A stretch of 64,000 nucleotides of DNA from Tritonibacter scottomollicae (GTDB lineage: Bacteria > Pseudomonadota > Alphaproteobacteria > Rhodobacterales > Rhodobacteraceae): contig NZ_PVUF01000014.1 in NCBI RefSeq assembly GCF_003003215.1, forward strand, positions 1 through 64,000, written 5' to 3'. The position numbers and the translations under genes were made by a program. Shown here piece after piece: positions 1 through 64,000 of this stretch; the stretch's first letter is position 1; every line of letters begins with the position of its first letter. The notes under the pieces are model-generated. The model did no database searches. It was not told the DNA's origin and saw only the letters and a program-made list of their open reading frames with translations.

Positions 1-132
1 CCGGTAGTAAGTCTGAACCGTCACACCGATTTGCCGAACGGCTTCCTGAACCGAGCTCCCTTGCCCTTGCAGCACCTCAACCTGTCGCAGCTTCAGCACG
101 ATGTCCTCGGGCTTCTCTCGTTTGCCTGCCAT
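1..132 (-). CDS. IS3-family transposase OrfA, N-terminal 44 residues (cut by window edge)
   Basis: The minus strand opens with ATG at 130-132, preceded by a strong AGGAGG-type ribosome site, and runs to the window edge. It begins MAGKREKPEDIVLKLRQVEV and ends at VTVQTYYR, the typical start of the small HTH protein (OrfA) of IS3-type elements, which binds the element ends and is joined to OrfB by frameshift. Only the N-terminal helix-turn-helix part is visible. The element end probably lies near 200-215, where the GGAGTGCCCCCACTGAAGTG motif occurs on the minus strand; its exact limit cannot be fixed without the other end. Confidence 0.75.
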   Translation of the reverse strand, partial: MAGKREKPEDIVLKLRQVEVLQGQGSSVQEAVRQIGVTVQTYYR

Positions 133-215
133 CTCGTCGTCCTCCTGAAAACGGGATATTCCTATCCCAAAAGGTGGACCACTTCAGTGGGGGCACTCCA
201 CTTCGTGACACAGAA

Positions 216-540
216 ACTGAAAACGCAGATTTCACACACCGATGGCTCCCGCATACCGGCGTCTTGGTGGAATTCAGCTGTGACTGAACGATGTAGTTAG
301 CAAAATAGCGTCTTCCGCTCGCACTATGGCAGCACCAACACCGCTCCATTTGGCAAAGGGCTAGCGTAATAACACCGAGCATCGGCGCTCCACTTTCACT
401 TGAGTGGGGCGCGGTATCTCACCCCTCGGGTCCCTGACCCGAATGACCTGTATGGAGGTATGTGGACCCCGCCTAATTGCAACGGTCTGTTTTGGCTCTA
501 CATCGGAGGTCGCGATTCCTGATGTATATCGGGCTTCTTA
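216..540. other. Intergenic stretch between two insertion sequences, no gene seen
   Basis: About 325 bases between the IS3-type end and the IS5-type element. The open frames here have no ribosome site, no recognisable protein and no consistent coding character. Probably inter-element debris. Confidence 0.5.
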
Positions 541-550
541 GGGTCAGGAT

Positions 551-979
551 TCATAACCAGTAAATGACGAGAGCCGCGAGGGCGATGGCTGAGAGGAACA
601 CCTTCGGGCATCGATCATAGCGGGTCGCGACGCGCCGCCAGTCCTTGAGCCTGCCGAACATGATCACGATGCGGTTGCGCCGCTTGTGTCTCCTTTTGTC
701 GTATTTGACCGGTGTCTTGCGTTTCTTCCGGCCTGGGATACAGGCGCGTATCCCCTTGTCCAGCAACGCTTCTCTGAACCAATCGGCGTCATAGCCACGA
801 TCCCCGAGTAGCCATTTGACGTTTGGCAGACCACTGAGCAGCGCGCGTGCGCCGATATAATCGCTGACCTGTCCGGCGGTGACGAACAGGTCGATTCGTC
901 GTCCCTGACTGTCGCAGATGGCATGCAGCTTGGTGTTCATACCGCCTTTGGTTCGACCAATCAGGCGACCAAGCCCCCC
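551..979 (-). CDS. IS5-family transposase, second frame (OrfB) reached by -1 frameshift
   Basis: The frame is open from the slippery run at 974-984 down to the stop at 551. It continues the conserved order GGLGRLIGRTKGGMNTKLHA, then LLGDRGYDADWFREAL (second catalytic Asp region) and RRNRIVIMFGRLKDWRRVATRYDR, holding the catalytic Glu-region signature of IS5 transposases. An internal ATG at 940 exists but would lack the join. The two frames together give a complete DDE enzyme, so this is programmed frameshifting rather than decay. Confidence 0.8.
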   Translation of the reverse strand, partial: GGLGRLIGRTKGGMNTKLHAICDSQGRRIDLFVTAGQVSDYIGARALLSGLPNVKWLLGDRGYDADWFREALLDKGIRACIPGRKKRKTPVKYDKRRHKRRNRIVIMFGRLKDWRRVATRYDRCPKVFLSAIALAALVIYWL

Positions 980-1308
980 TTTTTGGCGGCCATGCTGGTC
1001 GCTGTTCGGTGGGCCTTGAGGTATGTCGCGTCGATCATCACGGTCGTCTTCTCGCCGTGTTCCGCCGCCAGTCCGGCCATCATCCGCGCGAAGATGCCTT
1101 TCTCGCTCCAGCGCTTCCAGCGGCTGTAGAGCGTCTTGTGCGGGCCATATGCAGCAGGAGCGTCACGCCACCGCAAGCCATTGCGATTGATGAAGATAAT
1201 CCCGCTCAGCACCCGCTTGTCATCAACCCGGGGCTTCCCGTGTGACTTGGGAAAGAAGGGAGCCAGACGTGCCATCTGCGCGTCGGTCAGCCAGAAGAGA
1301 TCGCTCAT
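961..1308 (-). CDS. IS5-family transposase, first frame (OrfA)
   Basis: 115 aa from the ATG at 1308 (MSDLFWLTDAQMARLAPFFP), the usual start for this group; an upstream in-frame start at 1359 would add 17 residues that are not typical. It carries the DUF4096-like N-terminal domain and the first DDE aspartate region (TTVMIDATYLKAHRTA). It ends soon after a run of five A and six G residues at 974-984 (minus strand). Slipping back one base there continues into the frame that ends at 551, giving a fused transposase of about 252 aa. Confidence 0.8.
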   Translation of the reverse strand: MSDLFWLTDAQMARLAPFFPKSHGKPRVDDKRVLSGIIFINRNGLRWRDAPAAYGPHKTLYSRWKRWSEKGIFARMMAGLAAEHGEKTTVMIDATYLKAHRTATSMAAKKGGLVA

Positions 1309-1380
1309 GTCATCGCTCCGTTTTCGGAAGCGTGAATCACGCAGCGCAACAGAAATCAATGCATTCTGACCCTAGGGCAG

Positions 1381-1706
1381 CCCCACCATCATCCAAGCGA
1401 AAACACATGTCTCACTCCAGCGCTTCCAGCGACTGTAGAATGTTTCCGGAGCCACGGTCCCCTTCAACTGTGAGGGCCATAGGCGCTAGGAGCATCGCGC
1501 CACCTTAACCCATTGCGGTTGATGAAGATAATACCCGCTTAAAACACACTTATCTTCAACTCGAGGCTTGCCATGAGACTTCGGATAAAAAGGTTCCAGA
1601 CGTGCCATTTGCTCGTCGGACAGCCAAAAAAAACCGCTCATAATCACCGCTCTGTTTTCCGGCGCGTGAAACACGCAGCGTGGCCGAAATCAGTGAATTC
1701 TGACCC
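1381..1706 (-). pseudogene. Truncated, decayed IS5-family transposase remnant
   Basis: The minus strand from the element end at 1706 (GGGTCAGAATTCACTG) encodes MSGFFWLSDEQMARLEPFYPKSHGKPRVEDKCVLSG, closely related to the intact IS5 copy next door. It then loses frame within a few dozen codons. A further stretch reading SRWKRWSETCVFAWMMVGL persists in another frame near 1381-1440. No catalytic domain or second end is present. The remnant stops where the neighbouring intact IS begins, so that element may have inserted into or recombined with it. Confidence 0.75.
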
Positions 1707-1740
1707 TAGCTGTGTTGGCTTTGGTGATGTAAACGCCCCC

Positions 1741-1772
1741 GACGGCATCAATTTGCCAAGGTGGGTCTGCAA
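1741..1772 (+). repeat. Short inverted repeat flanking cassette 1 (left copy)
   Basis: A 32-bp segment beginning GACGGCATCAAT matches the minus strand at 12091-12122 at 29 of 32 positions by eye, with weaker similarity upstream. The pair brackets the lysR-to-ldh block plus the IS110 element. It resembles an IS scar. Confidence 0.6.
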
Positions 1773-1804
1773 CGATCCACATAGGAGAGCGGTTGAGGCA
1801 CGGT

Positions 1805-2731
1805 TCAGGGCGCGTCTGACAGGCGCGCAGCATCAAGAGCGGCCTCCGACCCGACCTGCAACGTCGCCACCGTCTCTTTGATGCATTCTTCCAGAAAGCG
1901 TGCCGCGGGCGAGATAGACGAATCGGCCTTACGCAGCAGGTGAATTTCGCGCCGCGCCGTCGCATCCGCTAGCGGACGAAACACCAGTTCACCCACAGCT
2001 GCAGCCGATATGGCCATTTCCGGCAGCAGTGTGACCCCGATTTTCGCGCGCAGCATGCCAAAGATCGAGGTCAGGTTCTGCGCCGTCAGTAGCGCCTGCG
2101 CATGCAGGTCCCGCGCAGCGGCCGCTTCGATCCCGGCCGAGAGGCTGTTGGCAATCAGGCGATGTTCGGCCAGCTCTGCCCAGCTCACTGGCCCATCCTG
2201 CTGCGCCAGTGGATGGTCAGGTGCGCAGATCACCCCAAACTCGTCCGACAACAGCAACTCGCTGTGAAGCCCCGCATCATGTTTGCCCTTGGTGGCAATG
2301 CCAATGTCTATACGATTGCGCGACAGCTCATGCCGGATAGAGCTGGAGTCCATGTCGCGAACCTCGACGTCCACCTCCCCGAAGTCGTTGATGTAGCGCG
2401 AAAACACCTGCGGAATGATGGTGCCTGCAACCGAGGGCACGGTTGCGATCCGCACCCGCCCGTAGACGGCGCGGGCATATCCCTCGATGGCGCGCACGGT
2501 GGTGTCGAAATGCTGAACCTCCCGCTCCGCCTGCTCGAGCACAAAAGCGCCCAAGGCCGTCAGCCGGTTCTTCCGATCCGTCTCGAACAGCGGTTCGTCC
2601 AGATGCGCCTCTAGCTGTTTCAACATCATCGACAGGGCCGAGGGAGTTCTGCCCAGAACCTCTGCCGCGTCGCTCAGGTTGCCGCTGCGGGCCACGGTCA
2701 CATAGGCGCGCAAAGTCTCAATTTTGAGCAT
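1805..2731 (-). CDS. LysR-family transcriptional regulator
   Basis: 308 aa from the ATG at 2731, chosen because AGGAG lies seven bases upstream; an in-frame ATG at 2755 would overlap the operator dyad. Residues about 3-60 form the LysR winged helix (LRAYVTVARSGNLSDAAEVLGRTPSALSMMLKQLEAHL). The rest is the LysR substrate-binding domain. The gene is divergent from the aldehyde dehydrogenase gene at 2848, with a dyad between them, so it most likely controls the 2848-10412 operon in response to the substrate or an intermediate. The ligand is unknown. Confidence 0.9.
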   Translation of the reverse strand: MLKIETLRAYVTVARSGNLSDAAEVLGRTPSALSMMLKQLEAHLDEPLFETDRKNRLTALGAFVLEQAEREVQHFDTTVRAIEGYARAVYGRVRIATVPSVAGTIIPQVFSRYINDFGEVDVEVRDMDSSSIRHELSRNRIDIGIATKGKHDAGLHSELLLSDEFGVICAPDHPLAQQDGPVSWAELAEHRLIANSLSAGIEAAAARDLHAQALLTAQNLTSIFGMLRAKIGVTLLPEMAISAAAVGELVFRPLADATARREIHLLRKADSSISPAARFLEECIKETVATLQVGSEAALDAARLSDAP

Positions 2732-2744
2732 GGTTTTGCTCCTG

Positions 2745-2765
2745 AATTTCAGCAAATCTGAAATT
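2745..2765. promoter_or_regulatory. Probable LysR operator dyad
   Basis: AATTTCAG and CTGAAATT form a perfect 8-bp inverted repeat with a 5-base spacer in the divergent lysR/aldehyde dehydrogenase promoter region. This fits the T-N11-A type of LysR site. It sits just upstream of the lysR start, so autoregulation and activation of the divergent operon are both plausible. Confidence 0.65.
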
Positions 2766-2847
2766 TACTTAAGAACTTTAAGTTTGCCTGAATGAAATCA
2801 GCGAGTCCATACCGGAGAAAACGGACTCCTGACGAGGCAAGACATCC

Positions 2848-4296
2848 ATGAGAGAGATTCAAAAGAACCTGATTGCAGGCGAATGGCAGGCTGGCGAAGG
2901 CGAGATCGAGAACCGCAATCCCTCCGACCTCTCCGATCTGGTCGGGCTGTTTGCCCAGGCCAGCAGCGATCAGCTTGATGCGACGCTGGCGCATGCCCGC
3001 AGCGCGCAGCAGGAATGGGCCGCCTACGGGATGGAACGCAAACAGGCGGTGCTGATGGCGATCGGCACCGAGCTGATGACCCGGGCCGAAGAACTCGGCA
3101 CGTTGCTCTCGCGCGAAGAAGGCAAACCGCTGGCCGAGGGCAGGGGCGAGATCTATCGCGCCGGTCAGTTCTTTACCTACTACGCTGCCGAATGCCTGCG
3201 CCAGTTGGGCGAGAACGCCGACTCCGTTCGTGCTGGTGTGGAAATCGACGTGCGCCGCGAACCCGTCGGCACCGTGGCGATCATCAGCCCGTGGAATTTC
3301 CCCACCGCCACCGCCGCGTGGAAGATCGCGCCGGCGCTGTGCTATGGCAATGCCGTGGTGTGGAAACCGGCCAATGTGACCCCGGCCTCTGCCGTGGCCC
3401 TGACCGAGATTATCGCGCGCCAGGATATTCCCCGGGGGCTGTTCAGCCTCGTTATGGGCGCTGGCCGCAGCATCGGCCAGAGGCTTGTTGAAAGCCCGCA
3501 GATCGACGCGATTTCCTTTACCGGCTCGGTGCCGGTGGGCAAGGGCATCGCGGCGGCGGCAATCCAGAACCTGACCAAGGTGCAGATGGAAATGGGCTCC
3601 AAGAACGCGCTGGCGGTGATGGACGACGCGGATCTGGACCTGGCTGTGACGCTGGCCGTTGGCGGCGCATTCGGCGGCACCGGTCAGAAATGCACCGCGT
3701 CTTCGCGCCTTGTGGTCCATGAGGCCGTGCACGATGCCTTTGTTGAGAAACTGGTAGCCGGCACCCAAGCGATGACGGTCGGCCATGCGCTGGAGCACGG
3801 CACCCAGATGGGCCCGGTGGTGAGCAAGCAGCAACTGACCGACAACCTCGCCTATGTGGATCTTGGCCGTTCCGAGGGCGCGGAACTGGCCTGCGGCGGC
3901 CAGCGGCTGGAGAGGGCAACCGAGGGCTTCTACATGTCGCCGGGCGTGTTCCTGAACACCACCAACCAGATGCGCATCAACCGCGAAGAGATGTTCGCGC
4001 CGCTGACCTCGGTCATCAAGGTCGCAAGCTATGACGAGGCGCTGTCGGTGGTGAATGACACCAACTTCGGCCTGACATCGGGCATCGTGACCCGCTCGCT
4101 CGCCTGCGCCACCCATTTCCGCCGCAACGCACGTACCGGCGTGGTGACCGTGAACCTGCCGACGGCGGGCACCGACTACCACGTGCCCTTTGGCGGGCGC
4201 GGTGACAGCTCTTACGGGCCGCGCGAACAGGGCAAGGCCGCGGCAGAGTTCTACACCACGGTCAAGACCGCCTACATCAGCGCCGGGCCTGTGTAA
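2848..4296 (+). CDS. NAD(P)-dependent aldehyde dehydrogenase (semialdehyde dehydrogenase type)
   Basis: 482 aa, normal length for the soluble ALDH superfamily. Visible signatures are the cofactor-fold motif SPWNFPTATAAWKIAPAL, the FTGSVPVGKGIAAAA loop, the general-base Glu in QMEMGSKNALAV and the nucleophile Cys in GGTGQKCTASSR. The sequence style resembles alpha-ketoglutaric semialdehyde and succinate-semialdehyde dehydrogenases, but the substrate cannot be read from the sequence. It is first in an operon with a dipeptidase-family protein, whose ATG overlaps its stop codon by one base, and a BCCT transporter. It probably oxidises an aldehyde formed during catabolism of the imported compound. 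Confidence 0.9.
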   Translation: MREIQKNLIAGEWQAGEGEIENRNPSDLSDLVGLFAQASSDQLDATLAHARSAQQEWAAYGMERKQAVLMAIGTELMTRAEELGTLLSREEGKPLAEGRGEIYRAGQFFTYYAAECLRQLGENADSVRAGVEIDVRREPVGTVAIISPWNFPTATAAWKIAPALCYGNAVVWKPANVTPASAVALTEIIARQDIPRGLFSLVMGAGRSIGQRLVESPQIDAISFTGSVPVGKGIAAAAIQNLTKVQMEMGSKNALAVMDDADLDLAVTLAVGGAFGGTGQKCTASSRLVVHEAVHDAFVEKLVAGTQAMTVGHALEHGTQMGPVVSKQQLTDNLAYVDLGRSEGAELACGGQRLERATEGFYMSPGVFLNTTNQMRINREEMFAPLTSVIKVASYDEALSVVNDTNFGLTSGIVTRSLACATHFRRNARTGVVTVNLPTAGTDYHVPFGGRGDSSYGPREQGKAAAEFYTTVKTAYISAGPV

Positions 4297-5276
4297 TGCG
4301 GATCGACGGCCTGCAATATGCCAACTGGTCGGAAAAGATCTTCCGGCAGCTGCGCGAAGGTGGCGTGGACGCGATCCATGTCACCATCGCCTACCACGAG
4401 AATTTCCGCGAAGCGGTGCTCAACTTTGAGAAATGGAACCGCTGGTTCGAGCAATTTCCGGATCTGATCCTCAAGGGGCAGACAGCCGCCGATATCGACA
4501 CCGCCCGAGCCACCGAACGCACGGCCGTGTTCTTCGGATTCCAGAACCCAAGTCCGATCGAGGATGATATCAGCCTAGTGGAGATCGTACACACCCTAGG
4601 CGCCCGCTTCATGCAGCTGACCTACAACAACCAGTCGCTGCTGGCCTCGGGCTGCTACGAGGACGAGGACACCGGGCTGACCCGCATGGGCAAGCAGGTG
4701 GTGCGGGAGATGAATCGTGTCGGCCTGGTGGTGGACATGAGCCATTCCGGCGATCGCTCCACCATCGCGGCGGCAGACCATTCCGACCGGCCCATCGCAA
4801 TCACCCATGCCAACCCGCATGCTTGGGCCCCGGCGCTGCGCAACAAGCGCGACGACGTCATCCGTGCGGTTACGGAAAACGGCGGCATGTTCGGCTTTTC
4901 GGTCTACCCGCATCACCTGAAGGGCAAATCGGAATGCAGCTTGCAGGACTTCTGCGAAATGGTGGCCCGCACCGCCGAACGGTTCGGCGCGACGCAACTC
5001 GGGATCGGCACCGACCTGTGTCAGGACCAGCCCGACAGCGTGGTGGAATGGATGCGCGTGGGCCGCTGGACCAAAGAAATCGACTATGGCGAGGGGTCAA
5101 AATCCGCGCCTGGTTTCCCGGACATGCCCGAATGGTTCCGCGATAACCGCGACTTTTCCAATATCGAGCGCGGCTTGCGCGCCACCGGCCTAAGCGAGGC
5201 GGAGGTGGGCGGCATCATGGGCGGCAACTGGTATCGCTTCTTTTCTGAAAACTTTGGCCCCAAAACAACAACATAA
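4296..5276 (+). CDS. M19 family (membrane dipeptidase/renal dipeptidase-like) metallohydrolase
   Basis: 326 aa. The start ATG overlaps the preceding TAA, so translation is coupled. The family fold is shown by QLTYNNQSLLASGCYE, VVDMSHSGDRST and PIAITHANPHAWAP (metal-ligand histidines), then LGIGTDLCQ and GGIMGGNWYRFF near the C-terminus. M19 proteins are amidohydrolase-fold zinc enzymes that cleave dipeptides or related amides. No signal peptide is visible, so it is probably cytoplasmic. Placed between an aldehyde dehydrogenase and a BCCT transporter, it may hydrolyse an imported amide, lactam or N-acyl compound; that is inference. Confidence 0.85.
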   Translation: MRIDGLQYANWSEKIFRQLREGGVDAIHVTIAYHENFREAVLNFEKWNRWFEQFPDLILKGQTAADIDTARATERTAVFFGFQNPSPIEDDISLVEIVHTLGARFMQLTYNNQSLLASGCYEDEDTGLTRMGKQVVREMNRVGLVVDMSHSGDRSTIAAADHSDRPIAITHANPHAWAPALRNKRDDVIRAVTENGGMFGFSVYPHHLKGKSECSLQDFCEMVARTAERFGATQLGIGTDLCQDQPDSVVEWMRVGRWTKEIDYGEGSKSAPGFPDMPEWFRDNRDFSNIERGLRATGLSEAEVGGIMGGNWYRFFSENFGPKTTT

Positions 5277-5340
5277 CCGGTCGAAGAGGACAACTTGCCC
5301 GCGCGGCAGACGCGGCACGGGCGGACAACGGGAGGGACTT

Positions 5341-6885
5341 ATGTCCGACGCAACACAAGACGAAATCAAAAAGGACAGCCGCGTGAACGTGCCGCTGTTC
5401 CTGATCTCCGGCGGTTTTATCGCACTGTTCTGCCTGGCGGCGCTGATCAACCTCGACGCGCTCTCGGCAGCGGTCGACTGGGGGTTCAACATCGCGGCCA
5501 CCTACTTTGGGCTGTATTGGCAGGTGCTGCTGCTGGCGACCTTCCTGATCGGGCTGGTGCTGTGCGTTCTGCCTGGCGGGCGGGCGATCATGGGCGGGCT
5601 TACGGCACCGGAATTCACCACCTTCCAGTGGGGGTCGATGATCATGTGCACCCTGCTTGCGGGCGGGGGCGTCTTCTGGGCGGCGGGAGAGCCGATTGCC
5701 CATTTCCTCTATTCGCCGCCGCTTTATGGCGCCGAAGGCGCGACAGAGGCCGCGGTGAACCCGGCGATCGCGCAGAGCTTCATGCACTGGGGGTTCCTTG
5801 CCTGGGCCATCCTCGGCTCGCTGACCACGGTGATGCTGATGCATTACCACTATGAAAAGGGACTGCCACTCGCGCCTCGTACACTGCTCTACCCGGTGTT
5901 CGGCGACAAGGCGATCCACGGCCCCATCGGGCTGATTGCTGACGCATCTTCCATCATCGCGGTGGTGGCCGGGACCGTCGGGCCGATCGGCTTTCTTGGT
6001 CTGCAAGTCAGCTATGGTTTTAGTGATCTCTTTGGTCTGCCCGACAGCTTTGCCACTCAGTTCGCGGTCATCGCCGGATTGGTCACGATCTATACCATCT
6101 CCGCAATGACCGGTTTGTCGCGTGGCATCCAGATGCTTTCAAAGATCAACGTTGTGCTGGCTGCTCTCTTGCTGCTGTTCGTGCTGGTAGCCGGGCCGAC
6201 CACGTTCATCTTCGGCTCGTTCTTTTCCGGATTTGGCACCTATGTCGGCAATTTCTTCCAGATGGCCCTGTTCCGCGGTGAAGCGGGCGTGTTCGGCGAT
6301 CCCGGCTGGCTTGGTTGGTGGACAGTGTTTTTCTGGGGCTGGTTCATGGGTTACGGACCGCTGATGGCGATGTTTATCGCCCGAGTCTCCCGTGGGCGCT
6401 CTATCCGCTCGATCATCCTCATGCTCTCGGTGATTGCACCGATCGTGACCAATTTCTGGTTCACCATTGTCGGCGGCACCGGCATCGCGATGGAACTGGC
6501 GGAACCCGGCACCATCTCTGCCGCCTTCGAAGGCTTCAACCTGCCCGCCGCTCTGCTGGCGATCACCACCAACTTGCCGATGGGCTTTGTGATCTCGGTC
6601 CTTTTCCTGATCCTGACCACCATCTTTGTGGCCACCACCGGCGATTCCATGAGCTATGTGATCTCCGCCACCATGAGCCGCGACGACACGCCGCCCACAG
6701 CCGTGCGGGTGTTCTGGGGCGTTGCCATGGGTGTCATGGCGGTGATCCTGATCTCCGTCGGCTCTGGCGGTGTCTCCAAGCTACAGAGCTTCATCGTGGT
6801 AACGGCGGTGCCGGTGTCGCTGCTCCTGCTGCCCTCGCTCTGGGATGCGCTGCGCATCACGCTAGCTAAAGGCAAAGAAAGCTGA
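5341..6885 (+). CDS. BCCT-family transporter
   Basis: 514 aa from the ATG at 5341, preceded by GGAGGG; the open frame extends upstream but that part is not protein-like. About twelve hydrophobic segments are visible. The family signature of the eighth helix is present (WWTVFFWGWFMGYGPLMAMFIARVSRGRSIR). BCCT carriers import quaternary ammonium and related zwitterions such as betaines and carnitine by Na+ or H+ symport or by exchange. The usual tryptophan-rich box is only partly matched, so substrate is open. In this operon it is the likely entry point for the catabolised substrate. Confidence 0.9.
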   Translation: MSDATQDEIKKDSRVNVPLFLISGGFIALFCLAALINLDALSAAVDWGFNIAATYFGLYWQVLLLATFLIGLVLCVLPGGRAIMGGLTAPEFTTFQWGSMIMCTLLAGGGVFWAAGEPIAHFLYSPPLYGAEGATEAAVNPAIAQSFMHWGFLAWAILGSLTTVMLMHYHYEKGLPLAPRTLLYPVFGDKAIHGPIGLIADASSIIAVVAGTVGPIGFLGLQVSYGFSDLFGLPDSFATQFAVIAGLVTIYTISAMTGLSRGIQMLSKINVVLAALLLLFVLVAGPTTFIFGSFFSGFGTYVGNFFQMALFRGEAGVFGDPGWLGWWTVFFWGWFMGYGPLMAMFIARVSRGRSIRSIILMLSVIAPIVTNFWFTIVGGTGIAMELAEPGTISAAFEGFNLPAALLAITTNLPMGFVISVLFLILTTIFVATTGDSMSYVISATMSRDDTPPTAVRVFWGVAMGVMAVILISVGSGGVSKLQSFIVVTAVPVSLLLLPSLWDALRITLAKGKES

Positions 6886-6891
6886 ACCTTT

Positions 6892-6918
6892 GCCCGGGCG
6901 CACCTGCGTGCCCGGGCG
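6892..6918 (+). terminator. GC-rich hairpin after the transporter gene
   Basis: Two GCCCGGGC arms face each other across a short loop, with a two-base bulge. No T run follows, so this may be an mRNA-processing or attenuation hairpin rather than a full terminator. Confidence 0.35.
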
Positions 6919-6996
6919 TCTATCCTGGCTGGAGGTGCTCCGGTCGACATACACACGGACTCTATCGACGCACACCCATTTTAAAGGCTCGACCGC

Positions 6997-8688
6997 ATGA
7001 CCGACGTTCCCGCCCGTGATCCAGATCTGGTAATGCGCCTCGCGCGCCTCGGCTCGATCCACCAGTTCCGCCTGTCGTTCATGCGGATCCTAACCCGCCG
7101 CATGGCGCGCGAAGGTTGGCGCTTCGAACAAACAGTGTTCGAGATCAACGAGCGCGGTGAGGGCCATGCAGTCTATACTGCCCATACACCTGACCGCGCT
7201 TATTCGCTTATCGCCTTTGCGCATGACCTGCCGCCGGAGAAACGCTCCGACCGGGTGATCGCCGACGCCTGGGACGCGACCTTCACCCTGTTTGACGGTA
7301 TCCCGACGCCTGAGGACATCGCGCGGCTGGCACAGAATATCCCCCTGCAGGAAGCAGGCCGCGTCACCGGCAGCGAGCTTTCGGTCTCTCGCGCCAACCG
7401 CTCGGTGCGGCTGTGGGAGCATGTGGTGACCGCGCTGGCCGCCGGACAGCAGCCCGACGCGGTACAGATCGACGCCGTCGGCTACCTGATGCGCACCACC
7501 GCAGTTTACGGCTCCGGCAAGTTGGGCGCGGCAGATCGCGAGATGATCGCCGACCGCCCCGAATTCCGGGTGCCGTTTCAGGCCGAGATGCTCTCGGTCT
7601 ACCTGACCCGCTGGTTCGTCACCGACCTTGTACAACATATGGCGGATTGCCGCGCCGCGCGGTTGGGCAAGACCGCCGCGACCCTTGCACCCGAACTGGC
7701 GCGTTCGATGGGGATTGGCAATTCCACCGGGCTTGGCATGGCCCCCTTCCTGCTGAACCACCCGGTGCTGTTCAACAACTGGATCGCCGCACGGGAGACT
7801 GCCCTCAGCCGGGTGCGCGGCCTCGATCAGGCCAGCCCTGTGGACATTGCCCTGTTTCGCGACCTGTTCGACCGCGCTGTGCAGCTGGTCAACAGCTGGC
7901 ACTCCGAACACCCGGTTCAGTTGGGCAAACTAAAGGCGCTGAGGGACGACATCGACCAGTTGCGCGGCTACCTGGAGCGGGCGGATCTGTCGGCGCCCAC
8001 CCCATGGGATACACTCTACCGCTGGGCCGAGACCACCCTGTCGCTGGAAGGGCAGGAATGGATCGCCTCTCTGATGCTGGAACCCTACGGGACACTGGTG
8101 GATGATCTGGCCGCCACCATGTCTGCCGACAACACTGCCACTTTCCGCATCGCCGGCGCCATGTCGATCAGGGATTTGCGCAACTTGCTGGACCGGATCT
8201 ATGCCTGGGCCATAGAGACAGACTGGTCGGAGCCGGGCAACAAGGCCCGCGCCTGGTACGTGTCCGAGGAAAAGCTGGAACCGCGCCTTGGCGAACGGTT
8301 CGAGGAGCCGATCGAAGCCTATGAACAGCCGCTTGCTCCGGGCCGCGATGCCGCCCTGCTGCATGCGGCGCTGAAACACTGGCCGGACGAGGCGCAAGTT
8401 GCCGAATTCATCCTGCGCCATCCCGAGCACCGGCACGTGCTGCGCCGGGTCCAAATCGTGGGCCGCGCGCCTTATGCGGAAATTCGCGACAACACGATTT
8501 CCGACCGGGTGATGCCGATAGACATGCTGCGGTGCAAGCTGGCGTTCTTCGGTGCGACCAAATTCGATCCGCGCTCTGATCGCTGGGTACGCATCTGCAT
8601 GTATGGCAACGCCCCGCTGCCTTGCGAATTGTCGCCGGAGACCGCCGATCTCTGGGTTTACCCCACTTTACCGGAGGGCCACGCATGA
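6997..8688 (+). CDS. Conserved hypothetical protein in cassette 1
   Basis: 563 aa, soluble, no signal peptide or membrane segment. I do not recognise a named domain. It starts MTDVPARDPDLVMRLARLG and is rich in Arg, Leu and Ala helices, with HSEHPVQLGKLKALRDDIDQ in the middle. Its stop codon overlaps the start of the DUF3726 gene (ATGA), so the two are translationally coupled and probably work together. The constant setting among catabolic enzymes suggests an enzyme or enzyme partner. No catalytic motif could be identified. Confidence 0.75.
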   Translation: MTDVPARDPDLVMRLARLGSIHQFRLSFMRILTRRMAREGWRFEQTVFEINERGEGHAVYTAHTPDRAYSLIAFAHDLPPEKRSDRVIADAWDATFTLFDGIPTPEDIARLAQNIPLQEAGRVTGSELSVSRANRSVRLWEHVVTALAAGQQPDAVQIDAVGYLMRTTAVYGSGKLGAADREMIADRPEFRVPFQAEMLSVYLTRWFVTDLVQHMADCRAARLGKTAATLAPELARSMGIGNSTGLGMAPFLLNHPVLFNNWIAARETALSRVRGLDQASPVDIALFRDLFDRAVQLVNSWHSEHPVQLGKLKALRDDIDQLRGYLERADLSAPTPWDTLYRWAETTLSLEGQEWIASLMLEPYGTLVDDLAATMSADNTATFRIAGAMSIRDLRNLLDRIYAWAIETDWSEPGNKARAWYVSEEKLEPRLGERFEEPIEAYEQPLAPGRDAALLHAALKHWPDEAQVAEFILRHPEHRHVLRRVQIVGRAPYAEIRDNTISDRVMPIDMLRCKLAFFGATKFDPRSDRWVRICMYGNAPLPCELSPETADLWVYPTLPEGHA

Positions 8689-9335
8689 GCCACTCCCTTA
8701 ATGAAATCGAAGCCATGAGCAAACGCGCGGCGCGCGGTGCAGGTCTGTCCTGGGGTCTCGCGGAAGAGGCGGCCAAAGGCACCCGCTGGCTGTCGGCATT
8801 CGGTTTTCCCGGCACCGACCTGTTAGCGGATCTCTTGGAAATGAACGACCGCATCCCGCCTATCGATGTCTCGCCCGTGTCCCTGCGCGCGCCCGTCTGG
8901 CATGCTCCCGCGCGTCGCATGAGCCCGCTGATCGCGGGTGCATCGCTCAGCGACTGCGCGATGCGGTTGTTGGAGCGTGGCACCATCGCGATGGAGAACA
9001 TCTGCGTCCCGTTGTTGACCGTGCCATTCATGGCCGGGGCGGCGCTGCGCCTCAAGCATCCAGTGATGGCAGAATGGGATGGGGCCCGAGTGGCCACGGA
9101 CGGGCGGCAGCTTTGCCTGCAAGGTGAAAGCGCCACGCTCCAAGCGCCGATGACCGCGCATATCTGCTTTGGGACCCCGGCAGAGATGACCGGACGCCGC
9201 GAACAGGTGCTGCGCGCCGAGGTCTCCGACCAGAGCTGGCGACGGCTGTCGACCTTTGCGCAGCGAACCTTTGCCCCGGCAACCGAAGAAAGCCGCCTGC
9301 GCGGCGCCGGGGCCGGGCTCAGCGACAATGACTGA
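8685..9335 (+). CDS. DUF3726-like protein
   Basis: 216 aa from the ATG at 8685, which overlaps the previous stop codon; an open frame upstream from 8622 is only overlap. The N-terminus MSHSLNEIEAMSKRAARGAGLSWGLAEEAAKGTRWL matches what I recall of the DUF3726 family found in Rhodobacteraceae. The function of that family is unknown. The protein is soluble, with no obvious active-site motif. It sits between the 563-aa protein and the Ldh_2 enzyme and is presumably part of the same pathway. Confidence 0.7.
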   Translation: MSHSLNEIEAMSKRAARGAGLSWGLAEEAAKGTRWLSAFGFPGTDLLADLLEMNDRIPPIDVSPVSLRAPVWHAPARRMSPLIAGASLSDCAMRLLERGTIAMENICVPLLTVPFMAGAALRLKHPVMAEWDGARVATDGRQLCLQGESATLQAPMTAHICFGTPAEMTGRREQVLRAEVSDQSWRRLSTFAQRTFAPATEESRLRGAGAGLSDND

Positions 9336-9392
9336 CCGCCCGGTGTCTCTCTCCCGTCGCCGCCCCAAACCCTAGCAGAAGAAAGATCCGCA

Positions 9393-10412
9393 ATGACCGC
9401 CACTGAAACCCTCTCCTTGGGTGCCATCGAAGACCTTGCCTTTCGTGCGCTGGTCAAGGCTGGCACATCACCGCAGAACGCCCGGCCGCTGGCCGTCGCC
9501 ACCGCCATGACCGAGGCCGATGGCGTCGCTTCCCATGGGTTGGCCTATATCCCGATCTACGCGCAGCATGTGGTCTGCGGCAAGGTGGACGGCACCGCCA
9601 TCCCGATCCTGTCGCAGCCACGTCCCGCCGTCATTTGCGCCGATGCCGCCACCGGATTTGCCCATGCGGCGATCGACCAGGGCTTTGAACAGCTGATCCC
9701 GCTGGCCCGAGACATGGGCATCGCCCTGCTGGCGGTAAACAATTCCTACAATTGCGGGGTTCTGGGCGTGCACACCCGGCGCCTTGCTGAGGCCGGCCTG
9801 CTCGGGCTCGGCTTTACCAATGCGCCCGCCTCGATCGCGCCCTCGGGCGGGGCCACGCCGGTGGTCGGGACGAATCCGATTTCCATCGCTGCCCCGGCCA
9901 CAGGCACGGGTGAGCACGACAGCGCCGCCCTTCTGATCGACCAGTCCGCCAGCACGATCGCCAAAAGCGAGGTGATGAAATACGCCCGAGAAGGCCGCTC
10001 GGTGCCCGAAGGCTGGGTACTGGACGAGGCCGGACAACCGACCACGGATCCGGCAGCCGGGCTCAAGGGGTCCATGGTGCCCTCGGGGGGCTATAAGGGC
10101 GTTGGGATCGCGCTGCTGGTCGAACTGCTCGCGGCGGCAATGACCGGAGCGAACCTAGGCACCCAGGCCAGCCCGTTCTCCGGCACCGCAGGCGGGCCGC
10201 CGCGCACCGGTCAAGTATTCATCGCCATTGATCCGCAGGTAAGTTCCGCTGGTGGCTACGCCGACAAGCTGCGCTGCCTTGTCGAGTCTATCCACGCGCA
10301 GGAGGGCGCGAGGCTTCCAGGCGATGGCCGCAATACCCATCGCCAACGCGCCGGGGAGCGCGGCGTCGAGGTCAACGCAGCCTTGCTTGAGACCGTGCGT
10401 AGCCTGAGCTGA
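9393..10412 (+). CDS. Ldh_2 family (malate/L-lactate/ureidoglycolate-type) NAD(P) dehydrogenase
   Basis: 339 aa. The family pattern is clear: ADGVASHGLAYIPIYAQHV with the conserved SHG, then GVLGVHTRRLAEAGLLGLGFTNAPASIAPSGG and VVGTNPISIAAP for cofactor binding, and MVPSGGYKGVGIALLVELL near the C-terminus. Such enzymes reduce 2-keto acids or cyclic imines, for example lactate/malate-type substrates or delta1-piperideine/pyrroline-2-carboxylate. The usual SNH tripeptide before the GxxG stretch reads SYN here, so substrate choice may differ. It is the last gene of cassette 1. Confidence 0.85.
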   Translation: MTATETLSLGAIEDLAFRALVKAGTSPQNARPLAVATAMTEADGVASHGLAYIPIYAQHVVCGKVDGTAIPILSQPRPAVICADAATGFAHAAIDQGFEQLIPLARDMGIALLAVNNSYNCGVLGVHTRRLAEAGLLGLGFTNAPASIAPSGGATPVVGTNPISIAAPATGTGEHDSAALLIDQSASTIAKSEVMKYAREGRSVPEGWVLDEAGQPTTDPAAGLKGSMVPSGGYKGVGIALLVELLAAAMTGANLGTQASPFSGTAGGPPRTGQVFIAIDPQVSSAGGYADKLRCLVESIHAQEGARLPGDGRNTHRQRAGERGVEVNAALLETVRSLS

Positions 10413-10777
10413 TCTCCGCACTCTCGCCGGGGCGCCACTAGACGCGCTGTTACCTTGACTGCCGTCACCTGTGATAGGGGTCTGTTCCCGCTGTGGGCAG
10501 AATGACACCTCTCATGAGCGTTTTTGATTTTCCCGGCACGATAAGACTACCCCGCTGGCGCGAGATGGTCAAAATCTGTGGCCTGTACAGGCGCTGGAGA
10601 CGGCAGGCCGAACCGATGGTTGTCATTCTCTCATCCGCGGATTGGATACCGCCTGACCAAATTCGATACGGGTGACCTTTCTCTAAGACCGGATATTTGT
10701 CCCAAAGCGTAGACCGAGGATTTCCCTATCCATGGCCGCCATCTCCAGCGTGCTGCACAGGCAGTCTGAGTTGGCGT
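10413..10777. other. Intergenic region between cassette 1 and IS110, holding a scar repeat
   Basis: No convincing gene. The stretch 10495-10553 is about three quarters identical to 22266-22324 and reads similarly in frame in both places (SVFDFPGTIRLP versus SVFRFPDSIKLP), suggesting a leftover of one mobile-element gene. A 60-codon open frame here has no good ribosome site. Confidence 0.5.
10495..10553 (+). repeat. Diverged repeat flanking cassette 2 (left copy)
   Basis: Begins GGGCAGAA and ends near CTACCCC. It is paired with 22266-22324 in the same orientation, so the two copies bracket the IS110 element and cassette 2. Confidence 0.55.
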
Positions 10778-11887
10778 TCAAGCTGTGAGTGGTGTCTTTC
10801 GCGCGATATCCCAAATGACCCCAGCCAGTTCCCGGGCGATTGCGGCCAACACTCTGGGCTGCGGTTTGCCTGTCCGGCTCAGGTCGCGATACCGTTTGCA
10901 AAGCCGCGTCTGAGCTTTCCAGCCAATATCCTTGATCTCCTGCGGCAGATGCGCCGAGCGCTTCAGATACGGATGTCCTTCTTTGGGAGGATGTCGGTAT
11001 GACCACCCCGCCTCGACCAGCATGGTGCGCGCCAGCGCGTTCCCCGCTTTGGTCAATCGTCCTCTCCTGACGGTGCTGCCACTGGAATGCTCGCTTGGCA
11101 CGAGGCCGAGCCAGGACATGAGTTGGCGCGGGTTTTCGAACCGCGTGATATCACCGATCTCTGCCACAACAGTCGCGGCAATTGTCGTGTTCACACCGCG
11201 CAAGGCGCGCAGGGCATCAACTACCGGCGCAAAATGCCAATCAACGATAGCAGTTTCGATTGCCTGATCCAGCGTAGCAACCCGTTCCTCGGCTTGGTCC
11301 ACCGCGCGTTTGAGTTCCTCAAAGACGAGTTGCTGATGCGTGAAACGGAACCGGCGCAACTCGGCGAGCCACCGGCGGTGCCGCTGCGTCCAGTAGCTAC
11401 CCGTCTCATACGTGAGTCCATGTCGCAGCAGGAAGCTGAGCAGTTGCTGCTTGGCCACCTTCACCGCATCCATTGCCTGCTTGCGCGTGCGGATCAGGTC
11501 TCGCATCGCTTCTTGCTCTTCATCGGGCGTCCAGATTGGCGTCAGTTCTCCAGCGCGCCAGAGCCGGGCCAACATCTCCGCATCACGCCGATCTGTCTTG
11601 ATCCGATCCCCCACTTTACGTGGGATCATCGCGGGAGAGACAACGGCACACTCAAATCCGAGCTTCACCAAGTGCCGGTGAAGGCCGTAGCCGCATGGAC
11701 CTGCTTCATAACAAAATGATGGCCTGTGGTCATTCCGGGTAAGCGTTTTTGTCAGCCGCAGCACTGCATCCGCCGAATTGGCAATGACCCCATGGAACCG
11801 GATCTCACCGCCGCGTCCATCCTCAGCGACAGCCACTGCAATCCTATCCTTGTGGACGTCTAAGCCCACATAAAGCGTTTTGTTCAT
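10778..11887 (-). CDS. IS110-family transposase
   Basis: 369 aa from the ATG at 11887, preceded by GGAGGAAA; the frame is open further upstream but that is not transposase. The N-terminal DEDD-type domain starts MNKTLYVGLDVHKDRIAVAVA and contains KTDRRDAEMLARL. The C-terminal transposase_20 domain has LRGVNTTIAATVVAEIGDI and SWLGLVPSEHSSG with the conserved Ser used in this family. IS110 elements lack inverted repeats, so the limits cannot be set from sequence. The protein looks intact. It may have inserted into the HTH gene just upstream. Confidence 0.9.
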   Translation of the reverse strand: MNKTLYVGLDVHKDRIAVAVAEDGRGGEIRFHGVIANSADAVLRLTKTLTRNDHRPSFCYEAGPCGYGLHRHLVKLGFECAVVSPAMIPRKVGDRIKTDRRDAEMLARLWRAGELTPIWTPDEEQEAMRDLIRTRKQAMDAVKVAKQQLLSFLLRHGLTYETGSYWTQRHRRWLAELRRFRFTHQQLVFEELKRAVDQAEERVATLDQAIETAIVDWHFAPVVDALRALRGVNTTIAATVVAEIGDITRFENPRQLMSWLGLVPSEHSSGSTVRRGRLTKAGNALARTMLVEAGWSYRHPPKEGHPYLKRSAHLPQEIKDIGWKAQTRLCKRYRDLSRTGKPQPRVLAAIARELAGVIWDIARKTPLTA

Positions 11888-12102
11888 TTGCATTTCCTCC
11901 GTCGAACAATCCATGTTCGCCGTGAAAACCACGGGCACCACGCCCGCCGCAAAACGCTCATCTGGTCTAAGGCAACTAAGGCAACTCGGCTGTGTTTGCC
12001 CACTTCTTTGATCAGCCTGTAAGCAGTTGACCTTGCGATACCGAATTGTTTCGCGGCTTGGCCGGCGGTCATTCCGGCTTGAACGAGATTTTGCAAACCC
12101 AC
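11884..12102 (-). pseudogene. Helix-turn-helix fragment resembling the C-terminus of a serine recombinase
   Basis: A 72-codon frame starts with GTG at 12102 and reads QNLVQAGMTAGQAAKQFGIARSTAYRLIKEVGKH, a resolvase/invertase-type helix-turn-helix. The remaining codons lose sense and run into the IS110 leader. No catalytic domain is present. It overlaps the right copy of the repeat at 12091-12122. Likely a broken recombinase or transposase gene. Confidence 0.5.
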
Positions 12103-12122
12103 CCTGGCACATTGATGCCGTC
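12091..12122 (-). repeat. Short inverted repeat flanking cassette 1 (right copy)
   Basis: Minus-strand partner of 1741-1772, with three mismatches over 32 bases. It lies at the start of the HTH fragment. Confidence 0.6.
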
Positions 12123-12249
12123 GGGAGGGGCATCCACGCCATCAACAGAGCCCTGTGAACTGCGCCGATTGTGTGAACCGCCACCGAGATAAATTCGCAA
12201 AAAACGACAAAATCTGTTTATTTTCAAAAGTCTAAGCGCGAAAATTTTT

Positions 12250-12282
12250 ATGTCCGACATTATTGTTGATTTTGTCGGACAT
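12250..12282. promoter_or_regulatory. Paired FadR/GntR-type operator
   Basis: ATGTCCGACA and TGTCGGACAT form a perfect 10-bp inverted repeat separated by 13 bases. Each arm is itself a small dyad of the TGTC-N-GACA kind, close to the GT-N-AC core used by FadR-subfamily regulators, and the two centres are 23 bp apart, about two helical turns. It lies 44-76 bp before the regulator's likely start, so cooperative autoregulation of the operon is the natural reading. Confidence 0.75.
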
Positions 12283-12325
12283 TATGTGCAAGCCTTGTCT
12301 CAGCAAACGCAGAGCAGGACCCGCC

Positions 12326-13081
12326 GTGACCCAGCCGACCAATCCCAACCAGCAAACACAGACGCAGGCCGCAGGCGAAACGCTTGCGATCCTGCCGCCC
12401 GGCAGCACCAGCCGGGATGTGCTGGATGCGCTGTCGCGGATGATTGACCGCGAGGGGCTGCGGATCGGGGACAGGCTGCCGCCAGAGGTGGACATCGCCC
12501 GGCGGCTGGGGATCGGGCGGGCCAAGGTGCGTGAGGCGCTGACGTCCTGGCAGAGCATGGGCATTGTGGTGCGCAACAAAAAGGCCGGCACCAGGCTGGC
12601 AGCTGAAGTGGCGGCAAACGCCATCCATCTGCCGGTGACCATGAAACTGGAAGCCGAAAGCCTGCTTCGGACCCATGCGGTGCGGCGGCCACTGGAAGTA
12701 GAAGCGGTGCGGCTGGCCGCGCGCAATCGCAGCCCCCAGGACGCCGCCATAATCACCACCCGCGTCAGCGAGTTGATGCAGGTCTATGGCAGCAACACAG
12801 ACTGGCGCCCGGCCGACGACCTGTTTCACCGGGCCATCTATGAAGCCTGCGGCAACCCGCTGTTTGGTCAGCTGATCCAGCAGATCCAACAAGGGTTCAA
12901 GGAAGTCTATGAAGCCCCGCTGGGCAAGCCCCATCTGGGCCACGAAACCATCCCGCTGCACCCGCCACTGGCACAGGCGATTGCAGAGGGCAACGAAGCA
13001 GAAGCCACGCGGCTGATGGACGAGATCCTGTCCATCGTCGAGGCCGAAATCCGCCAGGTTCTGGAGACCAAGAATGATTGA
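12326..13081 (+). CDS. GntR-family transcriptional regulator, FadR/FCD subfamily
   Basis: 251 aa from a GTG at 12326 preceded by AGGA; upstream in-frame ATGs at 12263 and 12284 would place the start within or just after the operator. The N-terminal winged helix shows LRIGDRLPPEVDIARRLGIGRAKVREAL. The C-terminal FCD domain has the metal/ligand His pattern (DLFHRAIYEACGN and later HPPLAQAIAEGNEAEA). FCD regulators respond to small organic acids or sugar acids. The stop overlaps the next gene's start by eight bases, so regulator and pathway are co-transcribed. Confidence 0.88.
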   Translation: MTQPTNPNQQTQTQAAGETLAILPPGSTSRDVLDALSRMIDREGLRIGDRLPPEVDIARRLGIGRAKVREALTSWQSMGIVVRNKKAGTRLAAEVAANAIHLPVTMKLEAESLLRTHAVRRPLEVEAVRLAARNRSPQDAAIITTRVSELMQVYGSNTDWRPADDLFHRAIYEACGNPLFGQLIQQIQQGFKEVYEAPLGKPHLGHETIPLHPPLAQAIAEGNEAEATRLMDEILSIVEAEIRQVLETKND

Positions 13082-14267
13082 TGAAACCGCCCTTGCAACA
13101 CTGCTTGCCGCCACTCACGGAGCAGATGCCCCACTCGGGCAGATAGGGCAGTCGGGGCAGGCTGGGGTAGGCGGGTCGGTGCCCCCCCCCATCGTGCAAA
13201 GCTCGCTGTTCACATTTGACAGCTATCAGGCCTTTGCGGACCGCATGTCAGGCAAAACCAGCTCCCCGATCTATACCCGCGTGCAGAACCCCACCGTGGC
13301 TGCATTCGAGGACTTGATGGCCAAGGCAGAACGGGGCGAGGCGGCCATTGGCTTTGCCTCTGGCATGGCGGCGATTTCGTCGACCCTGCTGGCCTATGTG
13401 AAACCCGGCGACCGGATCGCCTGTGTGGAACATGTCTACCCGGATACGTTCCGATTGATGGAACGGCTGCTGCGCCCCTTTGGGGTGGAGGTGGAGTACC
13501 ACCCGGTCAGCGCCTTTGAGAACGATCCAGAACTGCTGGCGGGTGTCACCATCGCCTATCTGGAGAGCCCCAGCTCCAACACCTTTGAGGTGATAAACCT
13601 GCCGCGGGTGACGGAACATGCCAAACGCCATGGCGCGGTGACGATGATTGACAATTCCTGGGCAGGCACGCTGTTCCAACGCCCCCTGACGCTGGGCGTG
13701 GATATCGTGTTGCATTCGGCCTCGAAGTATATTTCGGGCCATTCGGACACGGTTGCGGGCGTGGTTGTTTCCTCCCACGATCATATTGCCCGCATCCGTG
13801 ATCTGACCGTTCCCTTGCTGGGCGCCAAACTGGCCCCGTTTGAGGCGTTTTTACTCACCCGCGGGCTGCGCACGCTGGTGGCGCGGATGCGCCAGCACGA
13901 GGCCACCGCAAATCTGTTTGTGGATCGGCTGAGCGTGCTGCCACAGGTGCGCAAAATCCGCAGCCCCGGCCCCAATGACGTGCCGGGCCTGACCGGAAGG
14001 TCCGGCCTGATGGGCGTGGAGTTCGACGACAGTGTGGATATTCCGACGTTCTGCGACGCGCTGACCCATTTCAAGCTGGGGGTCAGCTGGGGTGGGTTCG
14101 AGAGCCTGGTGATGCCGGCCCGGATTGGACTGGCGCAGGCCGGTGAGCAGAACTCTATGCAGAAATTTGGCGTCTCGCCAAATCTTGTGCGGCTGAACCT
14201 GGGCCTGGAGGAGGCCGAGGATCTATGGGCGGACTTTGCCACGGCACTGGCGGCAAGCCAGCGCTGA
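13074..14267 (+). CDS. PLP-dependent enzyme of the Cys/Met metabolism (trans-sulfuration) family
   Basis: 397 aa, standard length for cystathionine gamma-synthase/beta-lyase-type enzymes. Seen are SSPIYTRVQNPTVAAFE near the N-terminus, GFASGMAAISSTLLAYV, IAYLESPSSNTFEVINL, MIDNSWAGTLFQRPLTLG and the lysine motif LHSASKYISGHSDTVAG that binds PLP. The family makes or breaks C-S bonds or eliminates from beta/gamma carbons. It is the first enzyme gene of the ABC importer cluster, which is unusual for a sugar operon and hints at a sulfur- or amine-bearing substrate. The specific reaction is unknown. Confidence 0.85.
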   Translation: MIDETALATLLAATHGADAPLGQIGQSGQAGVGGSVPPPIVQSSLFTFDSYQAFADRMSGKTSSPIYTRVQNPTVAAFEDLMAKAERGEAAIGFASGMAAISSTLLAYVKPGDRIACVEHVYPDTFRLMERLLRPFGVEVEYHPVSAFENDPELLAGVTIAYLESPSSNTFEVINLPRVTEHAKRHGAVTMIDNSWAGTLFQRPLTLGVDIVLHSASKYISGHSDTVAGVVVSSHDHIARIRDLTVPLLGAKLAPFEAFLLTRGLRTLVARMRQHEATANLFVDRLSVLPQVRKIRSPGPNDVPGLTGRSGLMGVEFDDSVDIPTFCDALTHFKLGVSWGGFESLVMPARIGLAQAGEQNSMQKFGVSPNLVRLNLGLEEAEDLWADFATALAASQR

Positions 14268-14315
14268 GCGCGCAGAAAAGACAACCAACCAATACCAACA
14301 ACAGGGAAGGAACTC

Positions 14316-15575
14316 ATGAAACATCTTCTGAAAGGGATCGCCGCTGCGGGCATGCTGATGTGTTCGGCAGCTTATGCGGAAACAAACCTCAAACTGGTTG
14401 AGGTCATCACAAGCCCCGAGCGCACCAAAGTGCTGCAAACGCTGGTCGATGAGTTCGAGGCCGCCAATGAAGGCGTCAACGTCGAGATCGTGTCGCTGCC
14501 CTGGGGCAGTGCGTTTGAAAAGCTGGCAACCATGGTTGCGGGCGGCGATGTGCCGGACATCGTCGAGATGCCGGAACGCTGGGCGGCGCTGTATGCCGGG
14601 TCGGATCAGCTGGTGGCGCTGGATGATTATGTTGCCGGCTGGGACCATGGCAGCACGCTGACCGAAAAGACCGTGCAGATGGGTCGCCAGACCGGCGAGA
14701 TGCATATGCTGCCTTATGGGTTCTATCTGCGGGCGATGTTCTACAACAAGACACTGCTGGCTGAGGCCGGCGTTGATGGCCCGCCTGCCACCATGGAAGA
14801 GTTCATGGCGGCCTCGGCTGCGGTGTCTGAGCTGGACGGCAAGTCCGGTTACTGCCTGCGCGGTGGTCCCGGTGGTCTGAACGCTTGGGTGATGATGGCG
14901 GCCGCGATGAACGGCACCAATGAGTTCTTCACCGAGGACGGCAAGTCGCGGATCAACGAACCGGGCTCTGTAGCGGGCATCCAGTATCTGATCGACATGT
15001 ACCAAAAGGGCTATGCCCCCAAGGACAGCGTCAGCTGGGGCTTTAACGAGATCGTGGCGGGCTTCTATTCCGGCACCTGTGCCTTCCTGGACCAAGACCC
15101 GGATGCGCTGATTGCGGTGGCAGAGCGGATGCCAGCCGAAGATTTTGCCGTGATCCCGATGCCGGTTGGTCCGGCGGGCAAGGCGTTCCCGACCATTGGG
15201 TTTGTCGGCTGGTCGATGTTTGAAGCCAGCGAGCACAAAGACGAGAGCTTTGATCTGATTGCGCATCTTTCGGCCCCTGAGGCCAACGCTACCTGGGCCA
15301 AGCGCATTGGTGTGATCCCTGTACACAAGGGCGCCGATCAGGATCCGCACTTTAAGACCGAGCAGTTCAAAGGCTGGTTCGACACGCTAAACGGCGACGA
15401 ATATGTGCCGACCGTGATGCCGGTCTATCTGGAGCAGTTTGGTTATTTCGCGGACAGCATCGCGCTGGATTCCAGCCAGGAAGCCCTGCTGGGTCAGCGC
15501 AGCGCGCAGGACATTGCCGATGAATGGGCCGAGTTCCTGACCAATGAATATGCCACATGGAAGGCCGCGCAGTGA
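14316..15575 (+). CDS. ABC transporter periplasmic solute-binding protein (sugar type, family 1)
   Basis: 419 aa with a clear signal peptide (MKHLLKGIAAAGMLMCSAAYA, cleavage near residue 21). The mature part has the family-1 binding fold, with AGGDVPDIVEMPERWAALYAG and YGFYLRAMFYNKTLLAEAG. This protein captures the substrate in the periplasm for the two permeases and ATPase that follow. Family 1 usually binds oligo- or monosaccharides, glycerol-3-phosphate or similar polyols. Good ribosome site GGAAGGA upstream. Confidence 0.9.
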   Translation: MKHLLKGIAAAGMLMCSAAYAETNLKLVEVITSPERTKVLQTLVDEFEAANEGVNVEIVSLPWGSAFEKLATMVAGGDVPDIVEMPERWAALYAGSDQLVALDDYVAGWDHGSTLTEKTVQMGRQTGEMHMLPYGFYLRAMFYNKTLLAEAGVDGPPATMEEFMAASAAVSELDGKSGYCLRGGPGGLNAWVMMAAAMNGTNEFFTEDGKSRINEPGSVAGIQYLIDMYQKGYAPKDSVSWGFNEIVAGFYSGTCAFLDQDPDALIAVAERMPAEDFAVIPMPVGPAGKAFPTIGFVGWSMFEASEHKDESFDLIAHLSAPEANATWAKRIGVIPVHKGADQDPHFKTEQFKGWFDTLNGDEYVPTVMPVYLEQFGYFADSIALDSSQEALLGQRSAQDIADEWAEFLTNEYATWKAAQ

Positions 15576-16507
15576 TTGCCCGCGCCACAAAAACAGTCGT
15601 GCCCCGGAGACCCCGGGCACGACGCTCCCTGTATCTTCAGTATCTGGTGGAGCCTTTTGCCTATCTGTCGCCTGCGATCGTGTTGATCGGCACGGTGATC
15701 CTGATCCCGCTGATCATCGGAATTTCCTACTCTTTTCAGTCGATTGAACTTCTGCGCCCATTCGACAGCGGCTGGGTTGGGTTTGAAAACTATGCGGCGC
15801 TGTGGAGCGACAGGAAATTCTGGATCGCGTTGGAGAATACGTTTTTCTGGACCTTCTGGTCGGTGAGCTTGCAGTTTCTGCTGGGGCTGGGGCTGGCCTT
15901 GCTCCTGAACACGCAGTTCTTTGGCAAGCGGCTGTTTCAGGCGCTGGTGTTCCTGCCCTGGGCGGTGCCAACGTTCCTCTCCGCACTGACCTGGGCCTGG
16001 CTGTTCAACCCGGTGATCGGCCCGTTGCCGCATTGGCTGGCGGATCTGGGTATCCTGAGCGAGCCTTATAACATTCTGGGCGACCCGGAGCTGGCGATCT
16101 GGGGGCCGATCATGGCCAACATCTGGTTTGGGGTGCCGTTCTTTGCCATCACCCTGCTGGCCGCGCTGCAATCGATCCCCGGTGAGCTGTATGAAGCCGC
16201 CGAAATCGACGGTGCCAGCGCCTGGCAGACCTTTAGCAAGATCACCCTGCCGTTCCTGGCGCCGATGATTGCCATCACCGTGATGCTGCGCACCATCTGG
16301 ATTGCCAATTTCGCAGATCTGATCTTTGTCATGACCGGCGGTGGACCCGCCAATTCGACGCAGATCCTGTCGACCTATATTTTCACAACCGCGTTCCGCA
16401 AGCTGGACTTTGGCTATGCCTCGACGATCGCGGTGGCGCTGCTGCTGATCCTGCTGATCTATTCGCTGATCGTGCTGTGGCTGCGCAAGAAACTCATCAA
16501 GATCTAA
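15572..16507 (+). CDS. Sugar ABC transporter permease (MalF/UgpA-like)
   Basis: 311 aa from the GTG at 15572, which overlaps the previous stop as GTGA; an ATG at 15557 would add five residues. Six hydrophobic segments are visible. The EAA loop that docks the ATPase reads ELYEAAEIDGASAWQTFSKITLPFLAP. This is the first of two inner-membrane subunits of the importer. Confidence 0.88.
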   Translation: MIARATKTVVPRRPRARRSLYLQYLVEPFAYLSPAIVLIGTVILIPLIIGISYSFQSIELLRPFDSGWVGFENYAALWSDRKFWIALENTFFWTFWSVSLQFLLGLGLALLLNTQFFGKRLFQALVFLPWAVPTFLSALTWAWLFNPVIGPLPHWLADLGILSEPYNILGDPELAIWGPIMANIWFGVPFFAITLLAALQSIPGELYEAAEIDGASAWQTFSKITLPFLAPMIAITVMLRTIWIANFADLIFVMTGGGPANSTQILSTYIFTTAFRKLDFGYASTIAVALLLILLIYSLIVLWLRKKLIKI

Positions 16508-16516
16508 GGACACGCC

Positions 16517-17359
16517 ATGCCTGCCGCTCTTCGCCGCAGCCCTGCTGCCACCGTTGCCAAATATGCCGCGCTGCTGTGCTATCTCGTGTTTGCGCTGTTC
16601 CCGCTGTACTGGCTGATCAAGATCGCCGTGACCCCGGATGCGCTGGTCTTTACCGAAGGCACCCAGGTGATCCCCAGCGCGGTGACGCTGGACAACTTCC
16701 GCACCGTGCTGCTGCAAACCGACTTTCTGTCCTACTTTGGCAATTCCCTGTATGTGTCGCTGGGCACCGCGGCGGTGACCACGCTGGTGGCGGCTGCGGC
16801 GGGCTATGCGTTCTCTCGGTTCGACTTTGCGGGCAAGAAGCTGTTGATTGCGGTGATGCTGATCACCCAGATGTTTCCGCTGCTGATGATCATCGCGCCG
16901 ATCTACAAGATCATCTCGCAGGTGGGCATGCTGAACTCGCTCACCAGCCTGATTGTGGTCTACACCGCCTTCAACATCCCCTTTGCCACCTTCCTGATGC
17001 AGTCGTTCTTTGATGGCATTCCGAAGGATCTGGAAGAAGCGGCGATGATGGACGGCAGTACCCGGTTTCAGGCCCTGTACAAGGTGGTGTTCCCGTTGAC
17101 GCTGCCGGGACTGGGCGCGACGCTGGGGTTTGTGTTCACCGCCGCCTGGTCAGAGCTGCTGTTTGCCTTGATGCTGATCTCCAAGAACGACGCGATGACC
17201 TTCCCGGTGGGGCTGCTGACCTTTGTGTCCAAATTCTCTGTCGACTGGGGGCAGATGATGGCGGCGGGCGTTCTGGCGCTGGTGCCCAGCTGCCTGTTCT
17301 TCATCTTCATTCAACGTTACCTCGTGCAAGGGCTGACGTCCGGCGCGGTCAAAGGCTAG
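16517..17359 (+). CDS. Sugar ABC transporter permease (MalG/UgpE-like)
   Basis: 280 aa. Six membrane segments and an EAA loop, IPKDLEEAAMMDGSTRFQALYKVVFPLTLPG, are seen. The start lies ten bases after the stop of the first permease. It pairs with that subunit to form the channel. The C-terminus QRYLVQGLTSGAVKG is typical for this group. Confidence 0.9.
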   Translation: MPAALRRSPAATVAKYAALLCYLVFALFPLYWLIKIAVTPDALVFTEGTQVIPSAVTLDNFRTVLLQTDFLSYFGNSLYVSLGTAAVTTLVAAAAGYAFSRFDFAGKKLLIAVMLITQMFPLLMIIAPIYKIISQVGMLNSLTSLIVVYTAFNIPFATFLMQSFFDGIPKDLEEAAMMDGSTRFQALYKVVFPLTLPGLGATLGFVFTAAWSELLFALMLISKNDAMTFPVGLLTFVSKFSVDWGQMMAAGVLALVPSCLFFIFIQRYLVQGLTSGAVKG

Positions 17360-17369
17360 GGAGGCCAAA

Positions 17370-18446
17370 ATGGCACGTATCCAACTGAACGACGTCAAGA
17401 AAAGCTATGGTGATGTCAACGTCCTTCGCGACATCAACCTGGACATCCAAGACGGTGAATTCATCGTGCTGGTCGGCCCGTCGGGCTGTGGCAAATCCAC
17501 CCTGTTGCGGATGATCGCCGGGCTGGAGCCGATCAGTGGCGGCGATTTCATGATCGACGGGGAACGCATGAACGATGTGCGCCCGCGAGATCGCGACATT
17601 GCCATGGTGTTCCAATCTTATGCGCTGTACCCGCATATGGATGTGGCGCGCAATATGGGGTTCTCGATGGAGATCCGCGGCGATGCCGCAGAGGAGCGCA
17701 AATCCAAGGTGGCCGCCGCCGCCGAAACCCTGGGCCTGTCGAAACTGACCAACCGCCTGCCCAAGGCCCTGTCTGGTGGCCAGCGGCAACGGGTGGCCAT
17801 GGGCCGCGCCATCATCCGCGACCCGCGCGCGTTCCTGTTTGACGAACCGCTGTCCAATCTGGATGCCGCGCTGCGGGTGGAAATGCGGCTGGAAATCGCC
17901 CGGCTGCACCAGAAACTGGGCGCAACCATGATTTATGTGACCCATGATCAGGTGGAAGCGCTGACGCTGGCCGACCGGATTGTGGTGCTGGAGGGCGGCG
18001 ACATCCAGCAGGTTGGCAGCCCGCTGGAGCTGTATGAACGCCCGGCCAACAAATTTGTGGCGCAGTTCATTGGATCCCCCACCATGAATGTGGTTCCGGT
18101 AGAGGGCGGGGCAGGGGGCATCACCCTGGCTGGCAGCAAACTGACGCTGCCGCATCTGGGCGATACCTCTGCCGCTGTGGAGCTGGGCATTCGCCCCGAA
18201 CATATCGATGTGGTGGCCCCGGATCAGGGCATGCTGAAAGCGGTGGCCGATGTGGTGGAACATCTGGGATCGGACACCAACATCTATGCCCGCGTTGAAG
18301 GCATCGGCCCGATGATGGTGCGGGTGCATGGCAATATCCCGGCCCGGTCGGGTGATCTGCTGGGGCTGAACATCCAGCCGCTGAACGCCCATATCTTTGC
18401 TGCTGATGGTACCGCCCTGCGCCGTGCCGACGCGATTGCTGCCTAA
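17370..18446 (+). CDS. ABC transporter ATP-binding protein (MalK/UgpC-like)
   Basis: 358 aa. Walker A GPSGCGKSTLLRMIAG, Q-loop MVFQSYALYPHMDV, signature LSGGQRQRVAMGRAI, Walker B FLFDEPLSNLDAALR and the H-loop THDQVEAL are all intact. The C-terminal third is the TOBE regulatory domain (ELGIRPEHIDVV). It powers the importer encoded by the three genes before it. Ribosome site GGGAGG precedes the ATG. Confidence 0.93.
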   Translation: MARIQLNDVKKSYGDVNVLRDINLDIQDGEFIVLVGPSGCGKSTLLRMIAGLEPISGGDFMIDGERMNDVRPRDRDIAMVFQSYALYPHMDVARNMGFSMEIRGDAAEERKSKVAAAAETLGLSKLTNRLPKALSGGQRQRVAMGRAIIRDPRAFLFDEPLSNLDAALRVEMRLEIARLHQKLGATMIYVTHDQVEALTLADRIVVLEGGDIQQVGSPLELYERPANKFVAQFIGSPTMNVVPVEGGAGGITLAGSKLTLPHLGDTSAAVELGIRPEHIDVVAPDQGMLKAVADVVEHLGSDTNIYARVEGIGPMMVRVHGNIPARSGDLLGLNIQPLNAHIFAADGTALRRADAIAA

Positions 18447-18457
18447 GGCCTCATTCA

Positions 18458-20842
18458 ATGACACAGACTGACCAAATCCGCGCCGATCTGGAGCGCAAGA
18501 CCCTGTGGCTGTCCGCATGGATGATCCACCACGCCAACAACCTGCGCGAAAAGGGCAGCATCAAGGTAGGCGGGCATCAGGCGTCTTCTGCCTCGATGAA
18601 TGCCATTCTGAATGCGCTGTATTTTGACGTGTTGCGCCCTGAGGACCGGGTGGCGGTGAAACCGCATGCCAGCCCGGTGTTCCATGCCATCCAGTATCTG
18701 CTGGGCAACCAAAGCCGCGCCCAGCTGGAGGATTTCCGCCGGCTGGGGGGCGCGCAGCCGTATCCGTCGCGCACCAAGGACGCGGATGACGTGGATTTCT
18801 CCACCGGGTCAGTGGGCATGGGGGTGGCGATGACCGCCTTTGCCAGCCTGACGCAGGATTATCTGGCGGGCCATGGCTGGTTGCAGCAGCCCAAGGGGCG
18901 GATGATTGCGCTGGTTGGTGATGCTGAACTGGACGAGGGCAATATCTATGAGGCGCTGCTGGAAGGCGCCAAACACGACCTGCGCAATTGCTGGTGGATC
19001 ATCGATTACAACCGCCAATCTCTGGACGGGGTTGTCTCGGACGGGTTGAACGCGCGGTTTCGCGATATTTTCACCGCCTGCGGCTGGCAGGTGATTGAAC
19101 TGAAATACGGCCTGTTGATGCAGGCGGCGTTTGAACGCCCCGGCGGGCAAGGGCTGCGCCAGTGGATCGACCAATGTGACAACGGGTTGTATTCGGCGCT
19201 GACCTTCAAGGGCGGTGCCGCCTGGCGGTCGCAGCTGGAACAGGATCTGGCGAATGATACGGATGCGCTGGCGCTGGTGGCGGATCATGATGATGCTGCC
19301 TTGGCCGCGTTGATGGGCAATCTGGCGGGCCATGACGCGGCGCTGCTGGCTGACACCATGAACGGCATCGACCATGACCGCCCGGTGTGTTTCATCTGCT
19401 ACACGGTCAAGGGGCACGGGCTGCCGCTGGCCGGACACAAGGACAACCATGCGGGGGTGCTGACCAGCAGTCAGATCGACCGTTTGCGCCGTGAGATGAA
19501 CATTGATGCAGGCGCAGAATGGGACCGGCTGGCAGGGGTGAGCGACCCCGACGCGGTGGAGGATTTCCTGACGGCAGTGCCGTTCAATCAGGGCGGCAAT
19601 CGGCGGTATCAGGCGGCCACCTTGCCCGCCGACACACAGGTGCAGCCGCGGCTGAAGGATGTGATCTCCACGCAGGAAACATTCGGGCAGGTGCTGGCGG
19701 CGCTGGCCTCAGACGCGCCACAGCTGGCAGAGCGAATTGTGACCACCTCACCCGATGTGTCGGTCTCGACCAATTTGGGGGGGTGGATCAACAAGACCGG
19801 GCTGTTCGCCAAGACCGGCGTGGCGGATGTGTTCAAGGATCAGGCGATTGCCAGCCTGCAAAAATGGCAGCGCAGCCCCGAGGGGCGGCATGTGGAACTG
19901 GGCATTGCCGAGAACAATCTGTTCACCTTCCTTGGCGCGTTGGGGCTGTCGCATTCGCTGTTTGGTCAGCGTCTGCTGCCGGTGGGCACGGTCTATGATC
20001 CGTTTATCTGCCGCGGTTTGGATGCGCTGAATTATGCCTGTTATCAGGATGCGCGGTTCATGCTGGCGGCAACGCCCTCGGGCGTGTCGCTGAGCCATGA
20101 AGGCGGCGCGCATCAGTCGATTTCGACCCCGCTGATTGGCATGGCGCAGGATGGGTTGGCGACGTTTGAACCCGCCTTTGCCGACGAGCTGGCAGCGATC
20201 ATGCACTGGGGGTTTGATTACATGCAGCGCGATGGCTCCGGCGTGGCCGAGGAACAAAGCTGGCTGCATGATGAGCGCGGCGGTGCGGTGTATCTGCGGC
20301 TGTCGACGGTGCCGTTGGAGCAGCCGCAGCGGCAGATGGATGCGGGTCTGGCGCGGCAGGTGATTGACGGCGGTTACTGGCTGCGGGCGCCTGAACCGGG
20401 AACCTCGGTGGTGATTGCCTATAGCGGCGTTGTTGCCCCTGAGGCGATCCGCGCCGCCGGGCTGCTGGCCGAGGACATGCGCGGCGTGGGCGTGCTGGCG
20501 GTGACCAGTGCCGACCGGTTGAATGCGGGCTGGCAGGCCGCCGAACGGGCGCGCCAGCGCGGCCAGGACACGGCGATGTCGCATGCCGAACGCCTGCTGG
20601 CGCGGATGCCGCGTGATGCCGGGATGGTGACGGTGACTGATGGCCATCCGGCCGGGCTCAGCTGGTTGGGCGGGGTCGAAGGCCACCGGGTGAAATCGCT
20701 GGGAGTTGAACATTTTGGTCAGGCCGGCACGGTAGAGGATGTCTACCGGTTGCATGGGATCGACTGCAACGCGATCCTGCATGCGGCGGCGGCGCTGCGG
20801 TCTGGACGGGGCAAGCGCTATGCGCTGCCGCTGGCGGGCTGA
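18458..20842 (+). CDS. Thiamine-diphosphate enzyme related to AceE/transketolase
   Basis: 794 aa, shorter than AceE (about 890) and longer than transketolase (about 660). The TPP site is visible: GDAELDEGNIYEALLEGAKHDLRNCWWIIDYNRQSLDG, much like the GDxExDE...N pattern of homodimeric pyruvate dehydrogenase E1. The activating Glu motif reads HVELGIAENNLFTFLGALG. ICYTVKGHGLPLAGHKDNHAG is also AceE-like. No lipoyl-domain gene is near, so the product may act as a ketose-cleaving or transferring enzyme rather than a dehydrogenase component. It is followed by a sugar isomerase, which fits ketose cleavage. Confidence 0.8.
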   Translation: MTQTDQIRADLERKTLWLSAWMIHHANNLREKGSIKVGGHQASSASMNAILNALYFDVLRPEDRVAVKPHASPVFHAIQYLLGNQSRAQLEDFRRLGGAQPYPSRTKDADDVDFSTGSVGMGVAMTAFASLTQDYLAGHGWLQQPKGRMIALVGDAELDEGNIYEALLEGAKHDLRNCWWIIDYNRQSLDGVVSDGLNARFRDIFTACGWQVIELKYGLLMQAAFERPGGQGLRQWIDQCDNGLYSALTFKGGAAWRSQLEQDLANDTDALALVADHDDAALAALMGNLAGHDAALLADTMNGIDHDRPVCFICYTVKGHGLPLAGHKDNHAGVLTSSQIDRLRREMNIDAGAEWDRLAGVSDPDAVEDFLTAVPFNQGGNRRYQAATLPADTQVQPRLKDVISTQETFGQVLAALASDAPQLAERIVTTSPDVSVSTNLGGWINKTGLFAKTGVADVFKDQAIASLQKWQRSPEGRHVELGIAENNLFTFLGALGLSHSLFGQRLLPVGTVYDPFICRGLDALNYACYQDARFMLAATPSGVSLSHEGGAHQSISTPLIGMAQDGLATFEPAFADELAAIMHWGFDYMQRDGSGVAEEQSWLHDERGGAVYLRLSTVPLEQPQRQMDAGLARQVIDGGYWLRAPEPGTSVVIAYSGVVAPEAIRAAGLLAEDMRGVGVLAVTSADRLNAGWQAAERARQRGQDTAMSHAERLLARMPRDAGMVTVTDGHPAGLSWLGGVEGHRVKSLGVEHFGQAGTVEDVYRLHGIDCNAILHAAAALRSGRGKRYALPLAG

Positions 20843-20885
20843 TGATTGCCTATTGTATTGAAAAGACGCCGATTTGGAGAGCTTG

Positions 20886-22148
20886 ATGCCTGATATTCTG
20901 ACCGACAGCACCGCTGAGACCGGCACGCTGTGGATCACCGACCCCGGCCACCGCGCGGCGCTGCTGTATGAGGCGCGGCGGCAGTTTGACTTCTTTGCCG
21001 CCAGTGTGGACCCCAAAGGCGGGTTTGATACGCTGGATTTTGACGGTAAGCCACTGCCCGGTCAGCTGCGGGAAATCCACACGGTGACGCGGATGGTGCA
21101 TTCTTATGCGTTGGCGCAGATGGCCGGTATTGAGGGCGCGGAGCAGATCGTCGATCACGGGCTGAGCTATCTGCTCAGCCACCACCGCGACCCGGTGCAT
21201 GGCGGATTTGTCTGGGGGGTTCAGGGCAACGCCCCAGCGGATGATCGCAAACTGGCCTATGGGCATGCCTTTGTGCTGCTGGCGGCGGCCAGCGCAATTC
21301 AGGCCGGGCATGCGCACGCCGAGGCGTTGCTAGATGAGGTCTGGCAGGTGCTGGATGAACAATACTGGGAAGAGGACCACGGGCTGTTTGCCGATGAGTG
21401 GAACCGGGACTGGACACCATTTTCCACCTACCGCGGCATGAATGCCAACATGCATTCCATTGAGGCGCTGCTGACCGCCTATGAGGCCACCGGCCGGGCC
21501 GTGTTCTTGGAGCGCGCCGGGCGGATCTTGGATTTCTTTGTGAACCGCATTGCCCCGGCTGAGGGCTGGCGGCTGCCGGAACATTACGACGCCAACTGGC
21601 AGGTTGACCGCGCCTATAGCGGCAACCCGATGTTCCGTCCCGCTGGCAGCACGCCGGGCCATTCGTTTGAGCTGGGTCGGCTGCTGTTGCAATATTGGGA
21701 CCTGCGGGGCCGTCCCGAAGGTGATGCACCGCAAAAGGCCCGCCGGTTGATCGAACAGGCGCTGACGGATTCCTGGAACACGGAGCGCGGCGGCTTTGCC
21801 TATACGCTGGGCGACGGCGGCACGGTGGCGATTGCGGATCGCTATTGGTGGCCGGTGACCGAGGCAATCGGAGCCATGGCAGCGCTGGTGAAACTGGACG
21901 CCCGCCCCGAGGACGAGGCCTGGTACCGCCGCCTGTGGGGCTTTGCCCATGCACATCTGATTGACCACGACCGCGGCGGCTGGTTCCCAGAACTGGACGC
22001 CAACAACAAGACCGTGTCGAAGCAGTTTATGGGCAAGCCTGATATCTATCATTCGGTGCAGGCGGCGCTGTTCCCGCTGGCCGCAGGCCTGTCGCGCAAT
22101 GCGGCGGATCTGAAACGGCTGGACCCGCAAACCGCCGCGCTGCGTTGA
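20886..22148 (+). CDS. AGE-superfamily sugar epimerase/isomerase (YihS/mannose-isomerase-like)
   Basis: 420 aa from the ATG at 20886, preceded by GGAG. The (alpha/alpha)6 barrel family motifs are clear: TVTRMVHSYALAQM, TYRGMNANMHSIEALLTAYE, STPGHSFELGRLLL with one conserved His, and FPELDANNKTVSKQF followed by GKPDIYHSVQAAL with the second. These match the aldose-ketose isomerases of the YihS type better than N-acylglucosamine epimerases. It probably converts the imported aldose to the ketose used by the TPP enzyme. Substrate identity is inferred only. Confidence 0.82.
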   Translation: MPDILTDSTAETGTLWITDPGHRAALLYEARRQFDFFAASVDPKGGFDTLDFDGKPLPGQLREIHTVTRMVHSYALAQMAGIEGAEQIVDHGLSYLLSHHRDPVHGGFVWGVQGNAPADDRKLAYGHAFVLLAAASAIQAGHAHAEALLDEVWQVLDEQYWEEDHGLFADEWNRDWTPFSTYRGMNANMHSIEALLTAYEATGRAVFLERAGRILDFFVNRIAPAEGWRLPEHYDANWQVDRAYSGNPMFRPAGSTPGHSFELGRLLLQYWDLRGRPEGDAPQKARRLIEQALTDSWNTERGGFAYTLGDGGTVAIADRYWWPVTEAIGAMAALVKLDARPEDEAWYRRLWGFAHAHLIDHDRGGWFPELDANNKTVSKQFMGKPDIYHSVQAALFPLAAGLSRNAADLKRLDPQTAALR

Positions 22149-22222
22149 CCTGAACCGATCTTAATAAACGCGGCTCGCAAGCGCGGCCTGTAATGCCCGA
22201 AGGTCGGATTTCCCACCCGCGG

Positions 22223-22253
22223 CCGGAACTGCCCCACGGGGTGGTTCCGGTTA
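22223..22253 (+). terminator. Strong terminator hairpin after cassette 2
   Basis: CCGGAAC and GTTCCGG (22223-22229 and 22244-22250) close over an inner CCCC/GGGG stem, followed by TTATT. It ends the 12.3-22.1 kb operon. Confidence 0.7.
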
Positions 22254-22265
22254 TTAATGCCGGAC

Positions 22266-22324
22266 GGGGCAGAAACCTACGCTCTCGTGAGCGTTTTCAG
22301 GTTTCCTGACTCTATTAAGCTACC
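22266..22324 (+). repeat. Diverged repeat flanking cassette 2 (right copy)
   Basis: Partner of 10495-10553. It stops exactly where the IS6 left end begins at 22326, so the IS6 may have inserted into the older element. Confidence 0.55.
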
Positions 22325-22325
22325 C

Positions 22326-23141
22326 GGTGTTGTTACGTTTACTAGCGCATTCGGCAAATCGTGGTACCGATGGTGTATCAAGCGACATTCGCCGCGGATT
22401 TCCACATCTCGAAAGCTTCGAGCCGATGGTAGCGAATGGTGAGGACGGAGCGGCGGCGGGCTGAGACAGAGAAATAATTGCGGGTTGCGGACTACATGAA
22501 TACGAAACGCTGCAAGCCGCCCGGTGATCGGAAGCCCTGCATTGCTCGCTCTCGTTTTCGAAATGGCAGATGGCTGTTTTCAGCGCGGTTGTTGAGGCCC
22601 TTGTGGGACCAATGATCAAGGCCGGGCGCGACCTCACGTTTTGCGGCACCATAGGATCGCAATTTGTCCGTAATGATCCTTTTGGGCACGAAGCTCCAAC
22701 GTTTCATCAGCTTGATCAAAAGCCGCTTTGCGGCGTGCTTGTCTCGCCTCGATTGAAGGATTTCCTCAAGAACGACACCGTGTTGGTCGACGGCACGCCA
22801 CAGCCAGTATGACCGGCCCGCGATCTTCACCACGGCTTCGTCCAGATGCCAGACATCACCAGGGCGCGGCTGCCGCCGCCGCAGAACGTGGGCGATCAAG
22901 GGGCCGAACTTAACGGTCCAGCGCCGGATCGTTTCATACGAAACGTCCACGCCCCTTTCCAACATAAGTTCCTCGACCTCGCGCAGGTTCAAGTTGAACC
23001 GGGCGTAGAGCCAGACAACATGAGCAATGATCGGAGGCGGAAAGCGGTGGCCCTTATAGCTGGTTTTCTCTGTTTGCATCGATACTGCCTACGCCCAGGT
23101 CACTAAAACAACAACCTCAGGACCGATAACGTGACAACACC
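22326..23141 (-). mobile_element. IS6-family insertion sequence, 816 bp
   Basis: Ends are inverted repeats: GGTGTTGTTACGTTT at 22326 and GGTGTTGTCACGTTA read on the minus strand from 23141. One transposase is encoded on the minus strand but carries a nonsense codon. The size fits IS6 elements, which move by replicative cointegration and often bracket accessory plasmid segments. Confidence 0.85.
22378..23079 (-). pseudogene. IS6-family transposase with an in-frame amber codon near its C-terminus
   Basis: The frame starts MQTEKTSYKGHRFPPPIIAHVVWLYARF at 23079 and shows the DDE catalytic order: WHLDEAVVKIAGRSYWLWRAVDQ, PKRIITDKLRSYGAAKREV and NRAENSHLPFRKRERAM. It stops at TAG 22492-22494 after 195 codons. 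Reading on in the same frame gives SATRNYFSVSARRRSVLTIRYHRLEAF to a TGA at 22378, the normal IS6 tail. So a single base change has cut off the last 38 residues. Activity is uncertain because the DDE core is complete. Confidence 0.8.
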
Positions 23142-23173
23142 GTCTAGAGGGATATGCCTAGCAATTTCATATT

Positions 23174-24232
23174 TTGATAGGTATACGTGCCAAGCAAAAC
23201 TTGGAAATGATTGGCATGACCCCACTCAGCAGCATCGCGTTGAGCGCTTACACCGATCTCGTGCGGTTCCTCAAGGATGACGCGTTGTCTAGCGTAGAAG
23301 GTAAGCCGACGCTCAAGAAGCGTGCCGATAAGGCCTATTGGTATGTCGCGCGACGCGTCGGAACTGAAATGCGGTTTATCTATATGGGCGAAGACAGCGA
23401 CGAGACGCGCGCGCGCATCGACCAGATAGAAGAGCTGCGCGCAACGGCTAAGGAAAGGCAGGCGGAACGGTCGCGGCTTGTTCGGCTCTTACGCGCCGAA
23501 GGCATGACGCCCACTGATCGCGCGACCGGTTCCATCCTGTCGGCTATGGCTGCAGCCGGGACCTTCCGGTTGGGGGGCACCATCGTTGGAACGAATGCTT
23601 TCCGGCTTTACGAAGGCGAGCTTGGCATTCGCCTTCCCCTGGGCGGCATGGCCAATACCGGCGACATCGACATTGCGCAGTTCGAAAAGCTAAGCGTGGC
23701 CTTGCAGGATCAGGTCGATCCGGGTCTCGCTGAGACCTTCTCGGCACTAAAATTCGATCCCTTGCCGGCTCTTGACCAAGGTCGGACGTGGCGATGGGCC
23801 CAGGGTGGTAGCGGCCAGTTGGTCGAATTTCTCACACCGGCCTTCGGAGATGAAACCATTCGTGATCTGCCAGCATTGGGCGTGAACGCCCAAGGATTGA
23901 ATTATCTCAACTTCTTGATCGCCGAACCAATCCACGCAGCGGCGATCTACCGATCTGGCATTCTGGTGCAGATCCCGCGCCCGGAACGTTATGCGATCCA
24001 CAAACTGATCATTGCAGACCGGCGCCGTGACGGAGCAGGCAGCCTCAAATCCGCGAAGGACAGGGAGCAGGCAGCGTTCCTGATACAGGCGATGGCGGAT
24101 GACCGGCCCGATGACCTGGATCGCGCCTATGCCACCGCCATGGCGGTCGGACCGCGCTGGCGGGCTCATATCGACAACTCGCTGAAGCGAATGCCTGGGA
24201 CGAAGGCCATCCTCGAGAGCCTGGACGCGTGA
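23174..24232 (+). CDS. GSU2403-like nucleotidyltransferase-fold protein
   Basis: 352 aa. The central part has [29 protein letters not shown] followed by [16 protein letters not shown], the nucleotidyltransferase-fold pattern of the GSU2403/NTP_transf_8 family, with the DID acidic pair as metal ligands. The N-terminus is helical and basic. Start choice is weak: ATGs at 23174, 23207 and 23216 are in frame and none has a good ribosome site. Related nucleotidyltransferases act in toxin-antitoxin or defence systems, but no partner antitoxin gene is seen. It lies alone between two IS elements. Confidence 0.7.
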
Positions 24233-24294
24233 TCGCCAGTTGAACCGCCCCGGGTTTGCCGGAGGCTTCAACTCCTGAGTAGGATGAAGCCACA

Positions 24295-24667
24295 ATGAGC
24301 AAGACAACAAATAAATATTCTCCTGAGGTCCGCGAGCGTGCGGTGCGGCTGGTGCTGGACAACCAGGGCCAGCATAGTTCCCGCTGGCAGGCGATCATGT
24401 CGATATCCGCGAAGATCGGCTGTTCGGCGCACACGTTGAATGAGTGGGTCAAGAAGGCAGAAGTCGACTGCGGCAAGCGGGCGGGCGTCCCAACAGATGT
24501 CGCCGACAGTGCGGGTCGTTCGCGCAGCGCTCAAATGATCCGGGGGATCATTTGAAGGCCCAAACGAAGGCGCTGGAGCGGGAGAACCGCGAGCTGCGTC
24601 AGGCGAACGAGATCCTCCGCAAGGCATCGGCGTATTTTGCGATGGCGGAGCTCGACCGCCGGTCGAA
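24295..24667 (+). pseudogene. IS3-family OrfA interrupted by a palindromic insertion
   Basis: The first frame reads [29 protein letters not shown] through [15 protein letters not shown] to GVPTDVA, then meets inserted DNA and stops at 24555. The proper continuation, [32 protein letters not shown], resumes in the next frame up to about 24667. Normally these two parts are separated by only a few codons. The insertion carries the 25-bp palindrome at 24531-24555. Confidence 0.8.
24531..24555. repeat. Palindromic insertion, copy 1
   Basis: TCAAATGATCC and GGATCATTTGA are perfect 11-bp arms around GGG. CGCGCAGCG precedes it, as it does in copy 2. Confidence 0.8.
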
Positions 24668-24967
24668 GTGATGGTGTCCTTTATCGACATGCATCGCGGT
24701 GAGCATGGGGTCGAGCCGTTCTGCACTGTCCTGCCGATTGCCCCTTCCACGTATTATGAGCACCTGGCGAAGCGGGCTGATCCGGCCCGATTGTCGGACC
24801 GTACCCGGCGTGACCAGGCATTGCGGCCCGAGATCCTGCGTGTTTTCGAAGAGAACTGGCGGGTCTATGGCGTGCGGAAGATCTGGCGGCAATTGCAGCG
24901 GGAAGGTTTTGACGTCGCCCGCTGCACGGTTGCCCGGCTGATGAAGAGCATGGGTATTCAAGGCGCT

Positions 24968-24992
24968 CGCCATTGTCCTCGGACCAATGGCG
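24968..24992. repeat. A second kind of palindromic insertion in OrfB
   Basis: CGCCATTG and CAATGGCG form arms around TCCTCGGAC, which itself pairs partly (TCC/GGA). It lies exactly where the OrfB frame shifts. Confidence 0.6.
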
Positions 24993-25420
24993 GACAAAGG
25001 CTCGCTCCGGGGCAAGCCGCACAAGACCACGGTTCCCGACAAGAAGGCCCCATGCCCGCTGGACAAGGTGAACCGGCAGTTCCGTTTGCCCGCGCCCAAC
25101 ATGCTTTGGGTCAGCGATTTCACCTATGTCGCCACTTGGAAAGGGTTCGCCTATGTCGCCTTCGTTATCGATGCCTATGCCCGCAAGATCGTTGGTTGGC
25201 GTGTCAGCACCTCGGCGCATGCCGGGTTCGTTCTCGATGCTCTGGAGCAGGCTGTTCACGAGCGGCGGCCGACAAAGGCGATGGGGCTTGTTCACCACTC
25301 CGACCGCGGCAGCCAATACCTGTCGATCAAATACACAGAGCCGTTGGGATAAGGTGGTATCGAGCCCTCTGTCGGCAGCGTCGAAGACAGTTACGAGTTC
25401 AAGCAGGTCCGCGCAGCGGA

Positions 25421-25445
25421 TCAAATGATCCGGCGGATCATTTGA
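25421..25445. repeat. Palindromic insertion, copy 2
   Basis: Same 11-bp arms as the copy at 24531 around GGC, again preceded by CGCGCAGCG. It interrupts OrfB between SVGSVEDSY and NALAETING. Confidence 0.8.
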
Positions 25446-25937
25446 ATGCGCAGAACGCCCTGGCCGAGACGATCAACGGCTTGTTCAAAGCCGAGGTCAT
25501 TCACCGCCGCGGCCCTTGGCGCAACTTCGAGGCAGTGGAATACGCAACACTCGAATGGGTGGATTGGTTCAACAACCACCGTCTGCTTGAGCCTATCGGG
25601 AACATTCCGCCGGCAGAAGCAGAGGCCAATTTCTACGCCGCTCTGAAAAATGAGGAACGAGCCGCGTAACTAACTGCAATCAGCCTCCGGCAAACCCGGG
25701 GCGGTTCACTTTGGGCACGTCTGGCTGAGATCGAAACAATCGAGATTACGCCGCATTGCCCGTCTCTCCGCAACCTACGTGTTTCGGAAGCGGCTGATGG
25801 TTGCTCTACCTTGTCGCTTTGATCTTTGGCGAACGAAGGGTAACGTCCACCAAACCGCTGCTCCGAAGGTCAGCCGCGCACCGCTCTCCACAAAAAAAGG
25901 CTTTAAGCCGATGCTGGCTAGGATGATAGAATATTAG

Positions 25938-26942
25938 CTATCCTACAATTCCCTTCTTGAAAAGACGATCCATGGAGCTCAAAATTACGTTCCTCGTTTC
26001 AGGCGTCTCAAATAGTAATTCATGCTTTACTCCTTCAATCATCTGAAATTCACCTTTTTTCCATTCTACAAGCCTGCTTTCAATCGCAGAAATATCAACG
26101 ATATGATCTTGATCACCACAGAAACAAATGCATGGAATGTCTGGAGATGACATCCTTTTTAGAGTTTTGGTTTCCTTTAGAGCTTCGAATAGCCACCCCA
26201 TGCTTGGTCCGCCAAGTAGTAGTTCGCCATGGGTGCTCGCCTGGTCAACACAGTATTGGTACATGTCGGCGTCAGTAGTGAGCCGATTGCCTTCGAAATC
26301 GTGGCTCAAGACATAGCTATTACCTGAGTATCCGGGGGCAAAGCTATGCGCTCTGCCCATAAGACACGCTGCCCAGGTTAGCGGCCATGCAGCAGTTCTC
26401 TCAATTTTAGAGAGATGAATATCGAACATTGGGGCAGAAAACGCACAAGCTGATATTGGAAGTCTTCGGCTCAAGGCTCGAATCCCAATACATGCGCCCA
26501 TAGAATGGGCCAATAGATTCCATGGCTTAGGAAGCTCTAGTTCAGTCGCAGCTTTGACCATTGCATCGACATCGTTTTGATAGTCCAGAAAGCTATTCAC
26601 ATGTCCTGTCATTGCGTTCTTTGTGTCGCGGTCTGAAAGACCTTGACCACGCCAGTCTATTACAAATGTCGAGTAGCCAAGGTCGGCTAAGTCAGACGCA
26701 GTTTGACCATATATTTCAATGTACTCAGTCCGTCCTGGGAACAAAAATATGGTCCCATTGGTAGCATTGCCGACATTCCAAACACCAATTCGAAGACGAA
26801 CACCGTCTTCTGTTGTAATCCAGCACGCGAAACCTTCGTCGGGGCCGCTAGCGATATCACTGAAAAGAACTGCTTCATCCATAGACCCATTGACAACATC
26901 AAATTTTGACATGCCAGTTGGTGTAGAATTTTCGCGGTTCAT
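25938..26942 (-). CDS. rcgR: Alpha/beta hydrolase, RcgR-like
   Basis: 334 aa from the ATG at 26942, preceded by AAGGA; an in-frame ATG at 26972 would add ten residues. The fold shows GTIFLFPGRTEYIEIYG (oxyanion region), the nucleophile elbow LLAHSMGACIG, the acid in CFCGDQDHIVD and the catalytic His in EGVKHELLFE. It resembles lysophospholipase-like serine hydrolases, and with its neighbour it matches the RcgR/RcgA pair I recall from Rhodobacteraceae plasmids, where RcgR is called a putative quorum-lactone hydrolase. It is clearly AT-richer than the genes around it. Six bases separate the RcgA-like stop from the upstream ATG at 26972. Confidence 0.75.
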   Translation of the reverse strand: MNRENSTPTGMSKFDVVNGSMDEAVLFSDIASGPDEGFACWITTEDGVRLRIGVWNVGNATNGTIFLFPGRTEYIEIYGQTASDLADLGYSTFVIDWRGQGLSDRDTKNAMTGHVNSFLDYQNDVDAMVKAATELELPKPWNLLAHSMGACIGIRALSRRLPISACAFSAPMFDIHLSKIERTAAWPLTWAACLMGRAHSFAPGYSGNSYVLSHDFEGNRLTTDADMYQYCVDQASTHGELLLGGPSMGWLFEALKETKTLKRMSSPDIPCICFCGDQDHIVDISAIESRLVEWKKGEFQMIEGVKHELLFETPETRNVILSSMDRLFKKGIVG

Positions 26943-26978
26943 CTTAGGTTCCTTGTTCATGTAATTTGCCATTCAGCG

Positions 26979-28631
26979 CTAGGAGACATCTACAAACTTA
27001 TCTCGCCAAAAGAAACTATAGATCGCGAGAACCACGCAGGCAGCTAATAGGAATGAAAACCCATAAAACACACCAATCGCGAAATAATTTGCGGCAAGCA
27101 AAACAACCACGGCCAACATTCTATTCCACATTACCATCGCCGGCATCACCATATCAGACGTGTTTTTTATACACTTTCTCTTGCAATCCTTACTCCTGCG
27201 TGAGCTACCTTCGAGAACGTGATAAATTTGAACTGAGCATAAGAAAAATACAAATGTCGTGATAAACAAAAGTAAGAAGCTCGTGAAGAATGGAGACGGG
27301 CTTTGGCTTAACCAGCTCCAACGGTCTATTCCAGTTCCAATAAATATCAAAGCGTCTTGAACAAGCCATATCAAGATATTCTGCCCATCAGAAACTAAAT
27401 ATGCCGCGTTAAGTTTGATACTTGTTGCAAGCATTACGCCAAGCACGGTACAGCGGAACAGCCCATGCATAATCCGCATGGATACTTTTGTCGCCATTTC
27501 ATCTAGACGTTCACTACTTCGATTCTTTTGATCTTCGTAAACTTGCCTAAAGTCACTTGTGATTTTATACAACAGCAAGAGGCCTACAAAGAAGAACCAG
27601 TATATCAAACCTGAATAAAAAAATGCAAAAAATGAAACTGAAATCATTTCAATCTTCGTTGCGATTTCGGGCTTCACAAGTGTTACTAGGATCCAATCTA
27701 CCATTGCCTTACCTGGCTGCCCCTCCAGCAATGGCTTGAGGTACACTCCTGCCCATTGCAACAAGAATATCCCAAAGAAACATATGAGTAATATTGCCCA
27801 ATAAGAGAACGAAAAATTCTCGACTCTTCTCAACCAACCACTCTCGTCTACTTCATTGCAACCGCTGACGCAAAGAGACGATCTACCTTCATTCTTCCAG
27901 AATGAAATGAGATCAGAAACCAAAATAAGGAATACTGGTAGAAGTGCCATTTCTCCTATCGTCCAGCTGATTGACCAATAGAATCCCACTTGTTTGTCCA
28001 AGCCGGAGGCGGGACTATAGGTGACACTATGGACACCCAAAATGTAGGTAGAGAACCATAGGATACCGCAGGTTGTCCAAACCGCGATCGGTAGATTCAA
28101 TGAGTTTCGTGCGTTAAACAATGCCTCTGATCGCTTCGCGAGGTTGAAACCGTCCCTCTCATCTTTCTCTTGATAGAGCCCACCGCCAGCCGACGGCGTG
28201 GGATCTTTGGCAACCTCTATGTCCAGCTGTTCTGTCGTAGCGTACTCATCAGAAGGGGCTGCTCGGCGCCTTCTTTGTCGCCTTTTAGCATTGAGCCGTT
28301 GCTGACCGGCCGCTAAAGCAGTTTGCCATTCAGAAGTAGCGTTGGTCTCTCCACATCCGAAAATCCTTGCCAACCATCGAATGTTGTCTGCGCTGATACC
28401 TTTGTCGTTCTCTTGGAACCATAGCTGCACGGTTCGGAGATCCACGCCAACACTGTTCTTATCGATTTCAGAAATTGCATCTGTTAGTTGATCTGGAGAC
28501 CAAGGACCGGGAGATATCCCGTCACGATCAACAGCTCTCCCAGCTCCATTCGCGATGGCAAATCTGAGGATTTCCTTGATCGTTCCATCTTGCCCGGGTG
28601 GGGCAACGAAAAACTTATCATTCTTTATCAA
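26979..28631 (-). CDS. rcgA: RcgA-like putative membrane transporter with cytoplasmic N-terminal domain
   Basis: 550 aa. Residues 1 to about 175 are soluble, with GPWSPDQLTDAISEIDKNSV and VDLRTVQLWFQENDKGISADNIRWLARIFGCG, a helix-turn-helix-like pattern. A basic stretch NAKRRQRRRR follows. Residues about 180-550 hold eight or so hydrophobic segments. The arrangement fits the RcgA family of putative transporters of Rhodobacteraceae plasmids, as I recall it. The coupled hydrolase gene suggests processing of a small molecule. Codon use is AT-rich compared with the conjugation locus, a sign of separate origin. Confidence 0.72.
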   Translation of the reverse strand: MIKNDKFFVAPPGQDGTIKEILRFAIANGAGRAVDRDGISPGPWSPDQLTDAISEIDKNSVGVDLRTVQLWFQENDKGISADNIRWLARIFGCGETNATSEWQTALAAGQQRLNAKRRQRRRRAAPSDEYATTEQLDIEVAKDPTPSAGGGLYQEKDERDGFNLAKRSEALFNARNSLNLPIAVWTTCGILWFSTYILGVHSVTYSPASGLDKQVGFYWSISWTIGEMALLPVFLILVSDLISFWKNEGRSSLCVSGCNEVDESGWLRRVENFSFSYWAILLICFFGIFLLQWAGVYLKPLLEGQPGKAMVDWILVTLVKPEIATKIEMISVSFFAFFYSGLIYWFFFVGLLLLYKITSDFRQVYEDQKNRSSERLDEMATKVSMRIMHGLFRCTVLGVMLATSIKLNAAYLVSDGQNILIWLVQDALIFIGTGIDRWSWLSQSPSPFFTSFLLLFITTFVFFLCSVQIYHVLEGSSRRSKDCKRKCIKNTSDMVMPAMVMWNRMLAVVVLLAANYFAIGVFYGFSFLLAACVVLAIYSFFWRDKFVDVS

Positions 28632-28645
28632 TTACTTACATGCTC

Positions 28646-28684
28646 TCGTTTCGTGTCGTTTCGTTCTATTTCGTTTCGTTTCGT
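28646..28684. repeat. TTTCG-type short tandem repeats upstream of rcgA
   Basis: TCGTTTCG-like units repeat with small interruptions over about 39 bases just before the rcgA start codon (minus strand). It could be a regulator site, or a slippage-prone tract that tunes expression. Confidence 0.6.
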
Positions 28685-28743
28685 GCAGGATAGGAAGGCT
28701 GGCGCCATAAGAAGGCTAACGCAACGTTAAGGTGTATTATCCC

Positions 28744-29004
28744 ATGATCCCCTCCAAGAAAATCGCCCTTAATGCGATTGAGACCAAGCATGCGCAGATG
28801 TGTAATTTCTCAAAACGCGATATGCGCCGTGGTGTTAGAATTCTCAGTTTCATAAGTGCTGATGCACTCAGTTTGCAGATGCCTGACAAGGTCACCGCTC
28901 GTGTGGTTGCTGTTCCGTATGCAAGGGTTCGTGACGATAGAAGGCGTATGGGAATAGCATACCGCTGGAACAACGGTGATATGTCTGTTCGTTGGAGTGC
29001 CTGA
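28744..29004 (+). CDS. Possible small hypothetical protein
   Basis: An 86-codon frame from the ATG at 28744 begins MIPSKKIALNAIETKHAQM and ends just before the convergent repC stop. The composition is protein-like, with a basic middle, but the ribosome site is weak and an opposite-strand frame of similar length exists. No family recognised. Confidence 0.25.
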   Translation: MIPSKKIALNAIETKHAQMCNFSKRDMRRGVRILSFISADALSLQMPDKVTARVVAVPYARVRDDRRRMGIAYRWNNGDMSVRWSA

Positions 29005-29008
29005 TCTT

Positions 29009-30331
29009 TTAGCTTCCATGCTTCCTTTGGAATAGCCCAAAGATGCTCCGATTGAGGTTCAGTTGTCCGCTTGCGTGCCTCCTGGTCATGGCTCTGAGAA
29101 CGCCGCCTGGGCTCTTGATCGGGGTGGCCGGATGGAACCTGTTTCGATCAATAATCATGATACAAAGGCTCGCAGCCATACTACCCATCTGATCAGTGGC
29201 ATCGTTAAACGCTGAAGGATGAATACCAAGTGGCTGCAATCGATCAATGGCGCCATTTGTGAAATCACGCTCATCAGGATATAGACGATCCCCTTGCGAA
29301 ATTTGCACCTGGAGCTGCATTTCCTCCGTGCAGAGGTAAAACAAGCGCATTGGTGTCAGGTGGTCGCCCAAATCGGTCTTGTCTGCCGGTTGCGGATCAC
29401 GATCATTTCTTACTTTGCTGACTGCGCAGCCGTTAGGCTGTGCAGTCAGCTGGTCTACGTCTGCCCGCTTGCGGGCAGCCCGCATATCCACGATACCATT
29501 ACAGAATACAGATGTGTCTTGAGTTGTATCTTGTATATATTGAAGGGCATCCGTGTCCGCTCGACCGGACATTTTTTGCTTAGATTGTGAAAAGGCTACC
29601 AGCTTATCCAGAACTTCTGAAACCTCGGTCAAATGTTCATGCAACTCATCCACAGATACCGATGCATAGAAGCGTGTAGGCCATGACAGAAACGTATCTG
29701 CAGCCTCTCTAAGAGAGCTGTCATCAGGGAAGCGTGGTTGAAGATCCATTAGTTTGCTTTTCACCAGTCGCTTCGCAGCACTAATTTTTTGCTTCAGGAT
29801 TGAGCGGTCAATGCGCCCTGAGTGCAGGTCTGCTTCCAGCTCGATCAAACGAGGCATGGCTTCGATTAGTGGGGAGAACACGATCCCCTGACGATACTCG
29901 GAACCATCGGACCGCCGAAACCGGCAACGCCGCCCATTCATCGCCACATCTTTACGGATGAAGCCAAATGCACCTTCAAGGACAGCTTCTACACGGCGTA
30001 CCGTGCGTTCATCTTTTCCAGTGAGCGCTGCGATGTTGGACTGCATTGCAAAGCAAACTGGTTCGATGGTTGGATCAACCCAGTCTGATGGTCGCGTTTC
30101 ATCAATCATTGCGAGCATGACGGTTAATTGCCCGTCATTCATACCGATCGCGGGTGCTACACGCCTCATTAGTCTCTGCACATCACTGCGCTGCATGTTC
30201 CCTGGTAGTACAGGGAATGAATATGCCTCCTCGCGGTAGGCATGGGAAATACTGCTCAAGGTCTTGCTCCATGTCGTGTGAAGCAAGGCGGATCTGATCC
30301 TAATCTGCAGACAACTAATCTCTGTTCGCAC
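29009..30331 (-). CDS. repC: Plasmid replication initiator RepC
   Basis: 440 aa if started at 30331; an in-frame ATG at 30196 is possible. RepC features are seen: RLMRRVAPAIGMNDGQLTVMLAMIDETRP, the winged-helix part CFAMQSNIAALTGKDERTVRRVEAVLEGAFGFIRK, and the C-terminal SPGGVLRAMTRRHASGQLNLNRSIFGL. RepC binds the origin, usually placed within its own gene, and starts replication. No repA or repB partition genes lie upstream within the window, so this looks like a solo RepC replicon, known in roseobacters. Control is probably by the antisense RNA predicted just upstream. Confidence 0.82.
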   Translation of the reverse strand: MRTEISCLQIRIRSALLHTTWSKTLSSISHAYREEAYSFPVLPGNMQRSDVQRLMRRVAPAIGMNDGQLTVMLAMIDETRPSDWVDPTIEPVCFAMQSNIAALTGKDERTVRRVEAVLEGAFGFIRKDVAMNGRRCRFRRSDGSEYRQGIVFSPLIEAMPRLIELEADLHSGRIDRSILKQKISAAKRLVKSKLMDLQPRFPDDSSLREAADTFLSWPTRFYASVSVDELHEHLTEVSEVLDKLVAFSQSKQKMSGRADTDALQYIQDTTQDTSVFCNGIVDMRAARKRADVDQLTAQPNGCAVSKVRNDRDPQPADKTDLGDHLTPMRLFYLCTEEMQLQVQISQGDRLYPDERDFTNGAIDRLQPLGIHPSAFNDATDQMGSMAASLCIMIIDRNRFHPATPIKSPGGVLRAMTRRHASGQLNLNRSIFGLFQRKHGS

Positions 30332-30339
30332 AAATGCGT

Positions 30340-30443
30340 TTTTTGCTTGCCTGGGATGTAGGGAATGCTGTAGAAAAAGGGTGACAAGGCTTTTTCTTAC
30401 AGCACCCCCCGTTTAGGCTCCGCCTTGCGGGGGTTTCTTTTTG
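30340..30443 (+). ncRNA. Candidate counter-transcribed RNA controlling repC
   Basis: The strand opposite repC, in its leader, contains a 13-bp stem with one bulge (30367-30379 with 30390-30403) and a typical terminator ending in a T run (30406-30443). This is the layout of the incompatibility antisense RNA of repABC-type plasmids. The 5' end is a guess; no clear promoter was picked out. Confidence 0.55.
30406..30443 (+). terminator. Rho-independent terminator in the repC leader
   Basis: CCCCCG pairs with CGGGGG around an inner AGGC-TCC-GCCT hairpin, followed by TTTCTTTTTG. It is oriented to end plus-strand transcripts such as the antisense RNA. Confidence 0.8.
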
Positions 30444-30809
30444 TCTTCTCGATAGCTCCTCTTGATTCCTATCCCTGTATGGTCTCGCTACTACCGCTAG
30501 CGAGTAGTAGCGCGCATCTCATGCCCATATAGACCTATCGCCATGATCACGTTCTTTGGTCAGCATGTTCTGTGCGGCATCCGAATGCCTATGCAAGTCC
30601 TACAGAACTGTTTTGGCCCACCACCCCATCCGTCATCATAATTCTAATGCCGAAATAATCCACTTGGCAACAAAGGTATTATTTCACCTCTTTCAGTTTT
30701 TGCTTGCGCGCCACGCGGTCCGACCTTATCACATGACAACAGACGTGCTACATCGCTTTCTATCAAACGTCAAACATCCTATGAAATCGTCTCACTGGGG
30801 AGACGATAC
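30444..30809. other. repC leader and spacer before the conjugation locus
   Basis: About 366 bases without a supported gene. It holds the dyad at 30486-30512. It probably contains the repC promoter on the minus strand and promoter signals for the gene at 30810 on the plus strand. A 116-codon frame starting at 30556 lacks a good start site and overlaps the better-supported gene. Confidence 0.5.
30486..30512. promoter_or_regulatory. Perfect dyad, possible replication or partition protein site
   Basis: CGCTACTA and TAGTAGCG are perfect arms around an 11-base centre that itself contains the palindrome CGCTAGCG. It is the strongest dyad in the replication leader. Confidence 0.55.
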
Positions 30810-31178
30810 ATGCCGAGAGAAAGACATTACCTTTTGGTCACGATTGCTGGAGTCCGACTCTGGAGATCAGAGGGTAAGACGTTTCAAGTGCGGTATGACT
30901 TGTTGAGGACAGGGCAGCGCAATGTCTCCTCGGTCTACAACTGCGTCTATCTTCTTGAAGGGCGTGAATACATGCTCGTTGCCTCTGGAACTCGCCCAGA
31001 TGGTACAGTTCAAGATCGTAAAATCAGTCTATGGCCCGGTGTCCTTGTTAAACACCACCTTGAATTCGGTGACGGTTCCCAGATCATTTTCAACCCGGCA
31101 GATCAGACAGTCTCAACCTGTTTTTTGGTTGATGATGCGACGGCTAAGATTAGCACTGTCGGTCGCGACCTCACCTAA
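30810..31178 (+). CDS. Hypothetical protein upstream of the conjugation operon
   Basis: 122 aa, from an ATG with GGGGAGA nine bases upstream. It starts MPRERHYLLVTIAGVRLWRSEGKTFQVRYD and is rich in beta-type segments such as NVSSVYNCVYLLEGREYMLVAS. No signal peptide or membrane segment. I do not recognise it. Its place between the replication module and traA suggests a regulator or maintenance role, but nothing in the sequence proves that. Confidence 0.6.
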   Translation: MPRERHYLLVTIAGVRLWRSEGKTFQVRYDLLRTGQRNVSSVYNCVYLLEGREYMLVASGTRPDGTVQDRKISLWPGVLVKHHLEFGDGSQIIFNPADQTVSTCFLVDDATAKISTVGRDLT

Positions 31179-31341
31179 GTCAGACAATCAATTTAGCTTT
31201 AGTACAGCTAACAGCATTGAAGTTTCACCAGAGGCCAGCTCGCATCGCGAACTAGGCCACTATCGCGTGCGCCCCTTTATCGGGACGACAGCACGCCGAT
31301 CATTTGAGAATTCCGAGTTTCGCCCCGTGATGGGGTGAAAA

Positions 31342-31365
31342 CCCTGCGGTTGAGGGACCGCGGGG
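31342..31365 (+). terminator. Hairpin in the traA leader
   Basis: CCCTGCGGT pairs with ACCGCGGGG (one G-T pair) over a six-base loop, followed by CAATTTTG. A second small hairpin, CCCC/GGGG, lies just before it (31323-31336). Together they could end upstream transcription or attenuate entry into the tra operon. Confidence 0.5.
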
Positions 31366-31404
31366 CAATTTTGTGCATCTACATCAATAGAAGGAACGAG
31401 GGAC

Positions 31405-31782
31405 ATGCACTTTTCGAACAACCTGAAGCGGGGGGCCAAAGTTGCATTGGCGACCGCTGCACTCGCGATGAGCGCAACTGGCGCCATGGCTGCAGGCACG
31501 GACACTGGCGTTGAAGCTGGCTTCTTCGCAATTGCGGCGGATATCTCCACCATCCTGTCCGGCGCGGGTGGTTATCTTCTGATGATCATGGCCGTTGTCA
31601 TTGGCGGCATTACTCTTGCCGTCTCGGGGCGCTGGACCCATGTGGCCGTTGCCTTTGGCGTCTCGATCTTCCTTGGCTACGGTGTTGATACCCTTGCGAG
31701 CCTCGGCGGCGTAACGGCGAGCACCGACCTGCTGGCGCAGTCCGCTGTCGATATTGCGGCAGTGGAATCCACCACTCACTAA
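31405..31782 (+). CDS. traA: F-type pilin TraA-like protein
   Basis: 125 aa, preceded by GGAACGAGGG. A long signal peptide ends at GAMA-AGTD, around residue 29. The mature protein of about 96 residues has two hydrophobic helices, ILSGAGGYLLMIMAVVIGGITLAV and VAVAFGVSIFLGYGVDTL, joined by a short polar turn (SGRW), as in F-type and VirB2 pilins. It is the first gene of the transfer operon, directly before traL, the conserved F order. A perfect hairpin follows it. Confidence 0.85.
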   Translation: MHFSNNLKRGAKVALATAALAMSATGAMAAGTDTGVEAGFFAIAADISTILSGAGGYLLMIMAVVIGGITLAVSGRWTHVAVAFGVSIFLGYGVDTLASLGGVTASTDLLAQSAVDIAAVESTTH

Positions 31783-31791
31783 GCGCCACTT

Positions 31792-31817
31792 CCTCCCGCG
31801 CCGCTAGGCGCGGGAGG
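31792..31817 (+). promoter_or_regulatory. Perfect 11-bp hairpin between traA and traL
   Basis: CCTCCCGCGCC and GGCGCGGGAGG surround a GCTA loop, with no T run after it. It probably acts as a partial terminator or 3'-end protector that raises pilin mRNA relative to the downstream genes. Confidence 0.75.
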
Positions 31818-31837
31818 ATCGTCTGTAGGGAATTTTT

Positions 31838-32125
31838 ATGAGCAAAGTCATCAAAATCGAACAGAGGCTGCAAGATCCACCGATGTTCTTCATCGTGCCC
31901 GCTGACGAGGCAATCGCAGGGGCATTTCCGATGCTGATGGGGTTGTTTACGCAGCATGCGATCCCGGGGATCATCGCCGGCGTGGTGTTCTATTTCATCT
32001 GGAAACGAGTTAAAGGTGAGCGCGGACTGCAAGGCTTGCTGGCACTCATCTATTGGATCACGCCGAAAGAGATGTCCGTGTATCGCTCTTTCCCAGATAG
32101 CGCCGTATGCGCCTGGAGGGCGTGA
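31838..32125 (+). CDS. traL: Conjugal transfer protein TraL
   Basis: 95 aa. The pattern is typical of TraL: a short N-terminal part with RLQDPPMFFIVPADEAIAG, then one or two membrane segments (MLMGLFTQHAIPGIIAGVVFYFIW) and a basic loop. TraL is an inner-membrane subunit of the F-type secretion channel, equivalent to VirB3. The stop overlaps the traE start by one base. Confidence 0.85.
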   Translation: MSKVIKIEQRLQDPPMFFIVPADEAIAGAFPMLMGLFTQHAIPGIIAGVVFYFIWKRVKGERGLQGLLALIYWITPKEMSVYRSFPDSAVCAWRA

Positions 32126-32679
32126 TGAACTTCCAGAACATGGATAAAGCGCTCCGCAAATCCCGCCGTGCCCTGATGGTCGTAGGTGTTTCTGCTGTCG
32201 CGCTTGTTGGCTCAAACGTCCTGATGGCCGCAAAGATGTACTCACAATCCAATCAGGTGGTACTTGTGCCTACGGTGGTCAGCGATGGCATGGTTGCGCG
32301 CGGCTCGGTGGACAAAGGATATGTCGAGGCACTGGCGCTGGATGCAGTCTACGCAATGTATAACAGCTCGCCCCGCACCATCCTCTATGGTCGCAGTGTC
32401 CTTGAGCGACTGAGCGGCCCTGCAGAACGTGCATCCATCCTTGATACCTACGACCGTATTTCCAAGGACATCACCGAACGGAAGATCTCGACTGTCTTCT
32501 TCCCTCGCAAGATCGAACACAACTTCGCCAAGTATGAAGTTGTGGTTGAAGGCGACCTCGCCACTTACCTCGAAACAACTCAAGTCACCCGCGAAGATCG
32601 CCGGATTTTGATCCGGTTCAAGCCGCAAGCTGGTTCTGTCCGGCTCGCCGCTATCGGGAAAATCTCAGCGCAGGAGTGA
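32125..32679 (+). CDS. traE: Conjugal transfer protein TraE
   Basis: 184 aa from the ATG at 32125 overlapping the traL stop. One N-terminal membrane segment (ALMVVGVSAVALVGSNVLMA) is followed by a periplasmic domain with LDAVYAMYNSSPRTILYGRSVLERL, as in TraE/VirB8-type assembly factors. It sits in the conserved L-E-K-B order. Confidence 0.85.
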   Translation: MNFQNMDKALRKSRRALMVVGVSAVALVGSNVLMAAKMYSQSNQVVLVPTVVSDGMVARGSVDKGYVEALALDAVYAMYNSSPRTILYGRSVLERLSGPAERASILDTYDRISKDITERKISTVFFPRKIEHNFAKYEVVVEGDLATYLETTQVTREDRRILIRFKPQAGSVRLAAIGKISAQE

Positions 32680-32687
32680 ACCTTACC

Positions 32688-33410
32688 ATGCTGAAGTCTA
32701 TGAAACTGGCTGCGGTCCTCGCAGCCGGGCTGGCCGTGGCTTGCCCAGCGTATGCCGTAGAGCAGCGATTTACTGTCAAAGAAGATGGTCTGGTCCGCTT
32801 CAAAGCATCTACCACCGGCATCACCCGTGTGAGCGTGGTCGGGGACCGAATTGCCTCGATCATCAATGACAACGAGTCCTCGGTCTACCAGGTCCGCAAC
32901 GACGAAAAGACCGGCGATCTCTTCCTCAAATATGCCGGACCGGATGAAATGCCGTCCAAAGAGGGCGGATATATCGTCACCGAAAAAGGCCGCACAGTGG
33001 CCTACGAGATCCTGCCGATCCGCTCCGAAACCCAAACGGCGCTGATCACGGTGCGCGGCAACGCGCCGGAAGCAGACGCACCATCCGGCGGCACCGCCAG
33101 TGGCGGTTTTGCAGAAACCTCCTTCGGGGGAGGCGACGGACTTGCTGACCAGCTGACCTCAGCCACCCGCGACACCATTCGTACGAAAATCAAAAGCCCG
33201 CTGCCGCGCAGTGGTCGCAACGGAGAGCTGATTACGACGCATCGGTTAGGTGAGCTGGTCGGCGAGGTGCGCGTTGCAGCGGCCGGCAAAGACGCACGGC
33301 AGGTACGGGAACAGGAGTTCTATCGCTCGGGTGTTCTCTCGGTTTGGGTTCAGAAAAAGAGCCTCGCGGCTGGCGAGCGCTCCTGGGTTGTTGTTGTGAG
33401 GTCGAAGTGA
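32688..33410 (+). CDS. traK: Conjugal transfer protein TraK
   Basis: 240 aa from the ATG at 32688; a GTG at 32676 is in frame but too close to the AGGAG. Signal peptide KLAAVLAAGLAVACPAYA. It is a periplasmic, beta-rich protein of the TraK/VirB9 kind, with VEQRFTVKEDGLVRFKASTTGITRVSV at the N-terminus of the mature form. With TraB and TraV it builds the outer-membrane core complex. The stop overlaps the traB start. Confidence 0.83.
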   Translation: MLKSMKLAAVLAAGLAVACPAYAVEQRFTVKEDGLVRFKASTTGITRVSVVGDRIASIINDNESSVYQVRNDEKTGDLFLKYAGPDEMPSKEGGYIVTEKGRTVAYEILPIRSETQTALITVRGNAPEADAPSGGTASGGFAETSFGGGDGLADQLTSATRDTIRTKIKSPLPRSGRNGELITTHRLGELVGEVRVAAAGKDARQVREQEFYRSGVLSVWVQKKSLAAGERSWVVVVRSK

Positions 33411-34681
33411 TGGCGCAGTCAGATCGCAAGAAAAACCAGATCATCGCAATTGGTCTCGTCAGTGGTGTCGTCCTCGTTGGCTTTATCCTGATGGGGGCGC
33501 TGCTGAACAACAGCGATCCAACTGGGGGTCTTCCTAGCCGCTCATCTCCTACGGTCGATGAAACCATCATCTCTGATCGCACCGCTGCGGCCTCTCCGGA
33601 AATGTCGTGGATCACGTCTGGCCGTCTGAAGATGGAACGGCTGACGAAAGAAACCGAAGAGCTGCGCCAGCTGCTCGATCAAGCCCGCAAGGAAGCACAA
33701 AACCAGTCGGAGACCATTCGACAGGAATATGACGAACTTCTGATCCAACAGACTGCAAAGATCGCCGCACTAGAAGCGGAACGGGCCAATACAAGCGCGC
33801 CTGCATCCAGCACCGGGCCTGAAGAAACATTCAACGCGGCTGCTGAACGACCTGGAGCGGACCTCACACCACCGCGCGCATCTGGCCCGGGTAGCGATTT
33901 CGTTCAGCGCCGTCCTCTGTCCCGCACCAGCACGCCGTCGTCACAGGGTGGCACAAGTGAAGCACCGGCCAGCACTGGCGGCAACTTTGGCCAAAGCTTC
34001 ACGCTCGCCGCACTTGAGCAGCCGGAAACTGACGAACGCGAAATCCGCCGCCTCGGAAACTACCTGCCTGCAGGGAGCTACGCGCCAGCGGTTGTGCTGT
34101 CTGGTGCTGACGCCGCCACCAATGTTTCAAACCGGGACAATCCGATCCCGGTTCTGTTCCGGATCACCGGCTCGGCCGTCACCGCTGCACTCGGAAAAAG
34201 CCGCCCCGCTCGGGTGAACCTCAAGGGCTGCACAGTGCAAGGATCTGCAACCGGAGATCTGTCGTCTGAGCGGGTCAAGGTCCGCCTCATCTCGATGACC
34301 TGTGTGAACGGGCAGGGCGATATTCTGGAAACCAAAGTTGCGGGCTATATGGCGGGCTCTGGCAAGGAAGGCGTGCGCGGCAAAGTTGTAAGCCGCGAAG
34401 GTCCAGCCGTGACCAATGCGATGATCGCAGGTGCGCTTGGCGGACTTGGCAAAGGCATCAGTGCTGCAGGCAATGCCTCGATCTCTCAGGAAAACGCTTC
34501 TGTAGACCAAATCCTGCGGGGTGCTGGTGTCGGAACACTGGCCGGTGCCGCAGAGAACGCGGCCACGACACTTGCCGATTATTACATCAAACGAGCCGAA
34601 CAATATCAGCCGGTGGTCTCCCTTTACGGCGGCACCAAGGTCGAGCTCGTGTTTCTTGAAGGGGTGGAGCTGGGCCAATGA
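33410..34681 (+). CDS. traB: Conjugal transfer scaffold protein TraB (VirB10-like)
   Basis: 423 aa from the ATG at 33410, which overlaps the traK stop. One inner-membrane helix near the N-terminus (IIAIGLVSGVVLVGFILMGALL), a coiled coil at about residues 65-125, a Pro/Ser-rich linker, then the VirB10 beta-barrel domain (LPAGSYAPAVVLSGADA, VNLKGCTVQGSATGDLSSERVKVRLISMTC). It spans the envelope from inner membrane to outer-membrane core. Confidence 0.9.
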   Translation: MAQSDRKKNQIIAIGLVSGVVLVGFILMGALLNNSDPTGGLPSRSSPTVDETIISDRTAAASPEMSWITSGRLKMERLTKETEELRQLLDQARKEAQNQSETIRQEYDELLIQQTAKIAALEAERANTSAPASSTGPEETFNAAAERPGADLTPPRASGPGSDFVQRRPLSRTSTPSSQGGTSEAPASTGGNFGQSFTLAALEQPETDEREIRRLGNYLPAGSYAPAVVLSGADAATNVSNRDNPIPVLFRITGSAVTAALGKSRPARVNLKGCTVQGSATGDLSSERVKVRLISMTCVNGQGDILETKVAGYMAGSGKEGVRGKVVSREGPAVTNAMIAGALGGLGKGISAAGNASISQENASVDQILRGAGVGTLAGAAENAATTLADYYIKRAEQYQPVVSLYGGTKVELVFLEGVELGQ

Positions 34682-35067
34682 GATCCATTGCAATTTTGAT
34701 GTTCGCAACATTTGTCACCGGATGCGTCGCGTCCAACACAGACAAAGATTTCCTCTGTGAAGCGCAGGCCGGATCGCCGTGCACCACGATTTCTGCTGTC
34801 GATGGCACTGGTGCTGCTGGCGTGACCTCCGTGCAGGAACGACCTGAAGATACGGCAGTCAAAAGCCTGGCCCAAAACCCGCTGTTCGCAGGCAAAGGCA
34901 ACGTCACTGGCGCGCCAGATGGTGGTTTTCCCTATAACGCAGCCGCCTATCGCTCTCCTGAAGTGGTCGGCACGCTCTGGATCGCCCCGATCCTCGACGA
35001 GGGAGGGATCATGCATGAGGCACGCTTCGTCCATTTTGTAATTCAAGAAGGCCATTGGCGTCAGTGA
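34678..35067 (+). CDS. traV: Lipoprotein TraV
   Basis: 129 aa. The lipobox VTGC lies at about residue 16 after a short hydrophobic start. The mature part has two more Cys (FLCEAQ, SPCTTIS), as in TraV. This is shorter than F TraV (about 170). It overlaps the traB stop by four bases. TraV forms the outer-membrane core with TraK and TraB. Confidence 0.78.
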   Translation: MRSIAILMFATFVTGCVASNTDKDFLCEAQAGSPCTTISAVDGTGAAGVTSVQERPEDTAVKSLAQNPLFAGKGNVTGAPDGGFPYNAAAYRSPEVVGTLWIAPILDEGGIMHEARFVHFVIQEGHWRQ

Positions 35068-35282
35068 TGGCCGGCAAATTGTTGAGCAAGATCGCCTCCC
35101 GCATGGCCGAAATCCGTAAAGCGCGGCGCGATGCAGGCTTTAATGAGGTCACGATCTGGGTGCCAGAAGAACAGGTACGCACCTTTCGTGACCTTGCTTG
35201 GCAGGCGGTGGAAGCCTGCGGGCGCAGCTTTCCGCACCGCGCACCAGATGGCCAGCATAGCCGTCAAAGGAGCAAGAAATGA
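35067..35282 (+). CDS. Small hypothetical protein between traV and traC
   Basis: 71 aa from the ATG at 35067, overlapping the traV stop. It reads MAGKLLSKIASRMAEIRKARRDAGFNEVTIWVPEEQVRTFRDLAWQ. The middle, EVTIWVPEEQVRTFRDLAW, is like a ribbon-helix-helix strand and helix, so a small DNA-binding role is possible. Its last bases overlap the traC start. Coupling at both ends supports it as a real gene. Confidence 0.65.
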   Translation: MAGKLLSKIASRMAEIRKARRDAGFNEVTIWVPEEQVRTFRDLAWQAVEACGRSFPHRAPDGQHSRQRSKK

Positions 35283-37765
35283 TGTTCTTTCGTGATGTGA
35301 TGTCCGGTCTCTTTGGGGATGTGCCCTGGACCGAAGATGTTCCGGATTTGATGGGCGGGGATGTGCTTTCCGACATCCTGCCGTGGCGGGTCTATGATCC
35401 GGAAAAGAAGATCTATCACTTTCAGCATGGAAACGGCTTCCTCATTGAGGTGGGTGCCGCCATTGGTCAAAGCGATATGGCGGAAAACGTCGGTGGCGTC
35501 ATTGCGGCCAACCTACCGTCCGATGCCACGTTTCAGGTGCTGAACTGGACCTCACCCGCCATTGATCCCATCACAGGACATTGGAAGAAAGCCCGTCTTG
35601 GTCGCACGCCCCTGGTGGATGAAATGGTGCGCCAGCGAGAAGCCCATCTGAAAAACCTGCGCTTTGGCATGGAAGAGGATGGCGCTCGGGCGATCCCCTT
35701 TGATCGCCATATCTTCATCGCAGTCTGGCTGGAAAATGATGATCTGAGCATTGCAGACGAAAAGCGACTGAGTTCCATGCGGTCCGGTCTGCGCAACGTC
35801 TTCAATACGGTGAGCTGGGCCGAGGATGTGGAACCACGCCGCTTCCTCGCCTTTCTTCGCGAGCTGTTCCACACCGCACGGCCGGCCGGGAGCGACGGAG
35901 ATTGGAACGAAGAAGCCTATGACGAACATATGCCGCTCAACTACCAGATGCCGGGCGCGACCCTGCGCGTCAGCAGTGATGCGCTGACCTTTTCCGGCAC
36001 CCCGGAAATGTCGGCCACGGTTGCCTCGGTCAATGCCTACCCGCCGGAATGGGTCTTTGGTCTTGGCATGGCGCTCAACGGTGATCCCGCACGCCTGATG
36101 GATCGGCCCGTTGGTCCTGTTCTGACGTCCTTCACCCTGAAAGCGATGTCGGTGCAGAAAGCCGGGGCTTACATTGTCAAAAAGCGCGGTGCCGCCGAGC
36201 ATGCGTCAACGACCTCCTTTGGGAAGTTCATTCCAAACTTTGCTGAGAAGAAACGGGAAATCGAAGATCTCGCCGGGGAAATCAACGCCGGGGAACGCCT
36301 GTTCGAAACCCTGTACACGGTGGTTTCCTACGCCAAAGGTGGCGCGACCGATGCGCAGATGGCCTCAAGCGAGGTAGAGTCCATCTATCGTCGCCAGCGG
36401 GTCAAGCTCTCCAAAGACACCTATCTTCAGCTGCCGCTCTTCATGGCCAGTCTTCCCTTTGGCTGCTCGGACAAGATGATGTCTGATTTCGGGCGGCAGA
36501 TGCGGATGCGGTTGATGAAATCCGCCGCCTCGATGTCATTCCTGCCGCTGCACGGTGAGTGGATGGGCAACGGTCGCGGCCAAGGCATGCTTCTGGCTGG
36601 TCGTCAGGGACAGATGTTCCAGTGGAACAACTTTGTATCTGCTGGCAACTACAATGTCGCAGTGGTCGGCAAGTCCGGGGCCGGTAAATCGGTGTTCATG
36701 CAGGAGCTGTCCGTTGGCATCTACACTGCTGGTGGCCGCGTCCTGGTGATCGACGACGGCTACTCGTTCAAGACCACTGCGGAAATCCTTGGCGGCAAGT
36801 TCATCGCCTTTGATGGCCAGACCCGCAACCGGCTCAACCCGTTCTCGCTGCTGGACGTGGATTCAATGGTCAGTGACGATTACCGGACTGACGCTATCGA
36901 GCTTGTGACCCGTGTGGTTGCAACCATGGCGGATCTGGGCAGCAACAGTTCAGGCCGCGTCGAGGGCGTGGAAGAGGATTACATTCGTGCCGCCATTTCA
37001 AAAGTCTGGAACGAGAAAGGCAGCGCGGGAGAAATCACCGATGTTCGGGATCACCTGAAAGAAGCGGCAAAAGAAGAGTCGCGCCTGCCGGATGTGGTGC
37101 GCAAGCTCGATGCATATTCCATAGGCGGTGCATATGGGCCGTATTTCGAAGGTGAAGCCAATATCGCGCTCGATGCCCCCTTCACCGTGGTGGAACTGAG
37201 CGACATCAAAGGGCAGGCGGGCCTTGAGGCCACCATCCTGCAGATCGTCATGTTCCTGGGCACGGAGCTTATGTACAAGACGCCGCGCTCGGTCCCGGTC
37301 GCTATCGTGATCGACGAGGCCTGGGATCTGCTGAAAGGCGAGGCAACCGCCAAGTTCATCGAGGGCGTTGTGCGCCGGGCCAGGAAATACACCGGCGCCC
37401 TCATCACCGGCACGCAGTCGATGCAGGACTACAAGGCCAACCCGGCCGCAAACGTCTGTCTGGAAAACTCGGACTTTCGGATCTTTCTCGCGCAGAAGCC
37501 AGAAAGCATCGACGCTCTGGGCAGTATCGACCCACCTGTGAAGATGCTTCTCAAGTCCATCACGTCGGTTCCCGGGCGGTTCTCTGAGCTGGCGATCCAA
37601 ATGCCCGAAGGCTTTGCCTATGGTCGGCTGCTGCTCGATCCGTTCTCGCTGGCGGTGTTCTCCTCCAAAGGCAGCACGGTGGAGCGGATGAACCACTACA
37701 AGGCCCAAGGTATGACCACGGTCGAAGCCATCAAGACCCTCGTTGAACGGGGAGAAGTCTCATGA
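35279..37765 (+). CDS. traC: Conjugation ATPase TraC (VirB4-like)
   Basis: 828 aa, preceded by AAGGAGCAAG. Walker A is VVGKSGAGKSVFMQELS at about residue 463 and Walker B is VAIVIDEAWDLL at about residue 676. The N-terminal half is the VirB4-type domain with WRVYDPEKKIYHFQHGNGFLIEV. TraC is the cytoplasmic motor that drives pilus assembly. Family length is normal (F TraC is about 875). Confidence 0.92.
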   Translation: MMFFRDVMSGLFGDVPWTEDVPDLMGGDVLSDILPWRVYDPEKKIYHFQHGNGFLIEVGAAIGQSDMAENVGGVIAANLPSDATFQVLNWTSPAIDPITGHWKKARLGRTPLVDEMVRQREAHLKNLRFGMEEDGARAIPFDRHIFIAVWLENDDLSIADEKRLSSMRSGLRNVFNTVSWAEDVEPRRFLAFLRELFHTARPAGSDGDWNEEAYDEHMPLNYQMPGATLRVSSDALTFSGTPEMSATVASVNAYPPEWVFGLGMALNGDPARLMDRPVGPVLTSFTLKAMSVQKAGAYIVKKRGAAEHASTTSFGKFIPNFAEKKREIEDLAGEINAGERLFETLYTVVSYAKGGATDAQMASSEVESIYRRQRVKLSKDTYLQLPLFMASLPFGCSDKMMSDFGRQMRMRLMKSAASMSFLPLHGEWMGNGRGQGMLLAGRQGQMFQWNNFVSAGNYNVAVVGKSGAGKSVFMQELSVGIYTAGGRVLVIDDGYSFKTTAEILGGKFIAFDGQTRNRLNPFSLLDVDSMVSDDYRTDAIELVTRVVATMADLGSNSSGRVEGVEEDYIRAAISKVWNEKGSAGEITDVRDHLKEAAKEESRLPDVVRKLDAYSIGGAYGPYFEGEANIALDAPFTVVELSDIKGQAGLEATILQIVMFLGTELMYKTPRSVPVAIVIDEAWDLLKGEATAKFIEGVVRRARKYTGALITGTQSMQDYKANPAANVCLENSDFRIFLAQKPESIDALGSIDPPVKMLLKSITSVPGRFSELAIQMPEGFAYGRLLLDPFSLAVFSSKGSTVERMNHYKAQGMTTVEAIKTLVERGEVS

Positions 37766-38121
37766 GCTGGACCAAGAAAGTTCTCTTCGCGCTTTGTGCG
37801 GTTTTTGCCCTTCAGCTGACTGCGCTTGCCGTCATGGTGCTGCCGGATCTTTTCCGCTCAGAGCCATCCGTGGCTGTCTTCGATCCCGAGCGCAGCCTGA
37901 CGATGTTTGTCATCTGGTCCAATGGGCGGGTGGATGACGCGAAATTCCAGCAAACCCTGCCGGTGTTCCAGCAGTCGGTCCAGACGGAAATCAACCGCCT
38001 GACGGCCGAGACAGGTCAGTTGGTCGTGCGCAAAGACGCCATCCTGTCGCAAAGCCGCGCGGCCTCCGTCGATGTCACCGAAACCATCATGCAGAAGGTG
38101 CTGACCGATGCGGCGTTCTAA
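37762..38121 (+). CDS. trbI: F-type TrbI-like protein
   Basis: 119 aa. One N-terminal membrane anchor (VLFALCAVFALQLTALAVMVLPDLF), then a short periplasmic part with FDPERSLTMFVIWSNGRVDDAKFQQTLPVFQQSV. F TrbI has this layout and influences pilus retraction. It overlaps traC by four bases and the next gene by fourteen. Confidence 0.7.
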   Translation: MSWTKKVLFALCAVFALQLTALAVMVLPDLFRSEPSVAVFDPERSLTMFVIWSNGRVDDAKFQQTLPVFQQSVQTEINRLTAETGQLVVRKDAILSQSRAASVDVTETIMQKVLTDAAF

Positions 38122-38620
38122 TCTTCTCTGGATCGTGCCTTCTCTGGCGTTTTGCGCTGTAGGTTACTACGGGCTGGCGTTTGGTCGCCTGACCCTTAAT
38201 GCGTCAGACAGCCTGCAGGGCAACGCTTACGCCATGGTCACTTGGCCCTTGGATATTCGGCCCGGCACCATCGCTGCAATCAAACTTCCAGAGGTACTGC
38301 GCGACAAATTTGACGGGCACGAGCTTTACCTGACCAAGCGTATTGTCGGCATCGCCGGAGATCCTGTTTCGGTCAAAGGCAACACCTTCTGCGTCAACGA
38401 CAGCTGTGTAGAGGGCCAGCTGAAGGACGGCAAACTCGTGTCTCCTCTCTGGCAGGGTGACGTGGTTCCGGACGGCATGATCGCAGTATTCGGTGACAGC
38501 GCTGACAGCCTCGACAGTCGCTATGCGGTGATCGGGCCCCGTCCAGTTGATGACGTGATCGCCACCGGCATCGAGATTGTTTTTCCCCATTGGACTGAAC
38601 TCGCGGAGCGCTGGAAATGA
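38108..38620 (+). CDS. S26-family signal peptidase of the transfer system (TrhF/TraF-type)
   Basis: 170 aa with an N-terminal anchor. The serine box reads LNASDSLQGNAYAMV and the lysine box YLTKRIVGIAGDPVSVKGN, the Ser-Lys dyad of S26 peptidases. A C-terminal GDSADSLDSRYAVIGP region matches box D/E. In conjugation systems this type of peptidase matures the pilin or other secreted subunits. Its place between trbI and traW matches other F-like alphaproteobacterial clusters. Confidence 0.82.
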   Translation: MRRSNLLWIVPSLAFCAVGYYGLAFGRLTLNASDSLQGNAYAMVTWPLDIRPGTIAAIKLPEVLRDKFDGHELYLTKRIVGIAGDPVSVKGNTFCVNDSCVEGQLKDGKLVSPLWQGDVVPDGMIAVFGDSADSLDSRYAVIGPRPVDDVIATGIEIVFPHWTELAERWK

Positions 38621-39264
38621 TCGCACATCGTCTCTTCCATACCGTTCTCCTGTGCTCGCTTGCTGCTGCAGGGCAGGGGGTGGCCAAGGATCTCGGCACC
38701 CATGGACCTCTATTCGAGGTCGCAGAGCCCTCGCTTCTGGACACCATCAAAGCGCGCCTCAAGGACATGGAGGCGGCGGGTGAGCTGGATGCGATGCGTC
38801 AGGAAATGCAGGACACCACCCGCGCCTATGTCAGTCGTCCGCGCCCGGTGCAGGGCCTCGGCAAGGCTGAAGACTATGCGATTTGGGAAGTCGATATGTC
38901 GATCACGCTCACCGAGGATCTGGCCGACCACCAAGGACAGATCTTCGCGCATGCCGGCACCGTCGTGAACCCGATGGCCTACTCACGGTTCAACAAGCGG
39001 ATCGTGCTGCTGGACGGCGACGATCCAGATCAGGTTTCCTTTGCCCTCTCTGATGGCGATGAGCTGGACACGCTTCTAGTGCTGGTGAACGGGGATCCTC
39101 TCGGGCTGATGCGGGAACATGGTCGCCGGTTCTATTTCGATCAGGACGCTGTGCTTGTGAAACGCTTCGGCGTCCAGAACGTGCCGGCTGTCGTCCAGCG
39201 CGCCGATCCCTTCATGCAAGTGGAAGAAATCGCCCTCGGGAAGGGCGGGGAGATTGCACAATGA
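38617..39264 (+). CDS. traW: Conjugal transfer protein TraW
   Basis: 215 aa with a signal peptide ending near QGVAKD. It shows DLGTHGPLFEVAEPSLLDTIKARL and IFAHAGTVVNPM, characteristic of TraW, then RIVLLDGDDPDQVSFAL. TraW is periplasmic and works with TraU and TrbC in pilus assembly. It overlaps both neighbours by four bases. Confidence 0.85.
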   Translation: MIAHRLFHTVLLCSLAAAGQGVAKDLGTHGPLFEVAEPSLLDTIKARLKDMEAAGELDAMRQEMQDTTRAYVSRPRPVQGLGKAEDYAIWEVDMSITLTEDLADHQGQIFAHAGTVVNPMAYSRFNKRIVLLDGDDPDQVSFALSDGDELDTLLVLVNGDPLGLMREHGRRFYFDQDAVLVKRFGVQNVPAVVQRADPFMQVEEIALGKGGEIAQ

Positions 39265-40250
39265 CATTCCGTTCCTTGCTCTTCGTCCTGACGTTCAGCC
39301 TCGCTGCGACGCAGGCGGCCGCCATTTGCAACAAGCGGTTCTTGAACCCGATCACAGAAATCTGCTGGGATTGCATCTTTCCGATTTCCATCGGCGGGTT
39401 GAGCCTGAGCATCGGTGCCAGCCGCCCCGATACGGACAATCAGTCCTTTCCTCTTTGCATCTGTCCGGGCGTCCCTCCGCGCCCTGGACTGGCCATTGGC
39501 TTGTGGGAACCGGCTCGGCTCGTCGATGTAGCCAATGAACCCGGCTGCTTTGTGAATATGGGTTTTGACATGGATTTCGGGCTGCTTTCGCTCGGGAAAT
39601 CCAGCGCCAGCCAGCAGAACGGCGGCAGCACCGGATCGAGCTGGCAGGCTCACTATTATTTCTACCCGCTGATTTCATGGCTCGGTGTGATCGTGGACGG
39701 CCTCTGCATGCAGAATGCGCAGTTTGACGTCGCCTATATCTCGGAAATCGACCCGCTCTGGCAGGACGCCGAGTTGAACAACCTGATCAACCCGGAAGCC
39801 ATTCTCTTTGCCAATCCGATCGCGCAGGCCGCGTGTTCTGCAGATTGCGTCCAGTCATCCTCTGGCAGGTTGCCGATGGACAGCCTGTTCTGGTGCACCG
39901 GCTGTGGCGGCTCGATCTATCCTATTCAAGGCGATGTCAGCGCGCATGTCGGTGGGGTGATGGCCAGTCAGGTTGTTGCCACCAAGATGGTCGCGCGGAT
40001 GCATCGCCTTCTGATCGCCCGCCAGACGGCCTCCGACCGGGCCTTGTGTCAAACGCGGTCGCAGCCGGTGATCAAGAAAAGCCAGTACCGGATGCAGATC
40101 ACCCGCCCGCGCCCCAAAACCTCGGGACGCTATGGCTGCGGCCCCATCGGCTTCTCATCTCAATTTGTCGACACCCTGCGGGAGTTCCCCTTCAAAGGGG
40201 AATCCTTCGGCTGGCTGCTGTGGAGGAAAAGAAATTGCTGCGCACTCTGA
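39261..40250 (+). CDS. traU: Conjugal transfer protein TraU
   Basis: 329 aa with a signal peptide (LLFVLTFSLAATQAAA). Cys-rich, with CNKRFLNPITEICWDCIFPISIGG near the start and FPLCICPG, LFWCTGCGG and GRYGCGPIGF later. TraU is a periplasmic protein needed for DNA transfer and pilus assembly and depends on disulfide formation. Normal length for the family. Confidence 0.9.
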   Translation: MTFRSLLFVLTFSLAATQAAAICNKRFLNPITEICWDCIFPISIGGLSLSIGASRPDTDNQSFPLCICPGVPPRPGLAIGLWEPARLVDVANEPGCFVNMGFDMDFGLLSLGKSSASQQNGGSTGSSWQAHYYFYPLISWLGVIVDGLCMQNAQFDVAYISEIDPLWQDAELNNLINPEAILFANPIAQAACSADCVQSSSGRLPMDSLFWCTGCGGSIYPIQGDVSAHVGGVMASQVVATKMVARMHRLLIARQTASDRALCQTRSQPVIKKSQYRMQITRPRPKTSGRYGCGPIGFSSQFVDTLREFPFKGESFGWLLWRKRNCCAL

Positions 40251-40990
40251 GCTTTGCATTGGCGGCAAGCGCCGCTCTGACGTCTCCGGTCCTGGCACAG
40301 GATGATGAGGACAAGGTGATCGACTATGCACCCGGCAGCACCGGGCGCATCACAGCCCCGCTGGCCACCATCGTGGATGACGCCAAGCGTCAGGGCGAAG
40401 CCCTGCGCGAGACCCTGATCCCGCAAGATGCGGCAGAGGGTGCATTTTCCGGTGTGGACTTCGAAGATCTCCGGACCAAGGCACTCTCGCACCCTCGGGT
40501 GAAGGCGCTTCTTGGAGCCAATGGGGCAGGGGTCTCGGGCGCAGAAGGAGATGAGGTGCGCTATGACGGGTCCACTGTGTTCCTGCTGGCCTCCTTCTCG
40601 ATGCCCAAAGCCTCCCTGCGGCAGATGATGGAAGAAGCCAGCACCTATGGGCTTCCCATCGTGTTCCGTGGCTTCGTCAACAACTCGGTCTATGAAACGC
40701 GGGCCGCGCTGGAAGAAACCTTCGGCTCGATGGATGACGCGGTTGGCTTTTCCATCGACCCGACTGTCTTTGCCCGCTTTGGCGTCACCTCTGCACCGCA
40801 AGTGATCGCCATGGGGGAGGCCGTGGATGTTTGCGAAACACCCGGTTGCGAAAACGATCCTGTGCCTCCGCATGACCGGGTGGGCGGCAACGTACCTGTG
40901 GAGTTTGCCCTGCGCATGATCGCGGACCAGGGCGATGTGGCGGCAGCTGAAGCGGCCCGACTGCTGCAGGAGGCTCACGATGCGCAGTAA
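40235..40990 (+). CDS. trbC: Type-F conjugative pilus assembly protein TrbC
   Basis: 251 aa from a TTG at 40235 with GGAGG eight bases before it; a GTG at 40220 is also in frame. The signal peptide ends at SPVLAQ. The TrbC domain is seen in FLLASFSMPKASLRQMMEEASTYGLPIVFRGFVNN, a thioredoxin-like fold without the CxxC, and ITSAP-like VTSAPQVIAMG. It overlaps traU at its start and the first traN-like gene at its end. Confidence 0.82.
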   Translation: MLRTLSFALAASAALTSPVLAQDDEDKVIDYAPGSTGRITAPLATIVDDAKRQGEALRETLIPQDAAEGAFSGVDFEDLRTKALSHPRVKALLGANGAGVSGAEGDEVRYDGSTVFLLASFSMPKASLRQMMEEASTYGLPIVFRGFVNNSVYETRAALEETFGSMDDAVGFSIDPTVFARFGVTSAPQVIAMGEAVDVCETPGCENDPVPPHDRVGGNVPVEFALRMIADQGDVAAAEAARLLQEAHDAQ

Positions 40991-42398
40991 GCTTATCACC
41001 GCCTCCGCTCTGCTTTGCGTTCTTGCTCCGATGGCAGTTGCGCAATCCGCCATGGATCGTGCGGCCGCGGCGGCCGGCGCCGCGGTGGATACGGACAGCA
41101 CGTTTCAGGATGGCAAGATCAACGAGGTGGTCACGCCCTTTGAAACCTCAAATCCAAACGAGGCTGGCATGAACCATACCAGCTTTGAGGATCGGATCCT
41201 TCAGATGCGGGACGCGGACAACAATCAGGGGCGGGTTCTGCGCGCCACTGAGGACAGTGCCGAGATCCGTCCGGACGTTGACATCGACGGGCAGGGTGAG
41301 TTGTTCGATGACGCAAATTGGGCGCATGAAAACGCCGACGACATCGCCGGCCAATACTTCACCAGCGAGAGCGGCAGCTGCACGACGCCAGACGTGCCGG
41401 TCTCGAACATTCGCGATGAGTTCTGCGAGAGCCTGCCACGCCGCCAGAACCATACCTGCGAATTGATCCGCAATATCTGGGTGGACCGCACCGACCGCTA
41501 CAGATGCGACAAGCGCGCGGCCAACTTCGTGAAGGTCTGCGAAAAAGTCTCCAGCTACTCCTGCAACGTCAACACAAATGCAAACGCCTGCATCTCCCGC
41601 AAGGTGCGGTTTGAAGGTGGCGATGTGACATGGAATGGCAATGAAGCAACGATTTCACTGCCAGAGCCAGATCAAAAGCCTGCCGCTCCGATCCACTGGC
41701 AAAGCCCAGACCTTACCGCTTATGCAACGCTCGCGAAGCATGAGTTCTCGATTAGCTTCTCCGACAGGTTTCAGCCGTCCAGTGTAATGTTAAAGACCGT
41801 GACTGCCGGTGGTCCGGTCCAGATCATTGGTGACGACGGGCGCCCGATTACCACCGTCGCCTCATCAATCATCAGCACGTTCGGAAATCCCTCTGGGACC
41901 TGGAGCCATTATTTTCCCGTGAACTCTGAAGATGGTCTGCTCGTGCCCATGACTGCATGGCACGATAGGGGAAGCGGCGTACAAGCGTGGTTGGAAGCCT
42001 GGATCGTAAAATTCCCACTGTCAGTGGATTGCCAGTTTGACCCCTACTGCAACCATCGGATCGACTACAACGCCACATCAAATGTCTTTGAAACTGGCTG
42101 GGACATTGGCAGGGATGCCCCTGTGGAATGGGCATTGCGTTGGGTCACGAACTACTCGGTCTATGCGAATGTCGTTCACAACACTTCAGTTACCAGAAAC
42201 GTCCTGCGCTTTCTGGAGCTAGAGCACTTCACGGAAACCAATCCAGCAGGGGCCGAGCGCTTCCGCGAAAACCGGATGACGGCCCGCGTCGTCTACAACA
42301 ACGCGACCCCGGCAAATGGCGCGGCACAGCTCACTTTCGAATTCGAAGGCGCGTGCTGTGACAGTTTCACGGATACGGGGGGCGAAACATGCGAGTGA
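40980..42398 (+). CDS. Cys-rich TraN-like mating-pair protein, first part
   Basis: 472 aa from the ATG at 40980, overlapping the trbC stop. The signal peptide ends at MAVAQ. It has a Cys-rich middle (GSCTTPDVPVSNIRDEFCESLP, HTCELIRNIWVDRTDRYRCDKRAANFVKVCEKVSSYSCNVN) and a beta-rich C-terminal half that ends in EFEGACCDSFTD. This looks like the N-terminal and central parts of TraN, the outer-membrane protein that steadies mating pairs. The following gene carries the C-terminal TraN signature, so the family protein seems to be made as two polypeptides here. Confidence 0.65.
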   Translation: MRSKLITASALLCVLAPMAVAQSAMDRAAAAAGAAVDTDSTFQDGKINEVVTPFETSNPNEAGMNHTSFEDRILQMRDADNNQGRVLRATEDSAEIRPDVDIDGQGELFDDANWAHENADDIAGQYFTSESGSCTTPDVPVSNIRDEFCESLPRRQNHTCELIRNIWVDRTDRYRCDKRAANFVKVCEKVSSYSCNVNTNANACISRKVRFEGGDVTWNGNEATISLPEPDQKPAAPIHWQSPDLTAYATLAKHEFSISFSDRFQPSSVMLKTVTAGGPVQIIGDDGRPITTVASSIISTFGNPSGTWSHYFPVNSEDGLLVPMTAWHDRGSGVQAWLEAWIVKFPLSVDCQFDPYCNHRIDYNATSNVFETGWDIGRDAPVEWALRWVTNYSVYANVVHNTSVTRNVLRFLELEHFTETNPAGAERFRENRMTARVVYNNATPANGAAQLTFEFEGACCDSFTDTGGETCE

Positions 42399-43705
42399 TT
42401 TGCACCCTTTCCCTGCTTCTGAGCCTGTTTCAGGTCTGGGTCAGCCCGGCTGTCGCTGCAATCACCTGCACGGATCCAACTTATGACTGTGTTGAATGGT
42501 CTGATGGTGAGCTGGTGGGCGGCATCAACATTGGGCGCCACTGCGCGCGCTATGCTGGTCGGCAAGACTGCGTAGACAGCGATCCCATCAACCAATGTAC
42601 GGCGCTCCAAGCCAGCGCAAAATGTGAGCGGACCAACCGCGAATGCGTCGATTACAAGAATGGTGCCTGCCGTCAGTGGCGTGAACGCTTCAGCTGCCTC
42701 AACGAGAATGAGAATATGGCTCCTGCGGTGCTGACCAGCACCGAGTTTGGGCCGACACAAGAGAATATCATCAACCAATGCTCCGAGTACGAGGGGCGAA
42801 GTGAGTGTGAGCTTGTTAACACCAGAACCACTGAGGGCGCAGAGATCCGCGACATCAATCGCAAGGATTTCTCGCGCAGCTGGTGGAAACGTGAGCGGAC
42901 GTATTCCTGTCTGGCTCCGGGTGAAGGGGACAACACCTGTGGGCCGCTTGAGAGCGATCCGACCTGCACCCTGCAAGGCGCAACCTGTCTGGTCGAGAAT
43001 GCCAACGGCGTCTGCAGCAACCGCGAGTTCCACTACACCTGCGGCGTCCAGTCCGGGGATCTTGAGACCAGCTGCGAGCCGATCAACGTCTGTGTCGGTG
43101 ACAACTGCATGGGCATCGAGCAGGAAACCTCCAGTGACTTCGGCAGCTCCGCCGCCTGGCTGAACGTACTGGCACAGATGCAGCGCGACTACCGCGCGCA
43201 GGCTGCGACCGATCCGAACGATGTTCGTTTCTTCACAGGCACCAAAATGACCTGCAGTAAGGCCCCCGGCCGGAACTGCTGTTCGACGGGTGGTATCTTC
43301 GGCAGCACCTGTCCGGAGTCGGCGGCCATTCTTCGAGACAAGCGGGCTGCCGGATCGACCCACTATGTCGGTGTAACCTGTCAGCAGAAGGTTTTGGGCC
43401 ACTGCGTCAAGAAGCGCTACCACTACTGCACCTTCAACTCGAAGTTTGGTCGCGTCTTCGTCGAAGAGTTCAAGAAGCAGGTCGAGGAAGGCTGGGGCAC
43501 ACCTCATGCTTCGGATTGTGGCTCTGTCACCATCGAAGATTTCGGCAATGTGGACATTGAAGAGATGGATCTGTCCGAGGTGTTTGGCGACATCATGGGG
43601 ACCATCCAACTCCCGGTGTCTGAGGGCATTCAGGACTTCTTCGAAGATCGCTTTCCTGATGCCGAGGGCGATGCGTCAGGCGCATTCGAGGAGGTTGGCC
43701 AATGA
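42389..43705 (+). CDS. traN: Mating-pair stabilisation protein TraN (C-terminal Cys-rich type)
   Basis: 438 aa with its own signal peptide (SLFQVWVSPAVAA) and about thirty cysteines. The C-terminal part has the TraN signature: GRNCCSTGGIFGSTCPESAAILRDKRAAG, then YVGVTCQQKVLGHCVKKRYHYCTFNSKFGRVF. Overlaps the preceding gene by ten bases. Each of the two TraN-like proteins has a separate signal peptide, so the split is not a recent frameshift. Confidence 0.8.
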   Translation: MRVICTLSLLLSLFQVWVSPAVAAITCTDPTYDCVEWSDGELVGGINIGRHCARYAGRQDCVDSDPINQCTALQASAKCERTNRECVDYKNGACRQWRERFSCLNENENMAPAVLTSTEFGPTQENIINQCSEYEGRSECELVNTRTTEGAEIRDINRKDFSRSWWKRERTYSCLAPGEGDNTCGPLESDPTCTLQGATCLVENANGVCSNREFHYTCGVQSGDLETSCEPINVCVGDNCMGIEQETSSDFGSSAAWLNVLAQMQRDYRAQAATDPNDVRFFTGTKMTCSKAPGRNCCSTGGIFGSTCPESAAILRDKRAAGSTHYVGVTCQQKVLGHCVKKRYHYCTFNSKFGRVFVEEFKKQVEEGWGTPHASDCGSVTIEDFGNVDIEEMDLSEVFGDIMGTIQLPVSEGIQDFFEDRFPDAEGDASGAFEEVGQ

Positions 43706-44094
43706 ACCGGCGCATATTCCTCCTGTCTTCCTTCTCCTTGGTGACAATGCCTGCGCTGGTCGTGGCGCAGGGAAATGTTGGGGTCATCTTCGTGGGCGCA
43801 TCCTGGTGCGCGTTCTGCAAATCTGCCGCCCCGGTTCTGGCCGCCATGACGCAACCGGCGGGTATTCCGGTTCTTGTGGCCTCGCATGACGCCCGCCCCA
43901 TCCCGCCCTTTGCGGAAATGGTGGATGCCCGCACGCATCCCATCGCCTCGCAAATCAAGGCGCTTCCCACAACCATGATCTATTCGCAGGAGGCCGGAAC
44001 CGTGACGGGACAGATCTCGGGCTACCGCAACGCGCGCCAATATGCGCAGTCCGTCAAAGCGGCCATTCTCGCAGCTGCAGGGGGGCAGGGATAA
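43702..44094 (+). CDS. Periplasmic thioredoxin-like protein
   Basis: 130 aa with a signal peptide (MNRRIFLLSSFSLVTMPALVVAQ). The active site is GASWCAFCKSAAP and the cis-Pro loop KALPTTMIYS. It probably shuffles or makes disulfides in the Cys-rich Tra proteins. It directly follows traN and overlaps traF at its end. Confidence 0.8.
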   Translation: MNRRIFLLSSFSLVTMPALVVAQGNVGVIFVGASWCAFCKSAAPVLAAMTQPAGIPVLVASHDARPIPPFAEMVDARTHPIASQIKALPTTMIYSQEAGTVTGQISGYRNARQYAQSVKAAILAAAGGQG

Positions 44095-44912
44095 TGCTCA
44101 AGCCTGCAACTCTTGCCCTCCTGCTGGCCTCCGTCGCAGCCCCGGTACAAGCCCGGCTTACCTGCAATGGGGCCGAAGTGGACGGCTGGCATTTTTACTG
44201 CGACCCCGAACCTGCCAAGGAGCCGGAACCCGCGCCACCGCCGCCTGAACCGGAAGCCAAGAAGCAACCGCAGGATCCCGAAGAGCCAAAGGAAATGACA
44301 GCGACGGAAGAGATCGAGGCATTCCGCAAATACGCGGATGAGCTGAAGCATCGCGCCATTCTCGATCCGACCCCGGAAAACGTGCAGGCCTATATGGAGG
44401 TCAACAAGCAGATGGCGCAGCAGGCGGCACGCTTTGCAGCGGTCTGGCAGCGCGTTCTCTTTGGCACCCCGCACCTCGATGCAAATGTCAGCCGCCCACT
44501 GACCCAGATGGGCACCAATATCTATCAGGATCAGCGCAACGCAGCAGAGCAGGCCGCTTTGCAGCGGGCCGCGCAGGATGCCGGTCTGATCTTTGTCTAT
44601 GACGATCCGGTTGATTGCCGCCTCTGTCTGGCACAGGCGCAGATCCTCGACGCTATGCGGAACGCATACGGCGTGGAAATCCTCGCGGTGTCCACCGATG
44701 GCAGTCCGATTCAATACTTCCCTGATGCCGTGCCCAATGAAGGCCAGCTCGAAGCGCTGGACCTTGCTGACAAGCCGCGCCCCTTCATTGCCATTGTCGA
44801 TCCCACCAGCGGCGAGACGCAGCTGATCGGGGGCGGGTTGCTGACGGAAGACCAGATCCTTGAGCGCATCTACGTGGTTCGGGAAGTGCCCATGGGCGAA
44901 CGGTTTGAGTGA
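44094..44912 (+). CDS. traF: F-type conjugal transfer protein TraF (thioredoxin-like)
   Basis: 272 aa with a signal peptide ending at PVQARL. A Pro/Glu-rich linker (residues about 40-65) is followed by a helical part (FRKYADELKHRAILDPTPENVQAYMEVNKQMAQQA) and a thioredoxin-like domain with IFVYDDPVDCRLCLAQAQIL, giving a CRLC pair. F TraF normally lacks CxxC, while P-type homologues keep it. Role: periplasmic pilus assembly and disulfide handling. Confidence 0.85.
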   Translation: MLKPATLALLLASVAAPVQARLTCNGAEVDGWHFYCDPEPAKEPEPAPPPPEPEAKKQPQDPEEPKEMTATEEIEAFRKYADELKHRAILDPTPENVQAYMEVNKQMAQQAARFAAVWQRVLFGTPHLDANVSRPLTQMGTNIYQDQRNAAEQAALQRAAQDAGLIFVYDDPVDCRLCLAQAQILDAMRNAYGVEILAVSTDGSPIQYFPDAVPNEGQLEALDLADKPRPFIAIVDPTSGETQLIGGGLLTEDQILERIYVVREVPMGERFE

Positions 44913-44925
44913 AGGAGCAGGTACA

Positions 44926-46161
44926 ATGTCATTTTCCATCAACAACACCGCAGTAGATCCGGCCACGGAAGAGGGCCAGATCCGTCTTGGCAAGGCGCAT
45001 CAGGAGCGCAGCCGCGTCATCTGCACTTGCAGCTCACCCGCGCCCGCCATGTATGTCGCCTGCGTCAATGGCCGGTTTATCCTGAAACGGATGCCGGGCA
45101 GCGGGCCTGAACATGCACCGGGTTGTGACTCCTTCCTCCCTCCTGAAGATCTTTCCGGCCTTGCACAGGTGCAGGGCAACGCGATCAAGGAAGATCTTGA
45201 AACGGGCATCACCTCTCTGAGGGTCGATTTTTCCCTGTCGATGGGCAGCAAGCGGCCGGCACCGCCGCCGCCGTCTGGCAAAGCGCCGACCGAGGCCAAG
45301 ATCACACCCCGCAAGCTCGGGCTATCGAGCCTGTTGCAGTATCTGTGGCATGAAGCCGACCTGGTGAAATGGACGCCGGCCATGAAGGGCAAACGCTGGT
45401 GGGGTCCGGTGCAGCGTGCCATTGGCACCGCAGCCGTCGGAAAAACCGCCAAGTCTCGCGATCTGCGCGATATCTTGTATGTGCCGGAAGTCTGGAAGCC
45501 GGAGCTGAAGGCGCAGAATGCAGCCCGCCGGGCAAAACTCCTGCGCACCCTGCAAGCTCCGGAGCGGGGCACCGCGCCGCTTGGTCTGGTCGTGGCGGAA
45601 TACAAAACCCATGAAGCGACACGGATGGGCGCCCGCTTCCTGTTCAAACACGCCCCCGATTGCGCCTTCTTTGCGGAAGCGGATCTGGTGAAGAAGTTCG
45701 AGACCGTCTTTGCCCATCAGTTGATGCTCGCGGAAACGCTGGGCGATGTGCATGTGATGGTGATCGCCACGTTCAATGTCGCCAAGGCCGGTTATCCGGT
45801 TCTGCGCGAGATCGGCATGATGCTGGTGACAAACACCTGGATCCCGTTTGAAAACCTCCGCGACTACGAGCTGATCACCGCACTGACAGAGACCGACCGC
45901 GCGTTTCTGAAATCTCAGCGATTCATGCTGGCCGATGCCACGCCGATTGCCTCGGCGGTGCTGACGGATCTCGCCAGCCCGATGTCACTGTTTGCCGCCT
46001 CACCTTCAGCCAATGCCGATGAGATTGCTGCCCTGGGCGAGGTCGCCGCCGATGGCACCTATCCGGCGTGGCTCTGGATTGAAGACGATCTGATGCCAGA
46101 GCTGCCCGCAAAAGGCGCGCAAGTGGCTGAGGCCTCCCTCATTGAAAGGAAAGACGCATGA
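44926..46161 (+). CDS. DUF1173 family protein inside the tra operon
   Basis: 411 aa from the ATG at 44926, preceded by GGAGCAGG. Seen are ICTCSSPAPAMYVACVNGRFILKRMPGSGPEHAPGCDSF (a Cys/His cluster) and SLLQYLWHEADLVKWTPAMKGKRWWGPVQRAI, as in DUF1173. No signal peptide, so cytoplasmic. Function unknown; members often sit in conjugative or integrative elements. The gene lies between traF and traH, overlapping the traH start by four bases. Confidence 0.72.
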   Translation: MSFSINNTAVDPATEEGQIRLGKAHQERSRVICTCSSPAPAMYVACVNGRFILKRMPGSGPEHAPGCDSFLPPEDLSGLAQVQGNAIKEDLETGITSLRVDFSLSMGSKRPAPPPPSGKAPTEAKITPRKLGLSSLLQYLWHEADLVKWTPAMKGKRWWGPVQRAIGTAAVGKTAKSRDLRDILYVPEVWKPELKAQNAARRAKLLRTLQAPERGTAPLGLVVAEYKTHEATRMGARFLFKHAPDCAFFAEADLVKKFETVFAHQLMLAETLGDVHVMVIATFNVAKAGYPVLREIGMMLVTNTWIPFENLRDYELITALTETDRAFLKSQRFMLADATPIASAVLTDLASPMSLFAASPSANADEIAALGEVAADGTYPAWLWIEDDLMPELPAKGAQVAEASLIERKDA

Positions 46162-47549
46162 AAAAGCTGTTCGTAAACTGTGCGTTTGTCGCCGCCAGCC
46201 TCTTTGCAGCTGGTCCGTCGCAGGCCGATGTAGGGTCTGACCTGAAGAATTTCTGGGAGCGCACCGGCGGTGGCGTGAACGTCACCAAACCCACGGCCTA
46301 CCGAGGTCAGCAGGCGGGCTATGCCACGCTCGGCTCTCTGTATCTGCGCACCCGACCGCGCAACAGTCAGCTGGCCACGATCCAGCTGCCCTCGATCCGC
46401 GCGGGTTGTGGTGGCATCGACATCTTTGGTGGCGCGTTTTCCTTTATCTCCGAGGACGAGCTGATCGCGCTGATGGAAGCGATCATGCAGAACGCTGCCG
46501 GGTTTGCATTTGAGCTGGCGCTGGAAAGCCTGTCTCCGTCTGTTCAGGAAATCGTCGCCAAGCTGCGCGACCTGATGCAGCAAGTGAACTCCACCAACAT
46601 CAATTCCTGCGAAGCCGGTCAGCTGCTCACCTCATCGCTTTGGCCCAAGATGGACGGCGCATCCCAGCACGTTTGTCAGACCATCGGCGGCTACACGGGC
46701 CGTTTCGCCGACCGGGTGGCCTCCCGCCACGGCTGTGGCACTGGTGGCAATCACAGCTCCACCATGGACCGGGCGGATGGCGCGCTCGCGGATCAGGTGC
46801 CCACGGACGTCAACTATGCATGGCGCGCAGTGAAGAAGAACAACTTCCTGTCCTCGAACCCGCGCATTGCGGAATTCTTCATGACGCTCACCGGTACGAT
46901 CATCACCGTTGCGGCGGAGGATGACGATACCAGTCCGACGCACCGCACCATTCCTGCGCGCGCCCTGTCACCTGATGCGGCCAAGGCGCTGGTGGAAGGC
47001 GGCGCCTACAAAAGCCTGCGCTGCGACGAAGTGAATGAATGTCTGAACCCGGTCATGCGCGATCTGACACTCAATGCAAATGACGCTCTCTTTGCTGTCA
47101 CCGCCAAGGCTATCCAGGATCTGTCGGACGCGATCAGCAACGACACTGAGCCACCGGATGAAGCCATTGCGCTGATCAACCTCACATCAGTCCCGATCTA
47201 TGAGCACTTGGTCACGGCCAAGAGCTACAAGTACAAATTCGTTCAGGACGACATCAACTCGATGGCGGAGCTGGTCGCTGTGGATCTGTCGATTGCCTAC
47301 ATTGATGAAGGCGTGAGCGAGATCCTGAACAGCGCCGCCAATGTCGATATTGCCGGCGATCTGAACCGGGAGTTTCAGGAAAAGGTCAGCCACACCAAGG
47401 GTGTGCTGCAGGATCTTCGCGCCTCCGCGCAGCGCAAATATGCGGAAGCCCTGCGCAACCTGGAGCGGCTGCATCTCGCCAAGGGCGAACTGGCTGCTTC
47501 GTCCAACACCATCTTTGGCAACATGATCAACGTGTCGGGAGGACAATAA
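46158..47549 (+). CDS. traH: Conjugal transfer protein TraH
   Basis: 463 aa with a signal peptide (LFVNCAFVAASLFAAGPSQA). Conserved parts include FWERTGGGVNVTKPTAYRGQQAGYATLGSL, QLPSIRAGCGGIDIFGGAFSFIS and QHVCQTIGG. TraH is a periplasmic/outer-membrane linked pilus assembly factor. Normal length for the family. Confidence 0.92.
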   Translation: MKKLFVNCAFVAASLFAAGPSQADVGSDLKNFWERTGGGVNVTKPTAYRGQQAGYATLGSLYLRTRPRNSQLATIQLPSIRAGCGGIDIFGGAFSFISEDELIALMEAIMQNAAGFAFELALESLSPSVQEIVAKLRDLMQQVNSTNINSCEAGQLLTSSLWPKMDGASQHVCQTIGGYTGRFADRVASRHGCGTGGNHSSTMDRADGALADQVPTDVNYAWRAVKKNNFLSSNPRIAEFFMTLTGTIITVAAEDDDTSPTHRTIPARALSPDAAKALVEGGAYKSLRCDEVNECLNPVMRDLTLNANDALFAVTAKAIQDLSDAISNDTEPPDEAIALINLTSVPIYEHLVTAKSYKYKFVQDDINSMAELVAVDLSIAYIDEGVSEILNSAANVDIAGDLNREFQEKVSHTKGVLQDLRASAQRKYAEALRNLERLHLAKGELAASSNTIFGNMINVSGGQ

Positions 47550-47553
47550 CCCC

Positions 47554-50500
47554 ATGCCCGAACTCGAATTCCATACTGTTGGTGGTGGCTTCTACCTTTA
47601 CGACATCTTCAACTACCTCGCAGCCTTCACCGGCTCGGGGAGCTTCGGGGCTTTGCTCTATGGGGGCATCGCCGCCGGGATCTTTGCTGCCAGCATTCAA
47701 CTGGTCGTCTTTGGAGCCGTCCGGCAGGTCTTTACCTATTTTATCGGAGCCATGCTGGTAGTGGGCATCGGCATCGGTCCCAAGGCGCGGGTGGTAATCA
47801 TGGATTCCACCGTGCCACTGGGGATCTACGGCGTTGTCGATGGCGTGCCGTGGTCCGTTGCCTGGGTCGGCTCTCTGACATCGAGGACCGGGGCCGCGAT
47901 CACCGATCAGATGGAAACGCTGCTCGCCGCCCCGGATGACCTCACCTACCAAAAATCCGGCATGATGTTTGGCTCCACGATCATGAGCCAGGCGGCACGC
48001 TGGCGCGCGGTGACTCCCATTGTTCACGACAGCCTCGTGAACTTCATGGAAAACTGCATGGTCGATGGTTCCAACATTGGCTTGGTGGATACTGGAAATT
48101 TGGGGCATGCGGGCGATCTCTATGCGTTCATCGGCGCCTATGTCCCGAACTCTTTGGCCTACTTTGATCCGGTGCTCGATGAAACCACCACTTGTAAAGA
48201 TGGCTGGCCACGCATTCAGGAGCGTCTCAACAATGAAGTGGTCAATGTGCTTCGTCAGAAAGCCGCGGCGCAGTTCGGCCTTCGTCGCGGAGGGGACGTC
48301 ACACTTGCCGCTCAGAAAATGCGGGCCACCCTCTCTGACTTTCAAAACTACATCGGTATGACCTCGGCCGGATCGACGGAGACGATCCGCCAGACCATGC
48401 TGACGAACTCCATGGACGGTGCAGTCCAGCGCCTCATTGCCAGCTCGGGCAACAATGCTGCCATGACGGCCTATCAAGCCGCACGGACGGAGGCACAGAC
48501 CTCAGCCAGCTACAGCGCAGTTGGGATCTCCGCCCTTAAATGGGTGCCGCTCCTGAAAATCGTGTTTACGGCGATCTACCTTGCCGCCTTCCCGCTGGCG
48601 GTGATCATGATGATGACGCCAATGGTGTGGAGCGTTCTGAAAGGCTACTTCGGCGGCTTCATCTGGCTTGCAGCATGGGATCCGCTTTCCGCTATCCTGC
48701 ATTCCATCGTGATGAAAGCCAGCGCGGGCTATTATCGTGAAGCCATGGGCTCCTTCCGGACCGGCACCATAGATTATCAGATGACCTTCGCCAATTACCT
48801 CGGCATCCGCGCCGTGGAGCAGGATGTCGGGACAATTGCCGGATACCTGATGATGTCCGTGCCCTTCCTCGCCACCGTGATCCTCTTTGGCGCCGGTCGC
48901 ATGGCGGGTCTTGCCACCTCGATGCTGAATGTGAGCCAGGGCGCCGGCATTGAATCCGGGCGCGAAGCGGCCACGGGCAATATCTCTCTGGCAAACGCCA
49001 GCATGAACAACTTTGCTGCAAACAAGTGGAACACCTCGTCTGTCCACGACGCCGGAGCCAGCACCGTCCGTATGGGCAATGGTGCCATGCGGACCGTCAA
49101 CTCCGATGGTTCGGTGGTATTTGGAACCGGCTCGGCGCAGTCCACCAGCGGCATGTCGGCCAGAGTTGGGCAAACCATACGGGAAGAAATCTCGGACCGT
49201 AAGGAAGATGCGGTGCGCAACGCGACCTCGCTACGCGACGAATGGAGCACGGCGGTCAATCAGACAGCCTCGAATTACGCAGACTTCGGGCGGTCTTTGT
49301 CCTCGGGGACATCCGTTTCCAATGACCAGTCCACGTCGCAGGGGCGTCGTCATCAACAAGAAGCGCGGGAAGCCCATTCCGCCGTCGAGAGCTTTGCGAA
49401 AGAGCATGGGATTTCCCTCGATGCGGCTTACAAGGTCGCCCTTACCGCTGGCGTGAAAGGCGGAAGCGGCGGCGGTGGCACAGGTCTTTCTGCTGGCCTC
49501 GATGGTACGATTACTGGAACTGGCCTCGATCAGGACGCCTACCGCCGTGCTGAGAATGCGGCCCGTGAATCTGGCCTCTCAGAAACAGTCGCAAAATACG
49601 GCGATGCGGTGAATGCCATTCGCGCCAGCGAGACCAGCAATCTGACCAATACGGAAAGTGGCGGCGACCGCTGGAGCATCGAGGATGTTAAGCGCAAAGG
49701 CGAAACCTATGCGGAGGCACGCGAAGAGGCGCAAACACTCGCCTCGGCAGAAAGCAACCTCTACTCCCACGGCGTCAGCTATGACAGTCAGCTGACAGAC
49801 GCTGTGATCGGGGAATGGCGCGAAGCTGGTATCAGCGATGAACAGATTTCCAGCTTGCTGAACCCAAAATCAACCGCTGGCGTCAAAGCTCAGGAAGCAG
49901 CGGTTGAACAGGTTCTACCCAACCTGCTGCAAGAACTTGGCCTCGACAGGCCGAACCCTGGCCTCGCACAGGCTCATACGCTCAGCCGCCCGGAAGAAGA
50001 GATTACCACAAACAAGCTGCCGTCGGCCGGGGTTGAGCATACCCAAGACTACAACCGGGTCAGAGCAGCGACAGACAATGTGTCATCCGTCATGGACGGC
50101 CGCCGCAACACCATGACCGATGAAACCAATGCAAGCGCGACAGAGCACGAGCGCGCCGTAGTGGAAGGGCAGGACTTTGGTGTTGTTCCGGGTGCAGTGG
50201 CGAAAGTAGGTAGTACGCTTTCTGATATAGCAGACAGCGCCGCTGATGCTTGGAATGGTGCTTCCTCTGCAATCACCGGCACGCCTCAGCTCACCAATTA
50301 CGACCGTGACGTGATGATCCGGACCATCCATGGAGAGGCCGGTCGCGAAAGCGATATCGGGCAAGCTGGTGTGGCCCATGTGATCATGAACCGCGTCGAC
50401 GACCCACGCTGGGGAGACAATCCAGCCGAAGTCAGCCTTCAGCTGAAACAGTTCTCAGCCTGGAACAGCGGCACTGGCGGAAACAGCCTTCCTACAAAAC

Positions 50501-50751
50501 TTGAAGAAGGCAGTGAGCAATATGAGCGCATTGGCCGGATCGTCGATGGCGTCGCAGCCGGCGACATCGGCGATCCGACTGGCGGTGCGACCCACTACTA
50601 TTCCCCCAAAGGCATGGCAGCTCATGTCGCTGCGGGTGAACAATCCAACGAAATTCCAACCTGGCTGGGGCAGGAATCCCAAGCACGCGGACATGACAAC
50701 GTAACCATTGGCGGCCACATCTTCACTGGTCTCAAGAGGGACGGGGAATGA
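47554..50751 (+). CDS. traG: TraG mating-pair protein fused to a SleB-like peptidoglycan hydrolase
   Basis: 1065 aa. The N-terminal half has several membrane segments (GSFGALLYGGIAAGIFAAS, VFTYFIGAMLVVGIGIG, IVFTAIYLAAFPLAVIMMM, TIAGYLMMSVPFLATVILFG) and matches TraG, which joins pilus assembly to mating-pair stabilisation and entry exclusion. The periplasmic part is Ser/Gly rich. From about residue 913 a Hydrolase_2 (SleB-type) domain begins: YDRDVMIRTIHGEAGRES, with a likely catalytic Glu at 928, HVIMNRVDDPRW and GATHYYSPKGM. F plasmids encode this hydrolase activity elsewhere. Confidence 0.88.
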   Translation: MPELEFHTVGGGFYLYDIFNYLAAFTGSGSFGALLYGGIAAGIFAASIQLVVFGAVRQVFTYFIGAMLVVGIGIGPKARVVIMDSTVPLGIYGVVDGVPWSVAWVGSLTSRTGAAITDQMETLLAAPDDLTYQKSGMMFGSTIMSQAARWRAVTPIVHDSLVNFMENCMVDGSNIGLVDTGNLGHAGDLYAFIGAYVPNSLAYFDPVLDETTTCKDGWPRIQERLNNEVVNVLRQKAAAQFGLRRGGDVTLAAQKMRATLSDFQNYIGMTSAGSTETIRQTMLTNSMDGAVQRLIASSGNNAAMTAYQAARTEAQTSASYSAVGISALKWVPLLKIVFTAIYLAAFPLAVIMMMTPMVWSVLKGYFGGFIWLAAWDPLSAILHSIVMKASAGYYREAMGSFRTGTIDYQMTFANYLGIRAVEQDVGTIAGYLMMSVPFLATVILFGAGRMAGLATSMLNVSQGAGIESGREAATGNISLANASMNNFAANKWNTSSVHDAGASTVRMGNGAMRTVNSDGSVVFGTGSAQSTSGMSARVGQTIREEISDRKEDAVRNATSLRDEWSTAVNQTASNYADFGRSLSSGTSVSNDQSTSQGRRHQQEAREAHSAVESFAKEHGISLDAAYKVALTAGVKGGSGGGGTGLSAGLDGTITGTGLDQDAYRRAENAARESGLSETVAKYGDAVNAIRASETSNLTNTESGGDRWSIEDVKRKGETYAEAREEAQTLASAESNLYSHGVSYDSQLTDAVIGEWREAGISDEQISSLLNPKSTAGVKAQEAAVEQVLPNLLQELGLDRPNPGLAQAHTLSRPEEEITTNKLPSAGVEHTQDYNRVRAATDNVSSVMDGRRNTMTDETNASATEHERAVVEGQDFGVVPGAVAKVGSTLSDIADSAADAWNGASSAITGTPQLTNYDRDVMIRTIHGEAGRESDIGQAGVAHVIMNRVDDPRWGDNPAEVSLQLKQFSAWNSGTGGNSLPTKLEEGSEQYERIGRIVDGVAAGDIGDPTGGATHYYSPKGMAAHVAAGEQSNEIPTWLGQESQARGHDNVTIGGHIFTGLKRDGE

Positions 50752-50753
50752 TG

Positions 50754-50987
50754 TCAGTGATCTCTGTAGTAGCTGCCGTGCATGTTTCTGGAATCCATCA
50801 GGTCGCCATTGATGTCATAGCCACCACTACGGCTCCCGTCATTGTTCCGCAGAAGCCAAATGACGAGCCACGCGGTTCCTACAAGGCCATAGGCGATGAA
50901 CAGACCTTCAAACGGGCTGAAGTTGAGCACCACAAAGCCCACGATGTAGGCGATCACTTTCCAGTTTTTGGTCATGAGACGTTTCAT
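50754..50987 (-). CDS. Small membrane protein, convergent with traG
   Basis: 77 aa from the ATG at 50987, preceded by GAGGAGAG on the minus strand. It has one long or two short hydrophobic segments (VIAYIVGFVVLNFSPFEGLFIAYGLVGTAWLVIWLL) and a polar tail. It is the only minus-strand gene in the transfer region and ends two bases after the traG stop. The size and place recall entry-exclusion proteins, which lie near traG in F-like plasmids, but no similarity can be claimed. Confidence 0.65.
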   Translation of the reverse strand: MKRLMTKNWKVIAYIVGFVVLNFSPFEGLFIAYGLVGTAWLVIWLLRNNDGSRSGGYDINGDLMDSRNMHGSYYRDH

Positions 50988-51079
50988 AGCGGTCTCTCCT
51001 CTAAGGCGAAGCAGTGTAGCAGCTTTCGCGTTTCCATCCAATGAACCCCCGACAATTCGAAGAACAGAAAGGCAACAGT

Positions 51080-51883
51080 ATGATTTCGAGCAACAGAACA
51101 TTTGGTAAGACCTTGATGGCGTCTGCAGTGGGTTTTGCCCTGCTATGGACCCCTGCAGCCGCCGAACAAGGCTCGCGTGACATGTCGAAACGGCAGGCAG
51201 GTGAAGGTTTCACTGCGCGCGCGGTCGAGCGCACAGAAGGAACCGACGCTGAATTTGATGAGCGTGTTCGTCAGGCACTGCTCCGCAATCCGGAAATCAT
51301 GTTGGAGATCTTCGCTCTCCTTGAGCAAAAGGAAGTGGCTTCAAAGGCTGTGAAAGATCAGGATCTGATCGCCTCCGTAGCTGATGACCTGTTCGCCGGC
51401 CTCGATCCGGACAAGCCGATCCTGGTCGAGTTTCAGGACTACAACTGTGGCTACTGCCGGAAATCGCACGCCACCGTTCAGGCCCTTCGTGAACAGATGC
51501 CGGATCTGCAGCTGGTCTTGATGGAAATGCCAATCCTCAGCGACGGCTCTCGCTACACCGCACAAGCCGCATTGGCCCTGAAGGCACTGGAAGGTGAAGA
51601 GGCCTATCTCAACTTTGCCGATGCGATCATGGGCGGAACAGCGACCGCGAATGTTGGCACCGTGCTGCGCGTGCTAACCGATCAGGGGCACGACGCTGAA
51701 GCCGTCGTGAAAGCCATCAAGTCAGGGCAGGGCGCAGACGAGCTGAAGAAGGCACAAGATCTCGCCGATGCGCTTGGCGTGACCGGCACACCTTACTTCG
51801 TGGGTCCAAGCGGCATCATTCGCGGCGCCGCGTCCATCGAGCGCCTGAAAGGGCTGACCACAAGCGGCGAGACCAACCGTTAA
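51080..51883 (+). CDS. DsbA-family thiol-disulfide oxidoreductase
   Basis: 267 aa from the ATG at 51080. The signal peptide ends near PAAAEQ. A helical stalk (FDERVRQALLRNPEIMLEIFALLEQKEVASKAVKDQ) precedes a DsbA/Com1-like domain with ILVEFQDYNCGYCRKSHATV (CGYC) and the cis-Pro loop VTGTPYFVG. It probably oxidises or isomerises disulfides of TraU, TraN and TraH in the periplasm. Confidence 0.88.
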   Translation: MISSNRTFGKTLMASAVGFALLWTPAAAEQGSRDMSKRQAGEGFTARAVERTEGTDAEFDERVRQALLRNPEIMLEIFALLEQKEVASKAVKDQDLIASVADDLFAGLDPDKPILVEFQDYNCGYCRKSHATVQALREQMPDLQLVLMEMPILSDGSRYTAQAALALKALEGEEAYLNFADAIMGGTATANVGTVLRVLTDQGHDAEAVVKAIKSGQGADELKKAQDLADALGVTGTPYFVGPSGIIRGAASIERLKGLTTSGETNR

Positions 51884-51918
51884 GCAAAGCACTTGGCAAC
51901 GCATACAGGAGAAACAAT

Positions 51919-52317
51919 ATGACCCGTCAGATCTTGGAAATCTCAAAGAGCCTGCTTGGAGCAACGCTCTCAACCACACTCACTGTCCTCAATCGTAGCA
52001 CGACACTTTTTCCCTTCGTAGTCGCCGCGAATGTGCTCCGCCTGCGCATTCAGACCGTTTTCCTTTCAGATATGGAAATTGCCGTAGGAGCGGATAGCGC
52101 GAGAGGAGCCACTTGGTACGACACTCTCGCGACCTCGATGGAGCCTATCAACCTGCTCCCTGTTGTCCTTGTCTCCTTGGCGGCCGGCATCGCCTTGGCG
52201 ATCTTCGAGGCGATCTCGAAGGAACGGATGATCAACACCTCCGGAAGCGCTGGAGCTGGCCGCAAGGATCGCAACGACTGGATAAGACCGGCCACCAGCG
52301 TGGAAACCAACGGATAG
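51919..52317 (+). CDS. Hypothetical membrane protein
   Basis: 132 aa, preceded by AGGAGAAAC. Two hydrophobic stretches (LFPFVVAANVLRLRI, a weak one, and INLLPVVLVSLAAGIALAIFEAI) and a polar C-terminus. No family recognised. It follows dsbA by 35 bases and so may be co-transcribed. Confidence 0.65.
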   Translation: MTRQILEISKSLLGATLSTTLTVLNRSTTLFPFVVAANVLRLRIQTVFLSDMEIAVGADSARGATWYDTLATSMEPINLLPVVLVSLAAGIALAIFEAISKERMINTSGSAGAGRKDRNDWIRPATSVETNG

Positions 52318-52335
52318 GCACTGTCAGGGATAATC

Positions 52336-52405
52336 GCGGCGGGCCTTGGCTGAAAACGGTGTCGTCGTGATGAGGCTCCCAGCCTGGGCAAATCTGGCCC
52401 GCCGC
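52336..52405. other. Structured intergenic element with long inverted repeat
   Basis: GCGGCGGGCC and GGCCCGCCGC are perfect 10-bp arms 50 bases apart. The loop holds a second hairpin (AGGCT-CCC-AGCCT). It may be a folded RNA element or a protein site in the gap before the lipoprotein gene. Confidence 0.55.
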
Positions 52406-52472
52406 TTCCAATCAAATTCACCCCAAAGGGTAGCGCTGTAAAGGCAGCCCCCCGAACATTTTGGAACACGAC

Positions 52473-52958
52473 ATGAAAACAACAGTTATTTCACTCACAC
52501 TTATCTCTGCTTTTACGCTCTCCGGCTGCATGGGCGGCGTGTCTCAGACGTCCGCCAATGTGATGGGCATGCAGTCCATCGCAGGCGTTCAGCGCTCCGC
52601 GCAGGCACAGCCCACGGAAAAGGATCTCGCTCTGTCCTGCAGTCAGGTGCAAAGCGAGCTGAGCCGGATCTATGCGCGCATGGAAGAGGTCAACAAATCC
52701 GAACGTGCCCGCGAGCGCAACGCCAACCTCACTGGCGGTTTGCTTGATGCGGGCCTGTCCGTCGTCGGCGCTGGCGCCATCGCCAATGCGGGATCCGCTC
52801 AGGCCATTTCCAACATCGGCACCGCCACCACCGTGGCCGGCGCGGCCGCCAGCACCACGCGCGGCTCCGGTCCCAGCGCCCAGACATACAATGAAGCAAT
52901 GGCCATGGCCGAACGCAGCTCGGTCCTTGAGCGCGTGAAACTCGCCAAAGGCTGCTGA
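52473..52958 (+). CDS. Putative lipoprotein
   Basis: 161 aa from the ATG at 52473. The lipobox is TLSGC at about residue 17. The mature part has a helical segment (QVQSELSRIYARMEEVNKSERARERNANL) and an Ala/Gly-rich stretch (GAGAIANAGSAQAISNIGTATTVAGAAAS) that could be a glycine-zipper-like membrane segment. No family recognised. With the next gene it forms a lipoprotein pair, a setting seen for surface-exclusion or envelope proteins of plasmids. Confidence 0.68.
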   Translation: MKTTVISLTLISAFTLSGCMGGVSQTSANVMGMQSIAGVQRSAQAQPTEKDLALSCSQVQSELSRIYARMEEVNKSERARERNANLTGGLLDAGLSVVGAGAIANAGSAQAISNIGTATTVAGAAASTTRGSGPSAQTYNEAMAMAERSSVLERVKLAKGC

Positions 52959-52988
52959 CAGATGTCGATTTCCAACAAGAGGTCCAAG

Positions 52989-53423
52989 ATGAATATCAAA
53001 CCCATTGCCGCAACGCTCCTGGCTGCAACCACGCTTGCCGGCTGTCTCAATGACGGGACAGTCGCCGACAAACACGCAATCACCTTTGAAAAGCCCAACC
53101 CGGGCGGCGGGCCATCAAAGGCGCAGAGCCAATCGGCGCTGCAGCAATGGCTGATTGCCAATGTCCCTGAAGGTGACACCGCCAAGAATATCAGCGTCGG
53201 CCCGGTACGCTACGCGGCGATCCTCTGGCCGTTTCCGGAAAAGGACTACTTCGTCTGCGCTCGATACACGGCGAAGAACCAGTACGGAACCTATGAGCCG
53301 CCGCGCAACGTCCTGATGACCATGCGTGTCTATGACGCCGCCAAAGGCTGGCAAGCCGCGCTGATCAAGGATGAGACCTTCGACGGCTATCGCCAATACT
53401 GCATCGGTCAGCCGCATGCATAG
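52989..53423 (+). CDS. Putative lipoprotein
   Basis: 144 aa from the ATG at 52989, preceded by GAGGTCC. The lipobox is TLAGC at about residue 18. The mature domain shows YFVCARYTAKNQYGTYEPPRNVLMTMRVYDAAKGW, a compact beta-rich fold with two Cys. Function unknown. Similar small lipoproteins occur in many proteobacteria. Confidence 0.7.
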   Translation: MNIKPIAATLLAATTLAGCLNDGTVADKHAITFEKPNPGGGPSKAQSQSALQQWLIANVPEGDTAKNISVGPVRYAAILWPFPEKDYFVCARYTAKNQYGTYEPPRNVLMTMRVYDAAKGWQAALIKDETFDGYRQYCIGQPHA

Positions 53424-53450
53424 TTTGATTTCCGGCTGAGTGGAGTTGAA

Positions 53451-53969
53451 ATGATGGATACCTGCGAGGAAGACCTCTTCAATATCGGCGGATACGTTCC
53501 GCCCGAAACAGACTGGGCTCTCGGAACCGTCCTGACCTTTGCTAGGGACGGCGGATGCCAATGCCAGGTGGAAGTGAGCGATGCTGTAGTTGCTTTCCTC
53601 GCCTTGGACCGAGATGGGCTGATCCCGGAGATTGACCAAGAGTGGAAACAAGGCTTTGCAACTGCCCTGTCTCAGCATTCAGCGCCTCAAGGATCGGGAC
53701 TGGTGCATTACAGCGGCCTTGAACCTGTTCCAGGTCGGATCTGCGATTGCTGTGCAGCGGAATGTCACGCTGTATTCACAAACGAGAGCGCTCGCTTTCT
53801 GATTGAGCGCTGGTCAATTGTTACCGCTATGATGGTATTGATCCGCCAAGGGCAGCTGCCAAGGCTATCCTTTGACTGGCACATTTCATTGGAGCGGCAT
53901 TATGAGCGAATTTGTGAGACTGGGCGATACCACTACCGCCCCGGTGCGGGTGGACCTCAACATGTTTGA
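53451..53969 (+). CDS. Hypothetical protein with Cys clusters
   Basis: 172 aa. It contains GGCQCQVEVSD and GRICDCCAAECHAVFTN, Cys-rich motifs that could bind zinc, and a long amphipathic segment. No signal peptide, so cytoplasmic. It overlaps the next gene by 68 bases, which is unusual and may mean a shorter real C-terminus or tight coupling. Not recognised. Confidence 0.55.
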   Translation: MMDTCEEDLFNIGGYVPPETDWALGTVLTFARDGGCQCQVEVSDAVVAFLALDRDGLIPEIDQEWKQGFATALSQHSAPQGSGLVHYSGLEPVPGRICDCCAAECHAVFTNESARFLIERWSIVTAMMVLIRQGQLPRLSFDWHISLERHYERICETGRYHYRPGAGGPQHV

Positions 53970-54840
53970 ACGACTAACAAGAGGAAAGCACCCTTGGGCC
54001 CAATACGACTCTTCAAAGAAGAAAGTTCAACGGTTCGGCCTCTGCCCGGAGTGCAACAACGCCATGGTTCTGGTGAATATTCATAATCCAGAACCGCAGG
54101 TTACTCCGCACGGCCGACACCGGTTAAAGCGCGTTGACGGTTTTGAGTACTGCCTGGAAGAAATCTTGGGATGCCCCTTGCTAGATTCCCGACTCAAAAG
54201 TGATCTTGAAGCCGATATCACGGCCTTGACGCCTGAAGCAGTCGAACTCCGGGAGTTTCTAGTTGAGAACTTCAACTTGGCCGCGGGCATGTTTGCCGAG
54301 ACAACCGGGATTTCACCATCCAAAACGATGTTACGAAAAATGCTCCGCTTGTTTTTCGAAGATCGCTGGTACCGTTGGCCAACAGTCACAAAAGGCAACT
54401 TGCCTTGGACTTTTGCTCGGCTGACCTGCAATTTCAATCTCTACAAGCAAAAGATCCGACCTGAATCTGCAGTGTGGACAGCGGTTCAGAAACACGTTCC
54501 ACACGCGGCTCTCGGAGAATACGGACGACTGGAAGCTCGTGGCAGTCATCGTGTCTACCTTGAGTTCGGCCTTGGTCAACACAAGGTTCGATCAACGCAA
54601 GATGGCCGCATTCGGGAAACCATTAGTTTGCATGTTTTGAACACGGACCCGGTCGCGAAGGTCGATGAGCCAGTCTTTGAGACAACGCTTGATTTGAACA
54701 CCGAGGAGTTCCTAAGGCGGGTCGCCCATAAACTGCACCCGGCCGGATATGGCGCGGAGCTTGTTGAAGAAGCCCGTATGGTCCTCGCTGACTATCTCCA
54801 CAATCATCCAGAAGCCCGCAGTCCGGAGGTCGAGACATGA
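53902..54840 (+). CDS. Hypothetical protein with N-terminal CxxC
   Basis: 312 aa from the ATG at 53902, preceded by GGAG; the frame extends upstream to 53872 without a better start. The N-terminus has VQRFGLCPECNNAMVLVNIHNPEPQVTPHGRHR, possibly half of a zinc knuckle. The C-terminal part is basic and mixed alpha/beta, ending in a helix (ELVEEARMVLADYLHNH). Not recognised. It uses more AT-rich codons than the tra genes on either side, suggesting later acquisition. Confidence 0.6.
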   Translation: MSEFVRLGDTTTAPVRVDLNMFERLTRGKHPWAQYDSSKKKVQRFGLCPECNNAMVLVNIHNPEPQVTPHGRHRLKRVDGFEYCLEEILGCPLLDSRLKSDLEADITALTPEAVELREFLVENFNLAAGMFAETTGISPSKTMLRKMLRLFFEDRWYRWPTVTKGNLPWTFARLTCNFNLYKQKIRPESAVWTAVQKHVPHAALGEYGRLEARGSHRVYLEFGLGQHKVRSTQDGRIRETISLHVLNTDPVAKVDEPVFETTLDLNTEEFLRRVAHKLHPAGYGAELVEEARMVLADYLHNHPEARSPEVET

Positions 54841-54997
54841 AGCTACTGCGAGATGTCGCCCAATGAAACTGCCGGTTCAGTTAGTGCCGCCATAGGGCCG
54901 CGACGGGTCAGAAATGGGTCAGGAATACTGACTTATTTAACATAAGAAGTATTATCACGCACGACGAAACACTCAAAAGAACAGAAAGGAGGACGGC

Positions 54998-55177
54998 ATG
55001 AATACCCTCTACCATTGGTTTTATCTGGCTGGATATGGCGGATGGATCATGCCTCGTCTCCTGCGCAGGGTGACAGCGCGTTCTGAGTGTCATCGCGCGT
55101 GGGTACTCGGCCACCTTGGCTACTTCGAAGAAGGCGGCATCAGGTTCAGTCCAGCCAACCCTTACCCGCCCGGCTGA
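54998..55177 (+). CDS. Small protein (59 aa) before traD
   Basis: ATG at 54998 is preceded by an excellent GGAGGA site. The product starts MNTLYHWFYLAGYGGWIMPR and ends PANPYPPG, with a hydrophobic start, a basic middle and a Tyr/Pro-rich end. Too short for family assignment. The ribosome site and full reading frame make it more convincing than other short frames here. Confidence 0.5.
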   Translation: MNTLYHWFYLAGYGGWIMPRLLRRVTARSECHRAWVLGHLGYFEEGGIRFSPANPYPPG

Positions 55178-55212
55178 CCCCAGCACATTTGTACCATTTT
55201 GGTGAAAAACCG

Positions 55213-55239
55213 CGCGGCCCGAAGCTACCTCGGGCCGCG
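55213..55239 (-). terminator. Perfect 10-bp hairpin upstream of traD
   Basis: CGCGGCCCGA and TCGGGCCGCG surround a seven-base loop. On the minus strand it is followed by GGTTTTTC, so it would end leftward transcripts. On the plus strand it lies in the traD leader and could affect read-through. Confidence 0.6.
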
Positions 55240-55342
55240 ACACCCGAGCTTTTGCCATTCGAAAACAACATCAGCCAAGTGCCGCGGGTGTCCCGAACTA
55301 TGAGGGATAGCTCGCGCTGCAGTGGAACGAGGGACATCGCCC

Positions 55343-58123
55343 ATGCGCAACAGAGGACACACGCAACTTGTCAGAGGCGGCCAGACGACACAACACTGGA
55401 CGCGAATGGCAACACAGGTGCTCAAGTACAGCATCTCAATGGCCGCTGCGGCCTTCTCACTCTGCTATATAATTCTGGTCGCCAATAATTACGAAATGGA
55501 TAAGGCCCGCCTGACCGGGACTTATTGGATTGCGGAATTCAACGTCGAGCAACGTGGCACTGAAGACCGCAAGCTGGACTACGTGGATCTGAGCGGCAAG
55601 CGCGTCGAGCGCACAGCCGGACAGATCTACGCAGATCGTGAACTCCGCGAGATCTACAATCGCTATTCTGCGAACGCCTGGCGCTTCATGTATATCTCGC
55701 TGATCCCGGCCGCCCTCGCCTTCGTGGTGGTGTTCGCGATCTTCGGGATGGTTGGCAACTCCCTGAAGGAAGAGGAATATATCCGGGGCGCGCGTCTGGT
55801 GACGGCCAATGAGCTGAAGGCCTGGTCAAAGCGGAAATGGCGCGAATACGAAAAGCGTTTTGGCAAAAACTCCAAGAAAGGCCCGCGCTACACGCTTGCC
55901 GGCATCGAGTTCCCGCCCAACTCAGTAGAGGCCCAGATCGGCATCACCGGGACAGTTGGTGTTGGTAAAACCAATGCGATGCATGAGTTGCTGAACACGA
56001 TCCGCGAGGCGGGTGGTCGCGCCATCATCTATGACCGGATGGGGGGCTTGCTGCGGGATCACTACGACCCGGAAAAAGACATCATCCTGAACCCCTTCGA
56101 TGAGCGCTCTGTTGGCTGGTCTCCCTTCAATGAGGTGATCTCCGCCGAAGGCTTTGCCCAGATTGCCGAGGTGATGATCCCAGACCATCCCGGTTCTCTG
56201 GATAGCTTCTGGACGCAGGCCGCGCGGCTGGTGTTCCAGTACACCGCCCGCGAGCTGGCCAAATCCGGAAAAACCACCAACGACGAATTGCGCAAGGCGA
56301 TCATGAACATTCCGTCCGAGGAGCTGGCCGAGATCGTGGCGCCAACACCTGGCGCGCACTTCTTTGGCGAGCATGTGGCGAAAACCTCCGGCTCGATCCG
56401 GGCCAATATGATCACCGAGCTGCGCTTTCTGGAATACCTGCGGGACGATGCTGACCCCTTCTCAATCCGAGATTGGGTTGTGAATGACCGGCCCGGCTTC
56501 GTGTTCCTGACCGGCAACGCGGAGCAGTCGGCGGCGGTGCGCAATATCGTCTCGACAGTCTTTGAGGTGGCGGCAAACGCGCTGATGACAACTGAGGAAA
56601 GCCGTGATCCGAAAATCTGGTTCTTCCTCGATGAGGTTCCGACCCTCAACAAGTTGCCGTTCCTGCCCAAAAGCCTTGCGGAAATCCGTCAGTTCGGCGG
56701 CGCGTTTGTCGTGGGATATCAGGTGTTCTCCCAGCTGGAGGACATCTATGGCGACAAGGCTGCGGAGACCATCTCCGGGGTATTGAACAACCGCGTTGTC
56801 TTCAACACGCCTGATTACAACACGGCGCAACGGTCCTCTCGCTCTCTGGGCGAGGAGGATGTGATCGAGCAGCAGGAAAACATCACGCTCGGCGCGAACG
56901 ACACGCGCGATGGCGTGGGGATTGTCGGCCGGCGCACACAGCGCGCGATTGTGACCCCTGCAGAGATCCAATCCCTGCCCCAGTTCGTGGCCTATTTCCG
57001 GCCCGCATATGACGCCCCAACAGCCAAGGTCCGGTTTGAACCTGTTCCAACCAAGGCAACGGCGGAAAAGTTCATCGCCTATAAGGGCAATGGGTTTGAC
57101 CAGGGCGGCATGCAGGTCTCGGCCGTCAACGTGGAAATCAAAGAGGGCGCCAAGGTCGTCGCAGGCTTTGCATCTGACAAACCGCAAGATCAGAAGGCTG
57201 AATTTTTCCGCTGGCTGGACCGCGTGCGTCCCGAAGGATCAGCACAGATCGAGGATCCAGCCAACACGTCTGAGCGGGACTGGTACTGGCAGCATTTTGC
57301 CACGGCGCGCGTGCGTGGCCTCGATGTGAAAGAGATCGCCCATCCCGATCCCTATGCTGGCTTCGCTGGCAACGGCATCGGTCAGGCGCGGGAAACCGTC
57401 TATGTCCCCTACCCCGGCGCCGCACCTGGGCCACAGACAAGCCCGCCCAAAGAAAAGGCACCAGCTGCAGCTGAAGAACCCGTTCCCTCGTCCGTAAATA
57501 ACCAACCCATTTGGCGGCAAGTACGGAACAAAGCCATTTTCCTCGACTTTGATGGCGTCCTGCACAAAGGGACATCAGGAACCTTCAATAAGTTGCCGCT
57601 TTTGGAGCAATTTCTGCGCCAGAATGATGATGTCGATGTGGTGATCTCTTCGAGCTGGCGTACAGCTGACCAAGATTATCTGGAACGCCTGTTCAGCTCT
57701 GATCTTCGCCATCGCCTGATTGGCACCACTATACCAGAAAATACAGTTCCGACCCGAAACATGGAAATCGACCTTTGGGCCGGGACCTATGGGGTGAAGT
57801 CCTATGTGGCGCTCGATGACGACGCCACCCTGTTTGATTCAGCCTGGCCCCATCTCCTTCAAACTGACGGTAGCAAGGGACTGCAGCCAGACGACATTCA
57901 TCGGCTTGAAGAATGGATTGGGGCGGGCATTTCCACCCCGGATCAAAGGCCCCTGCCCCTCTCTCTTCGTGCCCATCCGGCTTTTGGCCAAACACAGCCA
58001 GACCGGAAAACGCCCCAGCGTCCAGCATCAGCGACCAAGTTCAGACTAAGCGAAGCAGATCCCCTCGATGATGCCGCCAGAAAGTTTCTGAGCCTTGAAA
58101 CCGCTTTCGAGGAGGATCACTGA
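55343..58123 (+). CDS. traD: Type IV coupling protein TraD with C-terminal HAD-like domain
   Basis: 926 aa from the ATG at 55343; a GTG at 55322 is also in frame. Two N-terminal membrane helices (AAAFSLCYIILVANN, FMYISLIPAALAFVVVFAIFG) are followed by Walker A GTVGVGKTNAMHELL at about residue 203 and Walker B IWFFLDEVPTLNKL at about 430. This is the ring ATPase that brings the relaxase-DNA complex to the channel. After a Pro-rich linker, residues about 728-865 add a HAD-fold domain: KAIFLDFDGVLHKGT (nucleophile D735), VVISSSWRT, YVALDDDATLF. That tail is not part of F TraD. It precedes traI with one base between genes. Confidence 0.9.
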   Translation: MRNRGHTQLVRGGQTTQHWTRMATQVLKYSISMAAAAFSLCYIILVANNYEMDKARLTGTYWIAEFNVEQRGTEDRKLDYVDLSGKRVERTAGQIYADRELREIYNRYSANAWRFMYISLIPAALAFVVVFAIFGMVGNSLKEEEYIRGARLVTANELKAWSKRKWREYEKRFGKNSKKGPRYTLAGIEFPPNSVEAQIGITGTVGVGKTNAMHELLNTIREAGGRAIIYDRMGGLLRDHYDPEKDIILNPFDERSVGWSPFNEVISAEGFAQIAEVMIPDHPGSLDSFWTQAARLVFQYTARELAKSGKTTNDELRKAIMNIPSEELAEIVAPTPGAHFFGEHVAKTSGSIRANMITELRFLEYLRDDADPFSIRDWVVNDRPGFVFLTGNAEQSAAVRNIVSTVFEVAANALMTTEESRDPKIWFFLDEVPTLNKLPFLPKSLAEIRQFGGAFVVGYQVFSQLEDIYGDKAAETISGVLNNRVVFNTPDYNTAQRSSRSLGEEDVIEQQENITLGANDTRDGVGIVGRRTQRAIVTPAEIQSLPQFVAYFRPAYDAPTAKVRFEPVPTKATAEKFIAYKGNGFDQGGMQVSAVNVEIKEGAKVVAGFASDKPQDQKAEFFRWLDRVRPEGSAQIEDPANTSERDWYWQHFATARVRGLDVKEIAHPDPYAGFAGNGIGQARETVYVPYPGAAPGPQTSPPKEKAPAAAEEPVPSSVNNQPIWRQVRNKAIFLDFDGVLHKGTSGTFNKLPLLEQFLRQNDDVDVVISSSWRTADQDYLERLFSSDLRHRLIGTTIPENTVPTRNMEIDLWAGTYGVKSYVALDDDATLFDSAWPHLLQTDGSKGLQPDDIHRLEEWIGAGISTPDQRPLPLSLRAHPAFGQTQPDRKTPQRPASATKFRLSEADPLDDAARKFLSLETAFEEDH

Positions 58124-58124
58124 C

Positions 58125-61100
58125 ATGATGTCGATTTCCAACGTCTCGGCCGGGGCTGCTGCCAGCGGTTACTACAAGGAAGAAGGCTATTACAAAGCCG
58201 GATCAGAAGAGGGCCAGAAGGCTGCAACCTGGTTCGGAAAGGCCGCTGAGGAAAACGGCCTGACCGGCTTTGTCGATGACAAACAGTTCGCACAGTTCCT
58301 CGATGGTGAAGCTCCGGATGGTAAGCTGATGGGGCGCTATGTGGATGGTGAACGCCAGCACCGGCCCGGCCTTGATCTGACATTCTCTGCATCAAAATCG
58401 GCCTCGGTAGCAGCACTGGTCATTGGCGACAATCGGATCATTGAGGCCCATGACGCTGCCGTGCGCTCTGCCATGACGGTGGTGGAAGAGCGGTTCATCA
58501 AGACCCGGTTCCAGCAAGACGGGGAAATAACCACCAAGAATGCTGAAGGTATCATCGCCGGCATCTACCGACACGATACCTCGCGTGCGCTTGATCCAAA
58601 CCTGCACAGCCATGCCGTCATCGCCAATATGGCGAAGAACGAGAATGATGGCTTCACTGCCATCCGCAATGAGGCTGTCTTCAACAATCGCAAGCTCATC
58701 ACAGAGATCTACCGTTCCGACTTTGAGAACCGGATGAAGGAGCACGGGATCGCCACTGAACGCGGTAGGTATGGAGAGGTGAATATTTCCGGCATCCCAC
58801 GTGAGGTCACGGAAACATTTTCAAAGCGCCGACAGGAGATCCTAAATGCACTTGATAACAAGGGTGTAGAATATTCTGCTGATACGGCGAGCAAGGCCAC
58901 ACTGGCGACCCGTGCAGCCAAGCATAAGAACCTGGACCGGGAGGCCCTGCGCGCTGACTGGCGATCTGATGCGCTTGCCGCAGGTCTCAGCCGGGATCAG
59001 CTGGAACGCGGAACTATTGAGAACGCCCCTATCGCGCCAACGGCCCCGACCCCAATACCGCGCTCGGTTCAAGAGGCAGAGCAAACCCCTCAATCGGACC
59101 CAAAAGAGGCCTCACTCGTCGCCGGCATCGTCTCGTGGATGAAAAACCTGGTTGCAGCCCCGCAGCAACAGCAACCGAAAGCACAAACGACGCCTGATAC
59201 GATTGAAGGACGGGCCGTGAGCAAAGCCATCGAGCATGTAAGCGAGCGACACTCTGTTTATGAACGCTCCACCCTCACGGCAGCGGCGCTTCGCTTCTCC
59301 AGCGGCACCAACCTTGAAAAACTGGACAAGGAAATTGACCGGCGCATCGAGGCCGGCGATCTCTATGCCAACGGAAAGAACGGCGAACACCTCACCGATC
59401 GCGCATCGGTTGCGGTCGAAAAAGCGGTCCTGCAGACGTGGAAAGACTCTGAACAGACCCCCGGTCTCGATCTAAACTCAAGACACGCCAAATCGGGCAT
59501 CCCTGATCTTTCCGCCACCTTGGCGAAGGAAAGCACGCTGACAGCAGGTCAGCTGGCTGCGCTCGAAACCTCACTTTCCGGTCAGGGCAGGTATGTCGGT
59601 GTTCAGGGCTACGCGGGATCTGGTAAGACCTACATGGTCGAAAAACTCAGCGAGTTGGCCGGTCAGGCTGGCTATGAGGTCAAGGGCTTTGCCCCTAGCC
59701 TTCAGGCGGTCAAAGAACTGGATACCGCCCTCCCCGGATCCTCAACACTGGCGCGCGTCGTGAACAGCGAACGCAACTATCCCCAGAAAGTGGACAACAG
59801 CCGGTCGATCCTTTTGGTGGATGAAAGCTCGATGGTCTCCGCACGCGATATGCGCAGCTTCATGGACTATGCGGAGCGCACCAACGCTGCCCGCGTCGTC
59901 CTGGTCGGTGATACCAAGCAGCTTGATGCCGTGAGCGCCGGCCAACCCTTTGCCCAGCTTCAGGAGACCGGCATGCGGACGGCCGTCATGGATGAAATCA
60001 GGCGGCAACGCGATGGCACCCTGCGCGAGGCAGTGTATGACACCGTGCGTGGCGACATTGCTGGTGCCTTCGCCAAGCTGGAGAACAACATCCACAAGGC
60101 GGAAAACCCACAGCAGGCGGCAGCAGAGAAATATCTATCCCTCCCGGCCGATGAGCGATCAGAGACCCGTATCCTGACGCTCACAAACGCGTCCCGCGCC
60201 GAAATCAACGCAGTGGTTCGAGACGGGTTGAAACAGGAAGGCAGCCTCGCATCTGAGGGTGTGACTGTTTCTGGTCTTGCCCCCCGCCCGATGACGGCTG
60301 TCGAAAGGAGTGATGCGCAGAGCTACGCCGCCGGCGATGTCTTGCAGTCCCTTGTCAGCAGCAAGGATCATGGGCTGTCGAAAAACGCCCTCTACATCGT
60401 TCAGGAGGCCGACACAAAAACCAACAGCCTGACGGTCGCGCGTGAATCCGACGGGGTACGCCTCGATATCCCACTGAATGGCATGACGGGAAACAAGGAA
60501 CTCGGTGCCTCATTCATGGCCTATCGGCCGGAGGATCGAGAGCTGTCGGCCGGCGATGCGGTACGCATCCGGATCACCGACAAAGCCAATGACCTTTCCA
60601 ATGGTGAGCGAGCAAAAATTACATCCGTCGAGGATGGCGCGATTGGATTGGAAACATCCAACGGCAAGCAAATCCAACTCAATGCACAAAGCCTCGGCGC
60701 GCGCGGTCTTGAACATGATTATGCAGCAACCGCCCATTCGGTTCAGGGTGAAACTGTTGATCGGGTCATTGTGTCGATGAATGGCGGCGACAGGCTGGCT
60801 ACTCAAAAGGGGTTCTATGTGGAAATCAGCCGCGCACGGGATGAGGCGGTTTTATACACGGACAACCGGGCGGCCCTGGCAAGAAACATTGCAGAGAATA
60901 CCGGCATCCAGACAACCGCATTGGCAACACAAATTGAATCACAAAAACCACGCGAGGAAATTATCGACTCTGTTCAAGCGGTGGATAGAGCGGTCGAGCA
61001 TATAAGTGAACGCGACTCCGCATATAGCCGTGGGCATTTGACAATTACTGCTTTACAATTTGCCTACGGCTCTAGTTTTGATCAGGTCGATAAAGAAATT

Positions 61101-62912
61101 AACACACGCATTAAAGACGGTCGGTTATTTGTAAGCGGCGATGAGGGTGAAATGCTCACAGACAAGGCATCTGTTGATTTGGAGCGTTCCATTATTGCGA
61201 CGTGGCAGGCTTCCGAGAAAAGTGGCGGATTGGACCTCCCGTCCGAACAAGGACGCAATGGGGAAAGCTTACTATCCCGACGGTTAAACGTCGTCCGTTC
61301 TCTAACTGATGGTCAGCGGTCGTCAATTGAAACGGCTCTCACGGGAGAGGGGCGATATGTTGGTATTCAGGGTTATGCGGGTACTGGTAAAACCTACATG
61401 CTTGAGCGCATGTCGCATTACGCCGCGCAAGCCGGGTACGACGTAAAGGGTATGGCCCCAAGCCACCAAGCTGTGCACGAACTCGCCAGTGTACTTGGCA
61501 GCGCGGAAACCCTCGCAAAGATCACGACAGCTGAACGTCACCACCCGCAGGACGTGGACAATAGCAAGACCATTCTGGTGGTCGATGAGGCCTCGATGGC
61601 CTCAGCTCAGGACTTGCGCAGCTTCATGGATTACGCCGAGCGCACCGGTGCACCTCGTGTGGTCCTGGTCGGCGATACACAGCAGTTGGATTCCGTGGCC
61701 GCAGGTCAACCTTATGCGCAGCTGCAGAACGCCGGGATGCGGACAGCCGTCATGGATGAGATCCGCCGACAACGGAACGATGATCTGAAAGCGGCCGTCC
61801 ATCACTCGATCCGTCAGGAAATCCAACCTGCCTTCAGCCGCATGGAGGGCAATGTTCTGCAGGTGGAAAACCTCAGCATTGACGCCGCAGAGCGATACTT
61901 GTTGCTGTCCCCGAGTGAACGTGAAGGCACCCGGATCCTCACCCTCACCAATGCCTCCCGCTCAGAGATCAATAGCGTTGTCCGTGATGGGCTTTGGCAG
62001 GAGGGACGATTGAAAGGAGAAGAAGTCGAGCTGAAGGGCCTCCAAAATCGCCAACTGACCGAAACCCAACTTGCCGATGCGCGCAGCTACACCCCCGGCG
62101 ATCTGGTTCTGTCAGTGGCCACCAGCAAGGAATTCGGGCTGCAGAAAAACAACCTCTATGTGGTTCAGCAATCCGATCATCAGCGCAACAGGCTGATCGT
62201 CCAGCATGAAGAAACCGGCGAGAAATCCATCCTCCCACTCGATGCAAAGTTCAATCGCCGAGACCTCGGAAAAGCCCTTGTTGCCTATGATCGAGAGAAC
62301 CGGGAAATGGCGGCCGGCGACCAGGTGCGGTTCCGGATCACCGATCCAGAGGCGGGTGTCACCAACGGTGTTCGTGTTGAAATCAAATCAACCTCAGGTG
62401 GAATAATTGAAGCGAAAGCGCTGGATGGCAGTACCATCAGCGTGCCGCAGAACAGCATTGCAGCGCGCGGAATGGAGCATGACTACGCGGCCACTGCGCA
62501 TGCCGTTCAGGGTGAATCTGTGGATCGTGTGATCGTGGCCATGAACTCAACCGAACGTCTCGCCACACAGAAAAGTTTCTATGTGGAAATCAGCCGCGCA
62601 CGGGACGAGGCGGTCCTTCTGACGGACGATCCAGATCGTCTGTCAAAGACCATCGAAAAGCAGACCGGCATCCGGCCGACAGCGCTCGACACATGGATGG
62701 ACGGTCGTCTGATTGGCGTTCGCGAGCAGCAGCCAGAGGAAGAGAAAGCCAAGGATCAACAGCAGGAAAAAGCTGAACCCGAGAAGGAAAAGACGATCAG
62801 GGATAGGGAGCCTGACGCCCCTACCCTACCCGGCCTCTTTGAAGCGAAACTTAAAGAATTTGAAAAGCAGGCTGAACTGGTCCTGCAGCGACAGAAGGAA
62901 ATTGAACGATGA
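58125..62912 (+). CDS. traI: MobF relaxase/helicase TraI with two helicase modules
   Basis: 1595 aa from the ATG at 58125, with GGAGGATCAC upstream. The N-terminal TrwC/MobF domain shows ASGYYKEEGYYKAGSEEG (candidate catalytic Tyr), LTFSASKSASVAAL and HDTSRALDPNLHSH with H150, H161 and H163 as the metal triad. Two tandem RecD-like helicase modules follow, each with Walker A (GYAGSGKT at 495, GYAGTGKT at 1083), Walker B (LLVDESSMVS, LVVDEASMAS) and the C-terminal HDYAATAHSVQGE type motif. The modules are about 588 residues apart and similar along their length. TraI nicks oriT and unwinds the transferred strand. No helical C-terminal FinO-binding-like tail beyond a coiled coil is seen. Confidence 0.93.
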   Translation: MMSISNVSAGAAASGYYKEEGYYKAGSEEGQKAATWFGKAAEENGLTGFVDDKQFAQFLDGEAPDGKLMGRYVDGERQHRPGLDLTFSASKSASVAALVIGDNRIIEAHDAAVRSAMTVVEERFIKTRFQQDGEITTKNAEGIIAGIYRHDTSRALDPNLHSHAVIANMAKNENDGFTAIRNEAVFNNRKLITEIYRSDFENRMKEHGIATERGRYGEVNISGIPREVTETFSKRRQEILNALDNKGVEYSADTASKATLATRAAKHKNLDREALRADWRSDALAAGLSRDQLERGTIENAPIAPTAPTPIPRSVQEAEQTPQSDPKEASLVAGIVSWMKNLVAAPQQQQPKAQTTPDTIEGRAVSKAIEHVSERHSVYERSTLTAAALRFSSGTNLEKLDKEIDRRIEAGDLYANGKNGEHLTDRASVAVEKAVLQTWKDSEQTPGLDLNSRHAKSGIPDLSATLAKESTLTAGQLAALETSLSGQGRYVGVQGYAGSGKTYMVEKLSELAGQAGYEVKGFAPSLQAVKELDTALPGSSTLARVVNSERNYPQKVDNSRSILLVDESSMVSARDMRSFMDYAERTNAARVVLVGDTKQLDAVSAGQPFAQLQETGMRTAVMDEIRRQRDGTLREAVYDTVRGDIAGAFAKLENNIHKAENPQQAAAEKYLSLPADERSETRILTLTNASRAEINAVVRDGLKQEGSLASEGVTVSGLAPRPMTAVERSDAQSYAAGDVLQSLVSSKDHGLSKNALYIVQEADTKTNSLTVARESDGVRLDIPLNGMTGNKELGASFMAYRPEDRELSAGDAVRIRITDKANDLSNGERAKITSVEDGAIGLETSNGKQIQLNAQSLGARGLEHDYAATAHSVQGETVDRVIVSMNGGDRLATQKGFYVEISRARDEAVLYTDNRAALARNIAENTGIQTTALATQIESQKPREEIIDSVQAVDRAVEHISERDSAYSRGHLTITALQFAYGSSFDQVDKEINTRIKDGRLFVSGDEGEMLTDKASVDLERSIIATWQASEKSGGLDLPSEQGRNGESLLSRRLNVVRSLTDGQRSSIETALTGEGRYVGIQGYAGTGKTYMLERMSHYAAQAGYDVKGMAPSHQAVHELASVLGSAETLAKITTAERHHPQDVDNSKTILVVDEASMASAQDLRSFMDYAERTGAPRVVLVGDTQQLDSVAAGQPYAQLQNAGMRTAVMDEIRRQRNDDLKAAVHHSIRQEIQPAFSRMEGNVLQVENLSIDAAERYLLLSPSEREGTRILTLTNASRSEINSVVRDGLWQEGRLKGEEVELKGLQNRQLTETQLADARSYTPGDLVLSVATSKEFGLQKNNLYVVQQSDHQRNRLIVQHEETGEKSILPLDAKFNRRDLGKALVAYDRENREMAAGDQVRFRITDPEAGVTNGVRVEIKSTSGGIIEAKALDGSTISVPQNSIAARGMEHDYAATAHAVQGESVDRVIVAMNSTERLATQKSFYVEISRARDEAVLLTDDPDRLSKTIEKQTGIRPTALDTWMDGRLIGVREQQPEEEKAKDQQQEKAEPEKEKTIRDREPDAPTLPGLFEAKLKEFEKQAELVLQRQKEIER

Positions 62913-63400
62913 GCGACGTACAACAAAACCTCCGTGTGCGCCTCGGTCCTCTGGCAAGCGCCTTGATTGAGGGCAGCTCGGAGACCCGGCAGGAGGCACT
63001 TGAGCAGGCGATCCAGAAGCTTCAGGAGGCTGCAGATGGATCAGAAAACACCAAGGCCGCACCTGCCGATAGCAGCACTGATCTGAGCGCTCTCTCGCAT
63101 CAAATCAGCCAACAAGGTGAACTCCTTTCTTCGCTTCGGCTCCAGGTGATGAAAGAGATGCAGATGCTCCGTTTGCTCGTCGCGTCTTTGATGTCTGATA
63201 CGAATTCCGGGCAACAACAGCTGCTTGCCTTTGCAACTGATGCGATTGAGGATTTGCGCGAACACAACGGCCTCTTGAAGGAACAAGAGCTGTCGAACCT
63301 CGAAAGCGCAGAAGCAGCATTCACGGTCGCGGTACGTAACCAACTGCAAATGGGCGGCGATGAAATCGAGTCCGATTTGGAAGAGGAGATCGAGCGATGA
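62909..63400 (+). CDS. Coiled-coil protein downstream of traI
   Basis: 163 aa, overlapping traI by four bases. It reads MSDVQQNLRVRLGPLASALIEG and has a long helical region (LSALSHQISQQGELLSSLRLQVMKEMQMLRLLVASLMSD) and acidic end. No signal peptide. It may be a relaxosome or TraI accessory factor because of the coupling. Not recognised. Confidence 0.65.
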   Translation: MSDVQQNLRVRLGPLASALIEGSSETRQEALEQAIQKLQEAADGSENTKAAPADSSTDLSALSHQISQQGELLSSLRLQVMKEMQMLRLLVASLMSDTNSGQQQLLAFATDAIEDLREHNGLLKEQELSNLESAEAAFTVAVRNQLQMGGDEIESDLEEEIER

Positions 63401-63666
63401 AACCGACGGAGCAGCAGCCGATTTTGCCGGGCCACAGCTGGGCCAAGGGGTGGGCCAGCCTGGGCCAGAGCCGGGCCACAGCTGGGCCAGAGGCGATTTC
63501 GACCCTTAAAAATAGGGCGTCACAGGTTGCTGCCAGTGACCGATTGGCAAAACGCCAGTTTTGTCAATTAAATCAGCGCATTGCGCTGATTGCAGCATCG
63601 CTGCGTTATGTGTGGGACAAATCTGAGGCCCCCGGGCCGAAACCGACGTTCCAAGGCACCCAGTAA
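63397..63666 (+). CDS. Small hypothetical protein at the end of the tra operon
   Basis: 89 aa, start ATG overlapping the previous stop as ATGA. The first third, GHSWAKGWASLGQSRATAGPE, is encoded by six phased GGGCCA hexamers; the remainder is basic (LKNRASQVAASDRLAKRQFCQLNQR). The DNA repeat may matter more than the protein here. Function unknown. Confidence 0.45.
   Translation: MKPTEQQPILPGHSWAKGWASLGQSRATAGPEAISTLKNRASQVAASDRLAKRQFCQLNQRIALIAASLRYVWDKSEAPGPKPTFQGTQ
63426..63489. repeat. Six phased GGGCCA iterons
   Basis: GGGCCA occurs at 63429, 63440, 63452, 63462, 63473 and 63484, steps of 10-12 bases or about one helical turn. An exact 20-bp segment (63426-63445) recurs at 63470-63489. 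Such phasing is typical of protein-binding arrays. Confidence 0.7.
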
Positions 63667-63688
63667 GCCATTCAACCGACTGGCTTAC
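63663..63688 (+). terminator. Hairpin after the tra operon
   Basis: GTAAGCCA and TGGCTTAC are perfect arms around a ten-base loop, starting at the last codons of the preceding gene. A second GC-rich stem (CCGCC/GGCGG, then TTTCTCTT) follows near 63690-63722. Together they could end the operon, or mark a transfer-origin-like structure. Confidence 0.5.
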
Positions 63689-63811
63689 CCGCCTGCGGAA
63701 CGGGCCGCGGCGGCGGTTTCTCTTCCTGAATTATGCTGCTTCCCCGCTTTTCCTGGCCGCTTCCCGGGAAACTGCGCGGAATTTTTCCTGAAGCAGAGAA
63801 GGAACACAGCC

Positions 63812-64000
63812 ATGCGTAAATCCGCTCTAAACACCGCCAATGCCCGTCCCACTTCCCAACGGTCAGAGACCGTACATTGGGACGCTGAGGTTCCCAAGCT
63901 GGGCCTCCGGCAGCGCGGCACCAATAGCTCCTGGATCGTGCAGTGGCGTGACGATGGCAGGACCCGGAAGCAGACACTCGGACGGGCCAATGCGATCCCC
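63812..64000 (+). CDS. Tyrosine-type integrase, N-terminal part (cut by window edge)
   Basis: 63 codons from the ATG at 63812, preceded by AAGGAACAC, running off the window. It reads ETVHWDAEVPKLGLRQRGTNSSWIVQWRDDGRTRKQTLGRA, the arm-binding DUF4102-like/three-stranded N-terminal domain of phage and island integrases. The catalytic domain would lie beyond the edge. It suggests an integrated island or a recombination site just right of the transfer region. Confidence 0.75.
   Translation, partial: MRKSALNTANARPTSQRSETVHWDAEVPKLGLRQRGTNSSWIVQWRDDGRTRKQTLGRANAIP

Follow-up and report, generated by a model that had tools for sequence, protein, structure and literature searches.

Why would the coupling protein of a conjugation system, the motor that drives plasmid DNA into the mating channel, carry a domain of the HAD fold, and what could such a domain do there? 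This question is raised by traD of the marine bacterium Tritonibacter scottomollicae (positions 55343-58123, forward strand), located in a 64,000-nucleotide stretch of DNA that was analyzed as a whole and is referred to as the window. An earlier note, made from the sequence alone, had described the encoded protein as a TraD coupling protein fused to a HAD-like unit. This fusion is confirmed by profile, fold and structural matches, and we evaluated its genetic context, its distribution among related TraD proteins and the readings of its role.

A HAD domain within an F-type-like coupling protein

The traD frame is open throughout its 926 aa, and the protein matches the Pfam families TrwB_AAD_bind, TraG-D_C, T4SS-DNA_transf and HAD_SAK_2, each above cut-off. 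The match of the ATPase core to TrwB_AAD_bind (residues 182-565, 55886-57037, + strand; 454.5 bits compared with a cut-off of 20.5, E 3.5e-136) assigns it to the VirD4/TrwB-type coupling proteins, and TraG-D_C was matched with an E of 3.2e-22. Two hydrophobic segments at the N-terminus, the ATPase core, a C-terminal tail and the traD-traI order within an F-type region are shared with F-type TraD (TIGR02759; PF10412). In contrast to F-type TraD, the T. scottomollicae protein hosts a HAD domain of ~125 residues between core and tail and scores below the cut-off of the NCBIfam equivalog TIGR02759 (416.7 bits compared with 521.35, E 1.7e-124). Consequently, we name it divergent, "F-type-like", and do not file it as an equivalog.

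The surroundings of traD are those of a conjugation system. Directly behind it lies traI (58125-62912, + strand), encoding a MobF-type relaxase-helicase (PF08751 TrwC and NF041492 MobF, both above cut-off), with its start being an ATG at 58125 or 58128, just past the traD stop. F-type mating-pair genes, including traE, traK, traB, traC, traW, traU, traF, traH, and traG, were recognized by Pfam upstream (32107-50751, + strand). Nine out of ten upstream proteins scanned match an F-type transfer family above the Pfam cut-off, the protein at 40935-42398 having no Pfam match, and examination for MPF_F found TraU, TraH, TraF, TraG, TraC, TraE, TraK, and TraW upstream, all above their Pfam cut-offs. 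An RNA ligase or kinase was found by Pfam neither in TraD and TraI nor in four further and the ten upstream proteins of the window.

The HAD_SAK_2 domain (residues 732-851, 57536-57895, + strand) is preceded by a Pro/Ala-rich linker defined by alignment (residues 691-729, 57413-57529, + strand) and followed by the TraD C-terminal tail (residues 857-926, 57911-58120, + strand). It reached 79.2 bits compared with a cut-off of 27.5 (E 5e-22) and covers profile positions 2-138 of 139. As the family (PF18143) is entitled "HAD domain in Swiss Army Knife RNA repair proteins", the likeness to RNA-repair HADs seen in the earlier note holds at the level of family membership. The full-length match and the intact motif residues are shared with other HAD_SAK_2 domains; in contrast to them, this one is joined to a coupling protein. 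Within the whole T. scottomollicae genome TraD is the sole HAD_SAK_2 match (82.6 bits), and none was obtained in any of 14 control genomes, leaving chance as no sensible explanation.

Structure prediction with AlphaFold2, based on TraD residues 715-875 and 46 homologues, yielded a confident HAD fold (pLDDT 89.5, pTM 0.86). Residues 1-5 of the model, at the domain start, are below 50 and the final two blocks average 57 and 41, so that both ends of the modeled segment look flexible. In the structural comparison with VIA-align, MDP-1 was the best match (Z 10.6, rmsd 3.4, 127 residues, 16% identity), further rows being SCP (Z up to 9.6), UBLCP1 (9.3), and FCP1 (9.2). The top rows are HAD phosphatases, with differences in Z within 1 counting as a tie, neighboring rows thus being tied, and identities of 7-17%. 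Polynucleotide kinase/phosphatase HADs did not appear among the 50 matches listed, which excludes nothing. Foldseek against the PDB was weak, with SCP3 as best HAD match (E 0.016), several unrelated folds in the first rows and no match at E ≤0.001. A sequence search of solved structures with the HAD domain alone gave no match; the lone match of a 47-row profile, a dehydrogenase at E 0.82, was rejected.

The motifs LDFDGVLH, SSSWR and LDDD are located where they had been described before, and their catalytic-type residues are intact. Conservation was judged on an alignment of 47 sequences picked from the window and from genome-locus and viral-locus searches. D735 and D737 of LDFDGVLH (motif I DxD) are D in 47/47 of the homologues. 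Within SSSWR (residues 769-773), position 770 is S in 43/47 and T in 4/47; since Leisingera thetidis has A at 769, our reading is that 770 and not 769 represents the putative motif II residue. R805 is invariant (47/47) and by its position suits the Lys/Arg of motif III, and LDDD supplies D825-D827, of which D825 (47/47) and D826 (46/47) form the acidic pair of motif IV. The spacings of 32 (D737-S770), 34 (S770-R805) and 19 residues (R805-D825) would leave too little room for a cap domain. The closest solved structures MDP-1, SCP, and FCP1 are capless HADs. Altogether, the domain is intact, cap-less by size and located between linkers, with the ATPase core on its N-terminal and the tail on its C-terminal side.

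Distribution and evolution of the fusion

The same fused TraD (99.8% identity) is encoded on the complete T. scottomollicae plasmid NZ_CP136707. A second one was found on L. thetidis pBMJM1_2 (80.6% identity) and a third one in Rhodobacteraceae bacterium AB1 from Bugula neritina (924 aa, HAD 63% identical). In the window as well as in L. thetidis the usual TraD tail follows in frame after the HAD, and none of the three distinct fused TraDs has lost D735, D737, S770, R805, D825, or D826. An assembly or frame artefact, for which nothing but the rarity of the fusion could be put forward, is ruled out by these independent records, and we consider its likelihood as negligible. Neither can the recurring domain be a degenerate linker, a possibility the earlier note had left open: its motif residues are intact and it occurs in only one out of seven close TraDs from 394 family genomes.

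Seven plasmid records contained a TraD with at least 80% identity; two of these are fused, the other five matching just 75-81% of the query. Four of those five were aligned; they have no HAD, and their linker runs directly into a matching tail. Among 18 genomes of the genus, one in addition to T. scottomollicae encodes a close TraD; it is without HAD and shows 87% identity over residues 1-713, then 55% over residues 865-925. Extension to 394 genomes of the family revealed a close TraD in seven, one of them fused (1/7). A search of 295 family genomes with the HAD of the window gave one match, namely that of T. scottomollicae itself. On class level, PF18143 was matched in 11/385 genomes, seven times above cut-off. 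Since the domain is absent from most close TraDs, transfer does not need it.

Where present, the HAD appears to be maintained. Using the method of Nei and Gojobori, which gives rough values here with dS being ~1 or higher, comparison of the window with L. thetidis resulted in dN/dS values of about 0.03 (ATPase core), 0.15 (N-terminal part), 0.57 (linker), 0.16 (HAD), and 0.23 (tail). The HAD of L. thetidis compared with that of AB1 gave 0.21; these are two pairs, dS not being computable for the window and AB1. On these sequence comparisons, values of ~0.16 and 0.21 compared with ~0.57 for the linker indicate that the HAD is under purifying selection. Its GC content is 51.7%, that of the TraD core 58.2%.

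On core trees of 10 and 16 rows (the latter leaving out the TraD of genome G163), the fused state requires three changes, and a single clade of fused TraDs was rejected on the 10-row tree (p-AU 0.0006). The HAD tree was calculated from 62 chosen rows, comprising 43/80 genome loci, 7/80 viral loci, and 12 aligned rows. Here, the three fused HADs group together in a single clade (99/97), in which AB1 branches off first just as it does in the core tree, an agreement of three members only, expected by chance in one out of three cases and thus weak evidence. A group of 26 rows with modest support (84/89) unites the fused HADs with those of MPF_F/MOBH plasmids (including Citrobacter), a few genome HADs, and six HADs from viral contigs; the HADs of Comamonas C11 and Pseudomonas aeruginosa are placed outside. 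Within this group, five viral-contig HADs and not the plasmid HADs are most closely related to the fused ones (89/80), so that a phage-like source and a plasmid gene are equally possible origins of the domain. At two of the three fused loci, the plasmid traU is not among the best 25 plasmid matches to the traU of the window. We read this pattern as one gain long ago followed by about four losses, or as cassette swaps through recombination; three separate gains are possible. In summary, the HAD is an optional accessory, conserved where present, and is probably old and repeatedly lost.

Stand-alone relatives on plasmids, in genomes and in phages

A tblastn search with one query matched 2024 out of 72,556 plasmid records, a highly redundant set with many enterobacterial members, 1769 of which are typed conjugative. 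Nine stand-alone plasmid lineages were examined, and in six of them the homologue is located near transfer genes, a count over these nine lineages and no enrichment figure. On R27 (IncHI1), a transglycosylase-HAD pair stands end-to-end with a TraG-like gene, 246 bases apart, with thioredoxin and DsbA genes further out. On IncHI2, the same kind of pair is followed by two other genes and, further on, by trhH. On Klebsiella IncHI1B, traG and the HAD behind it are separated by 9.3 kb that include transglycosylase, thioredoxin, and DsbA genes, and on beta-proteobacterial MPF_F/MOBF plasmids the HAD lies 8.8 kb behind a large frame after traH; other beta-proteobacterial views showed the same HAD neighbors without tra genes in the stretch viewed. 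On E. coli pECTOK-001_1 it is found 4.6 kb from mobI, and on P. aeruginosa p4 a weak match (E 5e-3) is located between mobC and a DotA/TraY gene. Raoultella harbors the same accessory set with no tra gene in the stretch viewed, and Comamonas C11 and Citrobacter pTEM-2452 have no transfer genes within 6 kb of the HAD. These relatives near transfer genes, like the presence/absence pattern that marks the HAD as an optional accessory, were not part of the earlier note.

The stand-alone HADs of IncHI-type and beta-proteobacterial MPF_F plasmids are 27-43% identical to the fused HAD. In contrast to the latter they are separate genes, some with an anchor-like start, and not its nearest sisters in the HAD tree. 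Three out of eight stand-alone homologues tested (Klebsiella, Raoultella, and K. grimontii) start with a strongly hydrophobic segment that spans about residues 1-34 (peak 2.33-2.44) and has basic residues behind it, a feature absent in the other five. One lineage being anchored and another one riding on TraD, there would be two routes to the inner membrane, suggesting that the location matters.

For R27, expression data are available. By gene order we assigned the HAD homologue to R0129, because the series trhF, trhH, trhG, HAD, transglycosylase, four genes, and dsbA fits R0126-R0135 exactly. According to the accessible part of PMC7366339, 25 °C promotes R27 conjugation, and at this temperature R0129 (169 compared with 45; Table 1) is 3.76-fold, R0130 3.13-fold, and R0135 3.37-fold up; its authors state that such non-tra R27 genes are also induced under other conjugation-favoring conditions. 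A discussion of R0129 itself was not found in that part.

Beyond plasmids, a tra gene was present within the fetched stretch at 2/80 genome loci of the family (L033 with TraD and TraI; L062 with a TraC match), and the idea of the whole HAD_SAK_2 family being bound to conjugation was rejected on this count. Seven more of the 80 loci have accessory neighbors of conjugative-plasmid types (L036-L040, L058; L050), with L040 repeating L039; this neighbor search comprised 32 queries, of which the TraB query was out of frame and uninformative. Among the 47 loci whose frames were read, the TraD fusion occurred at L033 alone, the others being frames of 64-272 aa. The scan of neighboring ORFs was entered by 57/80 loci, reduced to 56 as L053 has no HAD frame, and covered 107 of 111 ORFs, four of L036 and L058 with already known neighbors being left out. 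Commonest were calcineurin-like phosphoesterases (5-6/107 ORFs), and HipA-type kinases stood beside chromosomal homologues in 3/107. Ligases or polynucleotide kinases were not among the matches listed (25 of 70 families; 107 neighbor ORFs at 56 loci). Homologues were furthermore found in 195 out of 50,697 phage records, including T4-like phages; in phage RB43 the homologue is encoded beside two deoxyribonucleotidases, with rnlB ~5 kb off. PHROGs led to phrog_1818, annotated as "unknown function", and PADLOC had no match for three proteins.

Possible roles of the tethered HAD domain

Our preferred reading, which we put forward tentatively, is that the HAD is a phosphatase without cap, which is fixed to the coupling protein and serves as a conditional transfer helper, most likely with nucleic-acid ends as substrate. 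The domain would be a metal-dependent phosphatase placed where the mating channel opens to the cytoplasm, a site suggested by the two N-terminal hydrophobic segments of TraD and by the tail of F TraD, which recruits TraM according to the accessible part of a review (PMC7555446). While the ATPase core and the tail would perform ordinary coupling-protein work, the HAD arm may act on macromolecules arriving with the relaxosome and strip terminal phosphates off nucleic-acid ends, thereby letting transfer-linked replication or repair proceed. As a conditional accessory it could be dropped by some lineages that retain TraD. A comparable function is probably performed by the separate relatives encoded on some other conjugative plasmids, of which one lineage brings its own membrane anchor. 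Coupling proteins act on the cytoplasmic side of the donor. An action during entry, which the earlier note had considered next to one during exit, is therefore unlikely. Among the substrates, nucleic-acid ends are slightly favored because of how Pfam names the family and because of the deoxyribonucleotidases and rnlB near the RB43 homologue.

The structural matches lean toward protein substrates instead. A protein phosphatase that adjusts the onset of transfer by dephosphorylating proteins of the relaxosome or the channel is rather unlikely, though worth considering: the best matches MDP-1, SCP, UBLCP1, and FCP1 are presumably protein-acting, HipA-type kinases lie near some chromosomal homologues, and the location on TraD would put the domain next to the relaxosome. 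At 7-17% identity and tied Z values, however, the substrate cannot be deduced from the fold. We regard as unlikely that the HAD acts on small molecules, either as a nucleotidase or by destroying a nucleotide signal of defense systems. The homologues in T4-like phages, the RB43 copy beside its deoxyribonucleotidases and the calcineurin-like phosphoesterases as commonest neighbors are in line with this role; HADs for small substrates are mostly capped, whereas this active site lacks a cap, a tether to a DNA pump would be needless for such a task, and PADLOC offered no match for three proteins. A slightly smaller chance still is given to a spacer or docking module that arrived by chance, is being lost and whose catalysis is irrelevant. 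The rarity among close TraDs of the 394 family genomes, the three state changes on the core tree and the linker and tail kept by unfused sisters would fit, but the dN/dS of ~0.16-0.21 and the motifs intact in all three fused TraDs argue for selection on the active site.

Coupling proteins with a variable extra C-terminal domain are a known theme in the accessible parts of PMC7434980 and PMC7431656, and the T. scottomollicae TraD shares such an added C-terminal part. Neither these two papers nor PMC12857230, all dealing with coupling proteins or T4SS, use the word "phosphatase" in their main text. The polyvalent proteins of conjugative elements (PMC5512222) were considered and offer no explanation, "phosphatase" being likewise used zero times in its accessible part. 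In the parts at hand, "HAD phosphatase" and "HAD domain" are absent from PMC7824862, and PMC11288057 names haloacid dehalogenases in a reference only. A paper on a TraD-HAD fusion or on HAD proteins in conjugation was not among the matches listed by a search with subscription literature mostly outside its range.

A wider reading, possible but doubtful, is that HAD_SAK_2 proteins are unrecognized accessory phosphatases of F-type and IncHI-type conjugation, brought to the channel mouth at the inner membrane through TraD fusion or an own anchor, with phosphorylated ends or proteins in the transfer complex as their targets. Under this accessory-enzyme reading, it is the TraD fusion that would reveal the site of action. 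The fusion suggests where plasmid genes labeled "HAD domain-containing" or hypothetical may act, and together with the stand-alone homologues near transfer genes it hints at an assisting step in DNA transfer that has been overlooked. Some conjugation machines would comprise a phosphatase step, provided that the HAD arm is active.

Relaxase and expected TraN position

Within the window, traI (58125-62912) encodes a relaxase in which two AAA_30 helicase stretches were recognized by Pfam. The lengths of the MobF genes of relatives vary, that of the Pukyongiella relative (4815 bases) being about as long as the window traI and that of the L. thetidis relative (3006 bases) far shorter. A frame of 487 aa (40935-42398), located between the TrbC-like frame and the next frame, occupies the place expected for TraN; no Pfam match was obtained for it at an E-value of 0.01.

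Plasmids sharing the traD-traI arrangement

A window-like traD-traI pair is present on three plasmids, namely the complete T. scottomollicae plasmid NZ_CP136707 (L008), NZ_CP109789 (L005), and NC_023146 (L006), all assigned to mating-pair type MPF_T. None of them appears among the best 25 plasmid matches of the window TraU, which include relatives whose TraD lacks the HAD domain. L008 and the window have in common the sugar-transport genes flanking the locus, and F-type mating-pair genes were not found within the 42.8 kb of L008 examined.

Neighborhoods of HAD_SAK_2 genes and the TraG hydrolase domain

Stand-alone homologues of the HAD domain also occur in T4-like phages. Near that of phage RB43 (L193, 142851-143324), two genes are annotated as 5'-3' deoxyribonucleotidase, and rnlB lies ~5 kb away. 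Among 107 ORFs neighboring HAD_SAK_2 genes at genome loci (alignment A4), recurrent families include calcineurin-like phosphoesterases (5-6 ORFs), additional HAD_SAK_2 frames (four), HipA (three), and dual-specificity phosphatases (two).

In its C-terminal part, at residues 932-1057, the product of the window traG (47554-50751, forward strand) contains a cell wall hydrolase domain, Pfam Hydrolase_2, which scores 52.4 bits against a cut-off of 27. In R27, a TraG-like gene is adjoined by a lytic transglycosylase gene paired with a HAD gene. The predicted cell wall hydrolase-type and HAD-type activities are encoded by neighboring genes in R27, and in the window each is fused to a transfer protein.
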